From assembly GCF_000717055.1 (NCBI RefSeq), contig NZ_JNXI01000006.1, positions 238,409 to 302,408 of the forward strand: DNA of 64,000 nucleotides, in the 5' to 3' direction. Made by a program: the position numbers and the translations under genes. Below the pieces are notes generated by a model. The model did no database searches. It was not told where the DNA came from and saw only the letters and a list, made by a program, of their open reading frames with translations. The stretch is from Streptomyces iakyrus (lineage in GTDB: Bacteria; Actinomycetota; Actinomycetes; Streptomycetales; Streptomycetaceae). This document shows positions 1-64,000 of this stretch, in pieces (the stretch's first letter is position 1; every line of letters begins with the position of its first letter).

Positions 1-699
1 GGCCTGCCGCAGGAGCTCCAGGTGGCCGGAGAGGGGGAGTTCGGCGGGGCGTGCGGTGCCGAGAGGGGCTTCGCGGCGCCGGCGCTCGGTGAGGAGGTCG
101 GTCAGCTCCGGGTCGTCGCCGACCGCGGCCCACCAGGAGCCCCAGTCCTCGTGGGCGAACACGCGTTGCCGGTCGGCCCGGCACCGCCCGACATGGGCGG
201 CGATCCCCGCCGGGCCCGCCTCGCCCTGGGGGAGGTGGTCGCCGTTGACGAGGACGCCGCCGGGCCGCAGCAGCCCGGCGAGCTGCCGGTAGGTGCCGAG
301 CAGGGTGTCGCGGTCCAGGTAGTGCAGGGCCGTCGTGGACACCGCCGCGTCCAGGGGCCGGTCCAGATCCAGGGCCCGCACCCAGCCGGGCGCACCGATC
401 TCCGCGTCGACGTAGCGAGCCGCGTCCGGGTGGTGGGTGCGGCCCAGCTCCAGCAGGACGGGATCCCGGTCCACGGCCACGATCTCGGCGTCCGGCAGCC
501 GCCGGATCAGCCGGGCCGCCAGCGAGCCCGGCCCGCAGCCGAGGTCCACTACGAGAGGCGGGGCCGCGCGCCCCGCCGTGACGTGCTCGACGACATCGGC
601 GATCACCGTGAACCGCTCCTCGCGGTCGACGGCGTACCGCTGCTGCTGGAGCTCCCAGCGCTCCACCCATCGCTCCGCCGTCGCCAGACTCAGCCCCAT
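1..699 (-). CDS. class I SAM-dependent methyltransferase (3' end outside window)
   Basis: Reading the minus strand from the ATG at 699 gives an open frame to the window edge (233 codons, no stop), so the C-terminus is missing. It has a Rossmann methyltransferase fold: motif I VVDLGCGPGSLAARL near residue 60, then an acidic strand end (AEIVAVDRDP), a motif with STTALHYLD and a post-motif LLRPGGVLVNGDHLP. These are typical of small-molecule methyltransferases of the UbiE/Methyltransf_12 kind. The substrate cannot be told. It is transcribed away from a Zur-like 15-bp palindrome about 57 bp upstream, which suggests zinc-responsive expression. The ATG was chosen because no in-frame start lies between it and the palindrome. 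Family call is firm; role unknown. Confidence 0.75.
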   Translation of the reverse strand, partial: MGLSLATAERWVERWELQQQRYAVDREERFTVIADVVEHVTAGRAAPPLVVDLGCGPGSLAARLIRRLPDAEIVAVDRDPVLLELGRTHHPDAARYVDAEIGAPGWVRALDLDRPLDAAVSTTALHYLDRDTLLGTYRQLAGLLRPGGVLVNGDHLPQGEAGPAGIAAHVGRCRADRQRVFAHEDWGSWWAAVGDDPELTDLLTERRRREAPLGTARPAELPLSGHLELLRQA

Positions 700-755
700 C
701 CGGTCGATCCACCTCGTCGTCTCGCACCTGACTCGTTACGGCCCGAGCCTACAGG

Positions 756-770
756 TGGAAACGGTTCCCA
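756..770. promoter_or_regulatory. Zur-like box
   Basis: TGGAAACGGTTCCCA fits the pattern TG-N2-AA-N3-TT-N2-CA seen in actinobacterial Zur operators. It is an imperfect palindrome with one mismatched pair. It sits 57 bp upstream of the methyltransferase start and downstream of the PLP operon end, so the methyltransferase is the likely target. The assignment is inference from pattern only. Confidence 0.4.
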
Positions 771-789
771 TTATGCTTAGTTGCCGGTG

Positions 790-1986
790 TCACGCCAGTG
801 AGGCGAGAACGGACAGCAGCCGGTCGACCTCCTCCACCGTGTTGTACACATGCAGGCTCACCCGCACCGAACCGGTCTTCTCGCCCGCGTCGCCCTGGCA
901 GTGATGGTCGGAGCGGACCATGAACCCGTGGCTGAACAGGATGAACCCCAGGTCACCCGAGTCGATGGCGTGGTGCCGCAGCGTCACGATGCCCTGGCGG
1001 CGCTGCACGGCCGAGTCGGCGGCGAGACTGAGCGGGCAGCCGAGGATCTCGTAGGCGTCCAGCCGGCGCAGCCCCTCGGTCAGCCGGACCGCCAGGTCGC
1101 CCGTCCACCGCTCGATCCGGTCGACACCGGCCGCCTCCAGCCAGTCCAGGGCCGCTTCGAGCGAGGCGATGCCCACCGTGTTCGGGGTGCCGCTCCACCC
1201 GCCGGGCACGAACTCCGGCCCGCGTGCCTGCCGGGCCCAGACCGCCCCCGAACCGGGCAGAGCCAGTGCCTTGTGACCGGAGAACACCACGAAGTCGACG
1301 TCCAGCACCGCCACGGACACCGGCAGATGACCCACACTCTGGGCGGCGTCCAGGCAGATGACCGCGTCCGGGCCGATGGCCTCGCGGATGCGGTGCACGT
1401 TCATGTCGCCGCCGTAGACGTGGTGCACATGGGTGGTGGCCACGAACCGCGTGCGCGGCCCGGCCCGTTCCGCCAGCGCCCGGTGGTCGTAGTCCCCCGA
1501 GCCGCTCTGGTACGGCATCGGCACCACCCGCACGTGCACCCCCTCCCGTGCCAGCGACTGCTGCGCCTCCAGCCAGGGCACGATGTTCGCCTGGTGATCG
1601 GCGTCCGGCACGACGATCTCGTCACCGTCGTGCAGGAAGCCCGGCAGCCAGTCGCGGGCGATGGTGCGCAGCCCCTCGGTGGTGCCGCCGGTGAAGTGGA
1701 CGGCGGAGCGCTCCGGCCGGTCGTCCCCGAGGAACCGGGCGACGCGCCCGCGGGTGCGCTCCACCAGCTCCGTGGTCCGGTTGGCCCAGGTGTAGGTGCC
1801 GCGCGCGGAATTGGCGTTGGAGGTGGTCAGATACGTCTGCACGGCGTCCAGGACGGCCTGCGGCTTCTGCGCCGTGGCCGCGCTGTCCAGGTACGCCAGC
1901 CCCGGATGCCCGGTGACGATGGGGAACTGGGCGCGCAGCGCCCGCTGCCACCGCTCCTGCTCCTCGCGGCCGCTCGGCGTGCTCAC
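790..1986 (-). CDS. class V aminotransferase, cysteine desulfurase (SufS/CsdA-like)
   Basis: A 398-aa fold-type I PLP enzyme of the class V aminotransferase family. Visible features are the N-terminal AYLDSAATAQKP, the PLP-contacting THVHHVYGGDMN and CLDAAQSVGH segments, the Schiff-base lysine in FSGHKALALPG and a C-terminal HHC where group II cysteine desulfurases carry their catalytic Cys. That suggests sulfur (or selenium) removal from cysteine, but related enzymes act as lyases or epimerases. It starts 5 bp after the stop of the upstream cysteine synthase/rhodanese gene. It is the third gene of a three-PLP-enzyme operon, so a dedicated sulfur-handling role is likely rather than general Fe-S assembly, because no suf partners are nearby. 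Confidence 0.75.
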   Translation of the reverse strand: MSTPSGREEQERWQRALRAQFPIVTGHPGLAYLDSAATAQKPQAVLDAVQTYLTTSNANSARGTYTWANRTTELVERTRGRVARFLGDDRPERSAVHFTGGTTEGLRTIARDWLPGFLHDGDEIVVPDADHQANIVPWLEAQQSLAREGVHVRVVPMPYQSGSGDYDHRALAERAGPRTRFVATTHVHHVYGGDMNVHRIREAIGPDAVICLDAAQSVGHLPVSVAVLDVDFVVFSGHKALALPGSGAVWARQARGPEFVPGGWSGTPNTVGIASLEAALDWLEAAGVDRIERWTGDLAVRLTEGLRRLDAYEILGCPLSLAADSAVQRRQGIVTLRHHAIDSGDLGFILFSHGFMVRSDHHCQGDAGEKTGSVRVSLHVYNTVEEVDRLLSVLASLA

Positions 1987-1991
1987 GCCGG

Positions 1992-3311
1992 TCAGTCCCG
2001 CACCAGGGGCGCGCCCGCGTCCCGCCAGGCGATGATGCCGCCGGCCAGGCTGCGCACGTCCGGATGGCCCATCCGGGTCAGCAGTGCCGCGTACCGGGCG
2101 GACTGCTCACCGACCGGGCAGGCCAGCAGCACCGGCCGGCGCCGGCTGAACGGCAGGCCGCCCCGCACGAGTTCCGCGAAGAGCTCGTCGACGATGTTGA
2201 CCGAACCGTCGATGTGCAGCGCCGCGTACGCGTACGGGCTGCGCAGGTCGACCACGAGCGGCCGGTCGCCCTCGATCCAGCGCCGGGCCTCGGCCACGGT
2301 GACCGACGGCGCCCCGCCGACCTCGGCGTCGGACAGGTCGGCCGCCGAGTTCTTCCGGGGCGGGCGGCCCAGCAGATCGGGCCGCCGCTGCCGGACGTAG
2401 CTCAGATAGCTCTCCACCCGGTCGCAGACGATGAACACCGCCGTCCGCCGTTCCTCCGACTCCTCGTCCAGAGGCCGCAGATGGCGGACGGCGCCGAAGT
2501 AGGCCGCCCCTCCGGTGGGCCCGCCCAGGATGCCGCAGCGGCGGTTCAGGGTCAGCATTCCCTCGATCGCCTCGTCGGCGGTGACCGACTCCATCGTGTC
2601 GTACGTCTCCGGGTCGAACAGGCCCACCTCCTGCACCTCGTCGATGGTGCGGATCCCGGGGATGAAGTCGGACTTGGCCGCCACGAGACCGACCACCCGC
2701 ACAGAGGGATCCTCCTCCCGCAGTGCGCGGGCGACGCCCGTGGAGGACCCGGCCGTGCCCACACAGGCCACGAACCAGTCCGGAACACGGCCGTCCAGGT
2801 CCTTGACGATCTCCGGGCCGGTGCCGGTGAGATGGGCCTCGGTGTTGCGCGGGTTGAAGTACTGGTCGGTGTGCAGGTAGGCGCTGCCCGAAGCGGCGAG
2901 CGTGCGGTGGAACAGGGTCAGCGGATCGTCCGTGGCGGTGGGGTCCAGGCACTCGCTCTGCCCCGGCAGCTCCTCGATCTCCGCCCCGAGCAGCAGCAGG
3001 AGGTCCTTGATCTCCGGGACCCGCATCCGGTTGGTGACGCTCTTGAAGCCCAGGCCGTGCATGCCCGCGATGACCGCGAGGGCCTTGGCCGTGTTGCCGC
3101 TGGACAACTCGACCACCTGGCTGCCGTGTTCGACCGCCTCGGCCAGCAGGGGCCCCGCCATGCTCCAGGCGGCCCGGTCCTTGACCGAGCCGAAGGGGTT
3201 GAGCATTTCGAGTTTCGCGTACAGATCGATGGTGCGCAGGCCGTGCACCGCCGGGTCTATCCGCACCAGAGGGGTGTTGCCTATCGCCTCGGTGATGCTG
3301 TCGTACCTCAC
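1992..3311 (-). CDS. cysteine synthase-like PLP enzyme fused to a rhodanese domain
   Basis: A 439-aa two-domain protein. Residues 1 to about 325 are a fold-type II PLP enzyme of the cysteine synthase/cystathionine beta-synthase family: EAIGNTPLVRI at the start, the PLP lysine in NPFGSVKDRAAW, the SSGNTAKA substrate loop and GGPTGGAAY near the phosphate site. Residues about 340 to 439 are a rhodanese-like domain with VDLRSPYAYAALHIDGSVNI and ACPVGEQSARYA, the latter carrying a Cys at the active-loop position. The GTG at 3311 overlaps the upstream stop (GTGA), which implies translational coupling. The PLP part resembles the rhizobial Y4xP type. A persulfide relay between the rhodanese Cys and the neighbouring desulfurase is plausible but inferred. 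Confidence 0.8.
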   Translation of the reverse strand: MRYDSITEAIGNTPLVRIDPAVHGLRTIDLYAKLEMLNPFGSVKDRAAWSMAGPLLAEAVEHGSQVVELSSGNTAKALAVIAGMHGLGFKSVTNRMRVPEIKDLLLLLGAEIEELPGQSECLDPTATDDPLTLFHRTLAASGSAYLHTDQYFNPRNTEAHLTGTGPEIVKDLDGRVPDWFVACVGTAGSSTGVARALREEDPSVRVVGLVAAKSDFIPGIRTIDEVQEVGLFDPETYDTMESVTADEAIEGMLTLNRRCGILGGPTGGAAYFGAVRHLRPLDEESEERRTAVFIVCDRVESYLSYVRQRRPDLLGRPPRKNSAADLSDAEVGGAPSVTVAEARRWIEGDRPLVVDLRSPYAYAALHIDGSVNIVDELFAELVRGGLPFSRRRPVLLACPVGEQSARYAALLTRMGHPDVRSLAGGIIAWRDAGAPLVRD

Positions 3312-4774
3312 TGAGCTCCCCTCGCGGGCGTGATCGGCCAGAACTGGTCGTCGAGGCACCAGCGCCAGGCGTCGCCGTCCTGCCAGGCGGCGACCTTGCC
3401 GGCGGCGGGCTGGTGCTGGGCGCGGGTGGCGTGGAAGTCCATGGCGTAGCCGGCGGTGTTGGCGAAGGCCAGCACGTCGCCGGGTTCCGGGCGGCGGGGC
3501 AGGAACACCGTGCGCCGGGTGATCAGGTCGGTCTCCAGACAGAGGCTGCCGAAGAGGTGCACGGCGACAGGCCCGTCCCCCGGCCCCGCTCCGCTCCGGG
3601 GGACGACCACGGGGTCCATGAGCACTCCGTGGTCCTCCAGCGCGATGTCGTCGGCCTTCGCGGCCAGTCGTACGAGCAGTTCCCCGCCGCCTTCCTGGGT
3701 GCGGACCTCCAGGACACGCGCGAGGGTGAGTCCGCACTGGTCGAGCAGCGCCCGGCCGGGCTCGGTGTGCAGGTCGTACAGGTGCTCCAGCAGCAGCGCG
3801 GCCAGCGGGCGCCCGCCCAGCGAGGGGGCGGGCTGGGACAGCAGCTCGTCCAGGTAGGCGGCGCCGGCCACGGGCCGGTGGGCGGGGTACAGACCGAGCG
3901 TGCCGCGCAGCGTGCCGGACTCGTTGCGCAGCCCGTAGCCGTGCCCGCCCCACGTCAGGGGCGGACGCCGGCCGAGCACGGCCGCGGTCAGCGCGGTCGT
4001 GTACGCCTCCCACTGCTCACGCTCGGCGAGATAGCCGATGCCGAAGCCGCCGCCGATGTCCACGGCCCGCGGCCGCAGCCCCCGGCTCCGGCACAACTCC
4101 AGCGCGGCCAGGCTCCCTTCGAGGGCGGTCGCCTTCTCCGCGACGCTCGTCGTGTCCAGGTGGAAGGCCACCCCCGCCGGATCGACCGCGTCGGCATGCC
4201 GCTCGACCGCCTCCAGCAGCAGCTCCAACTCCCTTACGGGCGTGCCGAAACGGCTGCGCCGGCTCAGCACCTTCACCCCCGACGTCTCGAAGCCCGACAG
4301 CCGCAGCAGCACCCGTACCGGGGCGAGCGTGTGCTTGCGCACCAGGGCGGCGAGCTGGTCCAGCTCGGCGAGCGCATCCACGCTGACCGTGACACCCGCG
4401 CGGGCCGCCAGCCACAGGAACTCGGGGTTCTTCGGCCCCGTCGCCGTGATCCGGCCGGCACCGAACCCGGCACCCAGCGCGTGCTGCAACTCGCCCAGCG
4501 ACGCGACGTCCACGCCCGCGTCCGTCGCGGCGAGCCGCCGCAGCAGCGCGCTGGACCGGTTGGCCTTGTGGGCGTAGAAGACCTGGCCCGACAGGTGGTG
4601 CGAGCGGTACACCGACCGGAACCGCTCCAGGTTCTCGGCGATCTGGTCCGGCACCACGACGTGCAGGGGTGAGCCGAGGGCGTCGACGATCGAGTGCAGC
4701 GTGCCGTGCGCCGCCACGAGCGACCTCAGCCTTGGCTCCAGCCGCGGTTCGAGATACAAGGGCCGGCCGTCCAT
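3308..4774 (-). CDS. Y4yA-type PLP-dependent decarboxylase-like protein
   Basis: A 488-aa alanine-racemase-fold (type III) PLP protein of the ornithine/diaminopimelate decarboxylase superfamily. The PLP lysine is in QVFYAHKANRSSALL, a glycine-rich phosphate site is VDIGGGFGIGYL, and TEPGRALLDQCG and an AFANTAGYAMDF C-terminal motif follow. It is longer than LysA (about 420-465 aa). I recognise it as the Y4yA-like branch, often next to a Y4xP-like cysteine synthase homologue, as here. ATG 4774 was chosen because AGGAGGGGGAG lies just upstream. First gene of the operon with 1992-3311 and 790-1986. Substrate unknown; a decarboxylated amino acid used as a building block is a reasonable guess. Confidence 0.75.
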   Translation of the reverse strand: MDGRPLYLEPRLEPRLRSLVAAHGTLHSIVDALGSPLHVVVPDQIAENLERFRSVYRSHHLSGQVFYAHKANRSSALLRRLAATDAGVDVASLGELQHALGAGFGAGRITATGPKNPEFLWLAARAGVTVSVDALAELDQLAALVRKHTLAPVRVLLRLSGFETSGVKVLSRRSRFGTPVRELELLLEAVERHADAVDPAGVAFHLDTTSVAEKATALEGSLAALELCRSRGLRPRAVDIGGGFGIGYLAEREQWEAYTTALTAAVLGRRPPLTWGGHGYGLRNESGTLRGTLGLYPAHRPVAGAAYLDELLSQPAPSLGGRPLAALLLEHLYDLHTEPGRALLDQCGLTLARVLEVRTQEGGGELLVRLAAKADDIALEDHGVLMDPVVVPRSGAGPGDGPVAVHLFGSLCLETDLITRRTVFLPRRPEPGDVLAFANTAGYAMDFHATRAQHQPAAGKVAAWQDGDAWRWCLDDQFWPITPARGAQ

Positions 4775-5070
4775 GCGCGCTCCCCCTCCTGAGGCCGCCG
4801 CACCCGTCATCCGGGCACGTCGGACACTCCCCGCGTATCGCCGTATAGCCCATATCCATTCTTCGGTCGCTTTACGCCCTGTAAGGCCAGGGCCCGGACC
4901 TTGGCCGGTGTGAAGCGGATCACGGGCCGGGCGGCGGCGCGCGCCGGGCGCGAGGCGGCGGCATCCGCGGTCCGCGGCCCGGCGCGGACACGCCCCGTGC
5001 GCCACGCATGCTCCTGACGCCCCGGGGGTACCCCGGCCGCAGACCGGCACCGACCCGTCCGAGGAGGGAC

Positions 5071-6144
5071 GTGGACTGGCACCCGCTGCGGCTCACCACC
5101 CCCGTCAAGCAGCACGTCTTCGGCGGCCGGGCCATCGCCGAGCGGCTGGGCCGCGGCGGCCTGCCCGACGGGCCGGTCGCCGAGACATGGGAGGTCAGCG
5201 ACGTCGAGGGCGATGCCTCGACCGTCCTGGACGGCCCCCTCGCCGGGCGCACCCTGCGGCAGATCACGGCCGAGCACCCGGACGAACTGCTGGGCCCCCG
5301 GCTCCCGCCCGGCCCCCGTTTCCCGCTGCTCACCAAGTTCATCGACGGCCGTGGTGCGCTCCCGGTGCATCTGCACGCCGACGACGCCACCGCCCGGCGC
5401 CTGGAGGGCGAACCCAACGGCAAGACGGAGGCCTGGCACGTCCTGGACGCCGCACCGGGCGCCACCGCCCTGGTCGGCGTACAGGACGGCGTGGACCGCG
5501 ACACCCTGCACCAGGCGCTGCTGGCCCAGGACTTCGACGCGGTCATGCGCCGCCTGCCGGTCCGCGCGGGACAGACCGTCTACGTCCCCGGCGGCACCCT
5601 GCACAGCTTCGGCCCGGACACCCTCGTCTACGAGATCGAGCAGACGTCCGACATCCAGCAGCACGCCATGCGCCGCCGCATGGAGGACGGCTCGCCCGTC
5701 CCCGACGACGAGTGGCACGCCAACCTCGACCGTCTGCTCGACGAATGGCGCCCCGGCCCCCGGCCCGGGTTCCACTCCGGTCTGAGCGTTCCCTCGGACG
5801 ACGGCGTCGTACGCACCGTGCTCTGCGCCGGCCCGCACTTCGCCCTCGAACGCTGGTCCGCCGGCCCGGCGACGCCGTTGTCGTACCGCTTCTCGACCGT
5901 GCGGATCCTCACCAACGTCGGCGCCCCCGTCACCGTCACCGCCGGCCCCTGGACCGGCCTGCTGGACCGCGCCCGCACCCTCCTCCTCCCCGCCGTCCTC
6001 GGCGAGCTCCGCATCCAGGGCTCCGGCGACCTGCTGATCGGCTACGTCCCCGACCTGGAGCACGACATCCGCGGCCCTCTCCTCGCCGCGGGCCACGGCC
6101 CGGCCGCCGTCGCCGCCCTCGGCGAGGGACTCGGACCGCGGTAG
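5071..6144 (+). CDS. class I mannose-6-phosphate isomerase-like cupin protein
   Basis: A 357-aa cupin of the type I phosphomannose isomerase family. It shows the zinc-site strand ALPVHLHADDATA, the YVPGGTLHSFG segment and VYEIEQTSDIQQHAMR, the family signature around a Glu/His metal site. Expected reaction is interconversion of mannose-6-phosphate and fructose-6-phosphate, but this ManA-like branch in actinobacteria is often of undefined sugar specificity. GTG 5071 is preferred because GAGGAGGGAC sits directly upstream; the next in-frame start upstream lacks a ribosome-binding site. It is divergent from the PLP operon, sharing a 296-bp intergenic region, and looks monocistronic. Confidence 0.7.
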   Translation: MDWHPLRLTTPVKQHVFGGRAIAERLGRGGLPDGPVAETWEVSDVEGDASTVLDGPLAGRTLRQITAEHPDELLGPRLPPGPRFPLLTKFIDGRGALPVHLHADDATARRLEGEPNGKTEAWHVLDAAPGATALVGVQDGVDRDTLHQALLAQDFDAVMRRLPVRAGQTVYVPGGTLHSFGPDTLVYEIEQTSDIQQHAMRRRMEDGSPVPDDEWHANLDRLLDEWRPGPRPGFHSGLSVPSDDGVVRTVLCAGPHFALERWSAGPATPLSYRFSTVRILTNVGAPVTVTAGPWTGLLDRARTLLLPAVLGELRIQGSGDLLIGYVPDLEHDIRGPLLAAGHGPAAVAALGEGLGPR

Positions 6145-6270
6145 CGGACCGGTGACATCCGGGACGGATCCGTAGCAGGCCGGCAGGGCAACGCATGCGG
6201 CCGGTGGCGGGTCGTACAGGGGGCAAGGGCACAAGCCCGAGCACTCGACCGGGGAAACCGGGGGAAAGCA

Positions 6271-6921
6271 ATGGGGGAGACCGTGAAGATCCGTACCCGA
6301 GGAATGCGCCAGAACCGAGGCATCCGCACCACCGTGGCCGCGCTGGCGGCCGTCGCCGGTGTGGCCGCAGCCGCCGTCCCGGCCGTCGCCGCCACCACGC
6401 CGGCTTCCGGCACACCCCGGTTCCTGGAGCCGGCCGACCTGCCGCCGCACCCGACGTCGCCCTGGTACGCCGGTCCGGTCACGGCCGGTCAGCCCGACCC
6501 GCTGCCGATCTGCGTGGGCGACGCGCTGCCGTCCATCACCACGCACCGGGACTACTGGACCGAGTACGACACGGGTGCCCAGCAGATCACGGTCGTGGAG
6601 CGCAGCGAACAGCGGGCGAAGGACTTCGCGGCACTGCTGCGCAAGGGCCTCGCCGGCTGTGCGAAGAAGCTGATGCAGCAGGACCCGGACATCACGGCGA
6701 CGCAGAAGTACTACGGCCGGCTGAACGTCGAGGAGGGCGCGGACGTCTACGGCATCCACACCGCCTCCGCCTGGGGCTCCTCCGACATCGGCCTCTTCTC
6801 GGTCGGCCGCGACGGCACGACCGTGACGGTCGTCCGATGGGGCCAGATGGGCAACTTCCAGCACGCGCAGGTCGCGGACTTCAAGGCCACGACCGTCACG
6901 GCGGTGAACAAGCTGTACTGA
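6271..6921 (+). CDS. secreted protein of unknown function
   Basis: A 216-aa protein with a Sec-type signal. A basic N-terminus (KIRTRGMRQNRGIR) is followed by a hydrophobic stretch and a likely signal-peptidase site after AAVPAVAA, around residue 45. The mature part has two cysteines (PICVGDAL and AGCAKKL) that could form one disulfide, and no motif I recognise. It resembles the small exported hypothetical proteins common in Streptomyces. ATG 6271 follows GGGGGAAAGCA; GTG 6283, after GGGGGAGACC, is an equally good start and would shorten the N-terminus by four residues. The 3' end nearly meets the convergent DUF488 gene. Confidence 0.65.
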   Translation: MGETVKIRTRGMRQNRGIRTTVAALAAVAGVAAAAVPAVAATTPASGTPRFLEPADLPPHPTSPWYAGPVTAGQPDPLPICVGDALPSITTHRDYWTEYDTGAQQITVVERSEQRAKDFAALLRKGLAGCAKKLMQQDPDITATQKYYGRLNVEEGADVYGIHTASAWGSSDIGLFSVGRDGTTVTVVRWGQMGNFQHAQVADFKATTVTAVNKLY

Positions 6922-6925
6922 CGGC

Positions 6926-7471
6926 TCAGCCCCGGGGTGACTCGGCGGGGGCGTCGTACACCAGCAGCCCGTCACCGCGCAGTCGCGCGCCGGGCGTCGG
7001 GGCATGGGCGCTCAGCCGGCCGTCGTGCATGAGGTGGTGGGCCGGTACGCCGCGGGCCAGCACCGCGAAGTCGGCGATCAGCCGGCGGTGGCAGCGCCAC
7101 CAGACGGCCTCGCTGCACATCACGGCCGTGCGGGCGCCCGCCGCCTCGTGCAGGAGGCGGTCCATCGCGGAGACGAACTCGGGGGAGCGGGTGTGGGCGG
7201 CGTAGCCGCGGAAGGACTCGTTGCGCCACACCACGTCCGGACTGTCCGCGGGCAGGGGGCGGAACCCGCCGAGGTCGGGTTCCCACCGGTATCCGATCCC
7301 GGCACCCGGCAGCCACTCCGCCAACCGCTCCCGCAGCAGGTCGGGATCCCGGCGGCTGCCGGGAGCGGTCCGCACGTCCACGACGGCCGTCACCCCGGCA
7401 CCGCGCAGCAACGCGCCGATCCGGTCCCGGCCGGCGGTGCTGTGACCGAAGGTCAGCAGGTGCGCGTCCAC
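6926..7471 (-). CDS. DUF488 family protein
   Basis: A 181-aa protein with the DUF488 layout: an N-terminal LLTFGHSTAGRDRIGALL, a VVDVRTAPGSRRDP strand-loop and the signature CSEAVWWRCHRRLIAD near residue 120, containing the two conserved cysteines and the CHR triplet. The family is found across bacteria, with no firmly assigned chemistry. The start is a GTG at 7471. It lies 52 bp downstream of the HTH/MurA-like gene on the same strand and may be co-transcribed with it. Confidence 0.75.
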   Translation of the reverse strand: MDAHLLTFGHSTAGRDRIGALLRGAGVTAVVDVRTAPGSRRDPDLLRERLAEWLPGAGIGYRWEPDLGGFRPLPADSPDVVWRNESFRGYAAHTRSPEFVSAMDRLLHEAAGARTAVMCSEAVWWRCHRRLIADFAVLARGVPAHHLMHDGRLSAHAPTPGARLRGDGLLVYDAPAESPRG

Positions 7472-7523
7472 AGGGGCGGACTTTCCCGTTCCGGCGGTCT
7501 CACACCTGCGGACGTGCTCCCGG

Positions 7524-9053
7524 TCAGATGTCCCGGAACGTCTCGATCTGCGCCCCGATGGAGTTCAGTCGCTCCGCCAGGTCCTCGTACCCCCGGTTGA
7601 TGACGTACACGTTGCGCAGCACCGACGTGCCCTCGGCGGCCATCATCGCCAGCAGGACGACCACCGCGGGGCGCAGGGCCGGCGGGCACATCATCTCGGC
7701 GGCGCGCCAGCGGGTCGGGCCCTCCACCAGGACCCGGTGTGGGTCGAGGAGCTGGAGGCGGCCGCCGAGGCGGTTCAGGTCGGTCAGGTAGATCGCGCGG
7801 TTGTCGTAGACCCAGTCGTGGATGAGGGTCTGGCCCTGGGCGACCGCCGCGATGGCCGCGAAGAAGGGGACGTTGTCGATGTTCAGGCCGGGGAACGGCA
7901 TGGGGTGGATCTTGTCGATCGGCGCCTCCAGCTTGGAGGGCCGGACGGTGAGGTCCACCAGCCGGGTACGGCCGTTGTCGGCGAAGTACTCGGGCGTGCG
8001 GTCGTGGTCGAGGCCCATCTCCTCCAGGACCGCGAGCTCGATCTCCAGGAACTCGATGGGCACGCGGCGGACCGTCAGCTCCGACTCGGTGACCACGGCC
8101 GCCGCGACCAGGCTCATCGCCTCGACCGGGTCCTCGGACGGGGAGTAGTCGACGTCGACGTCGATGGTCGGCACGCCGTGCACGGTGAGCGTGGTGGTGC
8201 CGATGCCGTCGACCTTGACCCCGAGCGCCTCCAGGAAGAAGCACAGGTCCTGGACCATGTAGTTGGACGAGGCGTTGCGGATGACGGTGATGCCGTCGTG
8301 CCGGGCGGCCGCGAGCAGCGCGTTCTCCGTCACCGTGTCGCCGCGCTCGGTCAGGACGATCGGGCGGTCGGGGCTGACGGCACGGTCGACCTGGGCGTGG
8401 TACTGGCCCTCGGTGGCGGCGATGTCGAGGCCGAAGCGGCGCAGCGCGATCATATGCGGCTCGACCGTGCGTGTACCGAGGTCGCAGCCGCCGGCGTACG
8501 GCAGCTTGAAGTGGTCCATGCGGTGCAGCAGCGGGCCGAGGAACATGATGATGGAGCGGGTGCGGCGGGCCGCGTCCGCGTCGATCGCCGCTAGGTCCAG
8601 CTCGGCCGACGGCACGATCTCCAGGTCGACGCCGTCGTTGATCCACCGGGTGCGTACGCCGATGGAGCTCAGCACCTCCAGAAGGCGGTACACCTCCTCG
8701 ATGCGGGCGACGCGGCGCAGTACCGTGCGCCCTTCGTTGAGCAGGGAGGCGCACAGCAGTGCCACGCACGCGTTCTTGCTCGTCTTCACGTCGATGGCAC
8801 CGGAAAGACGGCGCCCGCCGACCACCCGCAGATGCATCGGACCGGCGTAGCCCAGCGACACGATCTCGCTGTCGAGGGCCTCCCCGATGCGCGCGATCAT
8901 CTCAAGGCTGATGTTCTGGTTGCCGCGCTCGATCCGGTTGACGGCGCTCTGGCTGGTGCCGAGAGCCTCGGCAAGCTGCGACTGCGTCCAGCCCCGGTGC
9001 TGCCGGGCGTCACGGATGAGCTTGCCGATGCGTACGAGGTAGTCGTCTGCCAT
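7524..9053 (-). CDS. HTH-domain UDP-GlcNAc 1-carboxyvinyltransferase-like protein (MurA paralogue)
   Basis: A 509-aa fusion. Residues about 5 to 62 form an Xre/Cro-type helix-turn-helix (LIRDARQHRGWTQSQLAEAL, then SQSAVNRIERGNQNIS). The rest is an EPT/RTPC two-domain fold like MurA, which transfers enolpyruvate from PEP to UDP-GlcNAc. A KTSKNACVALLCASL segment matches the MurA K22/N23 region and YAGGCDLGTRTVEP keeps the catalytic loop Cys, so it may be catalytic as well as DNA-binding. Such HTH-MurA paralogues occur in Streptomyces beside a normal murA. A palindrome 13 bp upstream of the ATG suggests autoregulation. Whether it acts as enzyme, regulator or both cannot be told from sequence. 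Confidence 0.8.
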   Translation of the reverse strand: MADDYLVRIGKLIRDARQHRGWTQSQLAEALGTSQSAVNRIERGNQNISLEMIARIGEALDSEIVSLGYAGPMHLRVVGGRRLSGAIDVKTSKNACVALLCASLLNEGRTVLRRVARIEEVYRLLEVLSSIGVRTRWINDGVDLEIVPSAELDLAAIDADAARRTRSIIMFLGPLLHRMDHFKLPYAGGCDLGTRTVEPHMIALRRFGLDIAATEGQYHAQVDRAVSPDRPIVLTERGDTVTENALLAAARHDGITVIRNASSNYMVQDLCFFLEALGVKVDGIGTTTLTVHGVPTIDVDVDYSPSEDPVEAMSLVAAAVVTESELTVRRVPIEFLEIELAVLEEMGLDHDRTPEYFADNGRTRLVDLTVRPSKLEAPIDKIHPMPFPGLNIDNVPFFAAIAAVAQGQTLIHDWVYDNRAIYLTDLNRLGGRLQLLDPHRVLVEGPTRWRAAEMMCPPALRPAVVVLLAMMAAEGTSVLRNVYVINRGYEDLAERLNSIGAQIETFRDI

Positions 9054-9065
9054 GGGGTTGAGGTT

Positions 9066-9081
9066 ATCTCAGATATGAGAT
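9066..9081. promoter_or_regulatory. palindrome upstream of the HTH/MurA-like gene
   Basis: ATCTCAGATATGAGAT is an inverted repeat with 6-bp arms, just before the start of the HTH/MurA-like gene. It shares the form ATCTC-N6-GAGAT with the palindrome at 9465-9482 before aconitase. Position and symmetry suggest an operator, possibly for the HTH protein itself. Confidence 0.45.
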
Positions 9082-9137
9082 GACACCCGGCCGGGGGGTC
9101 CGAACGGGTGACGGGACGTCAAGGCCGCCCGGTTCCC

Positions 9138-9338
9138 TCAGTGTCGGCGCGCCTTCGTGGTGCGCCGCCATCCGAAAGGTCCGGGCAGGTCCATCGATGT
9201 CGTGCGACGTCCTGTGCTGCTGCGGGTGTAGCGCGGGCCGTTCTTTCCGCCGCCGGTGGTGATGGACCAGGAGCGCTTGTTGATGTTCAGGCGCACCCCC
9301 GGAAGGATCCGGAAACTCTTGCGGAACGTGAGCGGCAT
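9138..9338 (-). CDS. small DUF4236-type protein
   Basis: A 66-aa basic protein beginning MPLTFRKSFRILPGVRLN and continuing with NKRSWSITTGGGKNGPRYTR. This is the N-terminal DUF4236 pattern (FRKSF-x-I-x-PGVRLN followed by a Gly-rich strand). Function of the family is unknown. ATG 9338 is preferred over longer frames because GGAGGAGACAGGC lies just upstream. It sits between the HTH/MurA-like gene and aconitase, on the minus strand, and appears monocistronic. Confidence 0.7.
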   Translation of the reverse strand: MPLTFRKSFRILPGVRLNINKRSWSITTGGGKNGPRYTRSSTGRRTTSMDLPGPFGWRRTTKARRH

Positions 9339-9464
9339 GCCTGTCTCCTCCTCCGTCGTGCGGGGACATCCGGTTCGTACGTGGTTCGGATACCCGGGAA
9401 AAGGGCGCACATGACCGCGGGGCGGGTGCCGGGGCATGACCAACCGGCCCGGGTGTACTAGAGT

Positions 9465-9482
9465 TATCTCGACATCGAGATA
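9465..9482. promoter_or_regulatory. perfect palindrome upstream of acnA
   Basis: TATCTCGACATCGAGATA is a perfect inverted repeat with two 8-bp arms and a CA centre, 145 bp before the acnA start. It looks like a dimeric regulator site. The protein that binds it is not identifiable from sequence. Confidence 0.55.
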
Positions 9483-9535
9483 TCTGCCGAGAGAGCACCG
9501 CAGCCGCACGCCGCCATCGAGTCCGGCGGTAAGGG

Positions 9536-12344
<2,809 letters not shown>

Positions 12345-12420
12345 GCTGATCGGCTCGGATACCAGAGGATCTGGTCGCTGACTCGCCGCTCCCGGCGGTC
12401 ACACCGGAGTCTCGCACAAG

Positions 12421-12450
12421 CGCCCCGTCAGGCTTCGGCCTGGCGGGGCG
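12421..12450 (+). terminator. hairpin terminator after acnA
   Basis: CGCCCCGTCAGGC and GCCTGGCGGGGCG form a 13-bp stem (one G:T pair) with a TTCG loop, 76 bp after the aconitase stop. It is followed by CTTGCTGT rather than a strong U tract, which is normal for Streptomyces. Confidence 0.8.
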
Positions 12451-12493
12451 CTTGCTGTCATGCAAACGAGCGGCGTAACCAGGGTGGTTGGGG

Positions 12494-12665
12494 TTACTGG
12501 CGGGCTGCGGAGAGCCGGCCGCTCATGATGGCCATGTAGACGCACTTCAAGGCGGCGGTCTCGTTCGGGAAGCACCCACGGGCCTTGACCGCCCGCCGGA
12601 TCCTGACGTTTCACGGACTCGATCGCGTTCGTGGTGCAGACGATGACGGCAGTGCCCGCCCGCGG
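12494..12665 (-). pseudogene. IS256/Mutator-family transposase remnant
   Basis: On the minus strand the piece reads AVIVCTTNAIESV, then after a frame break AVKARGCFPNETAAL and CVYMAIMSGRLS before a stop. This is the C-terminal signature of Mutator-type (IS256) transposases, split over two frames with some lost sequence. No N-terminal part or inverted repeats are visible, so it is a dead fragment. It lies just upstream of the heme A synthase gene and marks an old insertion point. Confidence 0.75.
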
Positions 12666-12749
12666 CGGGACCCTGTCCGGATCGGGCCGCCCTCCCTGAC
12701 CCGGCACATACGCTGGCGCCCGAAGCACCAGAGCACGGAAGGGACCGTC

Positions 12750-13730
12750 GTGCAGACACCACTCTCCTGGCTGGCGGGCCGGTACTCGCTCGGGCCGCGC
12801 AGCGTTCAACGGGCGGCGCTGGCCTCGGTCGTGGCCAGCATCGCCATCGTCGTCACCGGCGGCATCGTCCGCGTCACGGGCTCCGGCCTGGGCTGCCCGG
12901 AGTGGCCGACGTGCACGGGCAGCACCCTGGCACCGACGGCGGAGATGGGACTGCACGGTGTCATCGAGTTCGGCAACCGGCTGCTCACCGGTGTCCTGTG
13001 CGCCGTCGTGGGCTGGGTCATCATCACGGCCCGGCTGCAGCGCAACCCGATGCCGACGGTGCTGCGCGGCGCCTGGGCGCAGTTCTGGGTCGTCGTGCTG
13101 AACGCGGTGGTCGGAGGCATCACCGTCTGGATGCGGCTGAGCCCGTACATCGTCGCCGCCCACTTCCTCGCCGCGATGCTGCTGCTCACGACCGCGGTGA
13201 TCACCTGGTACCAGGCCCGCCGCCACGGGGAGACCGGGCCACCGCCGGCCGCGTTGCCGCCGTCCTGCCGTACCGCCTCCGCCGCCCTGCTCGCCGCGAA
13301 CGCCCTCCTGGTGGTCGTCGGCACCCTCGCCACCGGCTCCGGGCCGCATGCGGGCGACTCCTCCGACGTGCCCCGCATGCCCCTGGACTGGACGGTGGTG
13401 ACGATCGCCCACGGGCTGCTGGCCGCCGCGGTCCTGGGGGTCACGGGCTACCTGCTGTACGCCCTGCCCAGGGACGGCTTCGCCGAGGCCCGCCGCAAGA
13501 CGGTGTTCTTCCTGGCGGCCGTGCTGGCGCAGGGAGCCGTCGGGCTGGTGCAGTCACTGACCGGCCTGCCCGCACTGGCCGTCACCCTCCACCTCTTGGG
13601 ATCGGCGCTCGTCTGGGCCGGGGCCCTGCAGGTGTATCTCACGGTCGCGGCGGCATCTTCCAGCCAACCAGTGCCGGGCGACCAGACCGAAACGCGGCCC
13701 CGGCACCCCAGCACGACGCCCGCTCGATGA
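12750..13730 (+). CDS. ctaA: heme A synthase (COX15/CtaA family)
   Basis: A 326-aa integral membrane protein with about eight hydrophobic segments. It oxidises heme O to heme A for aa3-type cytochrome oxidase. GGIVRVTGSGLGCPEWPTCTGS near residue 30 carries the paired-cysteine CPxWPxC loop, and heme-ligand histidines lie in GLHGVIEFGNRLLTG, AAHFLAAML, IAHGLLAAAV and LHLLGSALVW. GTG 12750 was chosen because GGAAGGGACC precedes it. It stands alone next to an IS256 remnant, without ctaB or oxidase genes, so it may be an extra copy. The C-terminal 30 residues are Ser/Pro/Arg-rich and unlikely to be structured. Confidence 0.85.
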   Translation: MQTPLSWLAGRYSLGPRSVQRAALASVVASIAIVVTGGIVRVTGSGLGCPEWPTCTGSTLAPTAEMGLHGVIEFGNRLLTGVLCAVVGWVIITARLQRNPMPTVLRGAWAQFWVVVLNAVVGGITVWMRLSPYIVAAHFLAAMLLLTTAVITWYQARRHGETGPPPAALPPSCRTASAALLAANALLVVVGTLATGSGPHAGDSSDVPRMPLDWTVVTIAHGLLAAAVLGVTGYLLYALPRDGFAEARRKTVFFLAAVLAQGAVGLVQSLTGLPALAVTLHLLGSALVWAGALQVYLTVAAASSSQPVPGDQTETRPRHPSTTPAR

Positions 13731-13782
13731 CGTCCTGACGATCATAATCGGACACGCGAGCGAATCACTCCCGTCCCACCTC

Positions 13783-13826
13783 AGGTGGTGACCGCCTCCA
13801 ACGAGGCCGGTCACCACCTTTCTTTC
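13783..13826 (+). terminator. terminator between ctaA and the lasso operon
   Basis: AGGTGGTGACCG (13783-13794) pairs with CGGTCACCACCT (13808-13819), a perfect 12-bp stem, followed by TTCTTTC. It should isolate the lasso operon from ctaA read-through. Confidence 0.8.
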
Positions 13827-13984
13827 ATTGGCCGAAAACCGCACATGTTCGTTCCAGCCACCCCGCCTCTAAACCTGCGATTTCCGGCCCGGGAGCGAAA
13901 TTCGTCCCCAAAAAAACTTCCTTGCTTCGTGCACGGAGCCGTGGTTAAGGTTCCTGTCGACTCTTCAAAGAAAGGAGTGCAAAA

Positions 13985-14107
13985 ATGATCGAGAACGAGA
14001 TCGTTGAATACGAGGCGCCCGAGATGCTGCCCGTCGGCGAGTTCTCCGAACTCACCATGTGGTACGGCTGGGCCAGCAATGACGGTGAGGGCGTAGCCAT
14101 CATCTGA
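13985..14107 (+). CDS. lasso peptide precursor
   Basis: A 40-aa ORF. The leader (residues 1-25) carries the RRE-recognition pattern Y9-x2-P12-x-M14-x3-G18-x-F20-x3-T24, with Thr24 at the penultimate leader position where lasso leaders keep it. Cleavage after Met25 gives the 15-residue core WYGWASNDGEGVAII. Trp1 would supply the amine and Asp8 the side-chain carboxyl for an eight-residue macrolactam ring, leaving a seven-residue tail. AAAGAAAGGAG lies 8-13 bp before the ATG and the preceding 160 bp are relatively AT-rich. The next gene is the cyclase, 38 bp on. Trp1, Tyr2 and Trp4 are possible targets of the downstream aromatic prenyltransferase. Ring size and cut site are inferred from family rules. 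Confidence 0.88.
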   Translation: MIENEIVEYEAPEMLPVGEFSELTMWYGWASNDGEGVAII

Positions 14108-14145
14108 TAACGGCACATGTTATTCGGCCAGGAAAGGGGGACGCC

Positions 14146-16083
14146 GTGGGTGCGTCGTGGTTCGTCGCTTTCCCAGAAAACGTCGAAGGTGCATTCCCGG
14201 GTCTCGCTGGAATAGCCGATGACACCGCAGAACTGACTTATGCATCAGGCCGGACGTGGGTCGTCGCCGACGTCTCGCATGCGCGCCTGATCGTTGCGGA
14301 AGCCGGTGCCAGACGTCTCGCGCTCTTCGGAGAGACGGACGCCGAAGCGGGGCGTCTGGCACGCCTTCTCGACCGCCACGACGACGTCGACGGCCTCATG
14401 GCCGCGGCGCACGCCCTGGCGGGCAGCTTCCACGTCCTGTACACGGACGGCCGCTCCCTGTACGTCCAGGGCAGCGCGTCCGGCCTGCGCCAGGTGTACT
14501 ACGCCCAGCCGCGGGACACCGAGCCCTACGCGGTGTCCGACTCGGCGGAGATCCTGGCCCGGCTGGCCGGCAGCACCCCACGGATCGAGATGGTCGCCTG
14601 GGGCATGGTCCACCCCGGCTTCGACTACGGACTGACCGAGGGCACCTACTGGACCGGCGTGCGCCGGCTCCCCGCCGACCAGCGACTGCGCGTGACCGGC
14701 GACCGGATCGAGCGCTCCACCTGGTGGACGCCGCCGCCCTCGGACCTGCCGATCCGCGAAGGCGCTCCACGACTGAGGGCCGCGCTGGACGAGGCGGTCG
14801 CCGTCCGGGTCGCCACGGCCGACGGCCTGTCCGCGGACCTCTCCGGCGGCATGGACTCGACATCGCTCTGCTTCCTCATGGCCGAACAGGGCGCGCCCTT
14901 CCAGTCCTTCGTCGAGCAGACCATCGACCCGAACCACGACGACGCCCACTGGGCGGCCATCGCCGCCCGGGAGATCGGCCGTGACCTGACGGTCCTGCGG
15001 CCCGAGGACGTCCCCGGCCCGTACGACGGCATCTGGGACCCCGCCGAAGGACTGGTCCAGTCGGTGCCCTACGGGCTCGGCGAGCCGTACACCCTGATCC
15101 GCAACCGCACCCGGAAGATCGCCATGTCGCGGATCTTCGCGGACACCGGGGCCACCGTGCACATCGGCGGCTTCGGCGGCGACGAACTGTTCACGGTGGC
15201 GCCCTCCTACTTCAGCGACCTGTACGCGACATCCCCCCTCAAGGCCGTCCGCGGCATACGCGACCTGGCCCGGCTGCGCCGCTGGACCCTGCCGTCCGTG
15301 CTGCGCGCGCTGGCACGGCAGCAGTCGTACACCGGCTGGTTCGAGGAGCAGCTGCGCAGCCTGCACCTGCCCCGCCCGGACACCACCGGCCCGACCGTCG
15401 ACTGGGGGCCGCGGCTGCGGGTGACCCCCTGGTCCACGGGCGCGGGCGCCGAGGCGATCCGCTCGCTCGCCCACGCCGGGGACTCGGGCCGCACCCCACA
15501 GGCCCCCACCCGCTCGGTGCACACCTGCGTCGCCGGTCACCGCATCGGCGGCCAGCGGCTCGGCCCGCTGCGCGCGCTCATGCAGCACCAGGGCATCCTG
15601 CTGTCGCTTCCGTACATGGACGACAAGGTGCTCGAAGCCGCGCTGGCGATCTCCCGTGCGGAGGCGCAGCCGGGCCAAGGCTTCAAGCCCGCGCTCAAGG
15701 CCGCGATGCGGGTGGACGCATCCAAGACCGCGCTCTCCCGCTCCACCAAGGGCGAGTTCAGCATGTCGGTCCACCGCGGGCTGGCCCGCAACCGCAAGGC
15801 CCTCCTCGGCCTGTTCGAGGACTCGCTCCTCGCCGAGCACGGCTTGGTGGACATCGACCGGCTGCGGTCGACGATCCGGGACACCATGCGCCCGGAGTAC
15901 GAGACGAACGCCTTGGAACTGACCGTCGCCGCGGAGGCCTGGATGCGGGCCGTCGCCGAACACATCACGGCCCCGCGGCCGGTGACGGCCGGGGCGCCGG
16001 ACGCCCGGCCGGACGGGCCCCTCGCGGACGGGCCCCTCGCGAACGGACGACTCACGAACGGACGACTGGCTTTCCCATGCTGA
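14146..16083 (+). CDS. lasso peptide cyclase (asparagine synthetase-like, C protein)
   Basis: A 645-aa asparagine synthetase B homologue that activates the core Asp8 carboxyl as an adenylate and closes the macrolactam. The N-terminal glutaminase-like domain lacks the catalytic Cys2 (it begins GASWFVAF), as in lasso cyclases. The ATP-pyrophosphatase motif LSADLSGGMDSTSL is near residue 230, with IGGFGGDELF and the C-terminal SKTALSRSTKGEFS following. The GTG at 14146 has AGGAAAGGGGGAC upstream. The last 40 residues contain short tandem repeats (GPLADGPLANGRLTNGRL), probably slippage-generated and not structural. Its end overlaps the RRE gene by 7 bp. Confidence 0.92.
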   Translation: MGASWFVAFPENVEGAFPGLAGIADDTAELTYASGRTWVVADVSHARLIVAEAGARRLALFGETDAEAGRLARLLDRHDDVDGLMAAAHALAGSFHVLYTDGRSLYVQGSASGLRQVYYAQPRDTEPYAVSDSAEILARLAGSTPRIEMVAWGMVHPGFDYGLTEGTYWTGVRRLPADQRLRVTGDRIERSTWWTPPPSDLPIREGAPRLRAALDEAVAVRVATADGLSADLSGGMDSTSLCFLMAEQGAPFQSFVEQTIDPNHDDAHWAAIAAREIGRDLTVLRPEDVPGPYDGIWDPAEGLVQSVPYGLGEPYTLIRNRTRKIAMSRIFADTGATVHIGGFGGDELFTVAPSYFSDLYATSPLKAVRGIRDLARLRRWTLPSVLRALARQQSYTGWFEEQLRSLHLPRPDTTGPTVDWGPRLRVTPWSTGAGAEAIRSLAHAGDSGRTPQAPTRSVHTCVAGHRIGGQRLGPLRALMQHQGILLSLPYMDDKVLEAALAISRAEAQPGQGFKPALKAAMRVDASKTALSRSTKGEFSMSVHRGLARNRKALLGLFEDSLLAEHGLVDIDRLRSTIRDTMRPEYETNALELTVAAEAWMRAVAEHITAPRPVTAGAPDARPDGPLADGPLANGRLTNGRLAFPC

Positions 16084-16328
16084 CAATCTCTCCCCACGTG
16101 GTCCTCACCAAGGACGAGGACGCGGCCGTGCTGCTGGACAAGAAGTCCGGCACGTACTTCCGGCTCAACCCGATGGCCGTCACGGTCTTCGAGATGCTCT
16201 CCGCCGGGCAGTCCACGGCGGCCGTCGTGAGCGCGCTCCAGGCCCGGTACCCGAAGGCGGCGGACCGGATCCCGGACGACGTCCAGAAGCTGATCACCAC
16301 CATGCGGACTACGGGAGTACTGGTCTGA
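16077..16328 (+). CDS. lasso RiPP recognition element (PqqD-like B1 protein)
   Basis: An 83-aa PqqD-fold protein: two beta strands (HVVLTKDEDAAVLLDKKSGTYFRLN), a helix (MAVTVFEMLSAGQ) and a C-terminal helical pair ending TTMRTTGVLV. In lasso systems the B1 protein binds the leader through its YxxP motif and delivers the precursor to the B2 protease. It overlaps the cyclase end by 7 bp and ends 1 bp before the B2 ATG, so translation is coupled. Length and order A-C-B1-B2 match the usual actinobacterial arrangement. Confidence 0.9.
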   Translation: MLTISPHVVLTKDEDAAVLLDKKSGTYFRLNPMAVTVFEMLSAGQSTAAVVSALQARYPKAADRIPDDVQKLITTMRTTGVLV

Positions 16329-16329
16329 C

Positions 16330-16788
16330 ATGACACTGCCCATGACGCTGGAGCCGCGGACCCCGCTGCCCCTGCACAGAAGGCCGCTCCCACTGCTGGC
16401 GGTCGCGGCCGGCCGCCTCCTCATCACCCTGAGCCCGGCGAGGATGGAGTGGGCACTGCGGCGGCTGAGCCGCGGCGCCCGGCCCGCCACCCAGGCCGAG
16501 GCCCTGCGCGCACGCAGCGACGTCGTCTCGGTCAGCCGCCGGGCCGCCGGCCAGTACTGCCTGGAACGGTCGGTCGCGGCGGCGGTCCTGGCCCGCCTGC
16601 GAGGCAGCTGGCCGGACTGGGTTTCCGGCGTCAGCCTCATGCCCTTCGCGGCGCACGCCTGGATCGAGGTCGACGGGCGGCCGGTCGGCGAGTCACTGCG
16701 GCTCGACGCCTTCCAGAAGAACATCGTCATCTCCTGCCCCCACACAAGGCGGAGCCGAGCGAACCACCCCACCGGGAGGGGAAAGTGA
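16330..16788 (+). CDS. lasso leader peptidase (transglutaminase-like B2 protein)
   Basis: A 152-aa protein of the lasso B2 transglutaminase-like protease family, which cuts the leader off the precursor. The catalytic Cys is at residue 77 in GQYCLERSVAAA, and the His at 109 in FAAHAWIEVDG is followed by a GES segment. The N-terminal 40 residues are basic/hydrophobic and may associate with the membrane. The usual C-terminal aspartate region is short and ends in a basic RRSRANHPTGRGK tail. It starts 1 bp after the RRE stop. Its stop is followed directly by the oxygenase gene, showing that the tailoring genes belong to the operon. Confidence 0.88.
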   Translation: MTLPMTLEPRTPLPLHRRPLPLLAVAAGRLLITLSPARMEWALRRLSRGARPATQAEALRARSDVVSVSRRAAGQYCLERSVAAAVLARLRGSWPDWVSGVSLMPFAAHAWIEVDGRPVGESLRLDAFQKNIVISCPHTRRSRANHPTGRGK

Positions 16789-16790
16789 CC

Positions 16791-17690
16791 ATGGACCCCA
16801 AGAGCATCGCGGCAGAGCTGGCGACCAGGGGATACGCACTCGTCCCCGACTTCCTGACGGGCGATGCCCTGACCGAGGCCGTCGCGGCGATCGAGACGTA
16901 CTTCCCCGACCCCGAGGCCGACGACAGCACCGCGGACGACGTGGCCGCCCTCAAGCACGCGGTCCCGTTCCCCTTCACCAGCAACGCCCTCAACCGGCAC
17001 CCCCTCGATCTCCGCGTGATCAGCGTCGTCGAGGAACTGCTGGGCACCACCGACCTGCGCATGACGAGCTCGTTCATCCAGGCCAAGTACGGGACGGCGT
17101 ACGGCGAGAGCAAGGACCAGAGGCTGCACAACGATGCCTGGGCGGCGAGCAGCCTGGTGCACCCCCGCGCCGACGGCGTCTACCAGCGCGTGTACGGCAT
17201 CCTCTACCTGACCGACGTGACGGAGGACACCGCTCCGACCTACGTCGTCGACCGCGCCGCGCACCTCGGCGTTCCGCTGCTCACCCCCGAGGGCACCGGC
17301 GCCTACAGCAAGGAGGCGTACCCCGAGCTCTACGAGCGGGAGCGTCCCGTCGTGGCCGGCAAGGGTTCCCTGCTGCTGTTCGTGGGGGACATCGTCCACC
17401 GGGGCTCCGCCTACCACGAACACCTCGGCCGCCGACTCGCCCTGTTCTTCAACATCCACGGCGCGCAGGCCCGTTGGACGGACAAGCACCTGTGGTCGCT
17501 GCGCCCGGCGCACCCCGACTGGGGCACCTTCCGCGACCTGATGATCGAGCTGGAGCCGCGCCAGCGTCATCTGCTGGGCTTCCCGCCTCCCGGCGACGAT
17601 TACTGGACCGAAGAGACCATCAAGCACCTGTCGGAGATGTACCCGGGGATCGACGTCGAGCCCTACCTGCCGGCGCGCGTGGCCTCATGA
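16791..17690 (+). CDS. Fe(II)/2-oxoglutarate-dependent oxygenase (PhyH family)
   Basis: A 299-aa phytanoyl-CoA dioxygenase-like protein. The iron facial triad is visible as H113 and D115 (RLHNDAW) and H203 (GDIVHRGSAYH), and an Arg 12-13 residues later (LGRRLALFFN) can bind 2-oxoglutarate. It probably hydroxylates or oxidises the lasso peptide or its prenyl group; free amino acid hydroxylation is an alternative. ATG 16791 has GGGAGGGGAAAG upstream. Its TGA overlaps the ATG of the prenyltransferase (ATGA), so the two are translationally coupled and likely act on the same product. Confidence 0.85.
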   Translation: MDPKSIAAELATRGYALVPDFLTGDALTEAVAAIETYFPDPEADDSTADDVAALKHAVPFPFTSNALNRHPLDLRVISVVEELLGTTDLRMTSSFIQAKYGTAYGESKDQRLHNDAWAASSLVHPRADGVYQRVYGILYLTDVTEDTAPTYVVDRAAHLGVPLLTPEGTGAYSKEAYPELYERERPVVAGKGSLLLFVGDIVHRGSAYHEHLGRRLALFFNIHGAQARWTDKHLWSLRPAHPDWGTFRDLMIELEPRQRHLLGFPPPGDDYWTEETIKHLSEMYPGIDVEPYLPARVAS

Positions 17691-18820
17691 CCCCGGCTGC
17701 CAGGGCCCTGCCCGGCTACGCCGAGCAGGCGGTCGGCGGCCTCCGACACCTCGGGCAGGTCTTCGAACTGGGCCCAGCCTTCGACGCGTCCGCCGAGGAG
17801 ACCGTGTCGGTGCTCTTCGGCGGCTGGGGCCACCGCTCCACGCGCGGCCCCGCCGAGCCTGGGCAGCCCGGCGCGCCCGCCCCGTTCGAGTACTCGCTGG
17901 TGCTCAGCGGCGACCGCGTCGACGTCCGGCTCTTCTACCGGCCGCTGGCCGAGGCGGGTACGACGACCGCGGAGGCGAGCTGGGACGCGGGCCGGCACAC
18001 CCTCGCGGAACTCGAACGGCGAGGCCTCGCCCACCTGCACCGGGCCCGGGATCTCGGCGACCACTTCCGGCCCCGCAGCGGGCAGGCGTCGTTCGGCATG
18101 TGCCTGGCGGCGTCCACAGCGGCGCAGGGGATCGACCGTGTCAAGGTCTACTTCGACACCTTCGCGGCCGGCACCGGACAGCACCAGGAGCTGATCGGTC
18201 AGGCCCTCCACCGGCTCGGCCACGGCCCCGCGTGGGACTGGGTGCGACGGCACGACCCGGCGGGCGTCGCCGCCCTCATGCCGGCGGTCTTCGCGCTCGA
18301 CCTCCAGGAGTCCGCCGACGCCCGGGTCAAGTTCTACACCACGGTGCACGAGCGCTCCGCCGCCGAACTCGCCGCGCGGACATCGGCGTTGTCGGACGCG
18401 GCGGGCCGTGCCGCGGCGGACTTCGTGGAGCACATGGCCGTCGACGGATCGGCGGCGCTCGCGGGGGCCGGGCTGCGGCCGACCCTGTGCTGGAGCATGA
18501 CCTCGCGCCGGCCCGACCGCCCTGACGACGCCACGGTGTACCTCCCCAGCAACCACTACGCCCCGCGCCGTGAGGACATCACCGACCGTCTGCGCACCGC
18601 CCTCGCACCGGGCCTGTTCCGGCAGGTGGAGCGCCTGGTCGCCCAGTGCGCAGAGACCGCGCCTGCGGGCGGCCCGGAGAACCCCTTCCACTGGGTGGGG
18701 ACGAAACTCCTGCGGAAGGAGCAGACGTTCACTCTCTACATCTCGGCAGCCGCCGTGGAAGCCGCCCGCTCGGCCTTCCCCACACCGCTCGCCGCAGCGC
18801 CACATGCGAGGCCACGCTGA
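17687..18820 (+). CDS. DMATS-type aromatic prenyltransferase
   Basis: A 377-aa ABBA-fold aromatic prenyltransferase of the tryptophan dimethylallyltransferase type. The diphosphate-binding strand motifs are visible in order: RVKVYFDT (K-x-Y), ARVKFYTTV (R-x-K-x-Y), ATVYLPSNHYAPRREDI and FTLYIS, each with the Lys/Arg and Tyr that shield the allyl cation. There is no Mg-binding DDxxD. Bacterial members prenylate the indole of Trp or Trp-containing peptides with DMAPP. The last gene of the lasso operon, coupled to the oxygenase. A lasso core with Trp1, Tyr2 and Trp4, plus a mevalonate operon starting 0.6 kb downstream, makes peptide prenylation the leading hypothesis. Free Trp or another indole cannot be excluded. 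Confidence 0.8.
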   Translation: MTPAARALPGYAEQAVGGLRHLGQVFELGPAFDASAEETVSVLFGGWGHRSTRGPAEPGQPGAPAPFEYSLVLSGDRVDVRLFYRPLAEAGTTTAEASWDAGRHTLAELERRGLAHLHRARDLGDHFRPRSGQASFGMCLAASTAAQGIDRVKVYFDTFAAGTGQHQELIGQALHRLGHGPAWDWVRRHDPAGVAALMPAVFALDLQESADARVKFYTTVHERSAAELAARTSALSDAAGRAAADFVEHMAVDGSAALAGAGLRPTLCWSMTSRRPDRPDDATVYLPSNHYAPRREDITDRLRTALAPGLFRQVERLVAQCAETAPAGGPENPFHWVGTKLLRKEQTFTLYISAAAVEAARSAFPTPLAAAPHARPR

Positions 18821-19403
18821 GGCGCTACCCGTCAGCACGGTGGCCGGCTGCGATCACTGGTTCCGAGTAGCCGACGTCCCGACGGCCCCGCACCCGGACC
18901 TCCTGTCACGTCGGCGGGTTCACGCGAACCCGCGAGGTGCTCCACCCCGCCGACGTCACACGGCGGTTCGTCGCGCTGTACGGCGGAGACCGACCTCCCG
19001 CCGGTCCGGCTCCACGACCTCCGCCCACGGTGCCGCGCCCCTCAACGCTGCGGCAGGGCCCGACCTGAGCTCGGCGTTCAGGTGCGGGTCACAGGGCGAG
19101 CGGTACAGGTTCAGGGCAGCCGTCCGGACGTCGGCGGAGCGCGCGACGCATTCGGTGACGGATTCCGGGGTCATCTCCAGGTGGAGTCCTCCCGGCCATG
19201 CCCCGTGGGCGCGCACTATCCGGACGAACGCGGTCGGTTCGTCGAGGACTGCCTGCACGGACCTGGACCTCGTTCGCCGTCGGGTGTGTTCTCGCGTCCG
19301 ACGACCTCGGCCAGGCGTACTGGCCCGCCATGCACCCCATGGCCACCACGGGGAGGCCCGGTCGTCCCCGCAACGTCCCGGGGCGCATGGCGAGTCTTGC
19401 GCG
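18821..19403. other. intergenic region between lasso and mevalonate operons
   Basis: 582 bp with no intact gene. The central part holds the minus-strand DAHP synthase remnant listed separately. I see no clear terminator or tRNA. The two flanking operons converge here, so it is a cluster junction. Confidence 0.6.
19066..19258 (-). pseudogene. class II DAHP synthase C-terminal remnant
   Basis: On the minus strand the fragment reads FVRIVRAHGAWPGG, LHLEMTPESVTECV and SPCDPHLNAEL. These are the C-terminal signatures of class II 3-deoxy-7-phosphoheptulonate synthase (compare [16 protein letters not shown] and [11 protein letters not shown] in the intact phzC here). About 65 of the usual 390-450 residues are left, with no start. 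It is more like a primary-metabolism type (HGAWPGG) than a copy of the local phzC. Confidence 0.7.
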
Positions 19404-20381
19404 TCACCAGCCGACCAGCGCGAGGCCGGCTGCCATGCCGCCGCCGAAGCCGGCCATGAGGATCAGGTCACCGGGGCGGATGCTGCCCGCGCGGGCAGCC
19501 GCGTCCAGGGTGAGGGGTATGGAGGCGGCTCCGGTGTTGCCGTAGTGCGTCAGCGTCCGGTGCAAGGTCGCCCCGGGCAGGCCGAGTTCGGCCATGACCT
19601 CGTCGAGCAGAACACCATTGGCCTGATGCGGGACGAAGTGGGCGATGTCGGCGGGCACGACGCCGGTCTCGTGGAGGAACTGCTTGACCAGCTGGGGCAA
19701 GTGCTCCTCGACGAATCGGCGTACCCCACGCCCGTCCATCGTGAAGTAGTGGAGACCGGAGTCGTGTGCCCGGGGGTCGCAGGAAAGACGGCTGCCGCCC
19801 GCGGGTACCCGGATCAGGTCCGAGAGCTCACCGAACGTGTGCAGGGCGATCTTCCGGATGCCGACGCCCTGACGTACCGGTCCCACGACCAGCGCACCGG
19901 CGCCGTCGCCGAACAGGACCACCGTTCGGCGGTCAGCCGGGTTGAGGATGCGCGAGTAGAGGTCGGCGCCGATGACCAGCGCGTGCCCTCCCGTTCTGGC
20001 CACCATGGCCTCGGCCGTGGAGAGGGCGAACACGGCGCCGGAACAGACGGCGTTGACGTCGAACGCCGCGGCGTGGGCCGCACCGAGGTTCTGCTGGACG
20101 TAGGCGGCTGTGGGCGGCTGCGGCCGGTCCGGCGTGGAGGTGGCGACCACGATCAGCGACAGCTGGCCGGCGGTGATGCCGGCCGACTTCAGTGCGCGCC
20201 GCGCCGCCGCGGTGGCCAGGTCCGAGGTGGCCTGGTCCGCGGCGGCCCAGCGACGCCGGCGGATAGCGGTCTTACGGGTGATCCAGGCGTCGTCGACACC
20301 GGCAGCCGCGCCGACTTCGTCGTTGGAGACGATCCGGTCCGGCACGTACGAACCGGTGCCCAGTATTCCGACGGCAGTCAT
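19404..20381 (-). CDS. nphT7: acetoacetyl-CoA synthase (NphT7-type KAS III)
   Basis: A 325-aa KAS III-fold enzyme closely resembling NphT7 of Streptomyces sp. CL190. It condenses acetyl-CoA with malonyl-CoA to acetoacetyl-CoA, driving the mevalonate pathway irreversibly. The catalytic Cys is in FDVNAVCSGAVFAL, His in HFVPHQANGVLLDE and Asn in THYGNTGAASIP. GADLYSRILNPADR and GFGGGMAAGLAL are NphT7-like. ATG 20381 was chosen from family length and GAAGAGAGGAC upstream. It is the distal gene of the mevalonate operon, the same position as in CL190. Confidence 0.93.
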   Translation of the reverse strand: MTAVGILGTGSYVPDRIVSNDEVGAAAGVDDAWITRKTAIRRRRWAAADQATSDLATAAARRALKSAGITAGQLSLIVVATSTPDRPQPPTAAYVQQNLGAAHAAAFDVNAVCSGAVFALSTAEAMVARTGGHALVIGADLYSRILNPADRRTVVLFGDGAGALVVGPVRQGVGIRKIALHTFGELSDLIRVPAGGSRLSCDPRAHDSGLHYFTMDGRGVRRFVEEHLPQLVKQFLHETGVVPADIAHFVPHQANGVLLDEVMAELGLPGATLHRTLTHYGNTGAASIPLTLDAAARAGSIRPGDLILMAGFGGGMAAGLALVGW

Positions 20382-20439
20382 GCGACTGTCCTCTCTTCGG
20401 AGTGGATGTGGATTCCGGGCCCGGGCAGGCCCTCTGCGC

Positions 20440-21615
20440 TCAGCGCACCTCGTAGATCCGCTTGTGGCGGGACAGCGCTGCCAGCCGGTAGGGTCCGCTG
20501 GTCTCCCGCGGCACGGGATGGTCGCCGCCGTCGGCCGGGAAGGACCGCTCGTGCAGTTCCCCGTAGCGCGCGTAGTCGACCGGCTTTCGCCGCGCGACTG
20601 CCTCCTGGTGCTCGGCGGTCCGCAGGTGCTCCCGGTAACCGGGCACAACAGTCCCCGCGAAGAACTCGGCGACGCTGCCGGATCCGTAGCTGATGAAGCC
20701 GATGGCCTTGTCCGTCAGGTCTTCCCCGTGGTCGAGCAGGGAGGCCAGGGCGAGGTACATCGACGCGGTGTAGCTGTTGCCCACGACCGTGTTGTAGGCC
20801 GTCGTGTGCCCGATGGCGCGGGTGATCTCAGCGGCGTCGGTGTCATGGCCGCAGACGTGCAGCAGGTGACGGTGGGCCTTGTAGGCCATCTTCGTGAAGG
20901 GCTGGTGGTAGCAGAACGCGCTGAACTCGCCCAGAGCGCGGCCGCCCTGCTCGATGTAGTCCTTCCAGCTGCCTTCCAGGGCCTGCAGATAGGCGTTGAT
21001 GGACTCGTGCCCGTCGACCAGCGCGGTGTCACGGTAGTTCGGCCGCCAGAAGTCCATGACGTCGGCGGTGTAGAGGCCCGAGGGGTCCTCTATGCGCACG
21101 AGTGCCGGGTCGGCGGCGATCAGCATGGCTACCGCGGCCGCGCCCTGGGTCGGCTCACCGGGACTGCCCAGGTCGTACTTCGAGACGTCACTCGCGATCA
21201 CGAGGACGCGCTGCGAGGGGTCGCGGCGGACGAGGCCCAGGGCGAACTGCAGCGCCGCCGTCCCGGCATAGCAGGCCTGCTTGATCTCGACGACGCGTGC
21301 GGAGGAGGGCAATCCGAGCAGTGAGTGAACGTACACACCAGCCGCCTTCGACTGGTCGATCGAGGTCTCCGTCGCGAAGACCACCGTCCTGATCTGATCG
21401 GTGCCGTGCCGGGCCGTGATGGGGGCGGCCGCGGCCGCCCCCATGGTGACGATGTCCTCGTCGGCCGCGGGCACGCTCATCGACTGTTGGCCGATCCCCA
21501 CGTGGTACTTGCCGATGTCGGTGCCGTCGTGGGCCGCCAGGGCCTGGTGCGTCAGGACGAACTCAGTCGTCGCGAACGATAGATCGTGTATTCCTATGGC
21601 AGCGTCTTGCGTCAT
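20440..21615 (-). CDS. mvaS: hydroxymethylglutaryl-CoA synthase
   Basis: A 391-aa thiolase-fold HMG-CoA synthase that joins acetyl-CoA and acetoacetyl-CoA. The nucleophilic Cys is in VVEIKQACYAGTAALQ, the general-base Glu in VVFATETSIDQSK and the His in CYHQPFTKMAYKAH. GNSYTASMYLALASLL is also conserved. Starts 3 bp after the HMG-CoA reductase stop, and is followed 58 bp on by nphT7. Order and spacing match the known Streptomyces mevalonate cluster. No anomalies seen. Confidence 0.95.
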   Translation of the reverse strand: MTQDAAIGIHDLSFATTEFVLTHQALAAHDGTDIGKYHVGIGQQSMSVPAADEDIVTMGAAAAAPITARHGTDQIRTVVFATETSIDQSKAAGVYVHSLLGLPSSARVVEIKQACYAGTAALQFALGLVRRDPSQRVLVIASDVSKYDLGSPGEPTQGAAAVAMLIAADPALVRIEDPSGLYTADVMDFWRPNYRDTALVDGHESINAYLQALEGSWKDYIEQGGRALGEFSAFCYHQPFTKMAYKAHRHLLHVCGHDTDAAEITRAIGHTTAYNTVVGNSYTASMYLALASLLDHGEDLTDKAIGFISYGSGSVAEFFAGTVVPGYREHLRTAEHQEAVARRKPVDYARYGELHERSFPADGGDHPVPRETSGPYRLAALSRHKRIYEVR

Positions 21616-21618
21616 GAC

Positions 21619-22680
21619 TCATACCCCGATCTGTTGCGTCTCGTTCTTGCGTTCCATCAGGACGTGCGCCCGCATGAGTTCGCCGGGATTCGTCTGTGCC
21701 GCCAGCAGCGACAGTTCGCCGCAGAGCACCGTGGCGGCGCAGATGGCGGCGAGCCGACGTGCGTTGCCGCCGGGCTCGCGCTCGTCCCGGCAGCCGAGCC
21801 GCGTCAGATTGGCCTCGACGAATCCGAGCCCCTTGCCGTTGCCGACGGTGCCGACGATCAGGTTGGGCAGCGTGCAGGAGAAGTAGAGGTCCCCGTCGCG
21901 GTCCTCCGCCACGGTCACACCCTGCGAGCCCTCGACGATGTTGGCCGCGTCCTGACCGGTCGCCAGGTAGAAGCCGAGCAGCATGTTCGCGTAATGCGCG
22001 TTTGCCGAACGGATGCCGCCGGCCAGGAGCGTCCCCAGCATGTTCTTGCGCACATTGAGCTCGGCGATCTTGGCGGCCGTGGTGTGCAGCATGTCCGTGA
22101 CCACGGCGCGTGGCACCAGTAGTTCGGTGACGACGTTCTTGCCGCGGCCCAGAATGCCGTTGATCGCGGTCGCCTTCTTGTCGGTGCAGTAGTTTCCCGA
22201 AATCGACCCGTACGAGATCCCCGGGATCGTCTGCAGGATGTGCGACAGCAGCGCGTCGGCGGCGAGCGTGGCCATGTTGTGCCCCGACGCGTCGCCGGTG
22301 CCGAACTCGAAGCGGATGAACAACAGGTTGCCCGTGATCTCGTGCCGGATACCGATCAGCTGGGCGAACCTGCTGCAGGTGCGCACGATCTTGTCGAACT
22401 CGTCGAACCGCTCGTCGAGCTGCCGGGTGGCCGCGTACGCGGTCTGCGCGTCCTCGGCCTCGACGAGGACCGAACGAGTCATCCGTTCGTCGACGAGCGT
22501 GGCGACGATGCCCTGCTCGGTCTGCCGGGAGATCTTCGCTCCGCGCCCCACGGAGGGCCACAGCGGCGACTCATAGGTGGCGAGCGGCACCTCGGTCTCG
22601 GTGGTGGCGACGTTCCCCGAAATCCTCAATGGCCCCACCCACGCCATCGGGACCCCTGCGATTTCCTGTGTGTTGTTCAC
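21619..22680 (-). CDS. mvaA: hydroxymethylglutaryl-CoA reductase (class I-type, soluble)
   Basis: A 353-aa HMG-CoA reductase making mevalonate, rate-limiting in the route. Signatures are PMAWVGPLRISG, the Glu region GAKISRQTEQG, KKATAINGILGRGKNVV with the catalytic Lys, and the NADPH loop RFEFGTGDASGHNMAT. A C-terminal catalytic His of the long eukaryotic type is not obvious in the last residues. GTG 22680 is preferred over longer frames because it overlaps the isomerase stop (GTGA), and 353 aa is the usual length in Streptomyces mevalonate clusters. Fourth-from-last gene of the operon. Confidence 0.93.
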   Translation of the reverse strand: MNNTQEIAGVPMAWVGPLRISGNVATTETEVPLATYESPLWPSVGRGAKISRQTEQGIVATLVDERMTRSVLVEAEDAQTAYAATRQLDERFDEFDKIVRTCSRFAQLIGIRHEITGNLLFIRFEFGTGDASGHNMATLAADALLSHILQTIPGISYGSISGNYCTDKKATAINGILGRGKNVVTELLVPRAVVTDMLHTTAAKIAELNVRKNMLGTLLAGGIRSANAHYANMLLGFYLATGQDAANIVEGSQGVTVAEDRDGDLYFSCTLPNLIVGTVGNGKGLGFVEANLTRLGCRDEREPGGNARRLAAICAATVLCGELSLLAAQTNPGELMRAHVLMERKNETQQIGV

Positions 22681-23768
22681 CGTATGCTTCCGATCGTCCG
22701 ATGAATGGTGTCGGGGGAGCCCGAACGCGTGGCCAGCCGGCCCGTCGCCACCCCCCGGTCCTCGCAGAACGAGCGCAGCGCGCCGTGGACCAGCACATCT
22801 TTGCTGGCCATCTCGGCCGGAGTCCGCGCCCCCAGCGCCGTCATCAGCGCCGCTATCTGGTCGAGCCACGTCGTCAGCTGCGCGACCAGCGCCTCGACGC
22901 CGTCGTCGACCACGGTCCGCAGGAACCGCCCGGATGCCCCGGCGGCGACCGCGCCGAGCGCCAGGGAACGAACGACGTCGAGCGGGTCGCGCACACCGCC
23001 GGAGGCGAGCAGCGGGATCCCCGCGCCGCCCGCGTCGAGCAGACAGGCGGGAGTGGACTGTCCCCAGCCGTCGAGGAACGCGTAGTCGGCGAGCTCGCGC
23101 CTGCCGTTCTCGATACGCGCGAAGTTCGTGCCTCCGCTGCCGCCGACATCGGCCACGGCCACGCCGGACTTCTCCAGCAGCGCGACGGTTTCGCGGCTCA
23201 GACCGAATCCGACCTCCTTCACCACCACCGGAACGCCGACAGCCGCCACGATCTCCTCGATCCGCCGCCCCCAGGAGGCAAACGATCGGTCGCCCTCCGG
23301 CATCACTGTTTCCTGGATGGTGTTGACGTGGATCTGCAGGGCGTCGGCCCGCACCAGGTCGATGGCCCGCCGCGCGTTGTCGACCGAGGTCGTGGCGTTG
23401 ATGTTCGCCATGATGAACCCATCCGGGTTCTCCCTGCGCATCACACTGAACGTCTCCGCCGTGTCCGGGTTCTTGAAGTACGGGCTCACGGACCCCGTCG
23501 CGATGGGCACGCCCGTCTCGCGGGCGGCGATGGCCAGGTTCCGGTTGATGGCTCCGGTCATCTCACTGCCGCCGGTCATGGCGTTGATGTACAGCGGTAC
23601 CTGCCATTCGATGCCGGCGAAGCTCGTGGCCAGCGACACATCGGAGCGATCGACGCCCGCCAGGGCGTGGTGGACGAAGGACACGTCGTCGAACTGGTTG
23701 TGTCCGCTGTGCCCGTGTTGCTGCTTCACAGCGAGCCGGACGTGGTCGTCCTTGCGTTCAGCGCTCAT
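22677..23768 (-). CDS. fni: type 2 isopentenyl-diphosphate delta-isomerase
   Basis: A 363-aa FMN- and NADPH-dependent IPP isomerase of the Fni/IDI-2 family, interconverting IPP and DMAPP. It begins RKDDHVRLAV, then shows LYINAMTGGSEMTGAIN, QIHVNTIQETVMPEGDRSF (the conserved Gln/Glu pair), VVKEVGFGLS and DVGGSGGTNFARIENGR. This enzyme sets the DMAPP supply for both prenyltransferases in the window. It overlaps the phosphomevalonate kinase start region by 11 bp and the reductase start by 4 bp, so the operon is tightly coupled. Confidence 0.95.
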   Translation of the reverse strand: MSAERKDDHVRLAVKQQHGHSGHNQFDDVSFVHHALAGVDRSDVSLATSFAGIEWQVPLYINAMTGGSEMTGAINRNLAIAARETGVPIATGSVSPYFKNPDTAETFSVMRRENPDGFIMANINATTSVDNARRAIDLVRADALQIHVNTIQETVMPEGDRSFASWGRRIEEIVAAVGVPVVVKEVGFGLSRETVALLEKSGVAVADVGGSGGTNFARIENGRRELADYAFLDGWGQSTPACLLDAGGAGIPLLASGGVRDPLDVVRSLALGAVAAGASGRFLRTVVDDGVEALVAQLTTWLDQIAALMTALGARTPAEMASKDVLVHGALRSFCEDRGVATGRLATRSGSPDTIHRTIGSIR

Positions 23769-24882
23769 CGCTCATGTTCCTTTCGTCGGCGGGGGCAAGC
23801 TCCAGGGGCACCACGTCGGCAGCGGCCCACCGCGCCCGCATCTGTGAGATGTCCTTCTGCGCACCGGCGTCCAGCAGCGCGATGCCGCAGTCGCCCCCTC
23901 CGGCGCCGGAAGGCTTGGCCGCACCGCCGACGGCTTCGGCGGCGTCGCACAGCACCGTCAGCTTGTCCGTGAAGATGCCGAGTCCGGTCTCGTCGTCCAG
24001 CCGGGTCAGCACTTGCCGGGCGCACCTGATCTGGTGGAGCAGCTCCCGGTGATCCGCTCGCTCAAGCGCCTGGACGCAAGCGCGCACAACGGCGGTGGAG
24101 CGGGTCAGGAAGTCCCGGTACCCCGCGCCGTCCGCCCCGCCGCCGGTGTCCAGGCGCGACACCAGCGATCCGGTGGAGACCGGCTCCCCGGTCCAGCCGA
24201 CCTCCAGGGTGAGCCCGCGGGGCGGGGGCAGACGGCGCAGTCCGAAGCCCGGCCACGGCGCGCGCAGCACCTCCTCGATGCCGCGCCGCCGGGCCAGTTC
24301 GAGCACGGCGAGGCGGTCGGGTGCCTGGTAGGCGATCCAGCCGCCCCAGGTGCTGGCGGCGAGATCACCGCCGGAGGACTTGGCGTCGAGCCTCGCTGTC
24401 GCCAGCATGGCCAGCCGGAAGCGTGCCTCGGGGGTGAGGTCCAGGCCGCAGTAGTCGGTGACGGCGGCGATCGTCGCCACCGTCACCGCACCGCTCGATC
24501 CCAGACCGTACTTCGTTCCCCCGGTGTGAAGGCCGCTGCTGACCGAGATGCGCAGGGCGGGGGGAGTCAGCCCGCGCTCGGTCAGCAGACCGTCCATCAC
24601 GTCGATCGCCGACACCACGTGGGCAAGGCTGGTGCGCGCGCGTTGCTCGTCGTCCGCATCGAACGCGGTGAGCCCGTCCCGGGTGCGGCGCAGGCGCGCC
24701 CCTTGCGGGCACAGGTCGGAGGTGACGGTGACGTCGCCCGAACCGGCACCGGCCACGGTGACACCGACCTGCCGGTCGACCGCCACCAGGATGGCCGGGG
24801 TGCCCGGTTGCACCACCGCGTACTCACCGGCGACGAACAGCTTGCCCGGTGCGTGCCGCACGACCGGTCCACGGTGCGTCAT
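23758..24882 (-). CDS. mvaK2: phosphomevalonate kinase
   Basis: A 374-aa GHMP kinase that converts 5-phosphomevalonate to 5-diphosphomevalonate. The N-terminal APGKLFVAGEYAVVQPG is the phosphomevalonate kinase form of GHMP motif 1. Motif 2 is KYGLGSSGAVTVATIAA and motif 3 KPSGAGGGDCGIALLD near the C-terminus. It lies between the decarboxylase (4-bp overlap upstream) and fni (overlap downstream). Length and order are as in Streptomyces CL190. Confidence 0.93.
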   Translation of the reverse strand: MTHRGPVVRHAPGKLFVAGEYAVVQPGTPAILVAVDRQVGVTVAGAGSGDVTVTSDLCPQGARLRRTRDGLTAFDADDEQRARTSLAHVVSAIDVMDGLLTERGLTPPALRISVSSGLHTGGTKYGLGSSGAVTVATIAAVTDYCGLDLTPEARFRLAMLATARLDAKSSGGDLAASTWGGWIAYQAPDRLAVLELARRRGIEEVLRAPWPGFGLRRLPPPRGLTLEVGWTGEPVSTGSLVSRLDTGGGADGAGYRDFLTRSTAVVRACVQALERADHRELLHQIRCARQVLTRLDDETGLGIFTDKLTVLCDAAEAVGGAAKPSGAGGGDCGIALLDAGAQKDISQMRARWAAADVVPLELAPADERNMSDER

Positions 24883-25922
24883 CGGCCGTCCTCGGTCCGC
24901 AGGCAGGCGCCGGGTCCGCGCCGGGCGATGTACGTCCGCGACGCCACGGAGCGGAGTGTCCGCGCCACCCGGTCCGCGTCCGCGCCTGCGCAGAGGACCT
25001 TGACGTTCGGGCCGGCGTCCATGGTCGCGTAGGCGGCGACACCGTCCTGTCTGAGCCGGAGAACGCTGTCGAGCACGGCGAGGGTGGCCGGTGCCATGTA
25101 ACGCACCGCCGGACGGGCCGCCAGCATCGTGGCGTGCATGCCCAGCGCGTTCCGCTCGGCGATCTCCCCCACCGCCTCCAGGTCGCCCCGGAGCAGCGCC
25201 GCCCTCATCTCGGTGAGGTCGGCCCTGCTCGACTCGACCCAGGGCCGGTAGAGCGGTGAGGTCTCGACGGTCCGCCGCATACCCACCCGGCTGGACACGG
25301 CTTTGGGGCCCGCGTCGACGATCGCGATCACCAGCGCGGCGTCGAGATCCCCGACGGGGAGCGGCTCGGCGTACGAGCTCAGGTCCGCGTCAGCTCCCGT
25401 TCCCCGGCCGGCGTGCCAGAGGGCGAAGCCGCCGAAGATCGAGCGCGAGGCCGACCCCGAGCCCCGACGGGCCAGGCGTGAGAGCTCGGTGGCGTCGAGC
25501 CGCAGGCCGTACGCGGCCGTAGCGGCGACGGCCAGAGCGGCGAATCCGCTGGCCGAGGATGCGAGACCCGCTCCGGTGGGGACGGTGTTGCGGGTGTCCA
25601 CTACGGCCCGTTCGGCCCGGCGGGCCCGCTCTCGTACCAGGTCCAGGAAAGCGGTGACCCGCCGGTACGGCTCGTCGGCCGCCGGGGTGTCGTTGAGGGT
25701 CACCTGGTCCGCCGCGGCCTCGGGTGCCAGCCGGACGGTGGTGGTGGTGGAGAAGACGTCCAGGGTCATCGACAGGCTGTCGGACGCGGGCAGGATGAGG
25801 TGGTCGTCACGCTTGCCCCAGTACTTGATCAGCGCGATGTTCGGATGGGCGACCGCGGTGGCGTGCCCTGCGGCAGGCCGCTCGTGCGGACTGTTCGGGG
25901 CGGCCGGGTGGTCAAGGCGCAT
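24879..25922 (-). CDS. mvaD: diphosphomevalonate decarboxylase
   Basis: A 347-aa GHMP-superfamily enzyme giving IPP by ATP-dependent decarboxylation. Signatures are ATAVAHPNIALIKYWGKRD at the start (KYWGKR is diagnostic), SASGFAALAVAATAAYG, the SRLARRGSGSASRSIFGGF loop and a C-terminal ATMDAGPNVKVLC with the catalytic Asp. It overlaps the mevalonate kinase end by 11 bp and the phosphomevalonate kinase start by 4 bp. No defects seen. Confidence 0.95.
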   Translation of the reverse strand: MRLDHPAAPNSPHERPAAGHATAVAHPNIALIKYWGKRDDHLILPASDSLSMTLDVFSTTTTVRLAPEAAADQVTLNDTPAADEPYRRVTAFLDLVRERARRAERAVVDTRNTVPTGAGLASSASGFAALAVAATAAYGLRLDATELSRLARRGSGSASRSIFGGFALWHAGRGTGADADLSSYAEPLPVGDLDAALVIAIVDAGPKAVSSRVGMRRTVETSPLYRPWVESSRADLTEMRAALLRGDLEAVGEIAERNALGMHATMLAARPAVRYMAPATLAVLDSVLRLRQDGVAAYATMDAGPNVKVLCAGADADRVARTLRSVASRTYIARRGPGACLRTEDGR

Positions 25923-26928
25923 GGCTGGCGAACCTTCCGAGTGGCACGGCCCAGGTCTGCGACGCTCCTGCCGCGTGCAGCCGTCGTGTGATCTCTCGCC
26001 CCTGCTCCGGCTCGCGGGCCAGGGCGATCATGCAGCCCCCCAGGCCGCCGCCAGTGATCTTGGCCCCGGGGCTGCCCGCCGCGAGCGCGGCGTCTACCAA
26101 GGCGTCGATCCGGCCGGTGCTGAGGCCCGCGGTGCTGAGCAGCTCGTGGTAGTCCGTCAGCCGCTTGCCGAAGTCGTCCACGCGGCCGTCCGCGAGGTCA
26201 CCTACGGCTGTGCGGGTCAGCTTCGAGGCACGGCGTACAAACGTCTCCTGCGAACCGGGAACGCGCTGGAACCCGCCGCGCAGCAATTCGACCGCGTCCT
26301 TCGTGCTGCCGAACTCGCCGCTGTCCGCGATGATGACGAAGCCCTCGCCGACGGCTCCCATCCGCAGTTCCCGCACGGTTTCCGCGGTGAACTGGAGCGG
26401 GAAGGACGCGCCGGTGGCGACCACGTCGACACCGCTCGCCTTGCCGTGAGCGACGTTCTCGGCGGTCTGCACCAGGTCGAACACCGCGTCCGCGTCGAGT
26501 TCGCGGCCGAAGAGCTGGGCGACAGCCAGGATGACCGCCCGCCCGCACGCCGCGCTGGAACCGAGTCCGCGGCCGGACGGGATCGCGCAGTCGACGATCA
26601 CATCGAGATGAGGGCACTCGGCGACGTCCGTTGTCTTCTTGAACTCGGTCACGAGCCGCTGAAGGCCGTCGGCGGCCTGTGTCACCACGGGTCCCGACGC
26701 GGATCCGGTCATCGTGAAGGAGACGTCACCCGCGTCGGCGGGGGCGTGCGACGACCACCCGGCACTCGCCGTGACAGCCAGCTGCGGAACGGGCAGAGCC
26801 AGTGCCGGTGCCCCGTAGAGGACCGCGTGCTCGCCCAGCAGAATGGCCTTCCCGTGGGCACGCCCAATACCGACTGAGCGGCTTCGGCGGTTGTCCGGCA
26901 CTCCCTCTGCCGAAGTCGGTAGAGTCAA
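25912..26928 (-). CDS. mvaK1: mevalonate kinase
   Basis: About 338 aa; a GHMP kinase phosphorylating mevalonate. Motif 1 is GKAILLGEHAVLYGAPALAL, motif 2 IPSGRGLGSSAACGRA and motif 3 KITGGGLGGCMIAL. It is first in the mevalonate operon. The start is uncertain: similarity to CL190 kinase extends to ELSALTLPTSAEGV, yet no ATG or GTG is in frame before it. TTG 26928, with GGGAG about 9 bp upstream, is my choice; GTG 26901 is possible. An ATG with better spacing to AGGA (26951-26949 region) is out of frame, so the start may have drifted or a small indel may exist. Confidence 0.9.
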   Translation of the reverse strand: MTLPTSAEGVPDNRRSRSVGIGRAHGKAILLGEHAVLYGAPALALPVPQLAVTASAGWSSHAPADAGDVSFTMTGSASGPVVTQAADGLQRLVTEFKKTTDVAECPHLDVIVDCAIPSGRGLGSSAACGRAVILAVAQLFGRELDADAVFDLVQTAENVAHGKASGVDVVATGASFPLQFTAETVRELRMGAVGEGFVIIADSGEFGSTKDAVELLRGGFQRVPGSQETFVRRASKLTRTAVGDLADGRVDDFGKRLTDYHELLSTAGLSTGRIDALVDAALAAGSPGAKITGGGLGGCMIALAREPEQGREITRRLHAAGASQTWAVPLGRFASHAP

Positions 26929-27108
26929 CGCGCTCAACTCCCATTGTCGTTTTCCTGTGTGGGTGCATCGCCCCCCGACTGGGACGACGACACCCGCGTC
27001 ACACCGCTGGAGCGGGTCGGGTTCGGTGACTGCGAGGTGCGCAGGGGCAGCGGCGAGAAGCACCGGATGATCGGGCACAAGAAGGAGCCATCCGGCGATC
27101 GCGGAGCC

Positions 27109-29031
27109 TCACCGGTCGAGCACCGCCCTCAAGGCTTCGGTGAACAGCCGGGGCCCGTCGACGGTCAGCACCGATTCGGCGTGGAACTGGAACGACGCGA
27201 AGTGCGGGCCGCGCAGCATGTCCACCTCCCCGCTGGCCGGATCCCGGCTGACCCGGACCCGACCCACCCCGGGCACGTCGCGGTGGTCGCTGCGGCTGAC
27301 GGCTGCGAAGGTGTTGTAGTACCCGACCCGCTCGCGCCGGCCGAAGAGGTCGATGTCGCGCTGCACGCCCTGGTTGGGCTCGGTTCGCCGCACCAGGCCG
27401 AAGCCGAGTCTGAGGCTGAGCACCTGGTGGCTCAGGCAGACCGCGAGGAAACGGATCCGTTCGTCCAGCAGCCTCGCCATCGCCGCGTTCAGCGCCGCGA
27501 TCTTCGGATCGTCGCCGGCGAGGGGATCACCCGGGCCGGGCCCCATGACGACGAGGTCGTACCCGTCGAGGGCGTACGGCTCGTCGTAGCGCAGCACCTC
27601 CGCGGTGAGCCCGAGCGCTTCCAGTTGCTGCACGATCATCGCGGTGAAGGTGTCCTCGGCGTCGACCACCAGGACCTTCAGCCCCTCCAGCGCGGCAACG
27701 GTCAGCGACCGGGCGGCCGTTGACGCCAGCCAGAAGTCGGCGATGCCGGTGTTGCGGCTGCGCAGGGCGTCGCGCACCACAGGATGGTCTGCGAACCGAG
27801 GGGCGGCCGGTGCCGGGATGCCGCTGGGCCCCGGTGCCGGCCCCGTGCCGGGATCCGCGCCCAGCGCGTCGAGCAGTCCGGCCGCCTTGGCCCGGGTCTC
27901 GGCCGCTTCCGCTTCCGGGGACGAATGGCGCACCAGGGTCGCCCCGACGGCGATGGCCAGGCGTCCGTCCGGCGCGATGTCGGCGGTGCGGATCAGGATG
28001 GCCGAGTCCAACGACCGGCTGCCCGACGGCTCGCGGCTGATGAGCGCGGCGACTCCGCTGTAGTAGCCGCGCCCCTGGGGCTCGTGCCGTGCGATGACCC
28101 GGGCCGCGCTCTCCACCGGGCTGCCCATGACGGTCGGCGCGAACAGGCTCTCGCTCAGGACCTTCCGTACGTCCCGGCGGGTACGGCCCTCGATGAAGTA
28201 CTCGGTGTGGGCGAGCCGCGCCATCTCCTTGAGGAAGGGGCCGGTGACCCGGCCGCCGTCCTCGCAGATGCGGGACATCGTCTTGAGCTCCTCGTCGAGC
28301 ACCATGTACAGCTCGTCGGTCTCCTTGCGGTCCCTCAGGAAGGCGGTGAGGCCGTCCAGGGTCGGGCCGCCGGGCGGGTAGCGGTAGGTGCCGCTGATGG
28401 GGTTCATCACGGTGTGGCCCTCATGCACCGAGATGTGGCGCTCCGGGGTGGCTCCGACGAACGCCCGGCCGTTCACGTGGACGACGAACGTCCAGTAGGC
28501 ACTCGGCTCCAGCGCGATCAGCCGCCGGAAGACGGCCAGCGCGGCGTGCGCCGACTCGCCGGCGACGTCCGCCAGCAGGGTGCGCTTGATGACGAAGTTG
28601 GCCCCCTCGCCGCTGCCGATCTCGTCCGCCACGACGTGCCGCACCACGTCGGCGTACTCCTCGTCGGACAGGTCGAAATGGTGCCCGGACAGGGCGACCG
28701 GGGTGTCGGGCAGCCGGGAGAGGACGTCCGGCATCGGCAGGACGGCCTGCTCCCGGACGGTGAGGGCGATCAGAGGCGCCCCGTCGTCCGGAACGGCGAG
28801 GCCCCGCTCGGCGAGTTGCCGGTAGGGCACCAGAATCAGTGCGTCATGGGTCGTGGCGTCCGGCGGACCCTCCGGATCGGGCAGGGGCAGGCCGGCCAGC
28901 GAGGTGGGGTGCGAGACATCACCCAGCAGGACGTCGACCGTACCCGGGGTGTTCGTCTCCGGCCGGTGCAGCAGCGCGAAGTCGGGTGGTGCGGGCATGG
29001 CCAGCAGCCGGTCGAGCAGATCGGCGGTCAT
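27109..29031 (-). CDS. phzE: 2-amino-2-deoxyisochorismate synthase (PhzE)
   Basis: A 640-aa fusion of an anthranilate synthase-like chorismate domain (residues about 1-430) and a class I glutamine amidotransferase (about 445-640). It turns chorismate plus glutamine into ADIC, the branch step to phenazines. Visible are [34 protein letters not shown] and the amidotransferase motifs [18 protein letters not shown] (nucleophile Cys) and the His/Glu pair in FQFHAESVL. Its ATG overlaps the phzD stop. It is the last phenazine gene; the mevalonate operon follows 180 bp later on the same strand. Confidence 0.93.
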
Positions 29032-29651
29032 TCGAACACCTCTGCGCTCAGGGTGACCATTCCGCATCGGCCGGCCACGTAGTCCAGCGTGAGTCGATGC
29101 TGCTCGGCGGAGAAGTCGGCGACGGCGTCGGCGGCCAGGAACACCTGGATGTCGTTGCTGAACGCGTCGATCGCCGTGGCCAGTACACCGATGTGGGCGT
29201 AGACCCCGCACAACACGAGCTGGTCGCGCCCCTCGGCCCGCATCCTCTCCAGCAGACCGGACCGGAAGAATGCGCTGTAGCGCCGTTTGGTCAGCACCCA
29301 GTCGTCCTCGGTGGGGGCCAGCTCCGGCACGACTTCCCGGTCCTCGGGAGAGGTGCGCATGCCCGGGCCCCAGAAGTCCCGCAGCAGCCCGCGGTCCTGC
29401 TGCGTCATCCCGCCGGGCTGCGCCGAGTAGACGACCGGGGCTCCGAGGCTCGCGGCCCGCTTGCGCAACAGCGCGGCGTTATGGGTGAGCTGGGAGCGGA
29501 GCAGGTCGGGCACCGGACGCAGGAAGAAGCGCTGCATGTCGTGAACCATCAGAGCCGCGCGACCGGGGTCCGGTGTCCAGTCGGCCACATTGGCCGGCAG
29601 GCTGTCCGCCGTCGGCATGGCGTACGGGGCGATGGCAGGTATGCCAACCAC
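29028..29651 (-). CDS. phzD: isochorismatase-like PhzD
   Basis: A 207-aa isochorismatase-family hydrolase that converts ADIC to trans-2,3-dihydro-3-hydroxyanthranilate. The catalytic triad positions are seen in [11 protein letters not shown] (Asp), [17 protein letters not shown] (Lys) and [17 protein letters not shown] (the Cys position with a cis-peptide). Length equals the Pseudomonas PhzD. GTG 29651 is chosen because AAAAGGAGCCGACTC precedes it. The stop overlaps the phzE ATG, so the two successive enzymes are coupled. Confidence 0.93.
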
Positions 29652-29763
29652 GAGTCGGCTCCTTTTCAAAAGACGGTGGGGACGAGGTCCGGAGAGGGGA
29701 ACGGGCCCGCGGCGCCACCCGGGTGCGCTGACGTGCCCGGCACCGCGTCGGCGTCGGAATCGC

Positions 29764-30936
29764 TCACAGAGTCCTGGCCCACGCCATGACGAGACGCAGG
29801 GCCTGTCCCGGATTGAGCCGGGGGTCGCAGAACGTGGTGTGCCGGTCGCCCACCATGCCGAGTTCGGAGACGTCGGCGGCGCACTCGGTGACGTCGTCCG
29901 GGGTCGTCTCCAGGTGCAGCCCGCCGTTGACGCCGTCGACCGCGGCCATGACGTCACTGAAGCCTTCGACCTCGGCGATCATCGCGTCCAGCAGCCGGGT
30001 CTTGTGCCCGTCGGGACTGGTGATGGTGTTGCCGTGCATGGGGTCGCAGAGCCAGATCGCGGGGTGCCCGGCCGCGCGTACCGCCTCCACCAGCGGGGGC
30101 AGTCGGCGCGAGACGAATCCGGAGCCCATCCGGGCGATCAGGACGAGACGACCGGGCACCCGTGCCGGATCGAGCCGGGCGGCCTGGGCGGTGATGTCCT
30201 CGATCGTGGCGCCCGGGCCGACCTTGCAGGCGACCGGGTTGACGATGCCGGCGAGCATCCGGGCGTGGGCGCCGTCCGGTTGACGCGTCCGCTCTCCGAT
30301 CCACGGCAGGTGCGCGGAGCCGAGGAACATCTGGTCGGCTCCCGCCGGCCTGAGCATCGGTAATTCGAAGTCGAACAGCAGCGCCTCGTGGCTGGTCCAC
30401 ACCCGCTCGGCGTCCTGACGGCCCGCGTTGACCGCGGCGAGTTCGCGTACGACGTCCTGGGCGGCCCGGTAACAGGTGAGGATGCGTTCCGGGTCCGGGC
30501 GCCGGACGGCGGGGTCGGGTTCCGGTCCGTTGACCATGTGACCGCGGTAGACGGGGAGGGTGATGTCACCGATCTGTTCCACCGGCTTGGAGCGGGGTTT
30601 GGCGAACTGCCCGGCAAGGCGCCCGATCCGGATGACGGGTGCGTCGGTGACCGTGGCCACGGCGTCGGCAAGGCCGTCCAGCAGCGCCGTCTTGCGCCGG
30701 ACGTGATGGGGCGTCGACTCCGCCGGGTCCTCGGCGCAGTCGCCGGCCTGGAGGACGTGTGCCGCGCCCGCGGCCACGTCGGCGAGCAGCCGCCGTAGTC
30801 GTGCCACTCCGTCGGCGGTGACCAGCGGTGGAGAGGCGCTGAGGGTGTCCCGTACTCGCTCTACCGGGCCGGGGTCCCCCCACTGGGGCTGCTGAAGAGC
30901 CGTTGACGCGTGGATGTCCTGGACTGTCGTACGCAC
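29764..30936 (-). CDS. phzC: class II DAHP synthase (PhzC)
   Basis: A 390-aa class II (plant-type) 3-deoxy-D-arabino-heptulosonate-7-phosphate synthase, the first shikimate step, duplicated here to raise chorismate supply. Motifs include [14 protein letters not shown] (Cys metal ligand), [36 protein letters not shown] (His/Cys region) and [15 protein letters not shown]. It is shorter than primary-metabolism enzymes (about 450-460 aa), lacking allosteric N-terminal elements, as in other PhzC. GTG 30936 has AGGGGAGACC upstream. Sits between the PhzB homologue and phzD. Confidence 0.93.
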
Positions 30937-30980
30937 GGTCTCCCCTGTGGGCTCGAGGATCGACGGTCGGGCGGAGGGCG

Positions 30981-31442
30981 TCAGGTCGGGATACCCTCCC
31001 GGCGGACCGTGGGGACCTCCATGCCCAGTGCGCGGAACTGCTGGCAGGGGTTCATGAACTCGCGCTGCTGCTTGATCTTGCCGTTCTCGAACAGGAACGA
31101 GTGCAGGAAGTGGTTGCTGTAGTGCCCCGGCGGATAGCCCGGGAAGAGGATCTTGCCCTCGCCGTCGCACTCGACCCAGAACCGGTTGGGGTCCTGGGTG
31201 TCGAAGATCTCGACGTTGATCCACGCCCAGTCCGGGAAGCACTTCAGCGACCAGACGGCGTGCTCGCCGAGCCGGTCCCGGCCACTGATGACGATGGGTT
31301 CGCCGGTCTCGGTGGTCCACAGGCCGCCGGTGCCGTCCTCGGTGAACAACAGGTGCCGCTCAAGGCGGTCCTGGCCACGGGTGTTCATATACCGCGCGAC
31401 GACAGCACGGTTGTGGTCGCGTACCTCATTGTCGTCGGACAT
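30981..31442 (-). CDS. phzB: PhzB-type phenazine ring-assembly protein
   Basis: A 153-aa member of the PhzA/PhzB family (delta5-3-ketosteroid isomerase/NTF2 fold). It helps condense two aminocyclohexenone molecules made by PhzF. LGEHAVWSLKCFPDW and FWVECDGEGKILFPGYP are near-identical to Pseudomonas PhzB types, and the catalytic His and Glu (FMNPCQQF preceded by QRE) are present. It ends GIPT like PhzB. ATG 31442 has a modest ribosome-binding site. Separated from the MMPL gene by a strong terminator, so it probably has its own promoter in 31443-31716. Confidence 0.92.
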   Translation of the reverse strand: MSDDNEVRDHNRAVVARYMNTRGQDRLERHLLFTEDGTGGLWTTETGEPIVISGRDRLGEHAVWSLKCFPDWAWINVEIFDTQDPNRFWVECDGEGKILFPGYPPGHYSNHFLHSFLFENGKIKQQREFMNPCQQFRALGMEVPTVRREGIPT

Positions 31443-31716
31443 GGGCGGCCTCACTTTCCACTGCTCGGGTGGTCGGAGCTGCATGCTGATCGTGCGCGCG
31501 TTTTTGTCGACCACCGCGCCGCCGTGGGTCTGCCGGGGAATGCCCGGGCGGAAACCGGCGTAGGCCGTGGTCGAAGGTGGGGCACAACTGCGTACCACTG
31601 TGGGACAACGGACTTGTGAAGCTCTTGGCAGGCGGACGGGCCGCTCCGGCCGGCGGTGCCCGGACAGCCCTTGCGGAGCGGTCACATGGGCGGAATCGAG
31701 AACGGCACGAAAAGGA

Positions 31717-31757
31717 GCGGGCGATCGCCCCGGACGCTGTCCGGGGCGATCGCCCGC
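31717..31757. terminator. strong bidirectional hairpin between MMPL gene and phzB
   Basis: Two perfect 19-bp arms (31717-31735 and 31739-31757; GCGGGCGATCGCCCCGGAC) with a 3-nt loop. This is the longest perfect hairpin in the phenazine region. It separates the MMPL gene upstream from phzB-C-D-E, so the phenazine genes form at least two transcripts. Confidence 0.85.
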
Positions 31758-31811
31758 ATCAGTTCCCCGGGCCTCCCGGCCGACGTCGGAAGGCCCGTGC
31801 TGGATCGGTCG

Positions 31812-33923
31812 TCAGGTGCCCCTGAGAGCGGGTTCGAGGTCGGGCCCGCCCGCGGGCGACCCGGGAGTGTTGCGGTGCCTGAACAGCTTGCTGGGCCACC
31901 ACATCCAGCGGTCCACGTCGAGGGTCAGTGCGGTGACCAGAACCGAGCGGACGATCATGGTGTCCAGCAGGACGCCGAACGCCACCGTGAATCCGAGCTC
32001 GGCCGCGAAGACCAGCGGCAGGGAGGCCATCGCGGCGAAGGTGCCGGCCAGTACCAGACCCGCCGAGGTGATCACGCCGCCCGTTGTCGACAGACCCGTC
32101 AGCGCACCGCGTCGGGTGCCGTGCAGCAGCGCCTCTTCGCGGACCCGGGTGACGAGGAAGATGTTGTAGTCGATGCCGAGGGCGACCAGGAACACGAACG
32201 TCAGCAGCGGGAAGGAGGCGTCCGCTCCGGCGAAGCCGAACACGTGGTTGAACATCAGGCTGCTCACGCCGAGGGCCGCACCGAACGACAGCACCACCGT
32301 CGCCATGAGCAGCAGGGGTGCGACGATCGCCCTCAGCAGTGCCGCGAGGATCAGGAACACCACGACCAGCACGATGGGGATGATCACCTTGGAGTCGCGG
32401 GAAGCCGCTTCCCGGGTGTCGAGCATGATCGCCGTGTTGCCGCCGACCTGGGCATCCGCGCCCGCGACGGCGTGGACCGCGGTCCTGGCCTTCTCGACGG
32501 TGCCCAGCGCGGCCGTGCTGCTGGGAGCGTCCTCGAGTTCCCCGAGGATGAGGGCCTGGCCGTCCTTGACCGTCGGCGGTGAGACGTTGGCGATCCCTGG
32601 GACACCGGACAGCGCGGTGCTCACCTGCCTGGCCGATGAGGCCTTGGCCACGACGTAGACGGGGTCGCCCGATCCGGCCGGGAAGTGCTCGGCCTGGATC
32701 TCCTCGCCGACGGCCATCTGCGGCTTGTTGGTGAACTGGTCCTTGTTGGAGAGCCCGTCCGCCTTGAGCCCGAATGCCCCGATCGCCATGACGGTGAGGA
32801 GGAGCGTGGTGCCGATCCACACGATCCGCGGCCGGTGGGAGACGGCGGTGCCGACCCGGTCCCAGACGCTCTTCTTGGTCGCCGCGACCGATCCGTACGA
32901 CGGCCTCACGGGCCAGAAGATCCATCGGCCGCAGATGACCAGCAGGGCCGGCATCAACGTGACCGTGGCGAGCAGTCCGACGAGGATGCCCACGGCGCAG
33001 GCCGGTCCGAGCCCCTGGGTCGAGTTGAGGCTGGCGAGCATCAGCAGCATCAGACTGACTGCCACGGTCGCCGCGCTGGCGACGATGGCGGGCCCGGAGC
33101 GGTGCAGGGCCACGGCCATCGCCTCGTGCCGGTCCTCGTGCCGTCGCAGTTCCTCCCGGTACCGCGAGGTGAGCAGGAGTGCGTAGTCGGTGGCGGCGCC
33201 GAACACCAGGACGGTCAGGATGAAGTTGGTCTGCGTGTTGGCGACGAGCCCGGCGTGCTTCGCCAGCAGATAGATCACCGCCTGCGCGGTGACCAGGGCG
33301 CTGCCCGCGGTCAGCAGGGGCAGCAGGGGCAGCACCGGACTGCGGTAGGTGAGCAGGAGGATCACGACCACGACCAGGGCCGTGATCGCTGTCAGGGCAC
33401 CTTCGCCACTGAAGGCCGTGATCGAGTCGGACGCGTAGCCGGCCGGCCCGGTGACGTGGAACCCGAGACCGTCGGCGTTCTCCTCGCCGACCTCGGTCAT
33501 CTCGCCGACGACCTGGTGGATCCCCTCCCAGCCGCTGTCGCCGTTGCGGACCTGGACCACGGTCTGAATGGCCTTGCCGTCCTGGGACTTCAAGGGGCCC
33601 TGTGGCTGCCCCACCACCATGTCGACGCCCTTGAAGGCTTCGGCGTCGGCCCGGGCCTTGGCCATGTCGGCAGCGGTGACGCCCTCGGGGCGGTCGTAGA
33701 CGACGATCGCCGGCACGGTGTCGGCGGGCTGGAACTTCATGGCTCGCTCGACGACCGCGGTCGACTCCGCGTCACCGGGCAGCCAGGCCGCGCTGTCGTT
33801 CTCCTGAACGTCACCGAGCTTGCCGGCCAGCATGAGGGCCGGGATCAGCAGGGCTACCCAGAGGGCGAGGATGACCCATTTGGCCACCTTGCCACTGGGT
33901 AAGGACGTCAGTTTTCGCATCAT
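31812..33923 (-). CDS. MMPL/RND-family transporter
   Basis: A 703-aa membrane protein with the MMPL layout: one N-terminal TM segment (WVILALWVALLIPALMLAG), an external loop of about 150 residues, a group of five TM segments (from ALTAITALVVVVILLLTYRS), a second loop and a second five-TM block ending near residue 680. FGAATDYALLLTSRYREE and LGIDYNIFLVTRVREE are the paired signature motifs with the proton-relay Asp. It probably exports the phenazine product and gives self-protection. ATG 33923 has GAGGAAATTCAC upstream. It lies between two PhzA/B homologues. Confidence 0.9.
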   Translation of the reverse strand: MMRKLTSLPSGKVAKWVILALWVALLIPALMLAGKLGDVQENDSAAWLPGDAESTAVVERAMKFQPADTVPAIVVYDRPEGVTAADMAKARADAEAFKGVDMVVGQPQGPLKSQDGKAIQTVVQVRNGDSGWEGIHQVVGEMTEVGEENADGLGFHVTGPAGYASDSITAFSGEGALTAITALVVVVILLLTYRSPVLPLLPLLTAGSALVTAQAVIYLLAKHAGLVANTQTNFILTVLVFGAATDYALLLTSRYREELRRHEDRHEAMAVALHRSGPAIVASAATVAVSLMLLMLASLNSTQGLGPACAVGILVGLLATVTLMPALLVICGRWIFWPVRPSYGSVAATKKSVWDRVGTAVSHRPRIVWIGTTLLLTVMAIGAFGLKADGLSNKDQFTNKPQMAVGEEIQAEHFPAGSGDPVYVVAKASSARQVSTALSGVPGIANVSPPTVKDGQALILGELEDAPSSTAALGTVEKARTAVHAVAGADAQVGGNTAIMLDTREAASRDSKVIIPIVLVVVFLILAALLRAIVAPLLLMATVVLSFGAALGVSSLMFNHVFGFAGADASFPLLTFVFLVALGIDYNIFLVTRVREEALLHGTRRGALTGLSTTGGVITSAGLVLAGTFAAMASLPLVFAAELGFTVAFGVLLDTMIVRSVLVTALTLDVDRWMWWPSKLFRHRNTPGSPAGGPDLEPALRGT

Positions 33924-34531
33924 GTGAATTTCCTCAGCGATGGGTCGGCATGAGAGTGCTGGCCGGGATGGGCGACGGTGTGGATCGCGCACAGGTGGCC
34001 GCAGTGACACCAGGGCCGGCGCTGTCGACGTCATTCGCCCCGAACGAGCGGGGCGGCGGCGACCAGGCGGGCGACCTCTTCCCGGCCGTGGAGCGGCCCT
34101 GGGCCCCAGCCACCGGAGTCGAGGGCACCGCGGAGGGCTGCGGCCGGGAACGCTCCTGTGGAGCCTCGGGGAGGGAGCCGGCCGGCGGTTCAGTCAGCCA
34201 TGGGCCCCGCGGGGTCGACGGCGACAGCCGACGGCGGCCCGCCGGTGAAGGCCGGATTCACCGCGGGCCGCACGAGAAGGGCGTTGTCGATCCGCCCCGG
34301 GCTCGGCGCCTGGTTCCTGGTCGTTGGATGGGACACTGTGCGGCCTCCCGTCGAGGACGTCTTCCGAACTGGGGGCGGGCCCAGGCACTGGGAGTGAGAC
34401 ATCCGCTCCAGACGTCATCTATATCACTTGAGGAGACGGCGGCGCCGCGTCGGCAGAACGTGAACGATCAGGGGCAACTGATCCGGCCAGACGGGCTGTT
34501 GGGGGCTTCTGGCGGCCCGGCCGGGCTCCGG
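33924..34531. other. intergenic region upstream of the MMPL gene
   Basis: About 600 bp with no convincing gene on either strand; candidate frames are Arg/Gly-rich shadows. It presumably holds the MMPL promoter. I see no recognisable operator or repeat. Confidence 0.5.
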
Positions 34532-35041
34532 TCAGGAGGAGGGGATCCAGTCCCGCTCGATGTGCGGTGTCTCGATGCTGAGGGCACGCATATGCTCGAT
34601 CGGGTTGGTGTATTCGCGACTGGAGACGATCCGTCCGTCGCGCAGCGTGAAACCGTGGATGAAGTGGTTGCGGTAGCGGCCTTCCGGATAGCCGGGGAAC
34701 CGGATCGTTCCTTCGCCGTCGCATTCGACCCAGATGACCGCCGGATCCTGCGTCTCGTAGATGTGCACGTCGATCCACTGCCAGTCCGGCAGCACCTGGA
34801 GGGAGAGCTCGCCGTGCCGCTTCAGCTTCTCCCTGCCCTCCACGAGGATGGGCCGGCCGATGTCGGTGTTGAAGAGACACGCGGAACCGTCTTCGGTGTA
34901 GAGCGTGTACCTGCGCAGCCGGGCTTCCGCGCCGGTCTCCATGTACTGCTCCACGGCACGCCGGTTGCGGGCCCGCAGGTCGTGGTGGTCGGTGAACACC
35001 GCTGCGGCTGTGCCGGTCTGGCCGTGCCGTGACGACGTCAT
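34532..35041 (-). CDS. second PhzA/PhzB-family protein
   Basis: A 169-aa NTF2-fold paralogue of the protein at 30981-31442. It keeps LKRHGELSLQVLPDW (His position), IWVECDGEGTIRFPGYPEGRYRNHFIHG and the Glu in SSREYTNPIEHM, so it could be catalytic. It has a 15-residue N-terminal extension and a different end (DWIPSS). By analogy with Pseudomonas PhzA/PhzB, the two could form a heteromer or have split roles. It lies alone between a terminator (35159-35190) and the 600-bp gap before the MMPL gene. ATG 35041 has GAGGAGACACC upstream. Confidence 0.88.
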   Translation of the reverse strand: MTSSRHGQTGTAAAVFTDHHDLRARNRRAVEQYMETGAEARLRRYTLYTEDGSACLFNTDIGRPILVEGREKLKRHGELSLQVLPDWQWIDVHIYETQDPAVIWVECDGEGTIRFPGYPEGRYRNHFIHGFTLRDGRIVSSREYTNPIEHMRALSIETPHIERDWIPSS

Positions 35042-35158
35042 GGTGTCTCCTCGCGGGGTCGGTGGGGGCCGCTGCGGCCTTCTCGAGGTCGCGGCCGGTC
35101 ACGGGGGACGGAGAGGAAAATGGCGTGTTAGAGCTGCCTTTCTCCGCCCGGACCCCAC

Positions 35159-35190
35159 CTCACCGGCGCCGGGTGACCGGCGCCGGTGAG
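35159..35190. terminator. hairpin after phzG
   Basis: CTCACCGGCGCCGG and CCGGCGCCGGTGAG form a perfect 14-bp stem with a GTGA loop, 34 bp beyond the phzG stop on the minus strand. It probably ends the phzF-phzG transcript before the second PhzA/B gene. Confidence 0.75.
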
Positions 35191-35223
35191 ACTCCGGGAG
35201 TCCGGGAAAGCCGGGGCCCTGGC

Positions 35224-35874
35224 TCAGGGCTGCAGCCGGGTCGCCTTCCAGCCCTCGGCGTCGCGTTCGTAACTCAACCGCTGGTGCAGCCGGTCGTGGC
35301 GCGCGTACCAGAACTCGATCCGGGCAGCGGCGACGTGGTAGCCGCGGTACCGCTCGGGGCGCGGCAGCGGCCCGGGCTCGTCGTGCAGCCGCTCGGCCTC
35401 GGCCAGCATGGCCACCGCGTCATCGAGCGGCTGGCTCTGGTGTGACAGCGTCGTCATCGGGTGGGCGGCCGGCGGACGCGCGTACCAGAGTGCGTCGGAC
35501 TCGGCTTCGGACAACTGCAGGGCGGGTCCGCTGATGGTGATCTGCTGGCTGGTCTCCCGCCAGTAGAGCACCCCGGACGCCCACCCCGTCTCCGCCAGCT
35601 CACGCCCCTTGCGGCTGGTGGCGTGCGTTTCGAAGACGAAGCCGTCGTCCGTCACCCGGTTGAGCACGACGATCCGGGTCGAGGCCCGGCCCGCCGCGTC
35701 CGCGGTGGCGAGGGCCATCGCCTTCGGCTCCCTGACGTCCTTCTCCTGCGCGTACGCCAGCCAGTCGCGCAGCAGCGGAATCGGATCGGCCGGCGGGTCG
35801 TCGTATTCCTTGAAGACGAAGTCCAGCGACCCCGTGATGGACTCGGTTTTGCTGGCACTCCCGATCGCGCTCAT
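35224..35874 (-). CDS. phzG: FMN-dependent phenazine oxidase (PhzG)
   Basis: A 216-aa flavoprotein of the pyridoxamine-5'-phosphate oxidase family. It oxidises hexahydro/tetrahydro-phenazine carboxylates during ring aromatisation. FMN-binding features are MALATADAAGRASTRIVVLN, FVFETHATSRKGRELAE and the C-terminal IEFWYARHDRLHQRLSYER with the family's terminal Arg-Leu-x-Pro end. Starts 27 bp after the phzF stop and is followed by a terminator. Confidence 0.92.
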   Translation of the reverse strand: MSAIGSASKTESITGSLDFVFKEYDDPPADPIPLLRDWLAYAQEKDVREPKAMALATADAAGRASTRIVVLNRVTDDGFVFETHATSRKGRELAETGWASGVLYWRETSQQITISGPALQLSEAESDALWYARPPAAHPMTTLSHQSQPLDDAVAMLAEAERLHDEPGPLPRPERYRGYHVAAARIEFWYARHDRLHQRLSYERDAEGWKATRLQP

Positions 35875-35901
35875 CCAGGCACCTCCGGTACGTCATGCGG
35901 G

Positions 35902-36738
35902 TCACACGTAGATCGTTCCTTGGGCGATGGTCACGCCGTTGCCGCCCACATCGACCGAGGACACCTCCTCACCCTCGCGCCGGACCACCGCCTTCATCAG
36001 CGAGGGCCGGCCCAGTTCCACACCCTGGAGGATCTCGATCGTCTGCCCGTGGCCGGCCAGGCCGTGCCGTGCCAGATGCAGCGCGAGGGGACCGGCCGCC
36101 GAACCGGTGGCCGCGTCCTCGACGACGCCGTAAGCGGGCGAGAACATCCGGCTGCGCCACTGAAGCCCAGAGCCGGCGAAGCAGTTGGTCGCCATGTCGG
36201 GAAACGTGGCCAGCCGGCGGTGGTCCGGAGAGATCCGGGACAGCGCGGCCACGCTCTCCACGCCCACGAAGACATGTCGGGGGCCGTTGCGGTAGATCTC
36301 CACGGGCAGCGTCGAGGACTCGATGCCGAGGGCGGCGAGCAGCTCGTCGGCGCGGTCGAACGGCTCCCAGGTGGGGACCGGCTGACGCATCCACGCGGCG
36401 ACGGCCTCTCCGTCGCGGCGTTCGAGCGTGAAGGGGATGGCACCCATAGCGGTTTCCAACGACAGTTCGTCGCTCTTGGCGGCCGTGCCCAGAGCGATGG
36501 CGGTGCCCAGGAGCGGGTGACCGGCGAACGGCAGCTCGTTGACCGGGGTGAAGATGCGGATGTGGGCGTCGCCGCCCGCCTTCGCACGCAGCACGAAGGT
36601 GCACTCCGAGAGGTGCATCTCCATGGCGATGCGCTGCATGGTGTCGGCGGAGAGGTCGTCCGCGTCGAAGAAGACCGCCACGGGGTTGCCCTCCAGCGGC
36701 GTGGTCGTGAAGGCGTCCACCACCGTGTACGCGTGCAT
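35902..36738 (-). CDS. phzF: trans-2,3-dihydro-3-hydroxyanthranilate isomerase (PhzF)
   Basis: A 278-aa diaminopimelate epimerase-fold enzyme that isomerises DHHA to the reactive ketone that dimerises into the phenazine skeleton. The catalytic Glu is in MHLSECTFVL (about residue 45), with FAGHPLLGTAIAL and a second-domain EDAATGSAAGPLALHL, all diagnostic of PhzF. ATG 36738 has AGAGAGGATCACC upstream. It begins the phzF-phzG unit, 210 bp downstream of the monooxygenase gene. Confidence 0.94.
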   Translation of the reverse strand: MHAYTVVDAFTTTPLEGNPVAVFFDADDLSADTMQRIAMEMHLSECTFVLRAKAGGDAHIRIFTPVNELPFAGHPLLGTAIALGTAAKSDELSLETAMGAIPFTLERRDGEAVAAWMRQPVPTWEPFDRADELLAALGIESSTLPVEIYRNGPRHVFVGVESVAALSRISPDHRRLATFPDMATNCFAGSGLQWRSRMFSPAYGVVEDAATGSAAGPLALHLARHGLAGHGQTIEILQGVELGRPSLMKAVVRREGEEVSSVDVGGNGVTIAQGTIYV

Positions 36739-36949
36739 GGTGATCCTCTCTGGTGGGGTGAACGGGGATGGTTCGTACGGGCGGGACGGCCTGTCCGGAC
36801 CGCGCCGGTTCCGCGCGGGGAGCGCATCGAGACGGCGGGGGCGCACGGCGGGTGGGCCGGGCACGCAGGCCGGAGCCACGGGCGGGCGCGACCGGAACTC
36901 GCCGGCACGCCCGTCCGCGGCTTTGGCGGAGCGTCGAGCAGGCGCGGCT

Positions 36950-38173
36950 CTACGACCGCCCGGGCGGCGTCAGTGACGGACGGGCGTTGAGTTCGGTGAC
37001 TTCGCCGTCGGCCTTCTGCCGGTACATCTCGGTGATGAAGGTGAGCTGCTCGCGATTGAGCAGCATGCCCCCGGCGCGCTCCATCATGCGGCCCGCCTGG
37101 ACGACCTCCGAGGACGCGGGCAGGCGAGTGCGCTCGTAGGCGGCGAGTGCCGACACCGTGTCGCCGTCCGCCTGCGCCAGCTCGTAGGCGAGAACCCGCG
37201 CGTCGAGCACGGCCTGGGACGCGCCGTTGGCGCCGGCGGGATACATGGGGTGCGCCGCGTCGCCGAGCAGCGTCACCCTGCCTCGGCCCCAAGCGGCAAG
37301 CGGTTCGCGGTCGACCATGGGGTATTCCAGGATGCGGTCGCTGCGCTCCAGCAGCTCCGGCACGTCGAGCCAGCCGAGCGACCAGCCCTCGTAGTGGGCC
37401 AGCACCTCCTTCAGCTGGCCGGCGCGGTGGTCGTCGACCGCGTCCACCGTGCCGTCCTCGGGAAGGGGGCCCGGTTCGCCGACGCGCACCAGGCAGACCC
37501 AGTTGGTCCGGTCCCGGCCGATCGGGTACGCGACCAGCGACGCCGTGCCGTCATGGGCGATCACCATGGAACGGCCGGTCAGGAAGGGCGGTACCCCTTC
37601 CGTCACTCCACGCCACATCCGCTGGCCCGACCAGGACAGCGGCCCCTCATCCGGGTGGAGCTGAGCCCGGACGGTCGAGTGCAGTCCGTCCGCGCCGATC
37701 AGCGCCTCGGCGTCGAGCGTCTCGACGGCGTCGGTCGCACGGTCCGTCACCCGGACACGGACGGAGTCGGGTCCGTCGGCGAAGTCCAGCAACCGGGTAC
37801 CCGTGCGCACGGCGTCGGGACCGAGCCGTTCACGGACGCGCTCCAGGAGCATCAGGTGCAGCTCACCGCGGTGGACGGAGTACTGCGGCCAGCGGTAGCC
37901 CTGGGCCAGGCCACGCGGCTCGGTGAAGAGCTCGTCGCCGGCACTGTCGCAGAACATGTGCTCGCCCGTGGCCACGCCGATGTCGGCGAGGTCATCACCG
38001 AGGCCGAGCTCCATCAGCTCGCGGACCCCGTGGGGGAGAAGGTTCATCCCGACGCCGAGCGGCTCGATACGGCGGGCGCTCTCCACCACGACCGCGTCGA
38101 TGCCCGCGGCGTGCAGGCTCAGCGCGGCCGTGAGCCCGCCGATCCCGCCACCGGCTATGAGTACGGGTGTCAT
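36950..38173 (-). CDS. FAD-dependent aromatic monooxygenase (PhzS/salicylate hydroxylase-like)
   Basis: A 407-aa group A flavoprotein monooxygenase. FAD motifs are IAGGGIGGLTAALSLHAAG at the N-terminus, the DG motif IGADGLHSTVR near residue 160 and LLGDAAHPMYPAGANGASQ near 300. Related enzymes such as PhzS hydroxylate or decarboxylate-hydroxylate phenazine-1-carboxylate derivatives, so it probably tailors the phenazine core here before or after prenylation. Its ATG overlaps the stop of the 67-codon ORF (ATGA), which in turn is coupled to the prenyltransferase. Confidence 0.85.
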   Translation of the reverse strand: MTPVLIAGGGIGGLTAALSLHAAGIDAVVVESARRIEPLGVGMNLLPHGVRELMELGLGDDLADIGVATGEHMFCDSAGDELFTEPRGLAQGYRWPQYSVHRGELHLMLLERVRERLGPDAVRTGTRLLDFADGPDSVRVRVTDRATDAVETLDAEALIGADGLHSTVRAQLHPDEGPLSWSGQRMWRGVTEGVPPFLTGRSMVIAHDGTASLVAYPIGRDRTNWVCLVRVGEPGPLPEDGTVDAVDDHRAGQLKEVLAHYEGWSLGWLDVPELLERSDRILEYPMVDREPLAAWGRGRVTLLGDAAHPMYPAGANGASQAVLDARVLAYELAQADGDTVSALAAYERTRLPASSEVVQAGRMMERAGGMLLNREQLTFITEMYRQKADGEVTELNARPSLTPPGRS

Positions 38174-38373
38174 CGCCGGACCCCCCCGACGTTTTCAGCC
38201 CCGGTGGCTTCCCGCAGGTCTGCGATCCGCGGCGCGACGGGCAGTCGCGGACTCTCGGTTGTGGCGGCGCCTTCGTCTGCCTCGGTCATCCTCTGTCCCT
38301 TGTCCTCACTGGTTACCTCGCTGGCGGGCCCGGGGCCCTCCGACGGATCTCCGCGGCGACTCGTGTAGGTCAC
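38170..38373 (-). CDS. 67-aa ORF linking prenyltransferase and monooxygenase
   Basis: A GTG at 38373 overlaps the prenyltransferase stop (GTGA) and the TGA at 38170-38172 overlaps the monooxygenase ATG (ATGA), so the frame exactly bridges both genes. The protein is charged and low-complexity, rich in Glu, Pro, Arg and Gly, with no TM segment or motif I know. Internal ATG 38290 after AAGGGACAGAGG is an alternative start giving 39 aa. It could be a small real protein, or a frame kept open to couple translation. Confidence 0.4.
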   Translation of the reverse strand: MTYTSRRGDPSEGPGPASEVTSEDKGQRMTEADEGAATTESPRLPVAPRIADLREATGAENVGGVRR

Positions 38374-39269
38374 GTCGCAGGTCGGACCCGGTCGGACAGC
38401 TTGGATGTCTTCTGATAGAACGTCGCGAGTTTGTAGAACTCCTCGCTCGGCGACAAAGCGCCGGCGTAGGTGAGTACACGCTCGCCGGGGTACGTGTACG
38501 GCGCGCTCTTCGCGAACTTCTCGATCTGCGGCTCGAACTGAGCGGGGAGTGCCATCGGGTCCGAGCTCCGGGCGGAGAAACAGATCCGCTCGGCCTTCGT
38601 GGAATCCCAGCCGAAGGTGGTGTACATCGCGAACGATGTCCGGATGAACTCCATCAGCCGCTCACTCGGTTCCGGCAGTCCGAACCTCTGGAGCACCGAC
38701 CGGAGGGTCTGCGGTTCCTTGACTTCGGCGGGAATCCCGCTGAAGTACACATTCCACGTCCTGTGCGCGTAGTCGATCGCGATGGCCGACACTTTGTCGT
38801 CCAGGCCGTGGCTCGCGAAGAAATCGGCGTGCTCGGCCAGAGCCCGCGGCATGGACGGGACGTCGACAAGTGTTGACAGCCCCTGCAGATCGCCCAGAGG
38901 GAACGACACGTAGGTCTTCTTGAAGCCGCCGACGAGCCCGTAGTCCACCCCGTAACTATCGACGGGGCACCGCTCCTGGATGTCCGAGAACAGGCTGCGG
39001 ATGGGGTGATCCGTCTCATCGACGAGGCCGTTCGCCAGCGCGATGGCATAGGGGTCACCGGCAGCGGTGGGCACCGTGAAGTCGAAGGCGAGCTCACCCT
39101 TGTAGCGCTCGCCGGTCGCCATGCTGAACACGATATGGGCGTCCGTGAGCCCGTCTCCGAAGGCGGCCAGGGCCGGCTGGACCTTGTCACGTGAGCAGGG
39201 CACATCCAGCAGCTGAGCCGTTTCCTCGATGGCCGAATATATGTCTGCCAGCTCAGAGACTTCGGACAT
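38370..39269 (-). CDS. ABBA-type phenazine prenyltransferase (PpzP/EpzP-like)
   Basis: A 299-aa soluble aromatic prenyltransferase of the CloQ/NphB (ABBA) family, about the length of PpzP and EpzP, which attach dimethylallyl to 5,10-dihydrophenazine-1-carboxylate in endophenazine biosynthesis. FDFTVPTAAGDPYAIAL, KTYVSFPLGDL, YAHRTWNVYFSG and SFAMYTTFGWDSTKAERICF show the repeated beta-strand blocks with basic residues for diphosphate binding; no DDxxD is present, as expected. ATG 39269 follows GGAGGGGGAA. It is upstream of and coupled to the 67-codon ORF. PpzP-like function is inferred from family resemblance plus neighbouring phz and mevalonate genes. Confidence 0.85.
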   Translation of the reverse strand: MSEVSELADIYSAIEETAQLLDVPCSRDKVQPALAAFGDGLTDAHIVFSMATGERYKGELAFDFTVPTAAGDPYAIALANGLVDETDHPIRSLFSDIQERCPVDSYGVDYGLVGGFKKTYVSFPLGDLQGLSTLVDVPSMPRALAEHADFFASHGLDDKVSAIAIDYAHRTWNVYFSGIPAEVKEPQTLRSVLQRFGLPEPSERLMEFIRTSFAMYTTFGWDSTKAERICFSARSSDPMALPAQFEPQIEKFAKSAPYTYPGERVLTYAGALSPSEEFYKLATFYQKTSKLSDRVRPAT

Positions 39270-39461
39270 TTCCCCCTCCAAAGGTCAACCTAGTGCTACT
39301 CGGATGTACGTCGGGATCGTCGCGTCCCCCGCTTGCCATCAGATTGGCGCCGACTTGGCGGCCGAGGCGAGGGTGAGCAGGGGCCGGTCGACGGCGGCGC
39401 ACGCGCTCGTACCCTCCGGTGCCGTCCGGCGCGTGCCCCTGCCGTCGTTCGCGTGGTGGCG

Positions 39462-41444
39462 TCAGCGGTCTCGGTAGGCCACCTGCTCCGCCATCTTGCC
39501 CAGGCGCTGCTGCCAGTCGTCCGCCAGCGGCGCCGTGTCGAGTGCTGCGCGGGCGGTCGCGACGAGCTGGTCGATCTGCTGCTCGACGTCCCGGCGTACG
39601 CCGGAGGCGAGCAGCGCCGCGCGCAGCTCGGCCGCGTCCCAGTGGCCCTTCTTGCCGTCCGCCACCAGGCGAGCCACCCGGGAGTCCTTGGCGGCCGCCA
39701 GAGCGAGCAGCAAGGTCATCTTGTGTTCACTGACGTCCAGACCGGCCGGCTTGCCGGTCGCGGCGGAATCACCGAACGCGTCGAGCAGGTCGTCGCGCAA
39801 CTGGAACGCCTCGCCGGCCGCGACGCCGTACTCCTCGAAGGGCGCCTGCAGTCCGGGCCGCCCGGCGATGGACGCGCCGAGGGCCAGGGGGCGGTGGATG
39901 GTGTAGCGGCCGGACTTGCAGACCGCGACCCACCGGGCCAGGTCCGGGTCCGGCGACAGCTCGGCGGCCAGAGCGATGTCCAGCTGCTGGCCGATGATCA
40001 TTTCGGTGACCAGTTCCGTCCAGATCTCCATCGCCGGGGCGGGCAGCCCGCTGGTGAGGCGGCCGGCGTAGCTGAGTGCCAGGTCACCGGCCAGGAGGGC
40101 GACGCCCTCCCCGTACCGGCGGGCCTCGCCGACCCAGCCGCGCTCCGCATGCACGCGGGCGTGGTGGGCGTGCACGGTCGGGACTCCGCGCCGGGTGGGC
40201 GAGTTGTCCATGATGTCGTCGTGGATCAGGGCGAAGACGTGCAGCAGTTCCAGTGCGGCTGCCGCCGCGACGACCGTGTCGTCGTCCGCCGAGCCGCCGG
40301 CCGCCAGATAGCCGCTGATGCAGAACGTGGGACGCAGCAGCTTGCCGCCCGCCCCGACGAGTTCCGCGATCGCCTCGACCGGCACCGCCACGCGGGCATC
40401 GACGGCCGCCCAGCGTGACATCTCGGCGCTCAGCAGGTCCTGGATGCGGGCGTCGACCCGGGCGAGCAACTCGGCGCAGGCATCGTCGCCGGTTGCCGCG
40501 GGCCCCGGCCGCTCCAGCTCCGGCGGCATCCTGAACACGACGTTCTCGACGGCCGTCACCTCGGTTTCGATGTCGCGGAACCCGAGGGTCGCGAGCCGTT
40601 CGAGGACCTGCTCCACCAGCACCTCGGGCACGCTCGCCCCGGCGCTCAGCCCCAGGGTGCGGACGTCCTTCAGCCAGTCGGAGTCCAGGTGGTCCACGTC
40701 GGGCAGCAGCCGGGCCTGTGCTCCGGCGGCCTGGGCGACCTCCACCATCCGGACCGAGTTGCTGGAGTCGGGCGACCCGACGATGAGCACCAGGTCGCTG
40801 CGTCCGGCGATCGCCTTCACCGCGTTCTGCCGGTTCTGGCTGGCGTAGCAGATGTCCTCGCTGCCCGGACCGGTTATCCCGGGGAACCGCTCGGTGAGGA
40901 TGGACACGATCTCGGCCGTGTCGTCCACCGACAGCGTCGTCTGGGTGAGATACGCGGCGGACGTTCCCGGCGGCAGGTCGAGCCGCCTGGCGTCCTCCGC
41001 GTTCTCCACGATGACCGTACGGTCCGGCGCCTCCCCGTAGGTGCCCTCGACCTCCTCGTGATCGGCGTGTCCGATGAGGATCAGCGTCTGCTTGTCGCGG
41101 GCGAACCGGCGGGCCTCCTGATGCACCTTGGCGACGAGCGGGCAGGTCGCGTCGATGACCTTGAGGCCGCGCTGCTCGGCGTTGCTGCGTACCTGCGGTG
41201 ACACGCCGTGCGCGGAGAAGACGCACACCGCCCCGTTCGGCACGTCGGTCTCCGAGTCGACGAACCTGGCACCCATCGTCTCGAGGTGGCGCACCACGTG
41301 TTCGTTGTGCACGATCTGCTTGCGTACGTAGACGGGCGCGCCGTGCATCTCGAGCGCGCGTTCCACGATGTCGATGGCCCTGTGCACACCGGCACAGGAG
41401 CCACGCGGCTCGGCGAGCAGGATTCGGCGTGGGGTGGACGGCAT
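39462..41444 (-). CDS. HMBPP reductase (IspH) fused to polyprenyl diphosphate synthase
   Basis: A 660-aa natural fusion. Residues 1 to about 315 are IspH/LytB: cluster cysteines in RGSCAGVHRA, IDATCPLV and EDICYASQNRQ, histidines in HNEHVVRHL and HADHEE, and SPDSSNSVRM. Residues about 330-660 are a trans-prenyltransferase with first Asp-rich motif HDDIMDNSPTRRG and second QLRDDLLDAFGD. Phe lies five residues before the first motif, which fits a short-chain (C15-C20) product, though this is a weak predictor. IspH makes IPP/DMAPP from HMBPP and the second domain extends them, so the fusion may channel substrate. All catalytic residues I can check are intact. Upstream is a degenerate dxs/ispG piece. 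Confidence 0.92.
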   Translation of the reverse strand: MPSTPRRILLAEPRGSCAGVHRAIDIVERALEMHGAPVYVRKQIVHNEHVVRHLETMGARFVDSETDVPNGAVCVFSAHGVSPQVRSNAEQRGLKVIDATCPLVAKVHQEARRFARDKQTLILIGHADHEEVEGTYGEAPDRTVIVENAEDARRLDLPPGTSAAYLTQTTLSVDDTAEIVSILTERFPGITGPGSEDICYASQNRQNAVKAIAGRSDLVLIVGSPDSSNSVRMVEVAQAAGAQARLLPDVDHLDSDWLKDVRTLGLSAGASVPEVLVEQVLERLATLGFRDIETEVTAVENVVFRMPPELERPGPAATGDDACAELLARVDARIQDLLSAEMSRWAAVDARVAVPVEAIAELVGAGGKLLRPTFCISGYLAAGGSADDDTVVAAAAALELLHVFALIHDDIMDNSPTRRGVPTVHAHHARVHAERGWVGEARRYGEGVALLAGDLALSYAGRLTSGLPAPAMEIWTELVTEMIIGQQLDIALAAELSPDPDLARWVAVCKSGRYTIHRPLALGASIAGRPGLQAPFEEYGVAAGEAFQLRDDLLDAFGDSAATGKPAGLDVSEHKMTLLLALAAAKDSRVARLVADGKKGHWDAAELRAALLASGVRRDVEQQIDQLVATARAALDTAPLADDWQQRLGKMAEQVAYRDR

Positions 41445-41453
41445 GTTTTCCCC

Positions 41454-42312
41454 TCAGGTCGCTTTGGACGGAATGTCATCGCTGCCGAGGGGGTCGATCC
41501 CCATCTCCCCGGCGATTCGCATGGCCTCTTCGATCAGCGTTTCGGCGATCTTCGATTCCGGTACGGTCTTGACGACCTTCCCCCGGACGAAGATCTGGCC
41601 CTTGCCGTTGCCCGACGCCACACCCAGGTCCGCCTCACGGGCCTCCCCGGGCCCGTTGACGACGCACCCCATGACCGCCACGCGCAGCGGCGCGGGAAAG
41701 CCGGACAGTGCCGCGTTGACCTCGTCGGCCAGTTTGTAGACGTCGACCTGGGCGCGGCCGCAGGAGGGGCAGGAGACGATCTCCGGCCCCCGTTTTCGCA
41801 GATCGAGCGACTCCAGGATCTGGAGGCCGACCTTCACCTCCTCCGCGGGCGGGGCGGAGAGCGAGACCCGGATGGTGTCGCCGATGCCCTCGCTCAGCAG
41901 GGCGCCGAAGGCGACGGCGGACTTGATGGTGCCCTGGAAGGCCGGGCCGGCCTCGGTGACGCCGAGGCGCAGCGGCGTTCAGCGCTTCCCACGCCATGCC
42001 GCCGGTCAGCGCGCCGTCCCCGACGACGGCCACCACGCACCCGTCGAGGTCGAGCAGCCGGCGGGCCTTCGCGAGCTTGTGCACGTTCGTCTGATGACCC
42101 GTGTCGAAGAGAAGCCGGTCCCGAGGGGACTCGAAAACTCGATGGAGCGCGATGGTCAGCTCGACGACTCCCAGGTTCGGGCCGATGTGTCCGCCGGTCT
42201 TGGAGACTGCGCTCACCAAAAAGTCACGGATTTCGGCTGCCAGGACCGGCAACTGCGAGGGCGCCAGCGACCGTAGGTCTTCCGGACTATGGATCTTCTC
42301 TAGCAATTCCAT
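41454..42312 (-). pseudogene. chimeric remnant: dxs N-terminus joined out of frame to ispG C-terminus
   Basis: From 42312 the minus strand encodes a DXS start ([49 protein letters not shown]). It then jumps to [20 protein letters not shown], missing about 50 residues, and reaches [11 protein letters not shown] near 41985. There it joins an IspG C-terminal half in another frame (LRLGVTEAG to SDDIPSKAT, stop 41454), which keeps the cluster motifs SCPSCGR and [12 protein letters not shown]. Two deletions and a frame change show decay of a former dxs-ispG-ispH alternative MEP module. An internal ATG near 41837 could still yield a 127-aa IspG fragment that is unlikely to be functional. Confidence 0.85.
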
Positions 42313-43604
42313 GCGGATGCGGCTCTTCCGTGAGGACTTCCCGAGCTACGGCGACCACCATCTGCTGAAGGGCTTGCCCGGGACTGATGAGCGGGTTGGT
42401 GCTGACTTGGCGTTGAGCCGGCAGTAACCCGGCGGTCCGTCCCGCCGAGCCATTCCGTTTGAAAGTGCGTGCACTTGCCGTACCCGGGGTTTTTGAAGCA
42501 CAAGTTCATTCCGCTTGTGCTCTTGGCGCCGACCGGTGCGGTCAAGGCGTGCGGAGGGAGTTCGCCGTGTGACACCGGCCCGCCCACTCACCCGTGCCAC
42601 AGCAGCCCGACGAAGAACCCCCTTGACTAGTGCCGCCCATCTCGGTGAACCTCTCCTTTGGGTGGGTTCGACGTTCCGCACACGGGGGAAACGGCGGATC
42701 CACTCCAAAAGGGGGAATCGTGCTCATGGGCCAGGTAGGCCGAGCTGCGCCATGCCGAAAAGTAAGAGGTGGACGGGCGGGAGAGTGGCCGGGAGAAGCT
42801 AGCTGCGGGCAACTATTATGCGCAGTCTGCCGCATGGGCCGAGGGGGGCGTGCCGAATCTGCCCACGCCGCTCTCCGACTGCGACAGCGGTGCCGACCCG
42901 GGGGATCGCGCGTGATATGGATTCACGTGCCCCCGGACACCCCCGCGCTCACTCGAGTCCCGCCCCGGAATGCCCAAAGACCGACCTGCCGTCCTGCCAC
43001 AGGCGGAAGAGCGGACGAGGCCCGGCGCCTGGTGATCCGCATGCGCTGTCATGGCGAGCTCCTTCCTCGGCGAAGTCGAGAACCCGGTGACGGCACTGCC
43101 ACCTACGGTCGGCCGCATCAGGACGAGGAGACTCCGCGGCAGACGTGACCATCTGGGGTGAGACGAAAGACGCCCGCGTGGCTGTCTCTCTCCTGCCGCC
43201 CAACCAGGCTCGCTGCAGGGCGACTTCGTGTCCTTCGTGGGCGGGGCTGCATCTTCTCGCGCTGCTTCACCAGCTCCCGCTCCCACGGTGCCCCGAACGC
43301 CGTCGAGTTCCTGGAGGGCGCTCTCGCGCGAGCCGTCGGTGCCCGGCGTCTCGCGCGGATCACCGCGCTGTCCGGCACCCGCGCCCCTCGCCGGTGCCCC
43401 GGGCCGTCAGGTCCGCGTTCGCCGGAGCCTCTTCCGCTTACCCGCGCCGTTCCTTTGACAACAGAAATACCGCTTCTGTACTCCGGTAGTTCCGCTGCCT
43501 CGCAGCGTGTACGACCCCAATGTCGCGCACCCGGCCTCTTCGGTCCAGGTGTCGACTTGCGTTTTTCCCTGAATAAGGAAAAGAAAATGCAGAGGAGTTC
43601 AGTC
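42313..43604. other. 1.3-kb region without a convincing gene
   Basis: Frames here are short or Arg-rich shadows on both strands. G+C is locally lower and more even than in neighbouring genes. A small palindrome, AAGTGCGTGCACTT (42463-42476), is the only clear symmetry. It separates the minus-strand biosynthetic genes from the plus-strand SARP gene, so it should hold divergent promoters. Confidence 0.5.
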
Positions 43605-44744
43605 ATGACGAACGAGCAAGCCAACTGCGACACGATGGTCGCCGATCCGGTGGTCGGCGACGGTTGCCGGAGGTACGTCCTTCCCCGGCAACGGCCGGGC
43701 GACAGTACCGGTGATGCTCCGCGCGTCGCCGAACTGAAGTGCAAAGTGGCCGAACTGGAGAGCCAATTACGGGATCTCCGGCGAACGAATGACACGTTGA
43801 AGATGCACGTTGCGAAGGCGCTCGGACTCCAGCTCGATTCGCCGATCCCCGGTGCCGGCTTCGAGACGACCCGCGGCGGGAAAGCCGCGAACGCTGTCGC
43901 GGTCTCCCGGCGAACCGCACCGGGCGCAGTTCGCGGAGTCGAAACACAGGTCCCGAAACCGACGGAGACGCCGACCGGGGTGGAGTTCCGGGTGCTCGGC
44001 CCGGTGGAGGCGGCCGTCGCCGGCCGTCGGATCGATCTGGGAGCGCCGAAACAGCGCGCGGTGCTCGCGCTGCTGGTCAGCCAGGTGGGTCAACCGGTGT
44101 CGGTGGATGTGCTGCTGGAGGAGTTGTGGGACGGGAGCCCGCCGCCGTCGGCGATTACCTCACTGCATGCGTACGTGGCCAACTTACGGAGGGCGTTGGA
44201 GCCCAACCGGGCGCCACGGAAGCCGGCGAGTGTGTTGCGCACACGAGGCCGCGCCTATCTGCTGGACAGCCGCATGGTCCAGGTGGACGTCCATCGCTTC
44301 GGCGACCGCGCCATGGCCGGCTGGCAGGCACTGGACCGAGGCGATCCGCAGCGGGCCCTGCGTGAGTTCGATGCGGGGCTGGCACTGTGGCGAGGGCAGG
44401 CGTACGCGGAGGTGGCCGACACGACTCATGTGGCGCCGGAGGTCGTGCGGCTGGAGGAGTTGCGCCTGTGGGCGATCGAGGGGCGTTGCGCGACCCTGAT
44501 CGCCATGGGGGCGCACGAGATAGCGGTGTCCGAACTGGCGGCCTTCACACAGGCCCATCCGCTCCGTGAATACGGCTGCGAGCTGTTCAGCCTGGCGCTG
44601 TACCGGGCAGGGCGGCAGGCCGACGCCTTGGCCATGCTGCGAGCCCATCAGAAGCGGATGGCGGAGGAGCTGGGGATCGACCCCAGCCCGGCGCTTCAGC
44701 ACCTGGAGCGGGAGATACTGCATCAGGCCCCGAGCTTGGGGTGA
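43605..44744 (+). CDS. SARP-family transcriptional activator with N-terminal extension
   Basis: A 379-aa regulator. The C-terminal 255 residues are a standard SARP: OmpR-type winged helix starting EFRVLGPVEAAVAGR with LGAPKQRAVLALLV, SAITSLHAYVANLRRALEP and GRAYLLD, then a BTAD domain to LGIDPSPALQHLEREIL. The first ~120 residues are unusual, with a predicted coiled coil (VAELKCKVAELESQLRDLRR) and a linker. SARPs activate antibiotic operons by binding heptamer repeats. It is the only pathway-specific regulator in the window and probably controls the phenazine and mevalonate operons. ATG 43605 was chosen for GAGGAGTTCAGTC; ATG 43587 is possible. Confidence 0.9.
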   Translation: MTNEQANCDTMVADPVVGDGCRRYVLPRQRPGDSTGDAPRVAELKCKVAELESQLRDLRRTNDTLKMHVAKALGLQLDSPIPGAGFETTRGGKAANAVAVSRRTAPGAVRGVETQVPKPTETPTGVEFRVLGPVEAAVAGRRIDLGAPKQRAVLALLVSQVGQPVSVDVLLEELWDGSPPPSAITSLHAYVANLRRALEPNRAPRKPASVLRTRGRAYLLDSRMVQVDVHRFGDRAMAGWQALDRGDPQRALREFDAGLALWRGQAYAEVADTTHVAPEVVRLEELRLWAIEGRCATLIAMGAHEIAVSELAAFTQAHPLREYGCELFSLALYRAGRQADALAMLRAHQKRMAEELGIDPSPALQHLEREILHQAPSLG

Positions 44745-44876
44745 AACCGCCCGCGGTTGGCCGCGAACATCTCCTCGCCCGCTTTCCTCAGCCGGTGGAC
44801 TTCGCTTGCTGCCTGTGGTGACGCGGCCTCATGGCCGGTCGCCGCAGGCAGCGCGAAGTCGCGGGTCCGGTTTACC

Positions 44877-46526
44877 TCACACCGCTTCCCGGAGTTGAGA
44901 CGCCGTGCGCTGAACTCGGGAGCGGACGTGGCCGAACGCGAGGAGCACTGAGATGTCGGTCAGGACGGGCAAGTGGTACGGGAACGGACGAGGGCCGACC
45001 ATGTCGGGCGGGCCACCGTACCCTCCGTCCGCGTTCTGGCGCGCGAGCAGCCAGGACATGGCGCGCCCGACCGGCCGGACCTCGGCCCCGTAGCACAGCG
45101 TGATCAGCGCGTAGGCGGTGCTGATCTCGTCGCTGGGGTCGCCGGGCTGCATTCCCCAGCCGCCGTCGGGGTTCTGCGTCTCGTACACGGAGCGCTCGAT
45201 CCGCTCGGCCATACCGGCCGTACGACGGTCGTGCGGGTCGGCGGTGCATGCGGCCAGACGGGCGCGGAACATCGTGTGCAGGCGACTGCGGCTCCACCCC
45301 GGCTCGAAACCGCCGTCGGGCAGCTGGCTGTCGGCGAGGAACGCCAAGGCGCGTTCCCTCGCGGGTGCCGTGGCGGGATGCGGCGCCAGCCCGTTGACGG
45401 CGGCAGCCGTCATGCACGGCTCGGAGGGGGCGCCGGCGACGTAGGTGGGGAACCCGCCGTCGGTGCCCTGCACGGCCAGCAGCGCGTCCACCCCGCGCCG
45501 CACGGTGCCACCGTAGGAGACCGGATCGGTCTCCTGCAGGAACTCCAGGACGCAGGAGGTGCAGTCGACATCGTTCTGCGCCACGCCGGGGCCGATGGAC
45601 CAGCCGCCGGTGAGCGCCGCTCCGCGGGACAGCGAAAGGGAAAGGGAGCGCAGTGAGTCGTCGACCCGGTGGGCGGCGAGCTTCCCCGCGATCGTCTGCA
45701 GCAGAGCCGGTGGGGCGCCGGCGGCGGCGAAGGCTATCGCGGCAGTCGACGTGCACCAGTTCTGCATCTCCAGCACGAACGGAAAGCCGCCGTCGTCGCG
45801 CTGATGCCGCAACAGTGTCTCCAGGCCGCTGCGCACGGTCGCTTCCTGCCCGGGAACACCGGCGAGCCCGTGCAGCGACAGCAGATGCAGCAGCACATAG
45901 CCCTCCCACACCGTCGTCGCCGGACGCGTGGCGTTCAGCGTGTTCAGCGCGGCGGCGGTGGCCTCGTTGCTGACCCCTGCGGCGGAGGCGAGGATCAGCG
46001 TCACGGCGGCCTGCTGGACGGCGGCCCATGAGTGCATGGGGTCGGTGGGGGCCTCTTCATCGGCCGCCGGCACGATGCCGGGCGGCAGCGGGCACCCGAG
46101 CACCGACAACACGGCGTACAGCATCCGGCGGCGGCGGGCGGAGATGAACTCCGGTGCCGCGCCGAGCAGGGCATCGGTCAGCTTGTCGATGAGGTCGGTG
46201 TCATCAGCGGGTGACCGGTCGGCGGCCCGACCCACTGCGAGCGTGGCCAGGACACGGTCGAACTCCCGCGGGGTGTCGAGGTGACCTTGAAGGAAGGCGA
46301 GCACGCCGTCCCGAGCGGGCGAGGCCATACCGATGCGCGTCATCAGCGTCAGCGCGAGCGCCGATTCCAGCACTCGGCTCTGACATTCCTCACGAATCGC
46401 GCCGTCGGGGTCGACCCTGCTGCCGACATGTGCGACCAGCGCGGATGTGGCCTTGCGCACCTGCCCCGGGCTGACTTCCGAGGGCCACGGCAACGGGGCC
46501 GAATGCGGTGAATTCGGTGGCCTCAT
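44877..46526 (-). CDS. class II terpene cyclase-like protein
   Basis: A 549-aa alpha-barrel protein of the squalene-hopene/class II diterpene cyclase superfamily. QW-like repeats are visible (QRDDGGFPF, QGTDGGFPTY, LPDGGFEPGW, QNPDGGWGM, QNADGGYGG). The acid motif lies near residue 318 as NDVDCTS, where class II cyclases carry DxDD; it resembles a mix of DVDDTA and the DCTAE of oxidosqualene cyclases. Length fits bacterial class II diterpene or merosesquiterpene cyclases. It probably cyclises a prenyl chain from the IspH-fused synthase, or a prenyl group on the phenazine, by protonation. ATG 46526 has AGGAG 8 bp upstream. Convergent with the SARP gene. Confidence 0.8.
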   Translation of the reverse strand: MRPPNSPHSAPLPWPSEVSPGQVRKATSALVAHVGSRVDPDGAIREECQSRVLESALALTLMTRIGMASPARDGVLAFLQGHLDTPREFDRVLATLAVGRAADRSPADDTDLIDKLTDALLGAAPEFISARRRRMLYAVLSVLGCPLPPGIVPAADEEAPTDPMHSWAAVQQAAVTLILASAAGVSNEATAAALNTLNATRPATTVWEGYVLLHLLSLHGLAGVPGQEATVRSGLETLLRHQRDDGGFPFVLEMQNWCTSTAAIAFAAAGAPPALLQTIAGKLAAHRVDDSLRSLSLSLSRGAALTGGWSIGPGVAQNDVDCTSCVLEFLQETDPVSYGGTVRRGVDALLAVQGTDGGFPTYVAGAPSEPCMTAAAVNGLAPHPATAPARERALAFLADSQLPDGGFEPGWSRSRLHTMFRARLAACTADPHDRRTAGMAERIERSVYETQNPDGGWGMQPGDPSDEISTAYALITLCYGAEVRPVGRAMSWLLARQNADGGYGGPPDMVGPRPFPYHLPVLTDISVLLAFGHVRSRVQRTASQLREAV

Positions 46527-47496
46527 GTCATGCTCCTATCTGGTGCCTGGGATTCGTGATGGGCCCGGGGACGGCACTGCGTGACCGCCGAACGCCGAGG
46601 GGCCGGAATTTCGGCACACCGTGGCGCGCCGTGACCGTCTGCTTTCGGTTGGAATAGCAAGAAACCAATGTCAGTGCCGTAACAGGTCAAGCAGTTCGAC
46701 ATGGTCGGCGCATACGGATCGGCGCTCGCGCCGAAACCTCCGGGCCGGGCCCAGCCGCCCTGCTCGTCGTGGTGTCCTCGTCGTGGCGCTCCATAGAGCC
46801 AAGGTTGTGACAGAGAGCTTGGCCGGTACTGTTCCGCGACTTGGCGCCGGCTTGGCAACAGGCTGCTGTCGAAGATCAACGGCATCGGCACCTGGCAGGC
46901 GGAGGAATTCCCTCCCCTTTGTTCCGCTTGGGATAAGGGGAATTGTCTTCCGGCGCCGGGCGAATACAGCGAGCGGTGTGAGAGGGCCCGAGGAGGATCC
47001 GGCGTTCACGCGGCTCTCACCGACGATCAGTCCGGCCGCCAGCCGCCGGCTGTGGGCCGGGAGGGCCCGTCCCGTACCTGGAAGCGCACCACGCGCCGGA
47101 CACGGCGCAAGACGATTGATCACAGGTGAACGGGTGAGCCTTCGGGGCCATCGACCGGAATCCCGTCGGCCACCGGAGTGAAGTGGTGGACCGGCGTGAG
47201 GTCGTCGGTGCGCGCGTGGCAGGTATCCCCCTGCTGGGCGGCCAGCCGGTGGAGCGCCGGCCGGCGCCGGTCGGCTTCCGCACTCGGAACGAAACGTCAT
47301 CCAGGAACTGACCACGGACCACCGCGAGGTGGACGACCTCTTCGCGCAGATCGAAGCGCTGCCCGGAGCCGACCCTCAGTCACGCCGATTGGCGGACCGG
47401 CTCACCATGGAGCTGATCCGGCACTCGGTGGCCGAGGAGGAGTGACCGGGGGCGCGGCCCGCGCCGTTGCCGGGGCGAGGGCGCGGCGTCGGCGGA
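46527..47496. other. right border of the biosynthetic cluster
   Basis: About 970 bp. I see no intact gene; frames are shadows. It contains the hemerythrin-like remnant at 47281-47445. The 46527-46700 part presumably carries the promoter of the cyclase gene. Confidence 0.5.
47281..47445 (+). pseudogene. hemerythrin HHE-domain remnant
   Basis: The plus frame reads VIQELTTDHREVDDLFAQIE then RRLADRLTMELIRHSVAEEE and stops. This is the N-terminal helix pair of an HHE cation-binding (hemerythrin-like) domain with His-Asp/Glu iron ligands. The premature stop after EEE and the lack of a clear start codon upstream mean only about 55 of the usual 180 residues remain. It marks a recombination edge. Confidence 0.65.
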
Positions 47497-48852
47497 TCAC
47501 TCGCCGCGGTACTTCGCCGCCGCGGCCTGCGCGAGGTCCTGCGACTTGTCCAGGGCCGTGTCCACCGACTGCCGCCCGGCGATGGCCGCGGCGATCTGCT
47601 CGGAGACCGCCGTACCCAGCACGGCGAACTCGGGGATGCTCAGGAAGCCGATGCCGTCGTAGGGGCGGGGACCGACGCCGGGGTCCTTCGGGTCGGCGGA
47701 GTCCGTCGCCGCCGTGTACTCCTGCCGGTACCAGGCGCCGGCCGCCTGCTGGTACTCCGGGTTCTCGTAGAGCGACTTGCGGTTCCCGGCGGGGGCCGAG
47801 GTCCAGCCCACCTCCTGGCCGACCAGCTCCTGGAACTCCTTGGAGGAGGCCCAGGAGATGAACTCCCAGGCGGCGTCCTTGTTCTCGGCCGCCTGCTGGA
47901 TGCCCCAGGCCCAGGTCCACAGCCAGCCGGCCTTCTCGGTCCTCTCGTGCGGGGCCGGGACGTAGCCGACCTTGCCCTTGACCGCGGAACTGTCGGCCTC
48001 GATCGACGAGGCCAGCGACGTGGCGTCGTACATCATGGCGCACTTGCCCTGGACGAAACGGTCCAGGATCTCCAGCACACCCATCCGCTCGGCGCCGGGC
48101 TGGCCGTGGGAGCGGAGCAGGTCGACGTAGAAGCCGACGGCCTTCTTGAACTCCGGTGAGGTCAGGCGGGCGTTCCAGTCCATGTCGTACCAGTGGCCGC
48201 CGAAGGTGTTGACGACCGTGTTGATCGGGGCGAGGTTCTGGCCCCAGCCGGGCAGGCCGCGCAGGCAGATGCCGCTCGCGCCGTCGGTTCCGTCGACCCG
48301 GGCGGCGAGGTCGGCGACCTGCTGCCAGGTCGGGTTCGGCGGCATCGTCAGCCCGTCCTTGCGGAACAGGTCCTTGCGGTACATCAGGAAGGAGCCCTCG
48401 CCGTAGAAGGGCTCGGCGTAGAGCTTGCCGTCCTCCCCGGTCAGCGAGGACGCCAGGTTCGGGAAGACGTCGTCCTGGTCGAAGTCCTCGTCGGCCTTCA
48501 CAAAGGAGTCCAGCGGGGCGAGCCAGCCGTTGCCCGCGTAGATCGGCACCTCGTAGGCGCTGACGCTCGCCACGTCGTAGCGGCCGGCCTGGGTCGCGAA
48601 CTCGCGGTTCATCTCCTCCCGCGCCTCGTTCTCCGGGAGCACGGTGTAGTCGACGGTGATGCCGGTCTCCGCCGTGAAGTGCTTCTTGGTGAGCTTCTTC
48701 AGGGTCTGGATCTGCGGCACGTCCGTCGCGAGCACGCTGAGGTCGGCCTGCTCCTCGCCGCCGGGCAGATCGGTGTCACCGCATCCGGCGAGGACCAGAC
48801 CGGCGGCGACCGCGCCGGCCACGGCCGCCCGGGTGAGGCGGCTCTGTTTCAT
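47497..48852 (-). CDS. sugar ABC transporter substrate-binding lipoprotein (CUT1 type)
   Basis: A 451-aa extracellular solute-binding protein, family 1. A signal with lipobox VAAGLVLAGCGD places it on the outer face of the membrane via lipid-modified Cys. The mature protein has the SBP_bac_1 layout: ETGITVDYTVLPENE, AGRYDVASVSAYEVPIYAGNGWLAPLDSF and a C-terminal ENKDAAWEFISWASSKEFQ. Polyol/sugar binding of the SmoE type is likely. No matching CUT1 permeases are adjacent; the next genes encode a CUT2-type system with its own binding protein, so this one is an orphan or borrows another transporter. Confidence 0.85.
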   Translation of the reverse strand: MKQSRLTRAAVAGAVAAGLVLAGCGDTDLPGGEEQADLSVLATDVPQIQTLKKLTKKHFTAETGITVDYTVLPENEAREEMNREFATQAGRYDVASVSAYEVPIYAGNGWLAPLDSFVKADEDFDQDDVFPNLASSLTGEDGKLYAEPFYGEGSFLMYRKDLFRKDGLTMPPNPTWQQVADLAARVDGTDGASGICLRGLPGWGQNLAPINTVVNTFGGHWYDMDWNARLTSPEFKKAVGFYVDLLRSHGQPGAERMGVLEILDRFVQGKCAMMYDATSLASSIEADSSAVKGKVGYVPAPHERTEKAGWLWTWAWGIQQAAENKDAAWEFISWASSKEFQELVGQEVGWTSAPAGNRKSLYENPEYQQAAGAWYRQEYTAATDSADPKDPGVGPRPYDGIGFLSIPEFAVLGTAVSEQIAAAIAGRQSVDTALDKSQDLAQAAAAKYRGE

Positions 48853-48946
48853 GACAGTCCGGCCCCTACCCACCTTTGCCACTTATTAGGCATTTCTTGG
48901 GAAATGCACTGCTGGCTTTCGGGGCCGGCTTCGGGGCGCCGGGCGG

Positions 48947-50239
48947 TCACGGCCGGCCGCGTCTCGCCTGGGCGCGTCTGGACAGCGCGTCGGCCGCCAC
49001 GGCGGCCAGCAGCACCCCACCTGTGATCATGAACTGCACGGCGTCCTGGACCCCGAGCAGCCCCATGCCCGAGGCGATCGACTGGATCACCACCACACCG
49101 AGCAGCACCGACCAGGGCGAGCCCCGCCCGCCGAACAGACTCGTCCCGCCGATGACGGCCGCCGCGATGGCGTTGATCAGCAGCATCCCGGAACCGGCGG
49201 CACGCGCCGTCGTGGGGCTCGCCGAGGTCAGCCCCGACGCCACGAACAGCCCGCCGACCGCGGCCAGCGTCCCCGACACCATGAACATCGCCACCCGCAC
49301 CCGCTCCACCCCGATGCCGGCCCGGCGCGCCGCCTCCACCCCGCCGCCGAGCGCGAACACCCGCCGCCCGTAACGGGTGCGGCGCAGCACGTAGTCCGAG
49401 ACGACCAGGACCACCAGGAAGATCAGCAGGGCGAGCGGCAGCCCCTGGAACCGGTTGAGGGTGACGGCCGCCGCGAAGGCCACCACCGCGAGGAGCCCCG
49501 TGCGCAGCCAGATCTCGCCCTCGGAGCGGAAGGGCATCCCGGCCGCCCGGTGACGGCTCCGGCGGCGGCGGGCGGCCAGGACGTACCCGGCCGTGCCGAG
49601 CGCCGCGACCGCGTACGCCGCCAGGTCGTCGCCGAAGTGGTGGCTGGTCAGCGAGGCGACCAGCCCCTCCTCGTCGATGTTGATCGTGCCGCTGGCCCCC
49701 AGCAGGTAGAGCGTCAGGCCGTTCCAGATCAGCAGCCCGGCCAGCGTCACCACGAACGCCGGCACGCCGAGCCAGGCGTGGAAGACCCCGTGGAAGGCGC
49801 CCACGGCCGTCCCCACGGCCACCGCCACGATCACCGCCAGCCACTCCGGCACCCCGTGGTTCACGTTCAGCACGGCGAACGCCGCCCCCGCCAGACCGCT
49901 GACCGACCCGACCGACAGATCGATCTCCCGGATCAGCAGGACGAAGACGATGCCGACGGCGACCAGCCCGGTCCCGACGATGTCCACGCTGAGGTTGGAC
50001 AGGTTGCGCGGCGAGAGGAACTTGTCGTCCAGCCCCTGGAAGACGATCCAGATCACGATGAGCCCGGCGATGACCAGGAGCGGCCCCCGCTCCCCGTCGC
50101 GCACGCCGGCGCGGACGTCCAGGGCGTACTCCCGCAGGTTGTCCTGCCAGCCACGGGTGCGCCGCTCGCCGTCGGCGGTGACCGGTCCGGCGCTGCCCGG
50201 CCCGCCGTCCCGGTGCGGCCCGCCGCGGCTCACGGCCAC
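48947..50239 (-). CDS. CUT2 sugar ABC transporter permease (XylH-like)
   Basis: A 430-aa membrane protein of the BPD_transp_2 family, with about 10-12 hydrophobic segments. IVFVLLIREIDLSVGSVSGL is the family signature near residue 105, and AAAVIGGTSLFGGRGSPW near 360. The length and split of TM groups suit xylose-type XylH permeases. GTG 50239 follows GAGGAGGC and overlaps the ATPase end by 10 bp. Works with the ATPase at 50230-51009 and the binding protein at 51025-52107. Confidence 0.88.
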   Translation of the reverse strand: MAVSRGGPHRDGGPGSAGPVTADGERRTRGWQDNLREYALDVRAGVRDGERGPLLVIAGLIVIWIVFQGLDDKFLSPRNLSNLSVDIVGTGLVAVGIVFVLLIREIDLSVGSVSGLAGAAFAVLNVNHGVPEWLAVIVAVAVGTAVGAFHGVFHAWLGVPAFVVTLAGLLIWNGLTLYLLGASGTINIDEEGLVASLTSHHFGDDLAAYAVAALGTAGYVLAARRRRSRHRAAGMPFRSEGEIWLRTGLLAVVAFAAAVTLNRFQGLPLALLIFLVVLVVSDYVLRRTRYGRRVFALGGGVEAARRAGIGVERVRVAMFMVSGTLAAVGGLFVASGLTSASPTTARAAGSGMLLINAIAAAVIGGTSLFGGRGSPWSVLLGVVVIQSIASGMGLLGVQDAVQFMITGGVLLAAVAADALSRRAQARRGRP

Positions 50240-51009
50240 GCCTCCTCGTCGCCCTTCGAACGGTGGGCCACGGCGTTGTCCGCCGCCCCCGTGACGGAGG
50301 AGATGATCTGCTCCTGGGTCACCGTGCTCACGTCGAACAGTCCGTTGTTGCGGCCCAGCCGCAGCACGGCCACCCGGTCCGCGACGGCCTTGATGTCGCC
50401 CATGTTGTGACTGATGAGGATGATCGCCATGCCGCGGTCGCGCACCTCCTCGATGAGGTCGAGCAGATGGCTGGTCTGCTCCACGCCCAGGGCGGCGGTG
50501 GGCTCGTCGAGCAGCAGCACCTTGGGCGCGCCCATGAGCGAGCGGGAGATCGCCACGGCCTGCCGCTGCCCGGCCGACAGCGCGGCGACCGGCACCCGCA
50601 CGTCGGGGATGCGGATCGACAGGGCGTGCATCAGATCACGGGCCCGGCGCTCCATCTCGACCTCGTCGAGGATGCCCACCCGGTCGATCTCGCGACCGAG
50701 GAAGAGATTGCCGACGACGTCCAGGTTGTCGCACATGGCGAGGTCCTGGTACACGGTCGCGATGCCCAGGGCGTGGGCGTCGTGCGGGCGTTTGATCTGC
50801 ACGAGGTGCCCCTCCCACTCGATGACGCCCCGGTCGGCGGGGCTGACCCCGGAGATCACCTTGATGAGCGTGGACTTGCCCGCTCCGTTGTCACCCGCCA
50901 GGGCCACGACCTCACCGGCGCGGACCTGGAGGTCGACGTCGACGAGCGCCTGCACGCCGCCGAACCGCTTGGTGATGCCGCGCAACGCCAGCACGGGGGG
51001 ATGGGCCAC
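50230..51009 (-). CDS. CUT2 sugar ABC transporter ATP-binding protein (XylG-like, single domain)
   Basis: A 259-aa ABC ATPase. Walker A is ALAGDNGAGKSTLIKVISG, the signature ALSAGQRQAVAISRSL, Walker B VLLLDEPTAALG and the switch His ILISHNMGDIK. CUT2 ATPases are usually two fused domains of about 500 aa; this is a single domain, as in some actinobacterial transporters. It lies 15 bp downstream of the binding-protein gene and overlaps the permease start. Confidence 0.9.
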   Translation of the reverse strand: MAHPPVLALRGITKRFGGVQALVDVDLQVRAGEVVALAGDNGAGKSTLIKVISGVSPADRGVIEWEGHLVQIKRPHDAHALGIATVYQDLAMCDNLDVVGNLFLGREIDRVGILDEVEMERRARDLMHALSIRIPDVRVPVAALSAGQRQAVAISRSLMGAPKVLLLDEPTAALGVEQTSHLLDLIEEVRDRGMAIILISHNMGDIKAVADRVAVLRLGRNNGLFDVSTVTQEQIISSVTGAADNAVAHRSKGDEEAWP

Positions 51010-51024
51010 GGGGAACCACCTCGC

Positions 51025-52107
51025 TCACCGGGTGAGCCCGGCCCGGGCGCAGGCCGAGCGGAGCTTCGGGGTGCAGATCTGGTCGATGGTGTAGACGCCG
51101 TCCCGGACGAGCGTCCGGCCGATGGTCTCGCGGGTCACGGCGATCGGGTCGAGCAGCACCGCCGGGACGTCCTCGGTCGTGGGACTGTCCACCTGCGCCG
51201 TGACCAGGGCGTCTACGTCGTTGCCGCGCGCCAGGGCGACGGCCATCGCGGCGGCCGCTTCGGTCTCCAGCCGGAACGGCTTGTAGACGGTCATGTACTG
51301 CTCGCCCTCGACGATCCGCTGCACCGCGTCGAGGTCGGCGTCCTGGCCGGTGACCGGCGGCAGCGGCGAGACACGGGCGCTCTTCAGCGCCGAGACGACA
51401 CCGGCCGCGATCGAGTCGTTGGCGGCGAGCACTCCGTCGATCCGGCCCGGGCCGAGGGCGCTGATCGCGGCGGACATGTGGTCGTGCGCGTTCTCCGTAC
51501 GCCACCCGATGGTGTCGTACGACTTCAGGATCCGCACCTCGTTCCGGAGGACGGCCAGGGATCCGCCCTCGTACCAGGCGGCGTTGGGGCTGGACGGATC
51601 GCCGTTCACCATGACGACACCGCCGCCGTCGGCCCTGGCCCCCATGCCCTCCAGGAGCGCCTGGCCCTGGAGTCTGCCGACCTGGGCGCCGTCGAAGCTG
51701 ACGAAACCCGAGATCGGGCCCTCGGCGAGCCGGTCGTAGGCGACGACCGGGATGCCCTCGCGCTTCGCCGCACGCACCGAGGAGCGCAGGGCCTTGGGGT
51801 CGACGACGTCCAGGATCAGAGCCGACACCCCTCGGGTGATCATGGAGTTCATCTGCTGCCGCTGGCTCGCCGCGTCGTTCTCGGCGTTGGCGTACACGAG
51901 TGTGCAGTCGGGGCACAGCTCCTTCAGCCGCTTCTCGATCAGGGGCTTGTCGGACTTCTCCCAGCGGGGCACGGCCCGGCTCGGCAACAGCAGCCCGATG
52001 GTCAGCTCGTCCTCGCCCTCCCCGCCGCCGTCGGTGCACCCGGCGAGGGACACGGCCAGGATGAGCGCCAGCAGCCCGGCGGCGGCGCGCAGACCGAGGC
52101 CGCGCAT
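51025..52107 (-). CDS. xylose-type sugar-binding lipoprotein
   Basis: A 360-aa periplasmic-binding-protein-like lipoprotein (lipobox AVSLAGCTD). It has the XylF/RbsB fold: LTIGLLLPSRAVPRWEKSDKPL, MITRGVSALILDVVDPKALRSSV, GIPVVAYDRLAEG, RIDGVLAANDSIAAGVVSAL and VTGQDADLDAVQRI. ALPSRAxxRWxxD-like opening points to a XylF or ChvE type for xylose or arabinose. Its ATG overlaps the stop of the large phosphatase gene (TGATG), so sugar uptake is translationally tied to that signalling protein. Confidence 0.88.
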   Translation of the reverse strand: MRGLGLRAAAGLLALILAVSLAGCTDGGGEGEDELTIGLLLPSRAVPRWEKSDKPLIEKRLKELCPDCTLVYANAENDAASQRQQMNSMITRGVSALILDVVDPKALRSSVRAAKREGIPVVAYDRLAEGPISGFVSFDGAQVGRLQGQALLEGMGARADGGGVVMVNGDPSSPNAAWYEGGSLAVLRNEVRILKSYDTIGWRTENAHDHMSAAISALGPGRIDGVLAANDSIAAGVVSALKSARVSPLPPVTGQDADLDAVQRIVEGEQYMTVYKPFRLETEAAAAMAVALARGNDVDALVTAQVDSPTTEDVPAVLLDPIAVTRETIGRTLVRDGVYTIDQICTPKLRSACARAGLTR

Positions 52108-55100
52108 CAGGGACCTCCCTCGCGGGGCCGGTTCCGGTGCGGGGGCGGGTCCGCGACCGGGTCGCCGATGTGCTCCATGGCCCGGTCGAGTCCCACGGCC
52201 TGCTCGCCGTCGCGGCCTGCCGTCCGCTCGTCGTGGCGGTCTGTGGCGGGGCCGTCGTGGCCGTTCGTGGCGCGGTGGGTGCCGTGGTCGTCGTGGCGGT
52301 CCATGGCGCGGTCGTCGTCGTGGCGGCCGGTCTCCTGCTCACCGTCACGGTCCGCGGCACGGTCGCCGTGCCCCTCCGCCGTACGGTCGTCGCCACGGTG
52401 CCGGCCCTGGTCGCGCGACCTGCGGCGATCGCGGTCCCGGTTCCGGCCCAGGCCCCAGCTGCGGTCCCGGCCCAGGCCCCAGCCGCGGCCCGGCTTCCGC
52501 TCCTCCTCCGGCTCGGCCTCCGGTTCCTCGTCCGGCTCCGTGCCGCGGTCCGGGTCCCCTTCCGGACGAGTGACGACGATCTCGCTCCAGACCTGCTTGC
52601 CGCCGCCCACCGGCACCGAACCCCAGGCCGCCGACACGGCCTCGACGAGGAAGAGCCCGCGGCCGCCCGTCGACTCCCAGTCGACGACCACCGGCTTGGC
52701 CGGCGCCCGGGGCGAGGAGTCGCTCACGGTCACCCGCAGCCGGTCCGCCGCCAGGGTCAGCTCCACCCGGACCGCGCCCTGGGTGTGCACCAGCGCGTTG
52801 GTGACCAGCTCCGACACCACCAGCAGGATGGTGTCGGCCTCGGCGGCGATGCCCCACGAACGCAGGGTGCGCGCACTGAACCTGCGGGCGTGCATCACCG
52901 CGTCCGGCAGCCGCCACACCACCCAGCCCGTCCGCACGGGCCGTACCCGCATCCCGTCGTAGCGCAGCAGCAGCACCGCCACGTCGTCCTCACGGCGCCC
53001 GGCCTCGCCGAGCAGCTCGTCCGCCATCCGTCCCGGGTCGGCGGGATCGGCCGCGGCGAGTGCCCGGCGTACGAGCCGCATCCCCTCGTCGACCTGCAGA
53101 TCGGCCGACTCGACCAGGCCGTCGGTGACCAGCGCGAGCACCGAGCCCGGGGCGAGCGCGAGGGCGGTGAGGGGGAACTCCGCGTCGGCGAGGACGCCCA
53201 GCGGGAGCCCGCCCTCGACCGCGATCTCCGCGGTGCCGCCGTCGGGATGCCGCACGAGCGGCGCCAGATGCCCGGCCCGGACGAACAGCGCGTTGCCCTC
53301 CTCCATGTCCAGTTCGGCGTAGCAGCAGGTGGCGAACAGGTCCGTCTCCATGCCGACGAGCAGCCGGTTGGCGTGCGCGACGACCACGTCCGGCGGATGC
53401 CCCTCCACGGCGTAGGCCCGGACCGCCGTACGCATCTGGCCCATGATCGTCGCGGCCCCGGCGCTGTGCCCCTGCACGTCCCCGATGACCAGGGCCACCT
53501 TGCTCTCCGACAGCGCGATCACGTCGTACCAGTCGCCGCCGACCTGGAGACCGCGCCGGGCGGGCAGATAGCGGGCCACGGCGGTGCCGCCGGGCAGCTT
53601 GGGCAGTCGGCGCGGCAGCAGGCTGCGCTGGAGCATCGTCGCGAGTTCCTGCTCGGCGTCGTAGGCGTGGGCGCGCTTCAGGGCCTGCCCGACCAGGCCG
53701 GCGGTGGCGGTCAGCAGGGCCCGCTCCTCGGGGGCGAACTCGTGCGGGGTGTCCCAGCCGACCAGGCAGACACCGGCCACACCGTTCTTGGCCGGCAGTG
53801 GCAGCACCGCGAGCCCGCCGGGCCCGATCCCCGCGAGCCCCGGTTCCAGCGCGGAACCGACCGGCCACAGGCTCACCCGGCCGTCCCGCAGCGCCGCCTG
53901 GAGCGTGGGCAGCGCGGTGACCGGCGCGTCGGGCCATTCCGAGCGCCACTCGCGGCGCCACAGCTCCGGCCAGGCCCCCGCACCCGGCGGATCGAGCACA
54001 GTGACCGCCAGCCGGTCCTCCAGCAGCTCGGCGAGCGCCACCCGGTCGGCACCCAGCGGCTCGCGCAGCGCGGCGACCACGACACGGCTGACGTCCTGGA
54101 CGGTCGTGGCGTCGTCGAGCGCGGCCGTCAGCCACTGGATCCGGGCGACGTCGCTGGCGCTGCGGCGCAGCACGGGGGCCGCGCTCACCACGCCCAGCAC
54201 CCGCTCCGGGGTGCCCTCGGGCCCCTTCAGCACCCGGCAGCTCAGCCGGAGCCAGCACAGCTCACCGGTGGGCCGCCGGATACGGAACTCCAGCTCACGC
54301 CGGCCGGGGGTCTGGGCGGACGGCTCGATGACCGACATCAGCGCGGGAACGTCCTCCGGGACGCTGTACGAGAGCAGCGTGTCGGTCTTGCCGTCGAAAC
54401 CGCCCTCGGGGATGCCGACGAGTTCGAGCAGCGCCGGATCCGTCTCGACCAGCCCGGTGCCGGGCGACAGGGCGAAGGACCCGACCCCCAGGGCGCGCAG
54501 GGCCGAATCCAGCAGCGGTGAGGGCGCCGACCGGTCCGCCTCGCCCCGCAGCCGCTCGGCGACGGCCTCGGCGTACCGCTCCAGGAACTCCCGCTGCTCG
54601 GCCCCGAACCCCTCCCCGGCCTCGCCCACCACGACCAGACATCCCAGCCACCCGCCCGCGGCCCCCAGCGGCAACGCCCCGAGCGGGGCGGAGGCCGCCG
54701 CGCCTTCCTCAGGCCCGAGCATCACACTCGCGAGCCACACGGCCCGCCCCCGCCGGTACGCCTCGGCGACGGCGGGGCAATCGCCCCCGGCGCCGGCCTC
54801 CCCCGGAGGCACCGGGGCGGGGGAGCCCCCGGAGGCGACAGGCGATGACGGCCCGGGGGCGGCGCTCGCACCCGTGGCCGCGGAACCGGCCGCGACCGCC
54901 ACCCGCCCCGGCAGCCGGTACCGCTGCTCGGACTCGGCCCCTGCCGACTCCACCAGCCGGAGCTCCGCCCCGTCCTCACCGCGCACGTACACCGCCGCCA
55001 GCGTCACCCCCGCGAACGCCAGCAGCCGCGCTCGCGCGGCCGGTTCCGGAGCGGGACGAGGCGGACGGGTGCCCCCGTTCCCCGGCGCCCGAAGACCGGG

Positions 55101-55145
55101 GACCGCGGCCCGGGCATCGCCGTAATGGGGCATGTCCGCATCCAC
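52107..55145 (-). CDS. multidomain SpoIIE-family serine phosphatase with PAS/GAF sensors and an anti-sigma kinase-like domain
   Basis: A 1012-aa cytoplasmic protein. Domains in order: a GAF-like region (about 30-210), PAS (about 230-330, GLVETDPALLELVGIPEG), GAF (about 345-490), SpoIIE/PP2C (about 520-720, with GGDWYDVIALSESKVALVIGDVQGHSAGAA carrying metal Asp residues), and HATPase_c (about 735-870, VVSELVTNALVHTQG and GGRGLFLVEAVS). The last ~130 residues are a His/Asp/Arg-rich low-complexity tail. Such proteins act in RsbU/RsbW partner-switching control of sigma factors. Being first in the sugar ABC operon is unusual and suggests sugar-linked signalling. ATG 55145 or 55133 could start. Confidence 0.88.
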   Translation of the reverse strand: MDADMPHYGDARAAVPGLRAPGNGGTRPPRPAPEPAARARLLAFAGVTLAAVYVRGEDGAELRLVESAGAESEQRYRLPGRVAVAAGSAATGASAAPGPSSPVASGGSPAPVPPGEAGAGGDCPAVAEAYRRGRAVWLASVMLGPEEGAAASAPLGALPLGAAGGWLGCLVVVGEAGEGFGAEQREFLERYAEAVAERLRGEADRSAPSPLLDSALRALGVGSFALSPGTGLVETDPALLELVGIPEGGFDGKTDTLLSYSVPEDVPALMSVIEPSAQTPGRRELEFRIRRPTGELCWLRLSCRVLKGPEGTPERVLGVVSAAPVLRRSASDVARIQWLTAALDDATTVQDVSRVVVAALREPLGADRVALAELLEDRLAVTVLDPPGAGAWPELWRREWRSEWPDAPVTALPTLQAALRDGRVSLWPVGSALEPGLAGIGPGGLAVLPLPAKNGVAGVCLVGWDTPHEFAPEERALLTATAGLVGQALKRAHAYDAEQELATMLQRSLLPRRLPKLPGGTAVARYLPARRGLQVGGDWYDVIALSESKVALVIGDVQGHSAGAATIMGQMRTAVRAYAVEGHPPDVVVAHANRLLVGMETDLFATCCYAELDMEEGNALFVRAGHLAPLVRHPDGGTAEIAVEGGLPLGVLADAEFPLTALALAPGSVLALVTDGLVESADLQVDEGMRLVRRALAAADPADPGRMADELLGEAGRREDDVAVLLLRYDGMRVRPVRTGWVVWRLPDAVMHARRFSARTLRSWGIAAEADTILLVVSELVTNALVHTQGAVRVELTLAADRLRVTVSDSSPRAPAKPVVVDWESTGGRGLFLVEAVSAAWGSVPVGGGKQVWSEIVVTRPEGDPDRGTEPDEEPEAEPEEERKPGRGWGLGRDRSWGLGRNRDRDRRRSRDQGRHRGDDRTAEGHGDRAADRDGEQETGRHDDDRAMDRHDDHGTHRATNGHDGPATDRHDERTAGRDGEQAVGLDRAMEHIGDPVADPPPHRNRPREGGP

Positions 55146-55489
55146 CTCCCGTCCATGCCGAAGCCACCGGCAGGTGGGAGTCCCCGTAACTCAGGCGACG
55201 ACGACGCGGGCACGGGACCGGCGGCGCGGGGTCGCGCCTCCCATGGCGGATCCACGCCGCTCATGAGCGGCAGGGCACCCTCACAACAGAATCGCACACC
55301 TGGATAACAGCGACATATGGGGCGACCGGACCGGTTGGGTCAGTAGGTCCGGCGGGTTCCGATCACCCACTCACGACCCCGGAACGCCGCTCGCTCAACC
55401 CGGCGCGGCCCGCACCGGAACCGGCGGATCGCCACAGCGGGTCCGGTCACCGGGCTCCCCGGTCACCGGACCCGCCCCGTCCGCCCCCG
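55146..55489. other. intergenic region between phosphatase and LPMO genes
   Basis: About 344 bp, no gene seen. It contains the promoter of the phosphatase operon and, at 55437-55475, the LPMO terminator. Confidence 0.6.
55437..55475 (-). terminator. terminator after the LPMO gene
   Basis: Perfect 17-bp arms (GCGGGTCCGGTCACCGG, 55437-55453 and its complement 55459-55475) with a 5-nt loop, 15 bp beyond the LPMO stop. Confidence 0.85.
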
Positions 55490-56549
55490 TCAGCCCACCC
55501 GGCAGGGCAAGCTGCTCGTGCTGTCACCGCCCGGCCCGGAGGCGACGTAGCCGAAGGTCGTGCTCTTGCCCGGGGCCAGGGAGCCGTTCCAGTCGGCGTT
55601 GTGGACCATCACCGCCTGGCCGTTGTAGGTCGCGCTGCCGCTCCACAGGCTGTCGACCCTCTGGCCCGCCGGGAGCCTCCAGTCGACCATCCAGCCGAGC
55701 ATCGGGACCGTGCCGGTGTTGGTGACGGTCACCTCGGACTGGTAGCCGCCGTTCCAGGTGCCCGTGGTCTTGCGGGTCGCCGTGCAGGTGCCGGGCACCG
55801 GCTCGGTCGGGTTGCCCGGCTCCTTGATGCCGGTCACCTCGCCGTTGCCGCCGTCGAAGACGACGTCGGAGCAGGAGTAGAAGGTCTCCTGGCTGTCGGA
55901 GCGCTGCCAGACCATGTAGATGATGTGGCGGCCCGACTTGTTGTCGGGGAGCTTGCCCTTCCAGGCGTAATTGGCCTCGACCGTGCCCGGGGAGCCGTTC
56001 AGCGGCGGGTGGTCGACCGAGAGGAAGGGCTGGGCCTCCATGTCGTTCCAGGTGAGCGTCTTCGTCGGGTCGAAGCCGTCCTTGGTGATGTAGACGTAGA
56101 ACCAGCCCGGGTGCGCCGCCCAGGCGTTGTACGAGAAGTCGACCGTCGCGCCCGAGGTGAGATGGGTGAGCGGCCAGTCCTTGCTGGGCGTGTTGAACCC
56201 GGTGAAGTTGGTGTTGCCGCCGCTGCACAGCTCGCCGTCCGGTACGAAGCCCTTGGTACGGCCGGCGCCGTCCGAGCGCAGCACCGAGAACCAGTTGTAG
56301 AACGGCGTGGTGCCGCTGACCTGCTGCGCACCCCGGCACGCGGGGTTCACCGGCTTGATCTCACCGGTGTCGGTCAGCCCGTCCTGCCAGCACAGGAACG
56401 TGCGGCTGCCGGGCTTCATGGGTGTGCCGTGCGCCTCCGCCTCCCCCCCCGGCCGTCATGACCAGGCCGAGGGCCGGGACGGTGACGAGGAGGGAGAGCA
56501 GCACGAGGAAGAGGGCTCTGGTCCGGGCGGGGAGTGTTAAGCGGGACAT
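55490..56549 (-). CDS. AA10 lytic polysaccharide monooxygenase with CBM2, frameshifted near the signal peptide
   Basis: The minus-strand start MSRLTLPARTRALF with a signal peptide (LVLLSLLVTVPALGLVMTAG) runs into a run of eight G (around 56440-56447) and goes out of frame. Removing one G restores MTAGGEAEAHGTPMKPGS, placing the copper-binding His1 of the LPMO (HGTPMKPG) at the mature start. The rest is intact: second His in YNAWAAHPGWFY, SDVVFDGGNGEVTG, then a linker and a C-terminal cellulose-binding CBM2 (GTCTATRKTTGTWNGGYQ onward). It resembles ScLPMO10B/CelS2-like enzymes that oxidise cellulose. Two CebR-like boxes lie upstream. The frameshift may be a homopolymer sequencing error or a true indel. 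Confidence 0.85.
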
Positions 56550-56642
56550 CGGGGATCCTCCCGACTTGCTTGTCAGGATCATGACAGCACCGTCCGTTCG
56601 TGGGGGTACGGACCTGCGGATGTATGTGCGCGGTGCGCGGAG

Positions 56643-56656
56643 TGGGAGCCGCTCCA
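56643..56656. promoter_or_regulatory. degenerate CebR-like box
   Basis: TGGGAGCCGCTCCA is a near copy of the CebR operator 94 bp upstream of the LPMO start and 24 bp from the perfect box at 56680. Confidence 0.4.
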
Positions 56657-56679
56657 GGGCGGGTTCCGGTCCACCGTTA

Positions 56680-56693
56680 TGGGAGCGCTCCCA
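56680..56693. promoter_or_regulatory. CebR operator
   Basis: TGGGAGCGCTCCCA is a perfect 14-bp palindrome identical to the Streptomyces CebR (LacI-family cellobiose/cellulose repressor) site as I know it. It sits 131 bp upstream of the LPMO start and implies induction by cello-oligosaccharides. Confidence 0.85.
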
Positions 56694-56988
56694 CCCCGCC
56701 TGTTGCGGAAGTTAGCGTCCAGCGGTCCAGATGTAAACGGCCCCCGCGCAAGCGCGTCGACGCGAGCCCCGTGTCTCCCGGCGGTGCGGCGGCCGGAACG
56801 GCGTGAGGGCCCCTCCGGGTGACGGACGGCGCGCGCTTCCTCGCGCTGCTCGCGGATCAAGAGGTCTTCCGTCTGACGAGGCGTCAGCCTCCCTGCCCGG
56901 CCCAGGAAGGCGCCCCCCAAAGGAAGTTGACTTTACTTTCCCTTTGCGGTTGGCTGCGGGATCGACCATCAAGATCCGGGGGGATCCT

Positions 56989-57399
56989 TTGAACCGCATC
57001 ATCCGCGGAGCCGTCTGCTCCGTCGCAGTGACCGGTCTCGCGTTCGGCCTCAGCTCCTGCTCCGAGGCGGTCGACCAGGTCGACAAGGCCGTGGACGAGA
57101 CCTACGAGGTCACCTACGAGGTCACGGGGAAGAACATCGACTCGATCGAATTCCACGGCGGCGGCGGCAAGGCCATGGATCCGAAGATCGAGACGGTGTC
57201 CAAGCCCGAGCTGCCGTGGAAGAAGACGGTCACGCTGCGCGGCATCATGCCCGCGGCGGTGATGCCGGTCGCCGCGGATCCCGAGGGTGCCCAGCTCACG
57301 TGCAAGATCATCCACAAGGGCAAGGTGCTTGAGGAGCAGAGCGCCGACGGCCTGGTGACCGCGGGCGGCTGCACCGCGGAGTCCCCGGTCACGGGCTGA
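56989..57399 (+). CDS. MmpS-like small lipoprotein
   Basis: A 136-aa exported protein from a TTG start (GGGGGGATCC upstream). N-terminus RIIRGAVCSVAVTGLAFGLSSCSEAV is a lipobox signal. The mature part shows the MmpS-type beta-rich segment YEVTYEVTGKNIDSIEFHG and PWKKTVTLRGIMPAAVMPV. MmpS proteins accompany MMPL transporters in mycobacteria, but no MMPL is adjacent here; the MMPL in this window is 23 kb away. A hairpin follows the stop. Alternative start frames exist but only the TTG gives a normal signal peptide. Confidence 0.65.
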   Translation: MNRIIRGAVCSVAVTGLAFGLSSCSEAVDQVDKAVDETYEVTYEVTGKNIDSIEFHGGGGKAMDPKIETVSKPELPWKKTVTLRGIMPAAVMPVAADPEGAQLTCKIIHKGKVLEEQSADGLVTAGGCTAESPVTG

Positions 57400-57415
57400 A
57401 CCGGGGCAGGACCGA

Positions 57416-57449
57416 TGGGAAGGCGCGGCCTGCGGGCTGCGCCTTTCCC
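57416..57449 (+). terminator. hairpin after MmpS-like gene
   Basis: GGGAAGGCGCGGCC and GGGCTGCGCCTTTCCC pair with a small bulge around a TGC loop, 17 bp after the stop. Confidence 0.55.
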
Positions 57450-57511
57450 GTGTGCCGGCCGAACCGGTGCCGTCGGTGGCATCCGTGCGGTTCTCCGGAC
57501 GCCCGCGGCCT

Positions 57512-58510
57512 TCACCGGCGTCGCTCGCCCAACACCGCTTCCAGCCAGTCCAGTTGACGCCGCACCTGTACCGCGTCACCCCCCTCGTGCCCGTTGAACG
57601 GATACGCGTGGATCTCCTTGCGCGGGTCCGTCCCCGTCAGCTCGGCGTACCGGTTGAAGGCGGCGTACGTCCCGCTCGGCGGGCACACCGTGTCCCGCAG
57701 TCCCACCCCGAAATGAGCCGGAGCCTGCGCGCGCCGGGCGAAGGAGACGCCCTCGACGTAGGACAGGGTGCGACAGGCCGCGTGCTCGGCGCCCCGGTGG
57801 ACGGACAGGTACGCGGCGATCTCGCCGTACGGGCCCACGTCGGTGAGGTCGAGGGCGCGGCGGATGCCGCACAGCAGGGGCGCGGTGACCAGCACGGCCG
57901 CCAGGTCCGGGACGAGCCCCGCCACCGCCAGGGCCAGTCCTCCGCCCTGGCTGTTGCCGACCGCCACGGTCCGCCCCGGATCGACGCCGGGCAGCCCCCG
58001 CACCGCCGCGACCGCCCGCACCGCGTCCGTGATCAGGCGCCGGTAGTGGTAGTCCGCGGCGGAGAGCAGCCCGCGCACCGCCGGCCCGGGCCCGCCCGGC
58101 GCGGCGGCGTGGGGATCGGGCGTGTCACCGCCGCACCCGTACTGGTCGCCCTGGCCGCGGTTGTCCATGAGCAGATGCGCGTACCCGGCGTTGACCCAGG
58201 TGAGGCGTTCATGGGGGAGCCCCCGGCCGCGCCCGTACCCGGCGAACTCGACGACGGCCGGGAGCGGTTCGTCTGCCCCGGCAGGCAGGCTGAACCACGC
58301 CCGCACCGGGTCGCCCGCGAAACCCCGGAACGTCACGTCCCAGGTCTGCGTCAGCCGCAGTCCCGTCTCCACCGGCCGCACCGACACCACGGCGTCCGTC
58401 TGTCCGGCTTCCTTCAGCGTGCTCGTCCAGAACGCGTCGAAGTCGGCGGGCTCCGCGATGTCCGGGCGGTGGCGCTCCAGTTCGGTCAGGGGCAGGTCGA
58501 ACGCGGGCAC
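57512..58510 (-). CDS. acetyl xylan esterase (AXE1/cephalosporin-C deacetylase family)
   Basis: A 332-aa alpha/beta-hydrolase. The catalytic Ser is in VAVGNSQGGGLALAVAG, Asp in ARRAQAPAHFGVGLRDTVCPPSGTYAAFN and His in YPFNGHEGG; the nucleophile elbow and DNRGQGDQYG loop are typical of AXE1 family (CE7) esterases. CE7 enzymes deacetylate xylo-oligosaccharides, usually inside the cell; no signal peptide is seen, which agrees. Divergent from the CUT1 transporter operon, sharing a 231-bp promoter region with a xylanase-type CGAAAGTTTCG element. Confidence 0.88.
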   Translation of the reverse strand: MPAFDLPLTELERHRPDIAEPADFDAFWTSTLKEAGQTDAVVSVRPVETGLRLTQTWDVTFRGFAGDPVRAWFSLPAGADEPLPAVVEFAGYGRGRGLPHERLTWVNAGYAHLLMDNRGQGDQYGCGGDTPDPHAAAPGGPGPAVRGLLSAADYHYRRLITDAVRAVAAVRGLPGVDPGRTVAVGNSQGGGLALAVAGLVPDLAAVLVTAPLLCGIRRALDLTDVGPYGEIAAYLSVHRGAEHAACRTLSYVEGVSFARRAQAPAHFGVGLRDTVCPPSGTYAAFNRYAELTGTDPRKEIHAYPFNGHEGGDAVQVRRQLDWLEAVLGERRR

Positions 58511-58696
58511 GGCGGCACCTCGCAGGAGTCGGTGGTCATCCAGAAACTTGCGACGGTCACAGGGGGTCGACCTCAGAGGTCTACCCAGCTTCGACGGTGT
58601 TCCAACGCGCCTCAGACGTCCCGCCTGAGTCCCGCAGCACCCATTGACAGCGCTTTCTGAGGCCCATAAGTTGCCGCGAAGTTACCGGTAGAAGCT

Positions 58697-58707
58697 CGAA
58701 AGTTTCG
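58697..58707. promoter_or_regulatory. xylanase-type palindromic element
   Basis: CGAAAGTTTCG, a palindrome like the CGAAA(N)TTTCG elements described upstream of Streptomyces xylanase genes. A degenerate AGAAACTTGCG lies near 58542. It is between the divergent AXE1 and ABC permease genes. Confidence 0.45.
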
Positions 58708-58741
58708 GTTCCGCGTCCCATGCCCACGGGAGGCCCGAGCA

Positions 58742-59734
58742 ATGAGCACGTCCACCACACCGGCCCCGCCGGGCACCCAGGACCCGCCTCCGGCCCGGGC
58801 CGCACCCCGCCGCGGCAGACGGACGCCCGCCCGGACCGGCTGGCGGCGGGCGCTGCGCCGCGACTGGCAGTTGTACTCGCTGGCGATCCTGCCGCTGCTG
58901 TTCTTCCTGGTCTTCCGCTACCTGCCGATGATCGGCAACGTGATCGCCTTCCGGCGCTTCGAGCCCGGAGGGTCGATCTTCGGCGAGGAGTGGGTGGGGC
59001 TGCGCTATGTGCAGATGTTCCTCAACGACCCCACCTTCTGGCAGGTGTTCCGCAACACCCTGTGGATCGGCGGGCTCACGCTGCTGTTCTGCTTCCCGGT
59101 GCCGATCGTGCTGGCGCTGCTGCTGAACGAGGTGCGCCGGCGCTCCCTGAAGCGGTTCGTGCAGTCGGTGTCGTACCTGCCGCACTTCCTGTCGATCGTC
59201 ATCGTCGCGGGCATCACGATGCAGATGCTCGCCAGTGACGGACCCCTCAACCACGTCCTCGGCCGGCTCGGCCACGAACCCATCCGCTTCATCCAGGAAC
59301 CCGAGTGGTTCCGCACGATCTACGTGGGCTCGGAGATCTGGCAGACCGCAGGCTGGGGCACGATCCTCTACCTCGCCGCGCTCACCACGATCGACGAGGA
59401 CCTGTACGAGGCGGCGCGGATCGACGGCGCCAACCGCTGGCAGCAGATCTGGCACGTCACCCTGCCCGGCATCCGGCCCACCATGGTCACGCTGCTGATC
59501 CTCAACATCGGCACGTTCATGGCGGTCGGGTTCGAGAAGGTCCTGCTGCTGTACAACCCGCTGACGTACCCGACCGCCGATGTGATCTCGACGTACGTCT
59601 ACCGGGCCGGTGTGGAGTCCAACAGCTTCAGCTACGCCGCCGCCATCGGACTGTTCGAGGCGGTCATCGGCCTGGTCCTCATCACATCCGCCAACCAGCT
59701 CTCGCGTCGCACAGTGGGGACGAGCCTGTGGTGA
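58742..59734 (+). CDS. CUT1 sugar ABC transporter permease (LplB-like)
   Basis: A 330-aa inner-membrane permease of the MalF-type family with six TM segments after a 45-residue basic cytoplasmic N-terminus. The EAA loop is EAARIDGANRWQQIWHVTLP near residue 225. Similar to LplB permeases for oligosaccharide uptake. It is first of a five-gene operon; the stop overlaps the GTG of the next permease. Substrate is probably a plant-wall oligosaccharide given AXE1 and GH42 neighbours. Confidence 0.9.
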   Translation: MSTSTTPAPPGTQDPPPARAAPRRGRRTPARTGWRRALRRDWQLYSLAILPLLFFLVFRYLPMIGNVIAFRRFEPGGSIFGEEWVGLRYVQMFLNDPTFWQVFRNTLWIGGLTLLFCFPVPIVLALLLNEVRRRSLKRFVQSVSYLPHFLSIVIVAGITMQMLASDGPLNHVLGRLGHEPIRFIQEPEWFRTIYVGSEIWQTAGWGTILYLAALTTIDEDLYEAARIDGANRWQQIWHVTLPGIRPTMVTLLILNIGTFMAVGFEKVLLLYNPLTYPTADVISTYVYRAGVESNSFSYAAAIGLFEAVIGLVLITSANQLSRRTVGTSLW

Positions 59735-60600
59735 AGCCGAGCCGTGCCTACCGGGTCTTCCAGGGCGTCAACGGGGTGATCCTCACCCTCGTCGTGCTGG
59801 TGACCCTGTATCCCTTCGCCAACATCCTCGCGCGGTCCTTCAGCGGGGAGCGGCAGATCCGGGCCGGTGAGGTGACCCTGCTGCCCAAGGGATTCAACCT
59901 CACCACCTACAAGATCGTGTTCCAGGACTCGGTGTTCTGGCGGAACTACGGCAACACCGTGCTGTACACGGTCGTGGCGACGGCCGTGGCCATGGTCCTG
60001 ACGACGTGCTACGCCTACGTGCTGTCGAAGAAGCACCTCAAGGGCCGTGGCGTGCTCGTCGGCATCGCCGTGTTCACGATGTTCTTCACCGGCGGCCTCA
60101 TCCCGAACTACATCCTGGTCACCAGCCTCGGACTGAAGAACAGCGTCTGGGCGATCGCCCTGCCGAACGCGATCAGCGTCTTCAACCTGCTGGTGATGAA
60201 GGCCTTCTTCGAGAACCTGCCGGCCGAACTGGAGGAGGCCGCGCAGATCGACGGCCTGAGCACGTACGGCGTCCTCCTCAGGATCGTCCTGCCGTTGTCC
60301 AAGGCGGTCGTGGCGACGATGGTGCTCTTCTACTCGGTGTCCTTCTGGAACTCCTGGTTCAGCGCGTTCCTCTACATGGACCGGACCGATCTGATGCCGG
60401 TCACGGTCTACCTGCGCAACCTCATCCAGGGCGCCACGGGCGGCGGCAACGCGGGCGCGGGCACCGAGCAGCTCAGCCAGGTCGGCGCGAACATCCAGTC
60501 CGTGACCATCGTGCTCACCGCCCTGCCGATCCTCTGCGTGTACCCGTTCGTCCAGCGCTACTTCGTCTCGGGCGTGATGCTCGGCGCGGTCAAGGGCTGA
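59731..60600 (+). CDS. CUT1 sugar ABC transporter permease (LplC/YtcP-like)
   Basis: A 289-aa MalG-type permease with six TM segments. The EAA loop ELEEAAQIDGLSTYGVLLRIVLP is about residue 170. GTG 59731 overlaps the upstream stop (GTGA); GTG 59728 is also in frame. It pairs with the preceding permease; no ATPase is encoded, so it should share the common MsiK ATPase, as most Streptomyces CUT1 systems do. Confidence 0.9.
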   Translation: MKPSRAYRVFQGVNGVILTLVVLVTLYPFANILARSFSGERQIRAGEVTLLPKGFNLTTYKIVFQDSVFWRNYGNTVLYTVVATAVAMVLTTCYAYVLSKKHLKGRGVLVGIAVFTMFFTGGLIPNYILVTSLGLKNSVWAIALPNAISVFNLLVMKAFFENLPAELEEAAQIDGLSTYGVLLRIVLPLSKAVVATMVLFYSVSFWNSWFSAFLYMDRTDLMPVTVYLRNLIQGATGGGNAGAGTEQLSQVGANIQSVTIVLTALPILCVYPFVQRYFVSGVMLGAVKG

Positions 60601-60640
60601 CGCGGCTTCCCCGACTCGTCTACGGAACAAAGGAGTCTCC

Positions 60641-62302
60641 GTGCAGAAGCAGAACGCAGGACAGCTCTCGCGGCGCCAGATCCTCGCCGCCGCCGGGTTC
60701 GTCGGCCTCGCCACGGTCACCGGCTGCGGCAGCGGCGACGACGGCGGGGACGGCAAGGACCTGTCCAGGAAGCAGAACGGGGCGATGAAGAACTACCGGG
60801 CCGGGCAGCAGTTCAAGGCCGCCGAGCCGCTGTCCTTCTCGGTGCTGCACAACAACAACCCCGTCTACCCCATGAAGGACGGCTGGCTGTTCTGGAAGGA
60901 GCTCACCGAGCGCACCGGCGTGACCCTCAAGCCGGTCGACGTCCCGCTCGCCGACTACGAGAAGAAGCGCAGCGTCCTCATCGGGGCCGGGGACGCCCCG
61001 TTCCTCATCCCGAAGACGTACCACCCCTCCGAGGTCGCCTTCGTCTCCTCGGGCGCAGTCCTGCCGGTCAGCGACTACGTCAAGCTGATGCCCAACTTCC
61101 GCGAGAAGGTGCGCAAGTGGAAGCTGGAACCCGAGCTCGACTCCATCCGCCAGTCCGACGGCAAGTACTACCTGCTGCCCGGGCTGCACGAGAAGGCCAA
61201 GGCCGGCTACTCGCTGTCCTTCCGCACGGACGTCCTGGACAGGCACGGCCTCACCCTTCCCACCACGTGGGACGAGGTGTACGACGTCCTCAAGGCACTC
61301 AAGGACGAGCACCCCGGCACGTACCCCTTCTCCGACCGCTGGAGCACCAACACCCCCTTCCCTTGCGGCGCCCTGTTCAGCTATCTCGGCCAGGCCTTCG
61401 GTGTCAGGGCCGGCTGGACGTACGACAACATCAGCTTCGACCACAAGGCGCAGAAGTACGTCTTCACCGGCGCCCAGGACGGCTACCGCCAGATGGTCGA
61501 GTACCTGCGCAGACTCGTCGCCGAGAAGCTCATGGACCCCGAGAGCTTCAGCCAGACCGACGACCAGGCCGTGCAGAAGCTCCTCGCGGAGAAGTGCTAC
61601 GCGATGAGCGCCAACCCGCAGGAGCTGGTGCAGAACTACCGCTACAACCTGGAGAAGCAGGTCGAGGGCGCGAAGATCGAGATGGTCCCGGTGCCGCTCG
61701 GACCCGCCGGGCCCGTGGTGCTCGGCGGCAGTCGCCTGGAGAACGGCGTGATGATCTTCAGCAAGGCGCTGAAGAGCGACAGCTTCGTCGCCATGATGCA
61801 GTTCGTGGACTGGCTCTGGTACTCGGACGAGGGCCAGCGACTGGCCCGCTGGGGCGTCGAGGGCACCACCTACACCCGCTCGGGAAGCCAGTACAGGCTC
61901 AAGCCCGGCATCAGCCTCATGGGCTCCGACCCGGACGCCCCGAAGGACATGCAGAAGGACTACGGCTTCTATAACGGCGTCTTCGCATACGGCGGCAGCT
62001 GGGAACTCGTCTCCTCGATGTTCGGCCCGGACGAGAAGAAGTTCCAGGCCGCCATGGCCCGGCGCGAGCAACTGCCCATCGACCCCGCCCACCCGCTCCA
62101 GTCGTTCGAGCAGGAACAGGCGACCCTCTGGGACACCCCGCTGAAGGACACCGTCATCCAGAACACCCTCCGGTTCGTCCTCGGCAAGCGCCCGCTGTCC
62201 CAGTGGGACGCCTACCTCGCCGAGCTGAAGTCGAAAAACATGCAGCAGCTCGTCGACCTGCACAACAAGGCGTACGAGCGCTTCCGGAAGGAGAACGGGT
62301 GA
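60641..62302 (+). CDS. LplA-like oligosaccharide-binding lipoprotein
   Basis: A 553-aa extracellular solute-binding protein with a Tat-like lipoprotein signal (LSRRQILAAAGFVGLATVTGC: twin Arg followed by lipobox). The LplA type is longer than usual MalE proteins. GTG 60641 has AAGGAG 7 bp upstream. It feeds the two permeases encoded directly before it. Binding specificity cannot be read from sequence. Confidence 0.9.
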   Translation: MQKQNAGQLSRRQILAAAGFVGLATVTGCGSGDDGGDGKDLSRKQNGAMKNYRAGQQFKAAEPLSFSVLHNNNPVYPMKDGWLFWKELTERTGVTLKPVDVPLADYEKKRSVLIGAGDAPFLIPKTYHPSEVAFVSSGAVLPVSDYVKLMPNFREKVRKWKLEPELDSIRQSDGKYYLLPGLHEKAKAGYSLSFRTDVLDRHGLTLPTTWDEVYDVLKALKDEHPGTYPFSDRWSTNTPFPCGALFSYLGQAFGVRAGWTYDNISFDHKAQKYVFTGAQDGYRQMVEYLRRLVAEKLMDPESFSQTDDQAVQKLLAEKCYAMSANPQELVQNYRYNLEKQVEGAKIEMVPVPLGPAGPVVLGGSRLENGVMIFSKALKSDSFVAMMQFVDWLWYSDEGQRLARWGVEGTTYTRSGSQYRLKPGISLMGSDPDAPKDMQKDYGFYNGVFAYGGSWELVSSMFGPDEKKFQAAMARREQLPIDPAHPLQSFEQEQATLWDTPLKDTVIQNTLRFVLGKRPLSQWDAYLAELKSKNMQQLVDLHNKAYERFRKENG

Positions 62303-62339
62303 TCAGCGTTCCCGACGCGCCCTGCCGGGGGGCCGCAGC

Positions 62340-63023
62340 ATGAGCACCGTAGGCGCCTCCGCCTTCGGAACCGGGACCCTCTCCCGCGCCTCCGCCCTCG
62401 TCCACACCCTGCTGACCGTCGAGGCGCTGCTCCTCCTCACCGCCTCCCCGGGCCTGGCCGCACTGCTGCTGCTCGACCCCGCCGCCGCCAACCTCCCCCT
62501 CGCGGCCCTGTGCCTGCTGCCCCTCGGGCCCGCCCTGTCCGCCGCGCTCTACGCCCTCCACCACCGCAGCCGCGACCTCACCGAACTGCACCCGGCCCGC
62601 GCCTACCTGCGCGGCCTGCGGCTCAACGCCGTACCGGCACTGAAGCTCTGGATCCCCCTGCTGGTCTGGCTGACGGTCATCGCTTTCACCCTCACGCACT
62701 TCTCCGCCACCGGCCTGCCCGGCTGGTGGGCGCTGCTGCTCGCGGCGATCGGCGCCGGCTGCCTCCTGTGGGGTGCTCACGCACTCGTCCTCACCTCGCT
62801 CTTCGCCTTCCGCGCCCGGGACACCGCCCGCCTCGCCGCGTACTTCCTGTTCCGGCACGGCCGCGCTACCCTCGCCGTCGCCTCCCTGCTGGTCCTGACG
62901 GCCGCGTTGGCGGCCCTGCTGACCGAGGCCCTGCCGGCCCTGCTGGCCGCCCCGCTGCTGCTGTCCCTGCTGCACGGCAGCCGCCCGGTGATCGCCGAGA
63001 CGCGGAAGGACTTCACCGCATGA
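62340..63023 (+). CDS. YesL/DUF624 membrane protein
   Basis: A 227-aa integral membrane protein with about five TM segments, of the YesL/DUF624 family that commonly accompanies LplABC-type oligosaccharide transporters and GH genes. Its role is unknown, perhaps transporter assembly. The stop overlaps the GH42 ATG (ATGA), supporting operon membership. Confidence 0.7.
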   Translation: MSTVGASAFGTGTLSRASALVHTLLTVEALLLLTASPGLAALLLLDPAAANLPLAALCLLPLGPALSAALYALHHRSRDLTELHPARAYLRGLRLNAVPALKLWIPLLVWLTVIAFTLTHFSATGLPGWWALLLAAIGAGCLLWGAHALVLTSLFAFRARDTARLAAYFLFRHGRATLAVASLLVLTAALAALLTEALPALLAAPLLLSLLHGSRPVIAETRKDFTA

Positions 63024-63901
63024 GGCACAAGATCCGCTACGGCGGCGACTACAACCCCGAGCAGTGGCCCGAGGAGGTCTGGGACGAGGACCACCGCCTG
63101 TTCACCCGGGCCGGCATCGACACCCTCACCGTCGGCGTCTTCACCTGGTCCCTCACCCAACCCGGCCCGGACGCCTACGACTTCACGGTCCTGGACCGCA
63201 TCCTGGACCGCGCGGTGGCCGAGGGCCGCCAGGTCTGCCTGGCCACCGGCACCGCCGCCCTCCCGCCCTGGCTCGCCAAGCGGCACCCCGAGGTCAACCG
63301 CACCGACTTCGAGGGCCGCCGCCACCGCTACGGCCAGCGCCACAACTTCTGCCCCAGTTCACCGGCGTACCGCGACCACGCCACCGCGCTGGCCTCCCGG
63401 CTCGCCGAACGCTACGCGCCCCACCCGGCCCTGCTCGCCTGGCACATCAACAACGAGTACGGCGGGGCCTGTTACTGCGACCTGTGCGCCGAGGCGTTCC
63501 GGCAGTGGCTCCGGAACCGGCACGGCACCCTCGACGCCCTCAACGACGCCTGGTGGACCACCTTCTGGTCGCACCGCTACACCGACTGGGACCAGATCGA
63601 GCCGCCGAACGCCCTCACCGAGCACTGGCGCGGCCCGGACCACACCGCCTTCCAGGGCATCACGCTCGACTACCTCCGCTTCACCACCGACGCGCTCCTC
63701 GGCTGCTTCCTGGCCGAGAAGGAGGCGATCCGCGCCCATGACCCGGACACACCCGTCACGACCAACCTCATGGGCCTCTTCCGCCCCCTCGACTACCACC
63801 GCTGGGCGCCGCACCTGGACTTCGCCTCCTGGGACAACTATCCGCCCCTCGACGCGCCGCCGACCCGTCCCGCCCTCGCCCACGACCTGATGCGCGGCCT
63901 T
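63020..63901 (+). pseudogene. GH42 beta-galactosidase, truncated by IS insertion
   Basis: The first 293 or so residues of a GH42 enzyme: IRYGGDYNPEQWPEEVW at the start, AWHINNEYGGACYCDLC with the acid/base Glu, FWSHRYTDWDQI and ASWDNYPPL. After MRGL the frame enters foreign sequence and stops at 63931. The nucleophile Glu and C-terminal half are lost, so it cannot be active as read. Before the insertion it would have cleaved galactosides or arabinopyranosides imported by the upstream transporter. Confidence 0.9.
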
Positions 63902-64000
63902 AGAGGTCGTCTCAACTGGCTTGATCACTAGGCTGTCTGCCGCGATGGAGTGGGTGGGACGTCTGGTTCCGGACGGGCTGTGGGAACTGTTTCAGCGGGT
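63902..64000 (+). mobile_element. left end of an IS5-type insertion sequence
   Basis: The sequence changes at about 63902 (AGAGGTCGTCTCAACTGG, probable terminal inverted repeat). An ORF starts at 63945: MEWVGRLVPDGLWELFQRV, the N-terminus of IS5-family Streptomyces transposases (VxRLVPDxLWxLFQRVVPP). It runs out of the window, so the element's right end and target duplication are not visible. Confidence 0.8.

Follow-up and report, generated by a model that had tools for sequence, protein, structure and literature searches.

A six-gene operon at positions 13985-18820 of the + strand of the window (the whole 64,000-nucleotide stretch of Streptomyces iakyrus DNA that was analysed) was assigned from its sequence, with a probability of about 0.95, to collinodin (wygwalassin-type) biosynthesis, as the collinodin operon or a near-identical allele, identity being compared through the oxygenase only. 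The predicted product is most likely an oxidised, prenylated lasso peptide. The system is most likely already known, being practically the same as the published and structurally studied collinodin.

The six genes were arranged in the order A-C-B1-B2-Fe/2OG oxygenase-DMATS, neighbouring genes overlapping or lying 1-38 bp apart, and followed a COX15-CtaA gene (12585-13730; PF02628, 95.8 bits) in a host genome of 9.13 Mb (181 contigs):

13985-14107 (+): lasso precursor A, 40 aa, with leader MIENEIVEYEAPEMLPVGEFSELTM and core WYGWASNDGEGVAII; lasso leader model NF033521, 20.9 bits (cut-off 19)
14146-16083 (+): lasso cyclase C (asparagine-synthetase-like), 645 aa, GTG start; Asn_synthase PF00733, 96.4 bits (cut-off 21)
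16077-16328 (+): B1, PqqD-like leader-binding protein, 83 aa, overlapping C; lasso PqqD model NF033530, 73.3 bits (cut-off 70)
16330-16788 (+): B2 leader peptidase, transglutaminase-like, 152 aa; lasso B2 model NF033537, 97.6 bits (cut-off 33)
16791-17690 (+): Fe(II)/2OG oxygenase, ColD orthologue, 299 aa; PhyH PF05721, 35.7 bits (cut-off 22)
17687-18820 (+): DMATS-type tryptophan prenyltransferase, 377 aa, its gene overlapping that of the oxygenase by ATGA; Trp_DMAT PF11991, 29.9 bits (cut-off 25)

Coordinates and family matches agreed with the complete, tightly coupled A-C-B1-B2 order continuing into the oxygenase and prenyltransferase that the earlier note had described. The gene types of a lasso operon (asparagine-synthetase-like C, PqqD-like B1 and transglutaminase-like B2) were all found. 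Cyclase C scored under the NCBIfam cut-offs (218.7 vs 300 for macrolactam cyclase, 40.8 vs 525 for lasso cyclase), and its best NCBIfam model was the albusnodin/ikarugamycin macrolactam cyclase. The six-gene operon left no space for a transporter gene within it.

Precursor A displayed the YxxP...G...T leader and the core Asp8 of a lasso precursor; its leader matched YxxPxMxxxGx5T, with Thr at position -2 before the core. An eight-residue macrolactam ring closed between Trp1 and Asp8 is predicted to be possible for WYGWASNDGEGVAII, placing Trp1, Tyr2 and Trp4 inside the ring as previously proposed. Glu10 as acceptor would give a ring of ten residues, exceeding the 7-9 residues of known lasso rings. 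Computed masses were 1636.7522 for the linear core, 1618.7416 for the lasso, 1686.8042 for the lasso with one C5H8 and 1684.7886 for the lasso with C5H8 and two hydrogens fewer; the earlier values of 1618.74 (lasso) and 1686.80 (with C5H8) were thereby reproduced.

Oxygenase residues H113-x-D115, H203 and R215, which we take to be the iron triad (HxD...H) and the 2OG-binding Arg, were invariant in all 27 sequences aligned. Over its full length, the protein was identical to PDB entries 8XP6 and 8XPF at 295 of 299 positions (counted on the alignment), so that four residues differ; the comparison with the collinodin cluster covered the oxygenase. These entries are titled "2OG-Fe(II) oxygenase-ColD" and "ColD in complex with collinodins". 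The title of the collinodin paper (Shi et al., ACS Catal. 2025), as cited in the available parts of a lasso review and of a prenylation paper, names oxidative and prenylation modifications; by title on one side and by genes on the other, collinodin and the window's operon are both tied to oxidation and prenylation.

Prior description had been suspected from the name wygwalassin, and the near identity of the oxygenase to ColD bears this suspicion out for the collinodin record. Wygwalassin, reportedly described by Harris et al. (Biochemistry, 2024), is said to carry 5-dimethylallyl-Trp and 2,3-didehydro-Tyr. Its name spells W-Y-G-W-A, the start of the window's core, a likeness by name alone. In the literature searched, neither the name "wygwalassin" nor the phrase "prenylated lasso" was matched, and the title of Harris et al. 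2024 was found there as a citation in four papers. In the parts of the texts available, PMC12615548 treats the chlorinated lasso peptide of Harris et al. and holds no word beginning with "prenyl", while PMC13290415 mentions "lasso" nowhere but among its references (Harris et al.).

In the proposed biosynthesis, B1 would present the leader, B2 would cleave it off after Thr-Met, and C would link the Trp1 amine to the Asp8 side chain around the tail, yielding the lasso; these roles of B1, B2 and C are established for lasso operons. The Fe/2OG oxygenase would then oxidise the lasso peptide, probably at Tyr2, and the DMATS enzyme would add a dimethylallyl group to a ring tryptophan (Trp1 or Trp4), probably at the indole C5, although ties in the fold ranking keep it from deciding the site.

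The prenyltransferase combined a Trp_DMAT domain with an ABBA fold, as expected of a DMATS-type enzyme. The K-x-Y and R-x-K-x-Y motifs noticed earlier were located at K153/Y155 and R213/K215/Y217, and were invariant in all 21 sequences aligned. Its score against NCBIfam TIGR03429 was 43.6 bits, under a cut-off of 163.85 that is a naming threshold rather than a defining trait, and by sequence the enzyme is a divergent branch. A 5-dimethylallyltryptophan synthase headed the fold matches, level with other bacterial indole prenyltransferases, and the neighbours in sequence and fold were tryptophan or indole prenyltransferases. The S. coelicolor 5-dimethylallyltryptophan synthase, presumably encoded outside any lasso operon, shared 24% identity with the window's enzyme. 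According to their title, the corresponding structures (PDB 6ZRZ, 6ZS0) contain Trp together with a prenyl donor analogue.

Since the solved structures nearest to it in fold and sequence are, by their entry titles, mostly prenyltransferases of free Trp or small indoles, the enzyme could act on such a substrate and owe its place in the operon to accident. This appears very improbable, as its gene overlaps that of the oxygenase (ATGA), its position is kept in the complete operons of two other strains, and lasso prenylation is in print. In the available parts of the sources, prenylation of lasso peptides is reported as leader-independent, and a 2026 review (PMC13352647) includes Trp prenylation among lasso modifications and gives it as confirmed to come after the interlocked form is made. 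The earlier statement that lasso prenylation was not established is outdated in view of the collinodin paper, the ColD structures (one with collinodins) and this review, as far as their accessible parts go. Gene content, near-identity of the oxygenase to ColD and published lasso prenylation, the latter from the same partial sources, fit the reading of the product as an oxidised, prenylated lasso peptide. Prenylation raises peptide lipophilicity, and the ability of an enzyme to prenylate a peptide that is already folded and interlocked is useful for biocatalysis, as already argued in print.

A genome scan with the DMATS query, from which records closely related to the host genome may be missing, returned four loci (L002-L005). 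The whole operon was found in the same order, after a ctaA gene, in Streptomyces sp. yr375 (L002) and S. katrae NRRL B-16271 (L004). Eight distinct precursors (from the window, L002, L004 and P0069-P0073, the last five known as precursor sequences alone) carried three near-identical cores, WYGWASNDGEGVAII in five, WYGWASNDGEGTAII in two and WYGWASDDGEGVAII in one. The three cores varied at two positions, and no precursor had more than one substitution in its core (n = 8, the window's included). Since the operon recurs in order in yr375 and S. katrae and the core in eight precursors, the arrangement is not a product of chance.

The core is rare. Among 392 genomes from the genus, a degenerate core pattern was detected in two, that of the window and that of yr375; in an overlapping family sample of 394 genomes, it was detected in one, again that of the window. 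At E <= 1e-15, the DMATS matched four of the 392 genus genomes: the same two, plus two with distant matches at 28% identity. The protein search for DMATS, scoring only the 7994 candidates with most shared words, gave 21 hits (P0001, which is the cluster of the window itself, then 19 with identities of 50-89% and a remote one with 30%), and that for the oxygenase gave 47. Distant DMATS relatives also occurred in L007 and L008 (26-29% identity), whose short flanks, totalling about 3.8 kb, gave no match to the other queries, and in one plasmid record (26.8% identity). L006 and L010 fell within L002 (DNA identical to Streptomyces sp. yr375). This survey is the small addition made here: set against enzymes that diverge (close prenyltransferase relatives down to 50% identity), the nearly invariant core suggests a conserved target or a conserved enzyme-substrate fit.

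Two Streptantibioticus species carried what look like decayed copies of this operon. In Streptantibioticus rubrisoli (L003, 8469-11026), matches to the first 15 residues of A, to residues 10-509 of C and to DMATS from residue 22 abutted end to end, as though two segments had been deleted, and B1, B2 and the oxygenase gave no match. In S. ferralitis (L005, 10001-10549), DMATS residues 178-360 were matched and none of the remaining queries was.

Downstream of the lasso operon, from a distance of 0.6 kb, lay seven mevalonate-type genes:

19404-27078 (-): KASIII (presumably of the NphT7 kind), HMGS, HMGR, an FMN-dependent enzyme read as type 2 IPP isomerase (IDI2), two GHMP kinases (PMK, MVK) and diphosphomevalonate decarboxylase (MVD)

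Such proximity would suit a single functional cluster in which the mevalonate pathway feeds the lasso prenyltransferase. This is improbable: the mevalonate genes point towards the lasso operon from the opposite strand and continue into a set of phenazine genes that has an Orf2-type prenyltransferase of its own, and HMGS, HMGR, IDI2, PMK, MVD and MVK had no match at E <= 1e-4 in L002, L003 or L004 (about 10, 10 and 4.4 kb downstream of DMATS, respectively). It is likewise unlikely that this strain holds one prenylation island, with mevalonate supplying DMATS or with the Orf2-type and DMATS enzymes exchanging substrates. A role of the mevalonate genes as dedicated lasso prenyl supply was set aside, given the prenyltransferase of the phenazine genes and the lack of a match to six of the seven in the available flanks of three relatives. 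KASIII matches at 29-38% identity (four in L002, one each in L003 and L006) and matches to the isochorismatase-type ORF 29028 at 31-32% (L002, L003, L006) were disregarded, the comparison having been run without composition correction or low-complexity filtering. The longest KASIII match, which lies upstream of ctaA in L002 and has 29% identity across 343 residues, may represent a different KASIII-like gene; the rest were short.

The segment 19404-41444 (-) looks like a prenylated phenazine cluster, separate from the lasso operon; after the mevalonate genes it encoded PhzE-type, isochorismatase, class II DAHP synthase, PhzA/B, PhzG-like and PhzF proteins, and it also included an FAD monooxygenase and the Orf2-type aromatic prenyltransferase. 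At 39462-41444 (-), a 660-aa protein joined an IspH (LytB) domain to a polyprenyl synthetase domain, a fusion of the last MEP step with chain elongation that is, to our knowledge, unusual. Next to it (41454-42312, -), the start of dxs (DXS N-terminus) was joined, in a different frame, to the end of ispG (GcpE PF04551, 215.3 bits, profile positions 191-340 of 343), probably because a former MEP mini-operon has lost an internal segment. Further on (44880-46526, -), a 549-aa protein showed partial matches to the squalene-hopene-cyclase/prenyltransferase toroid.
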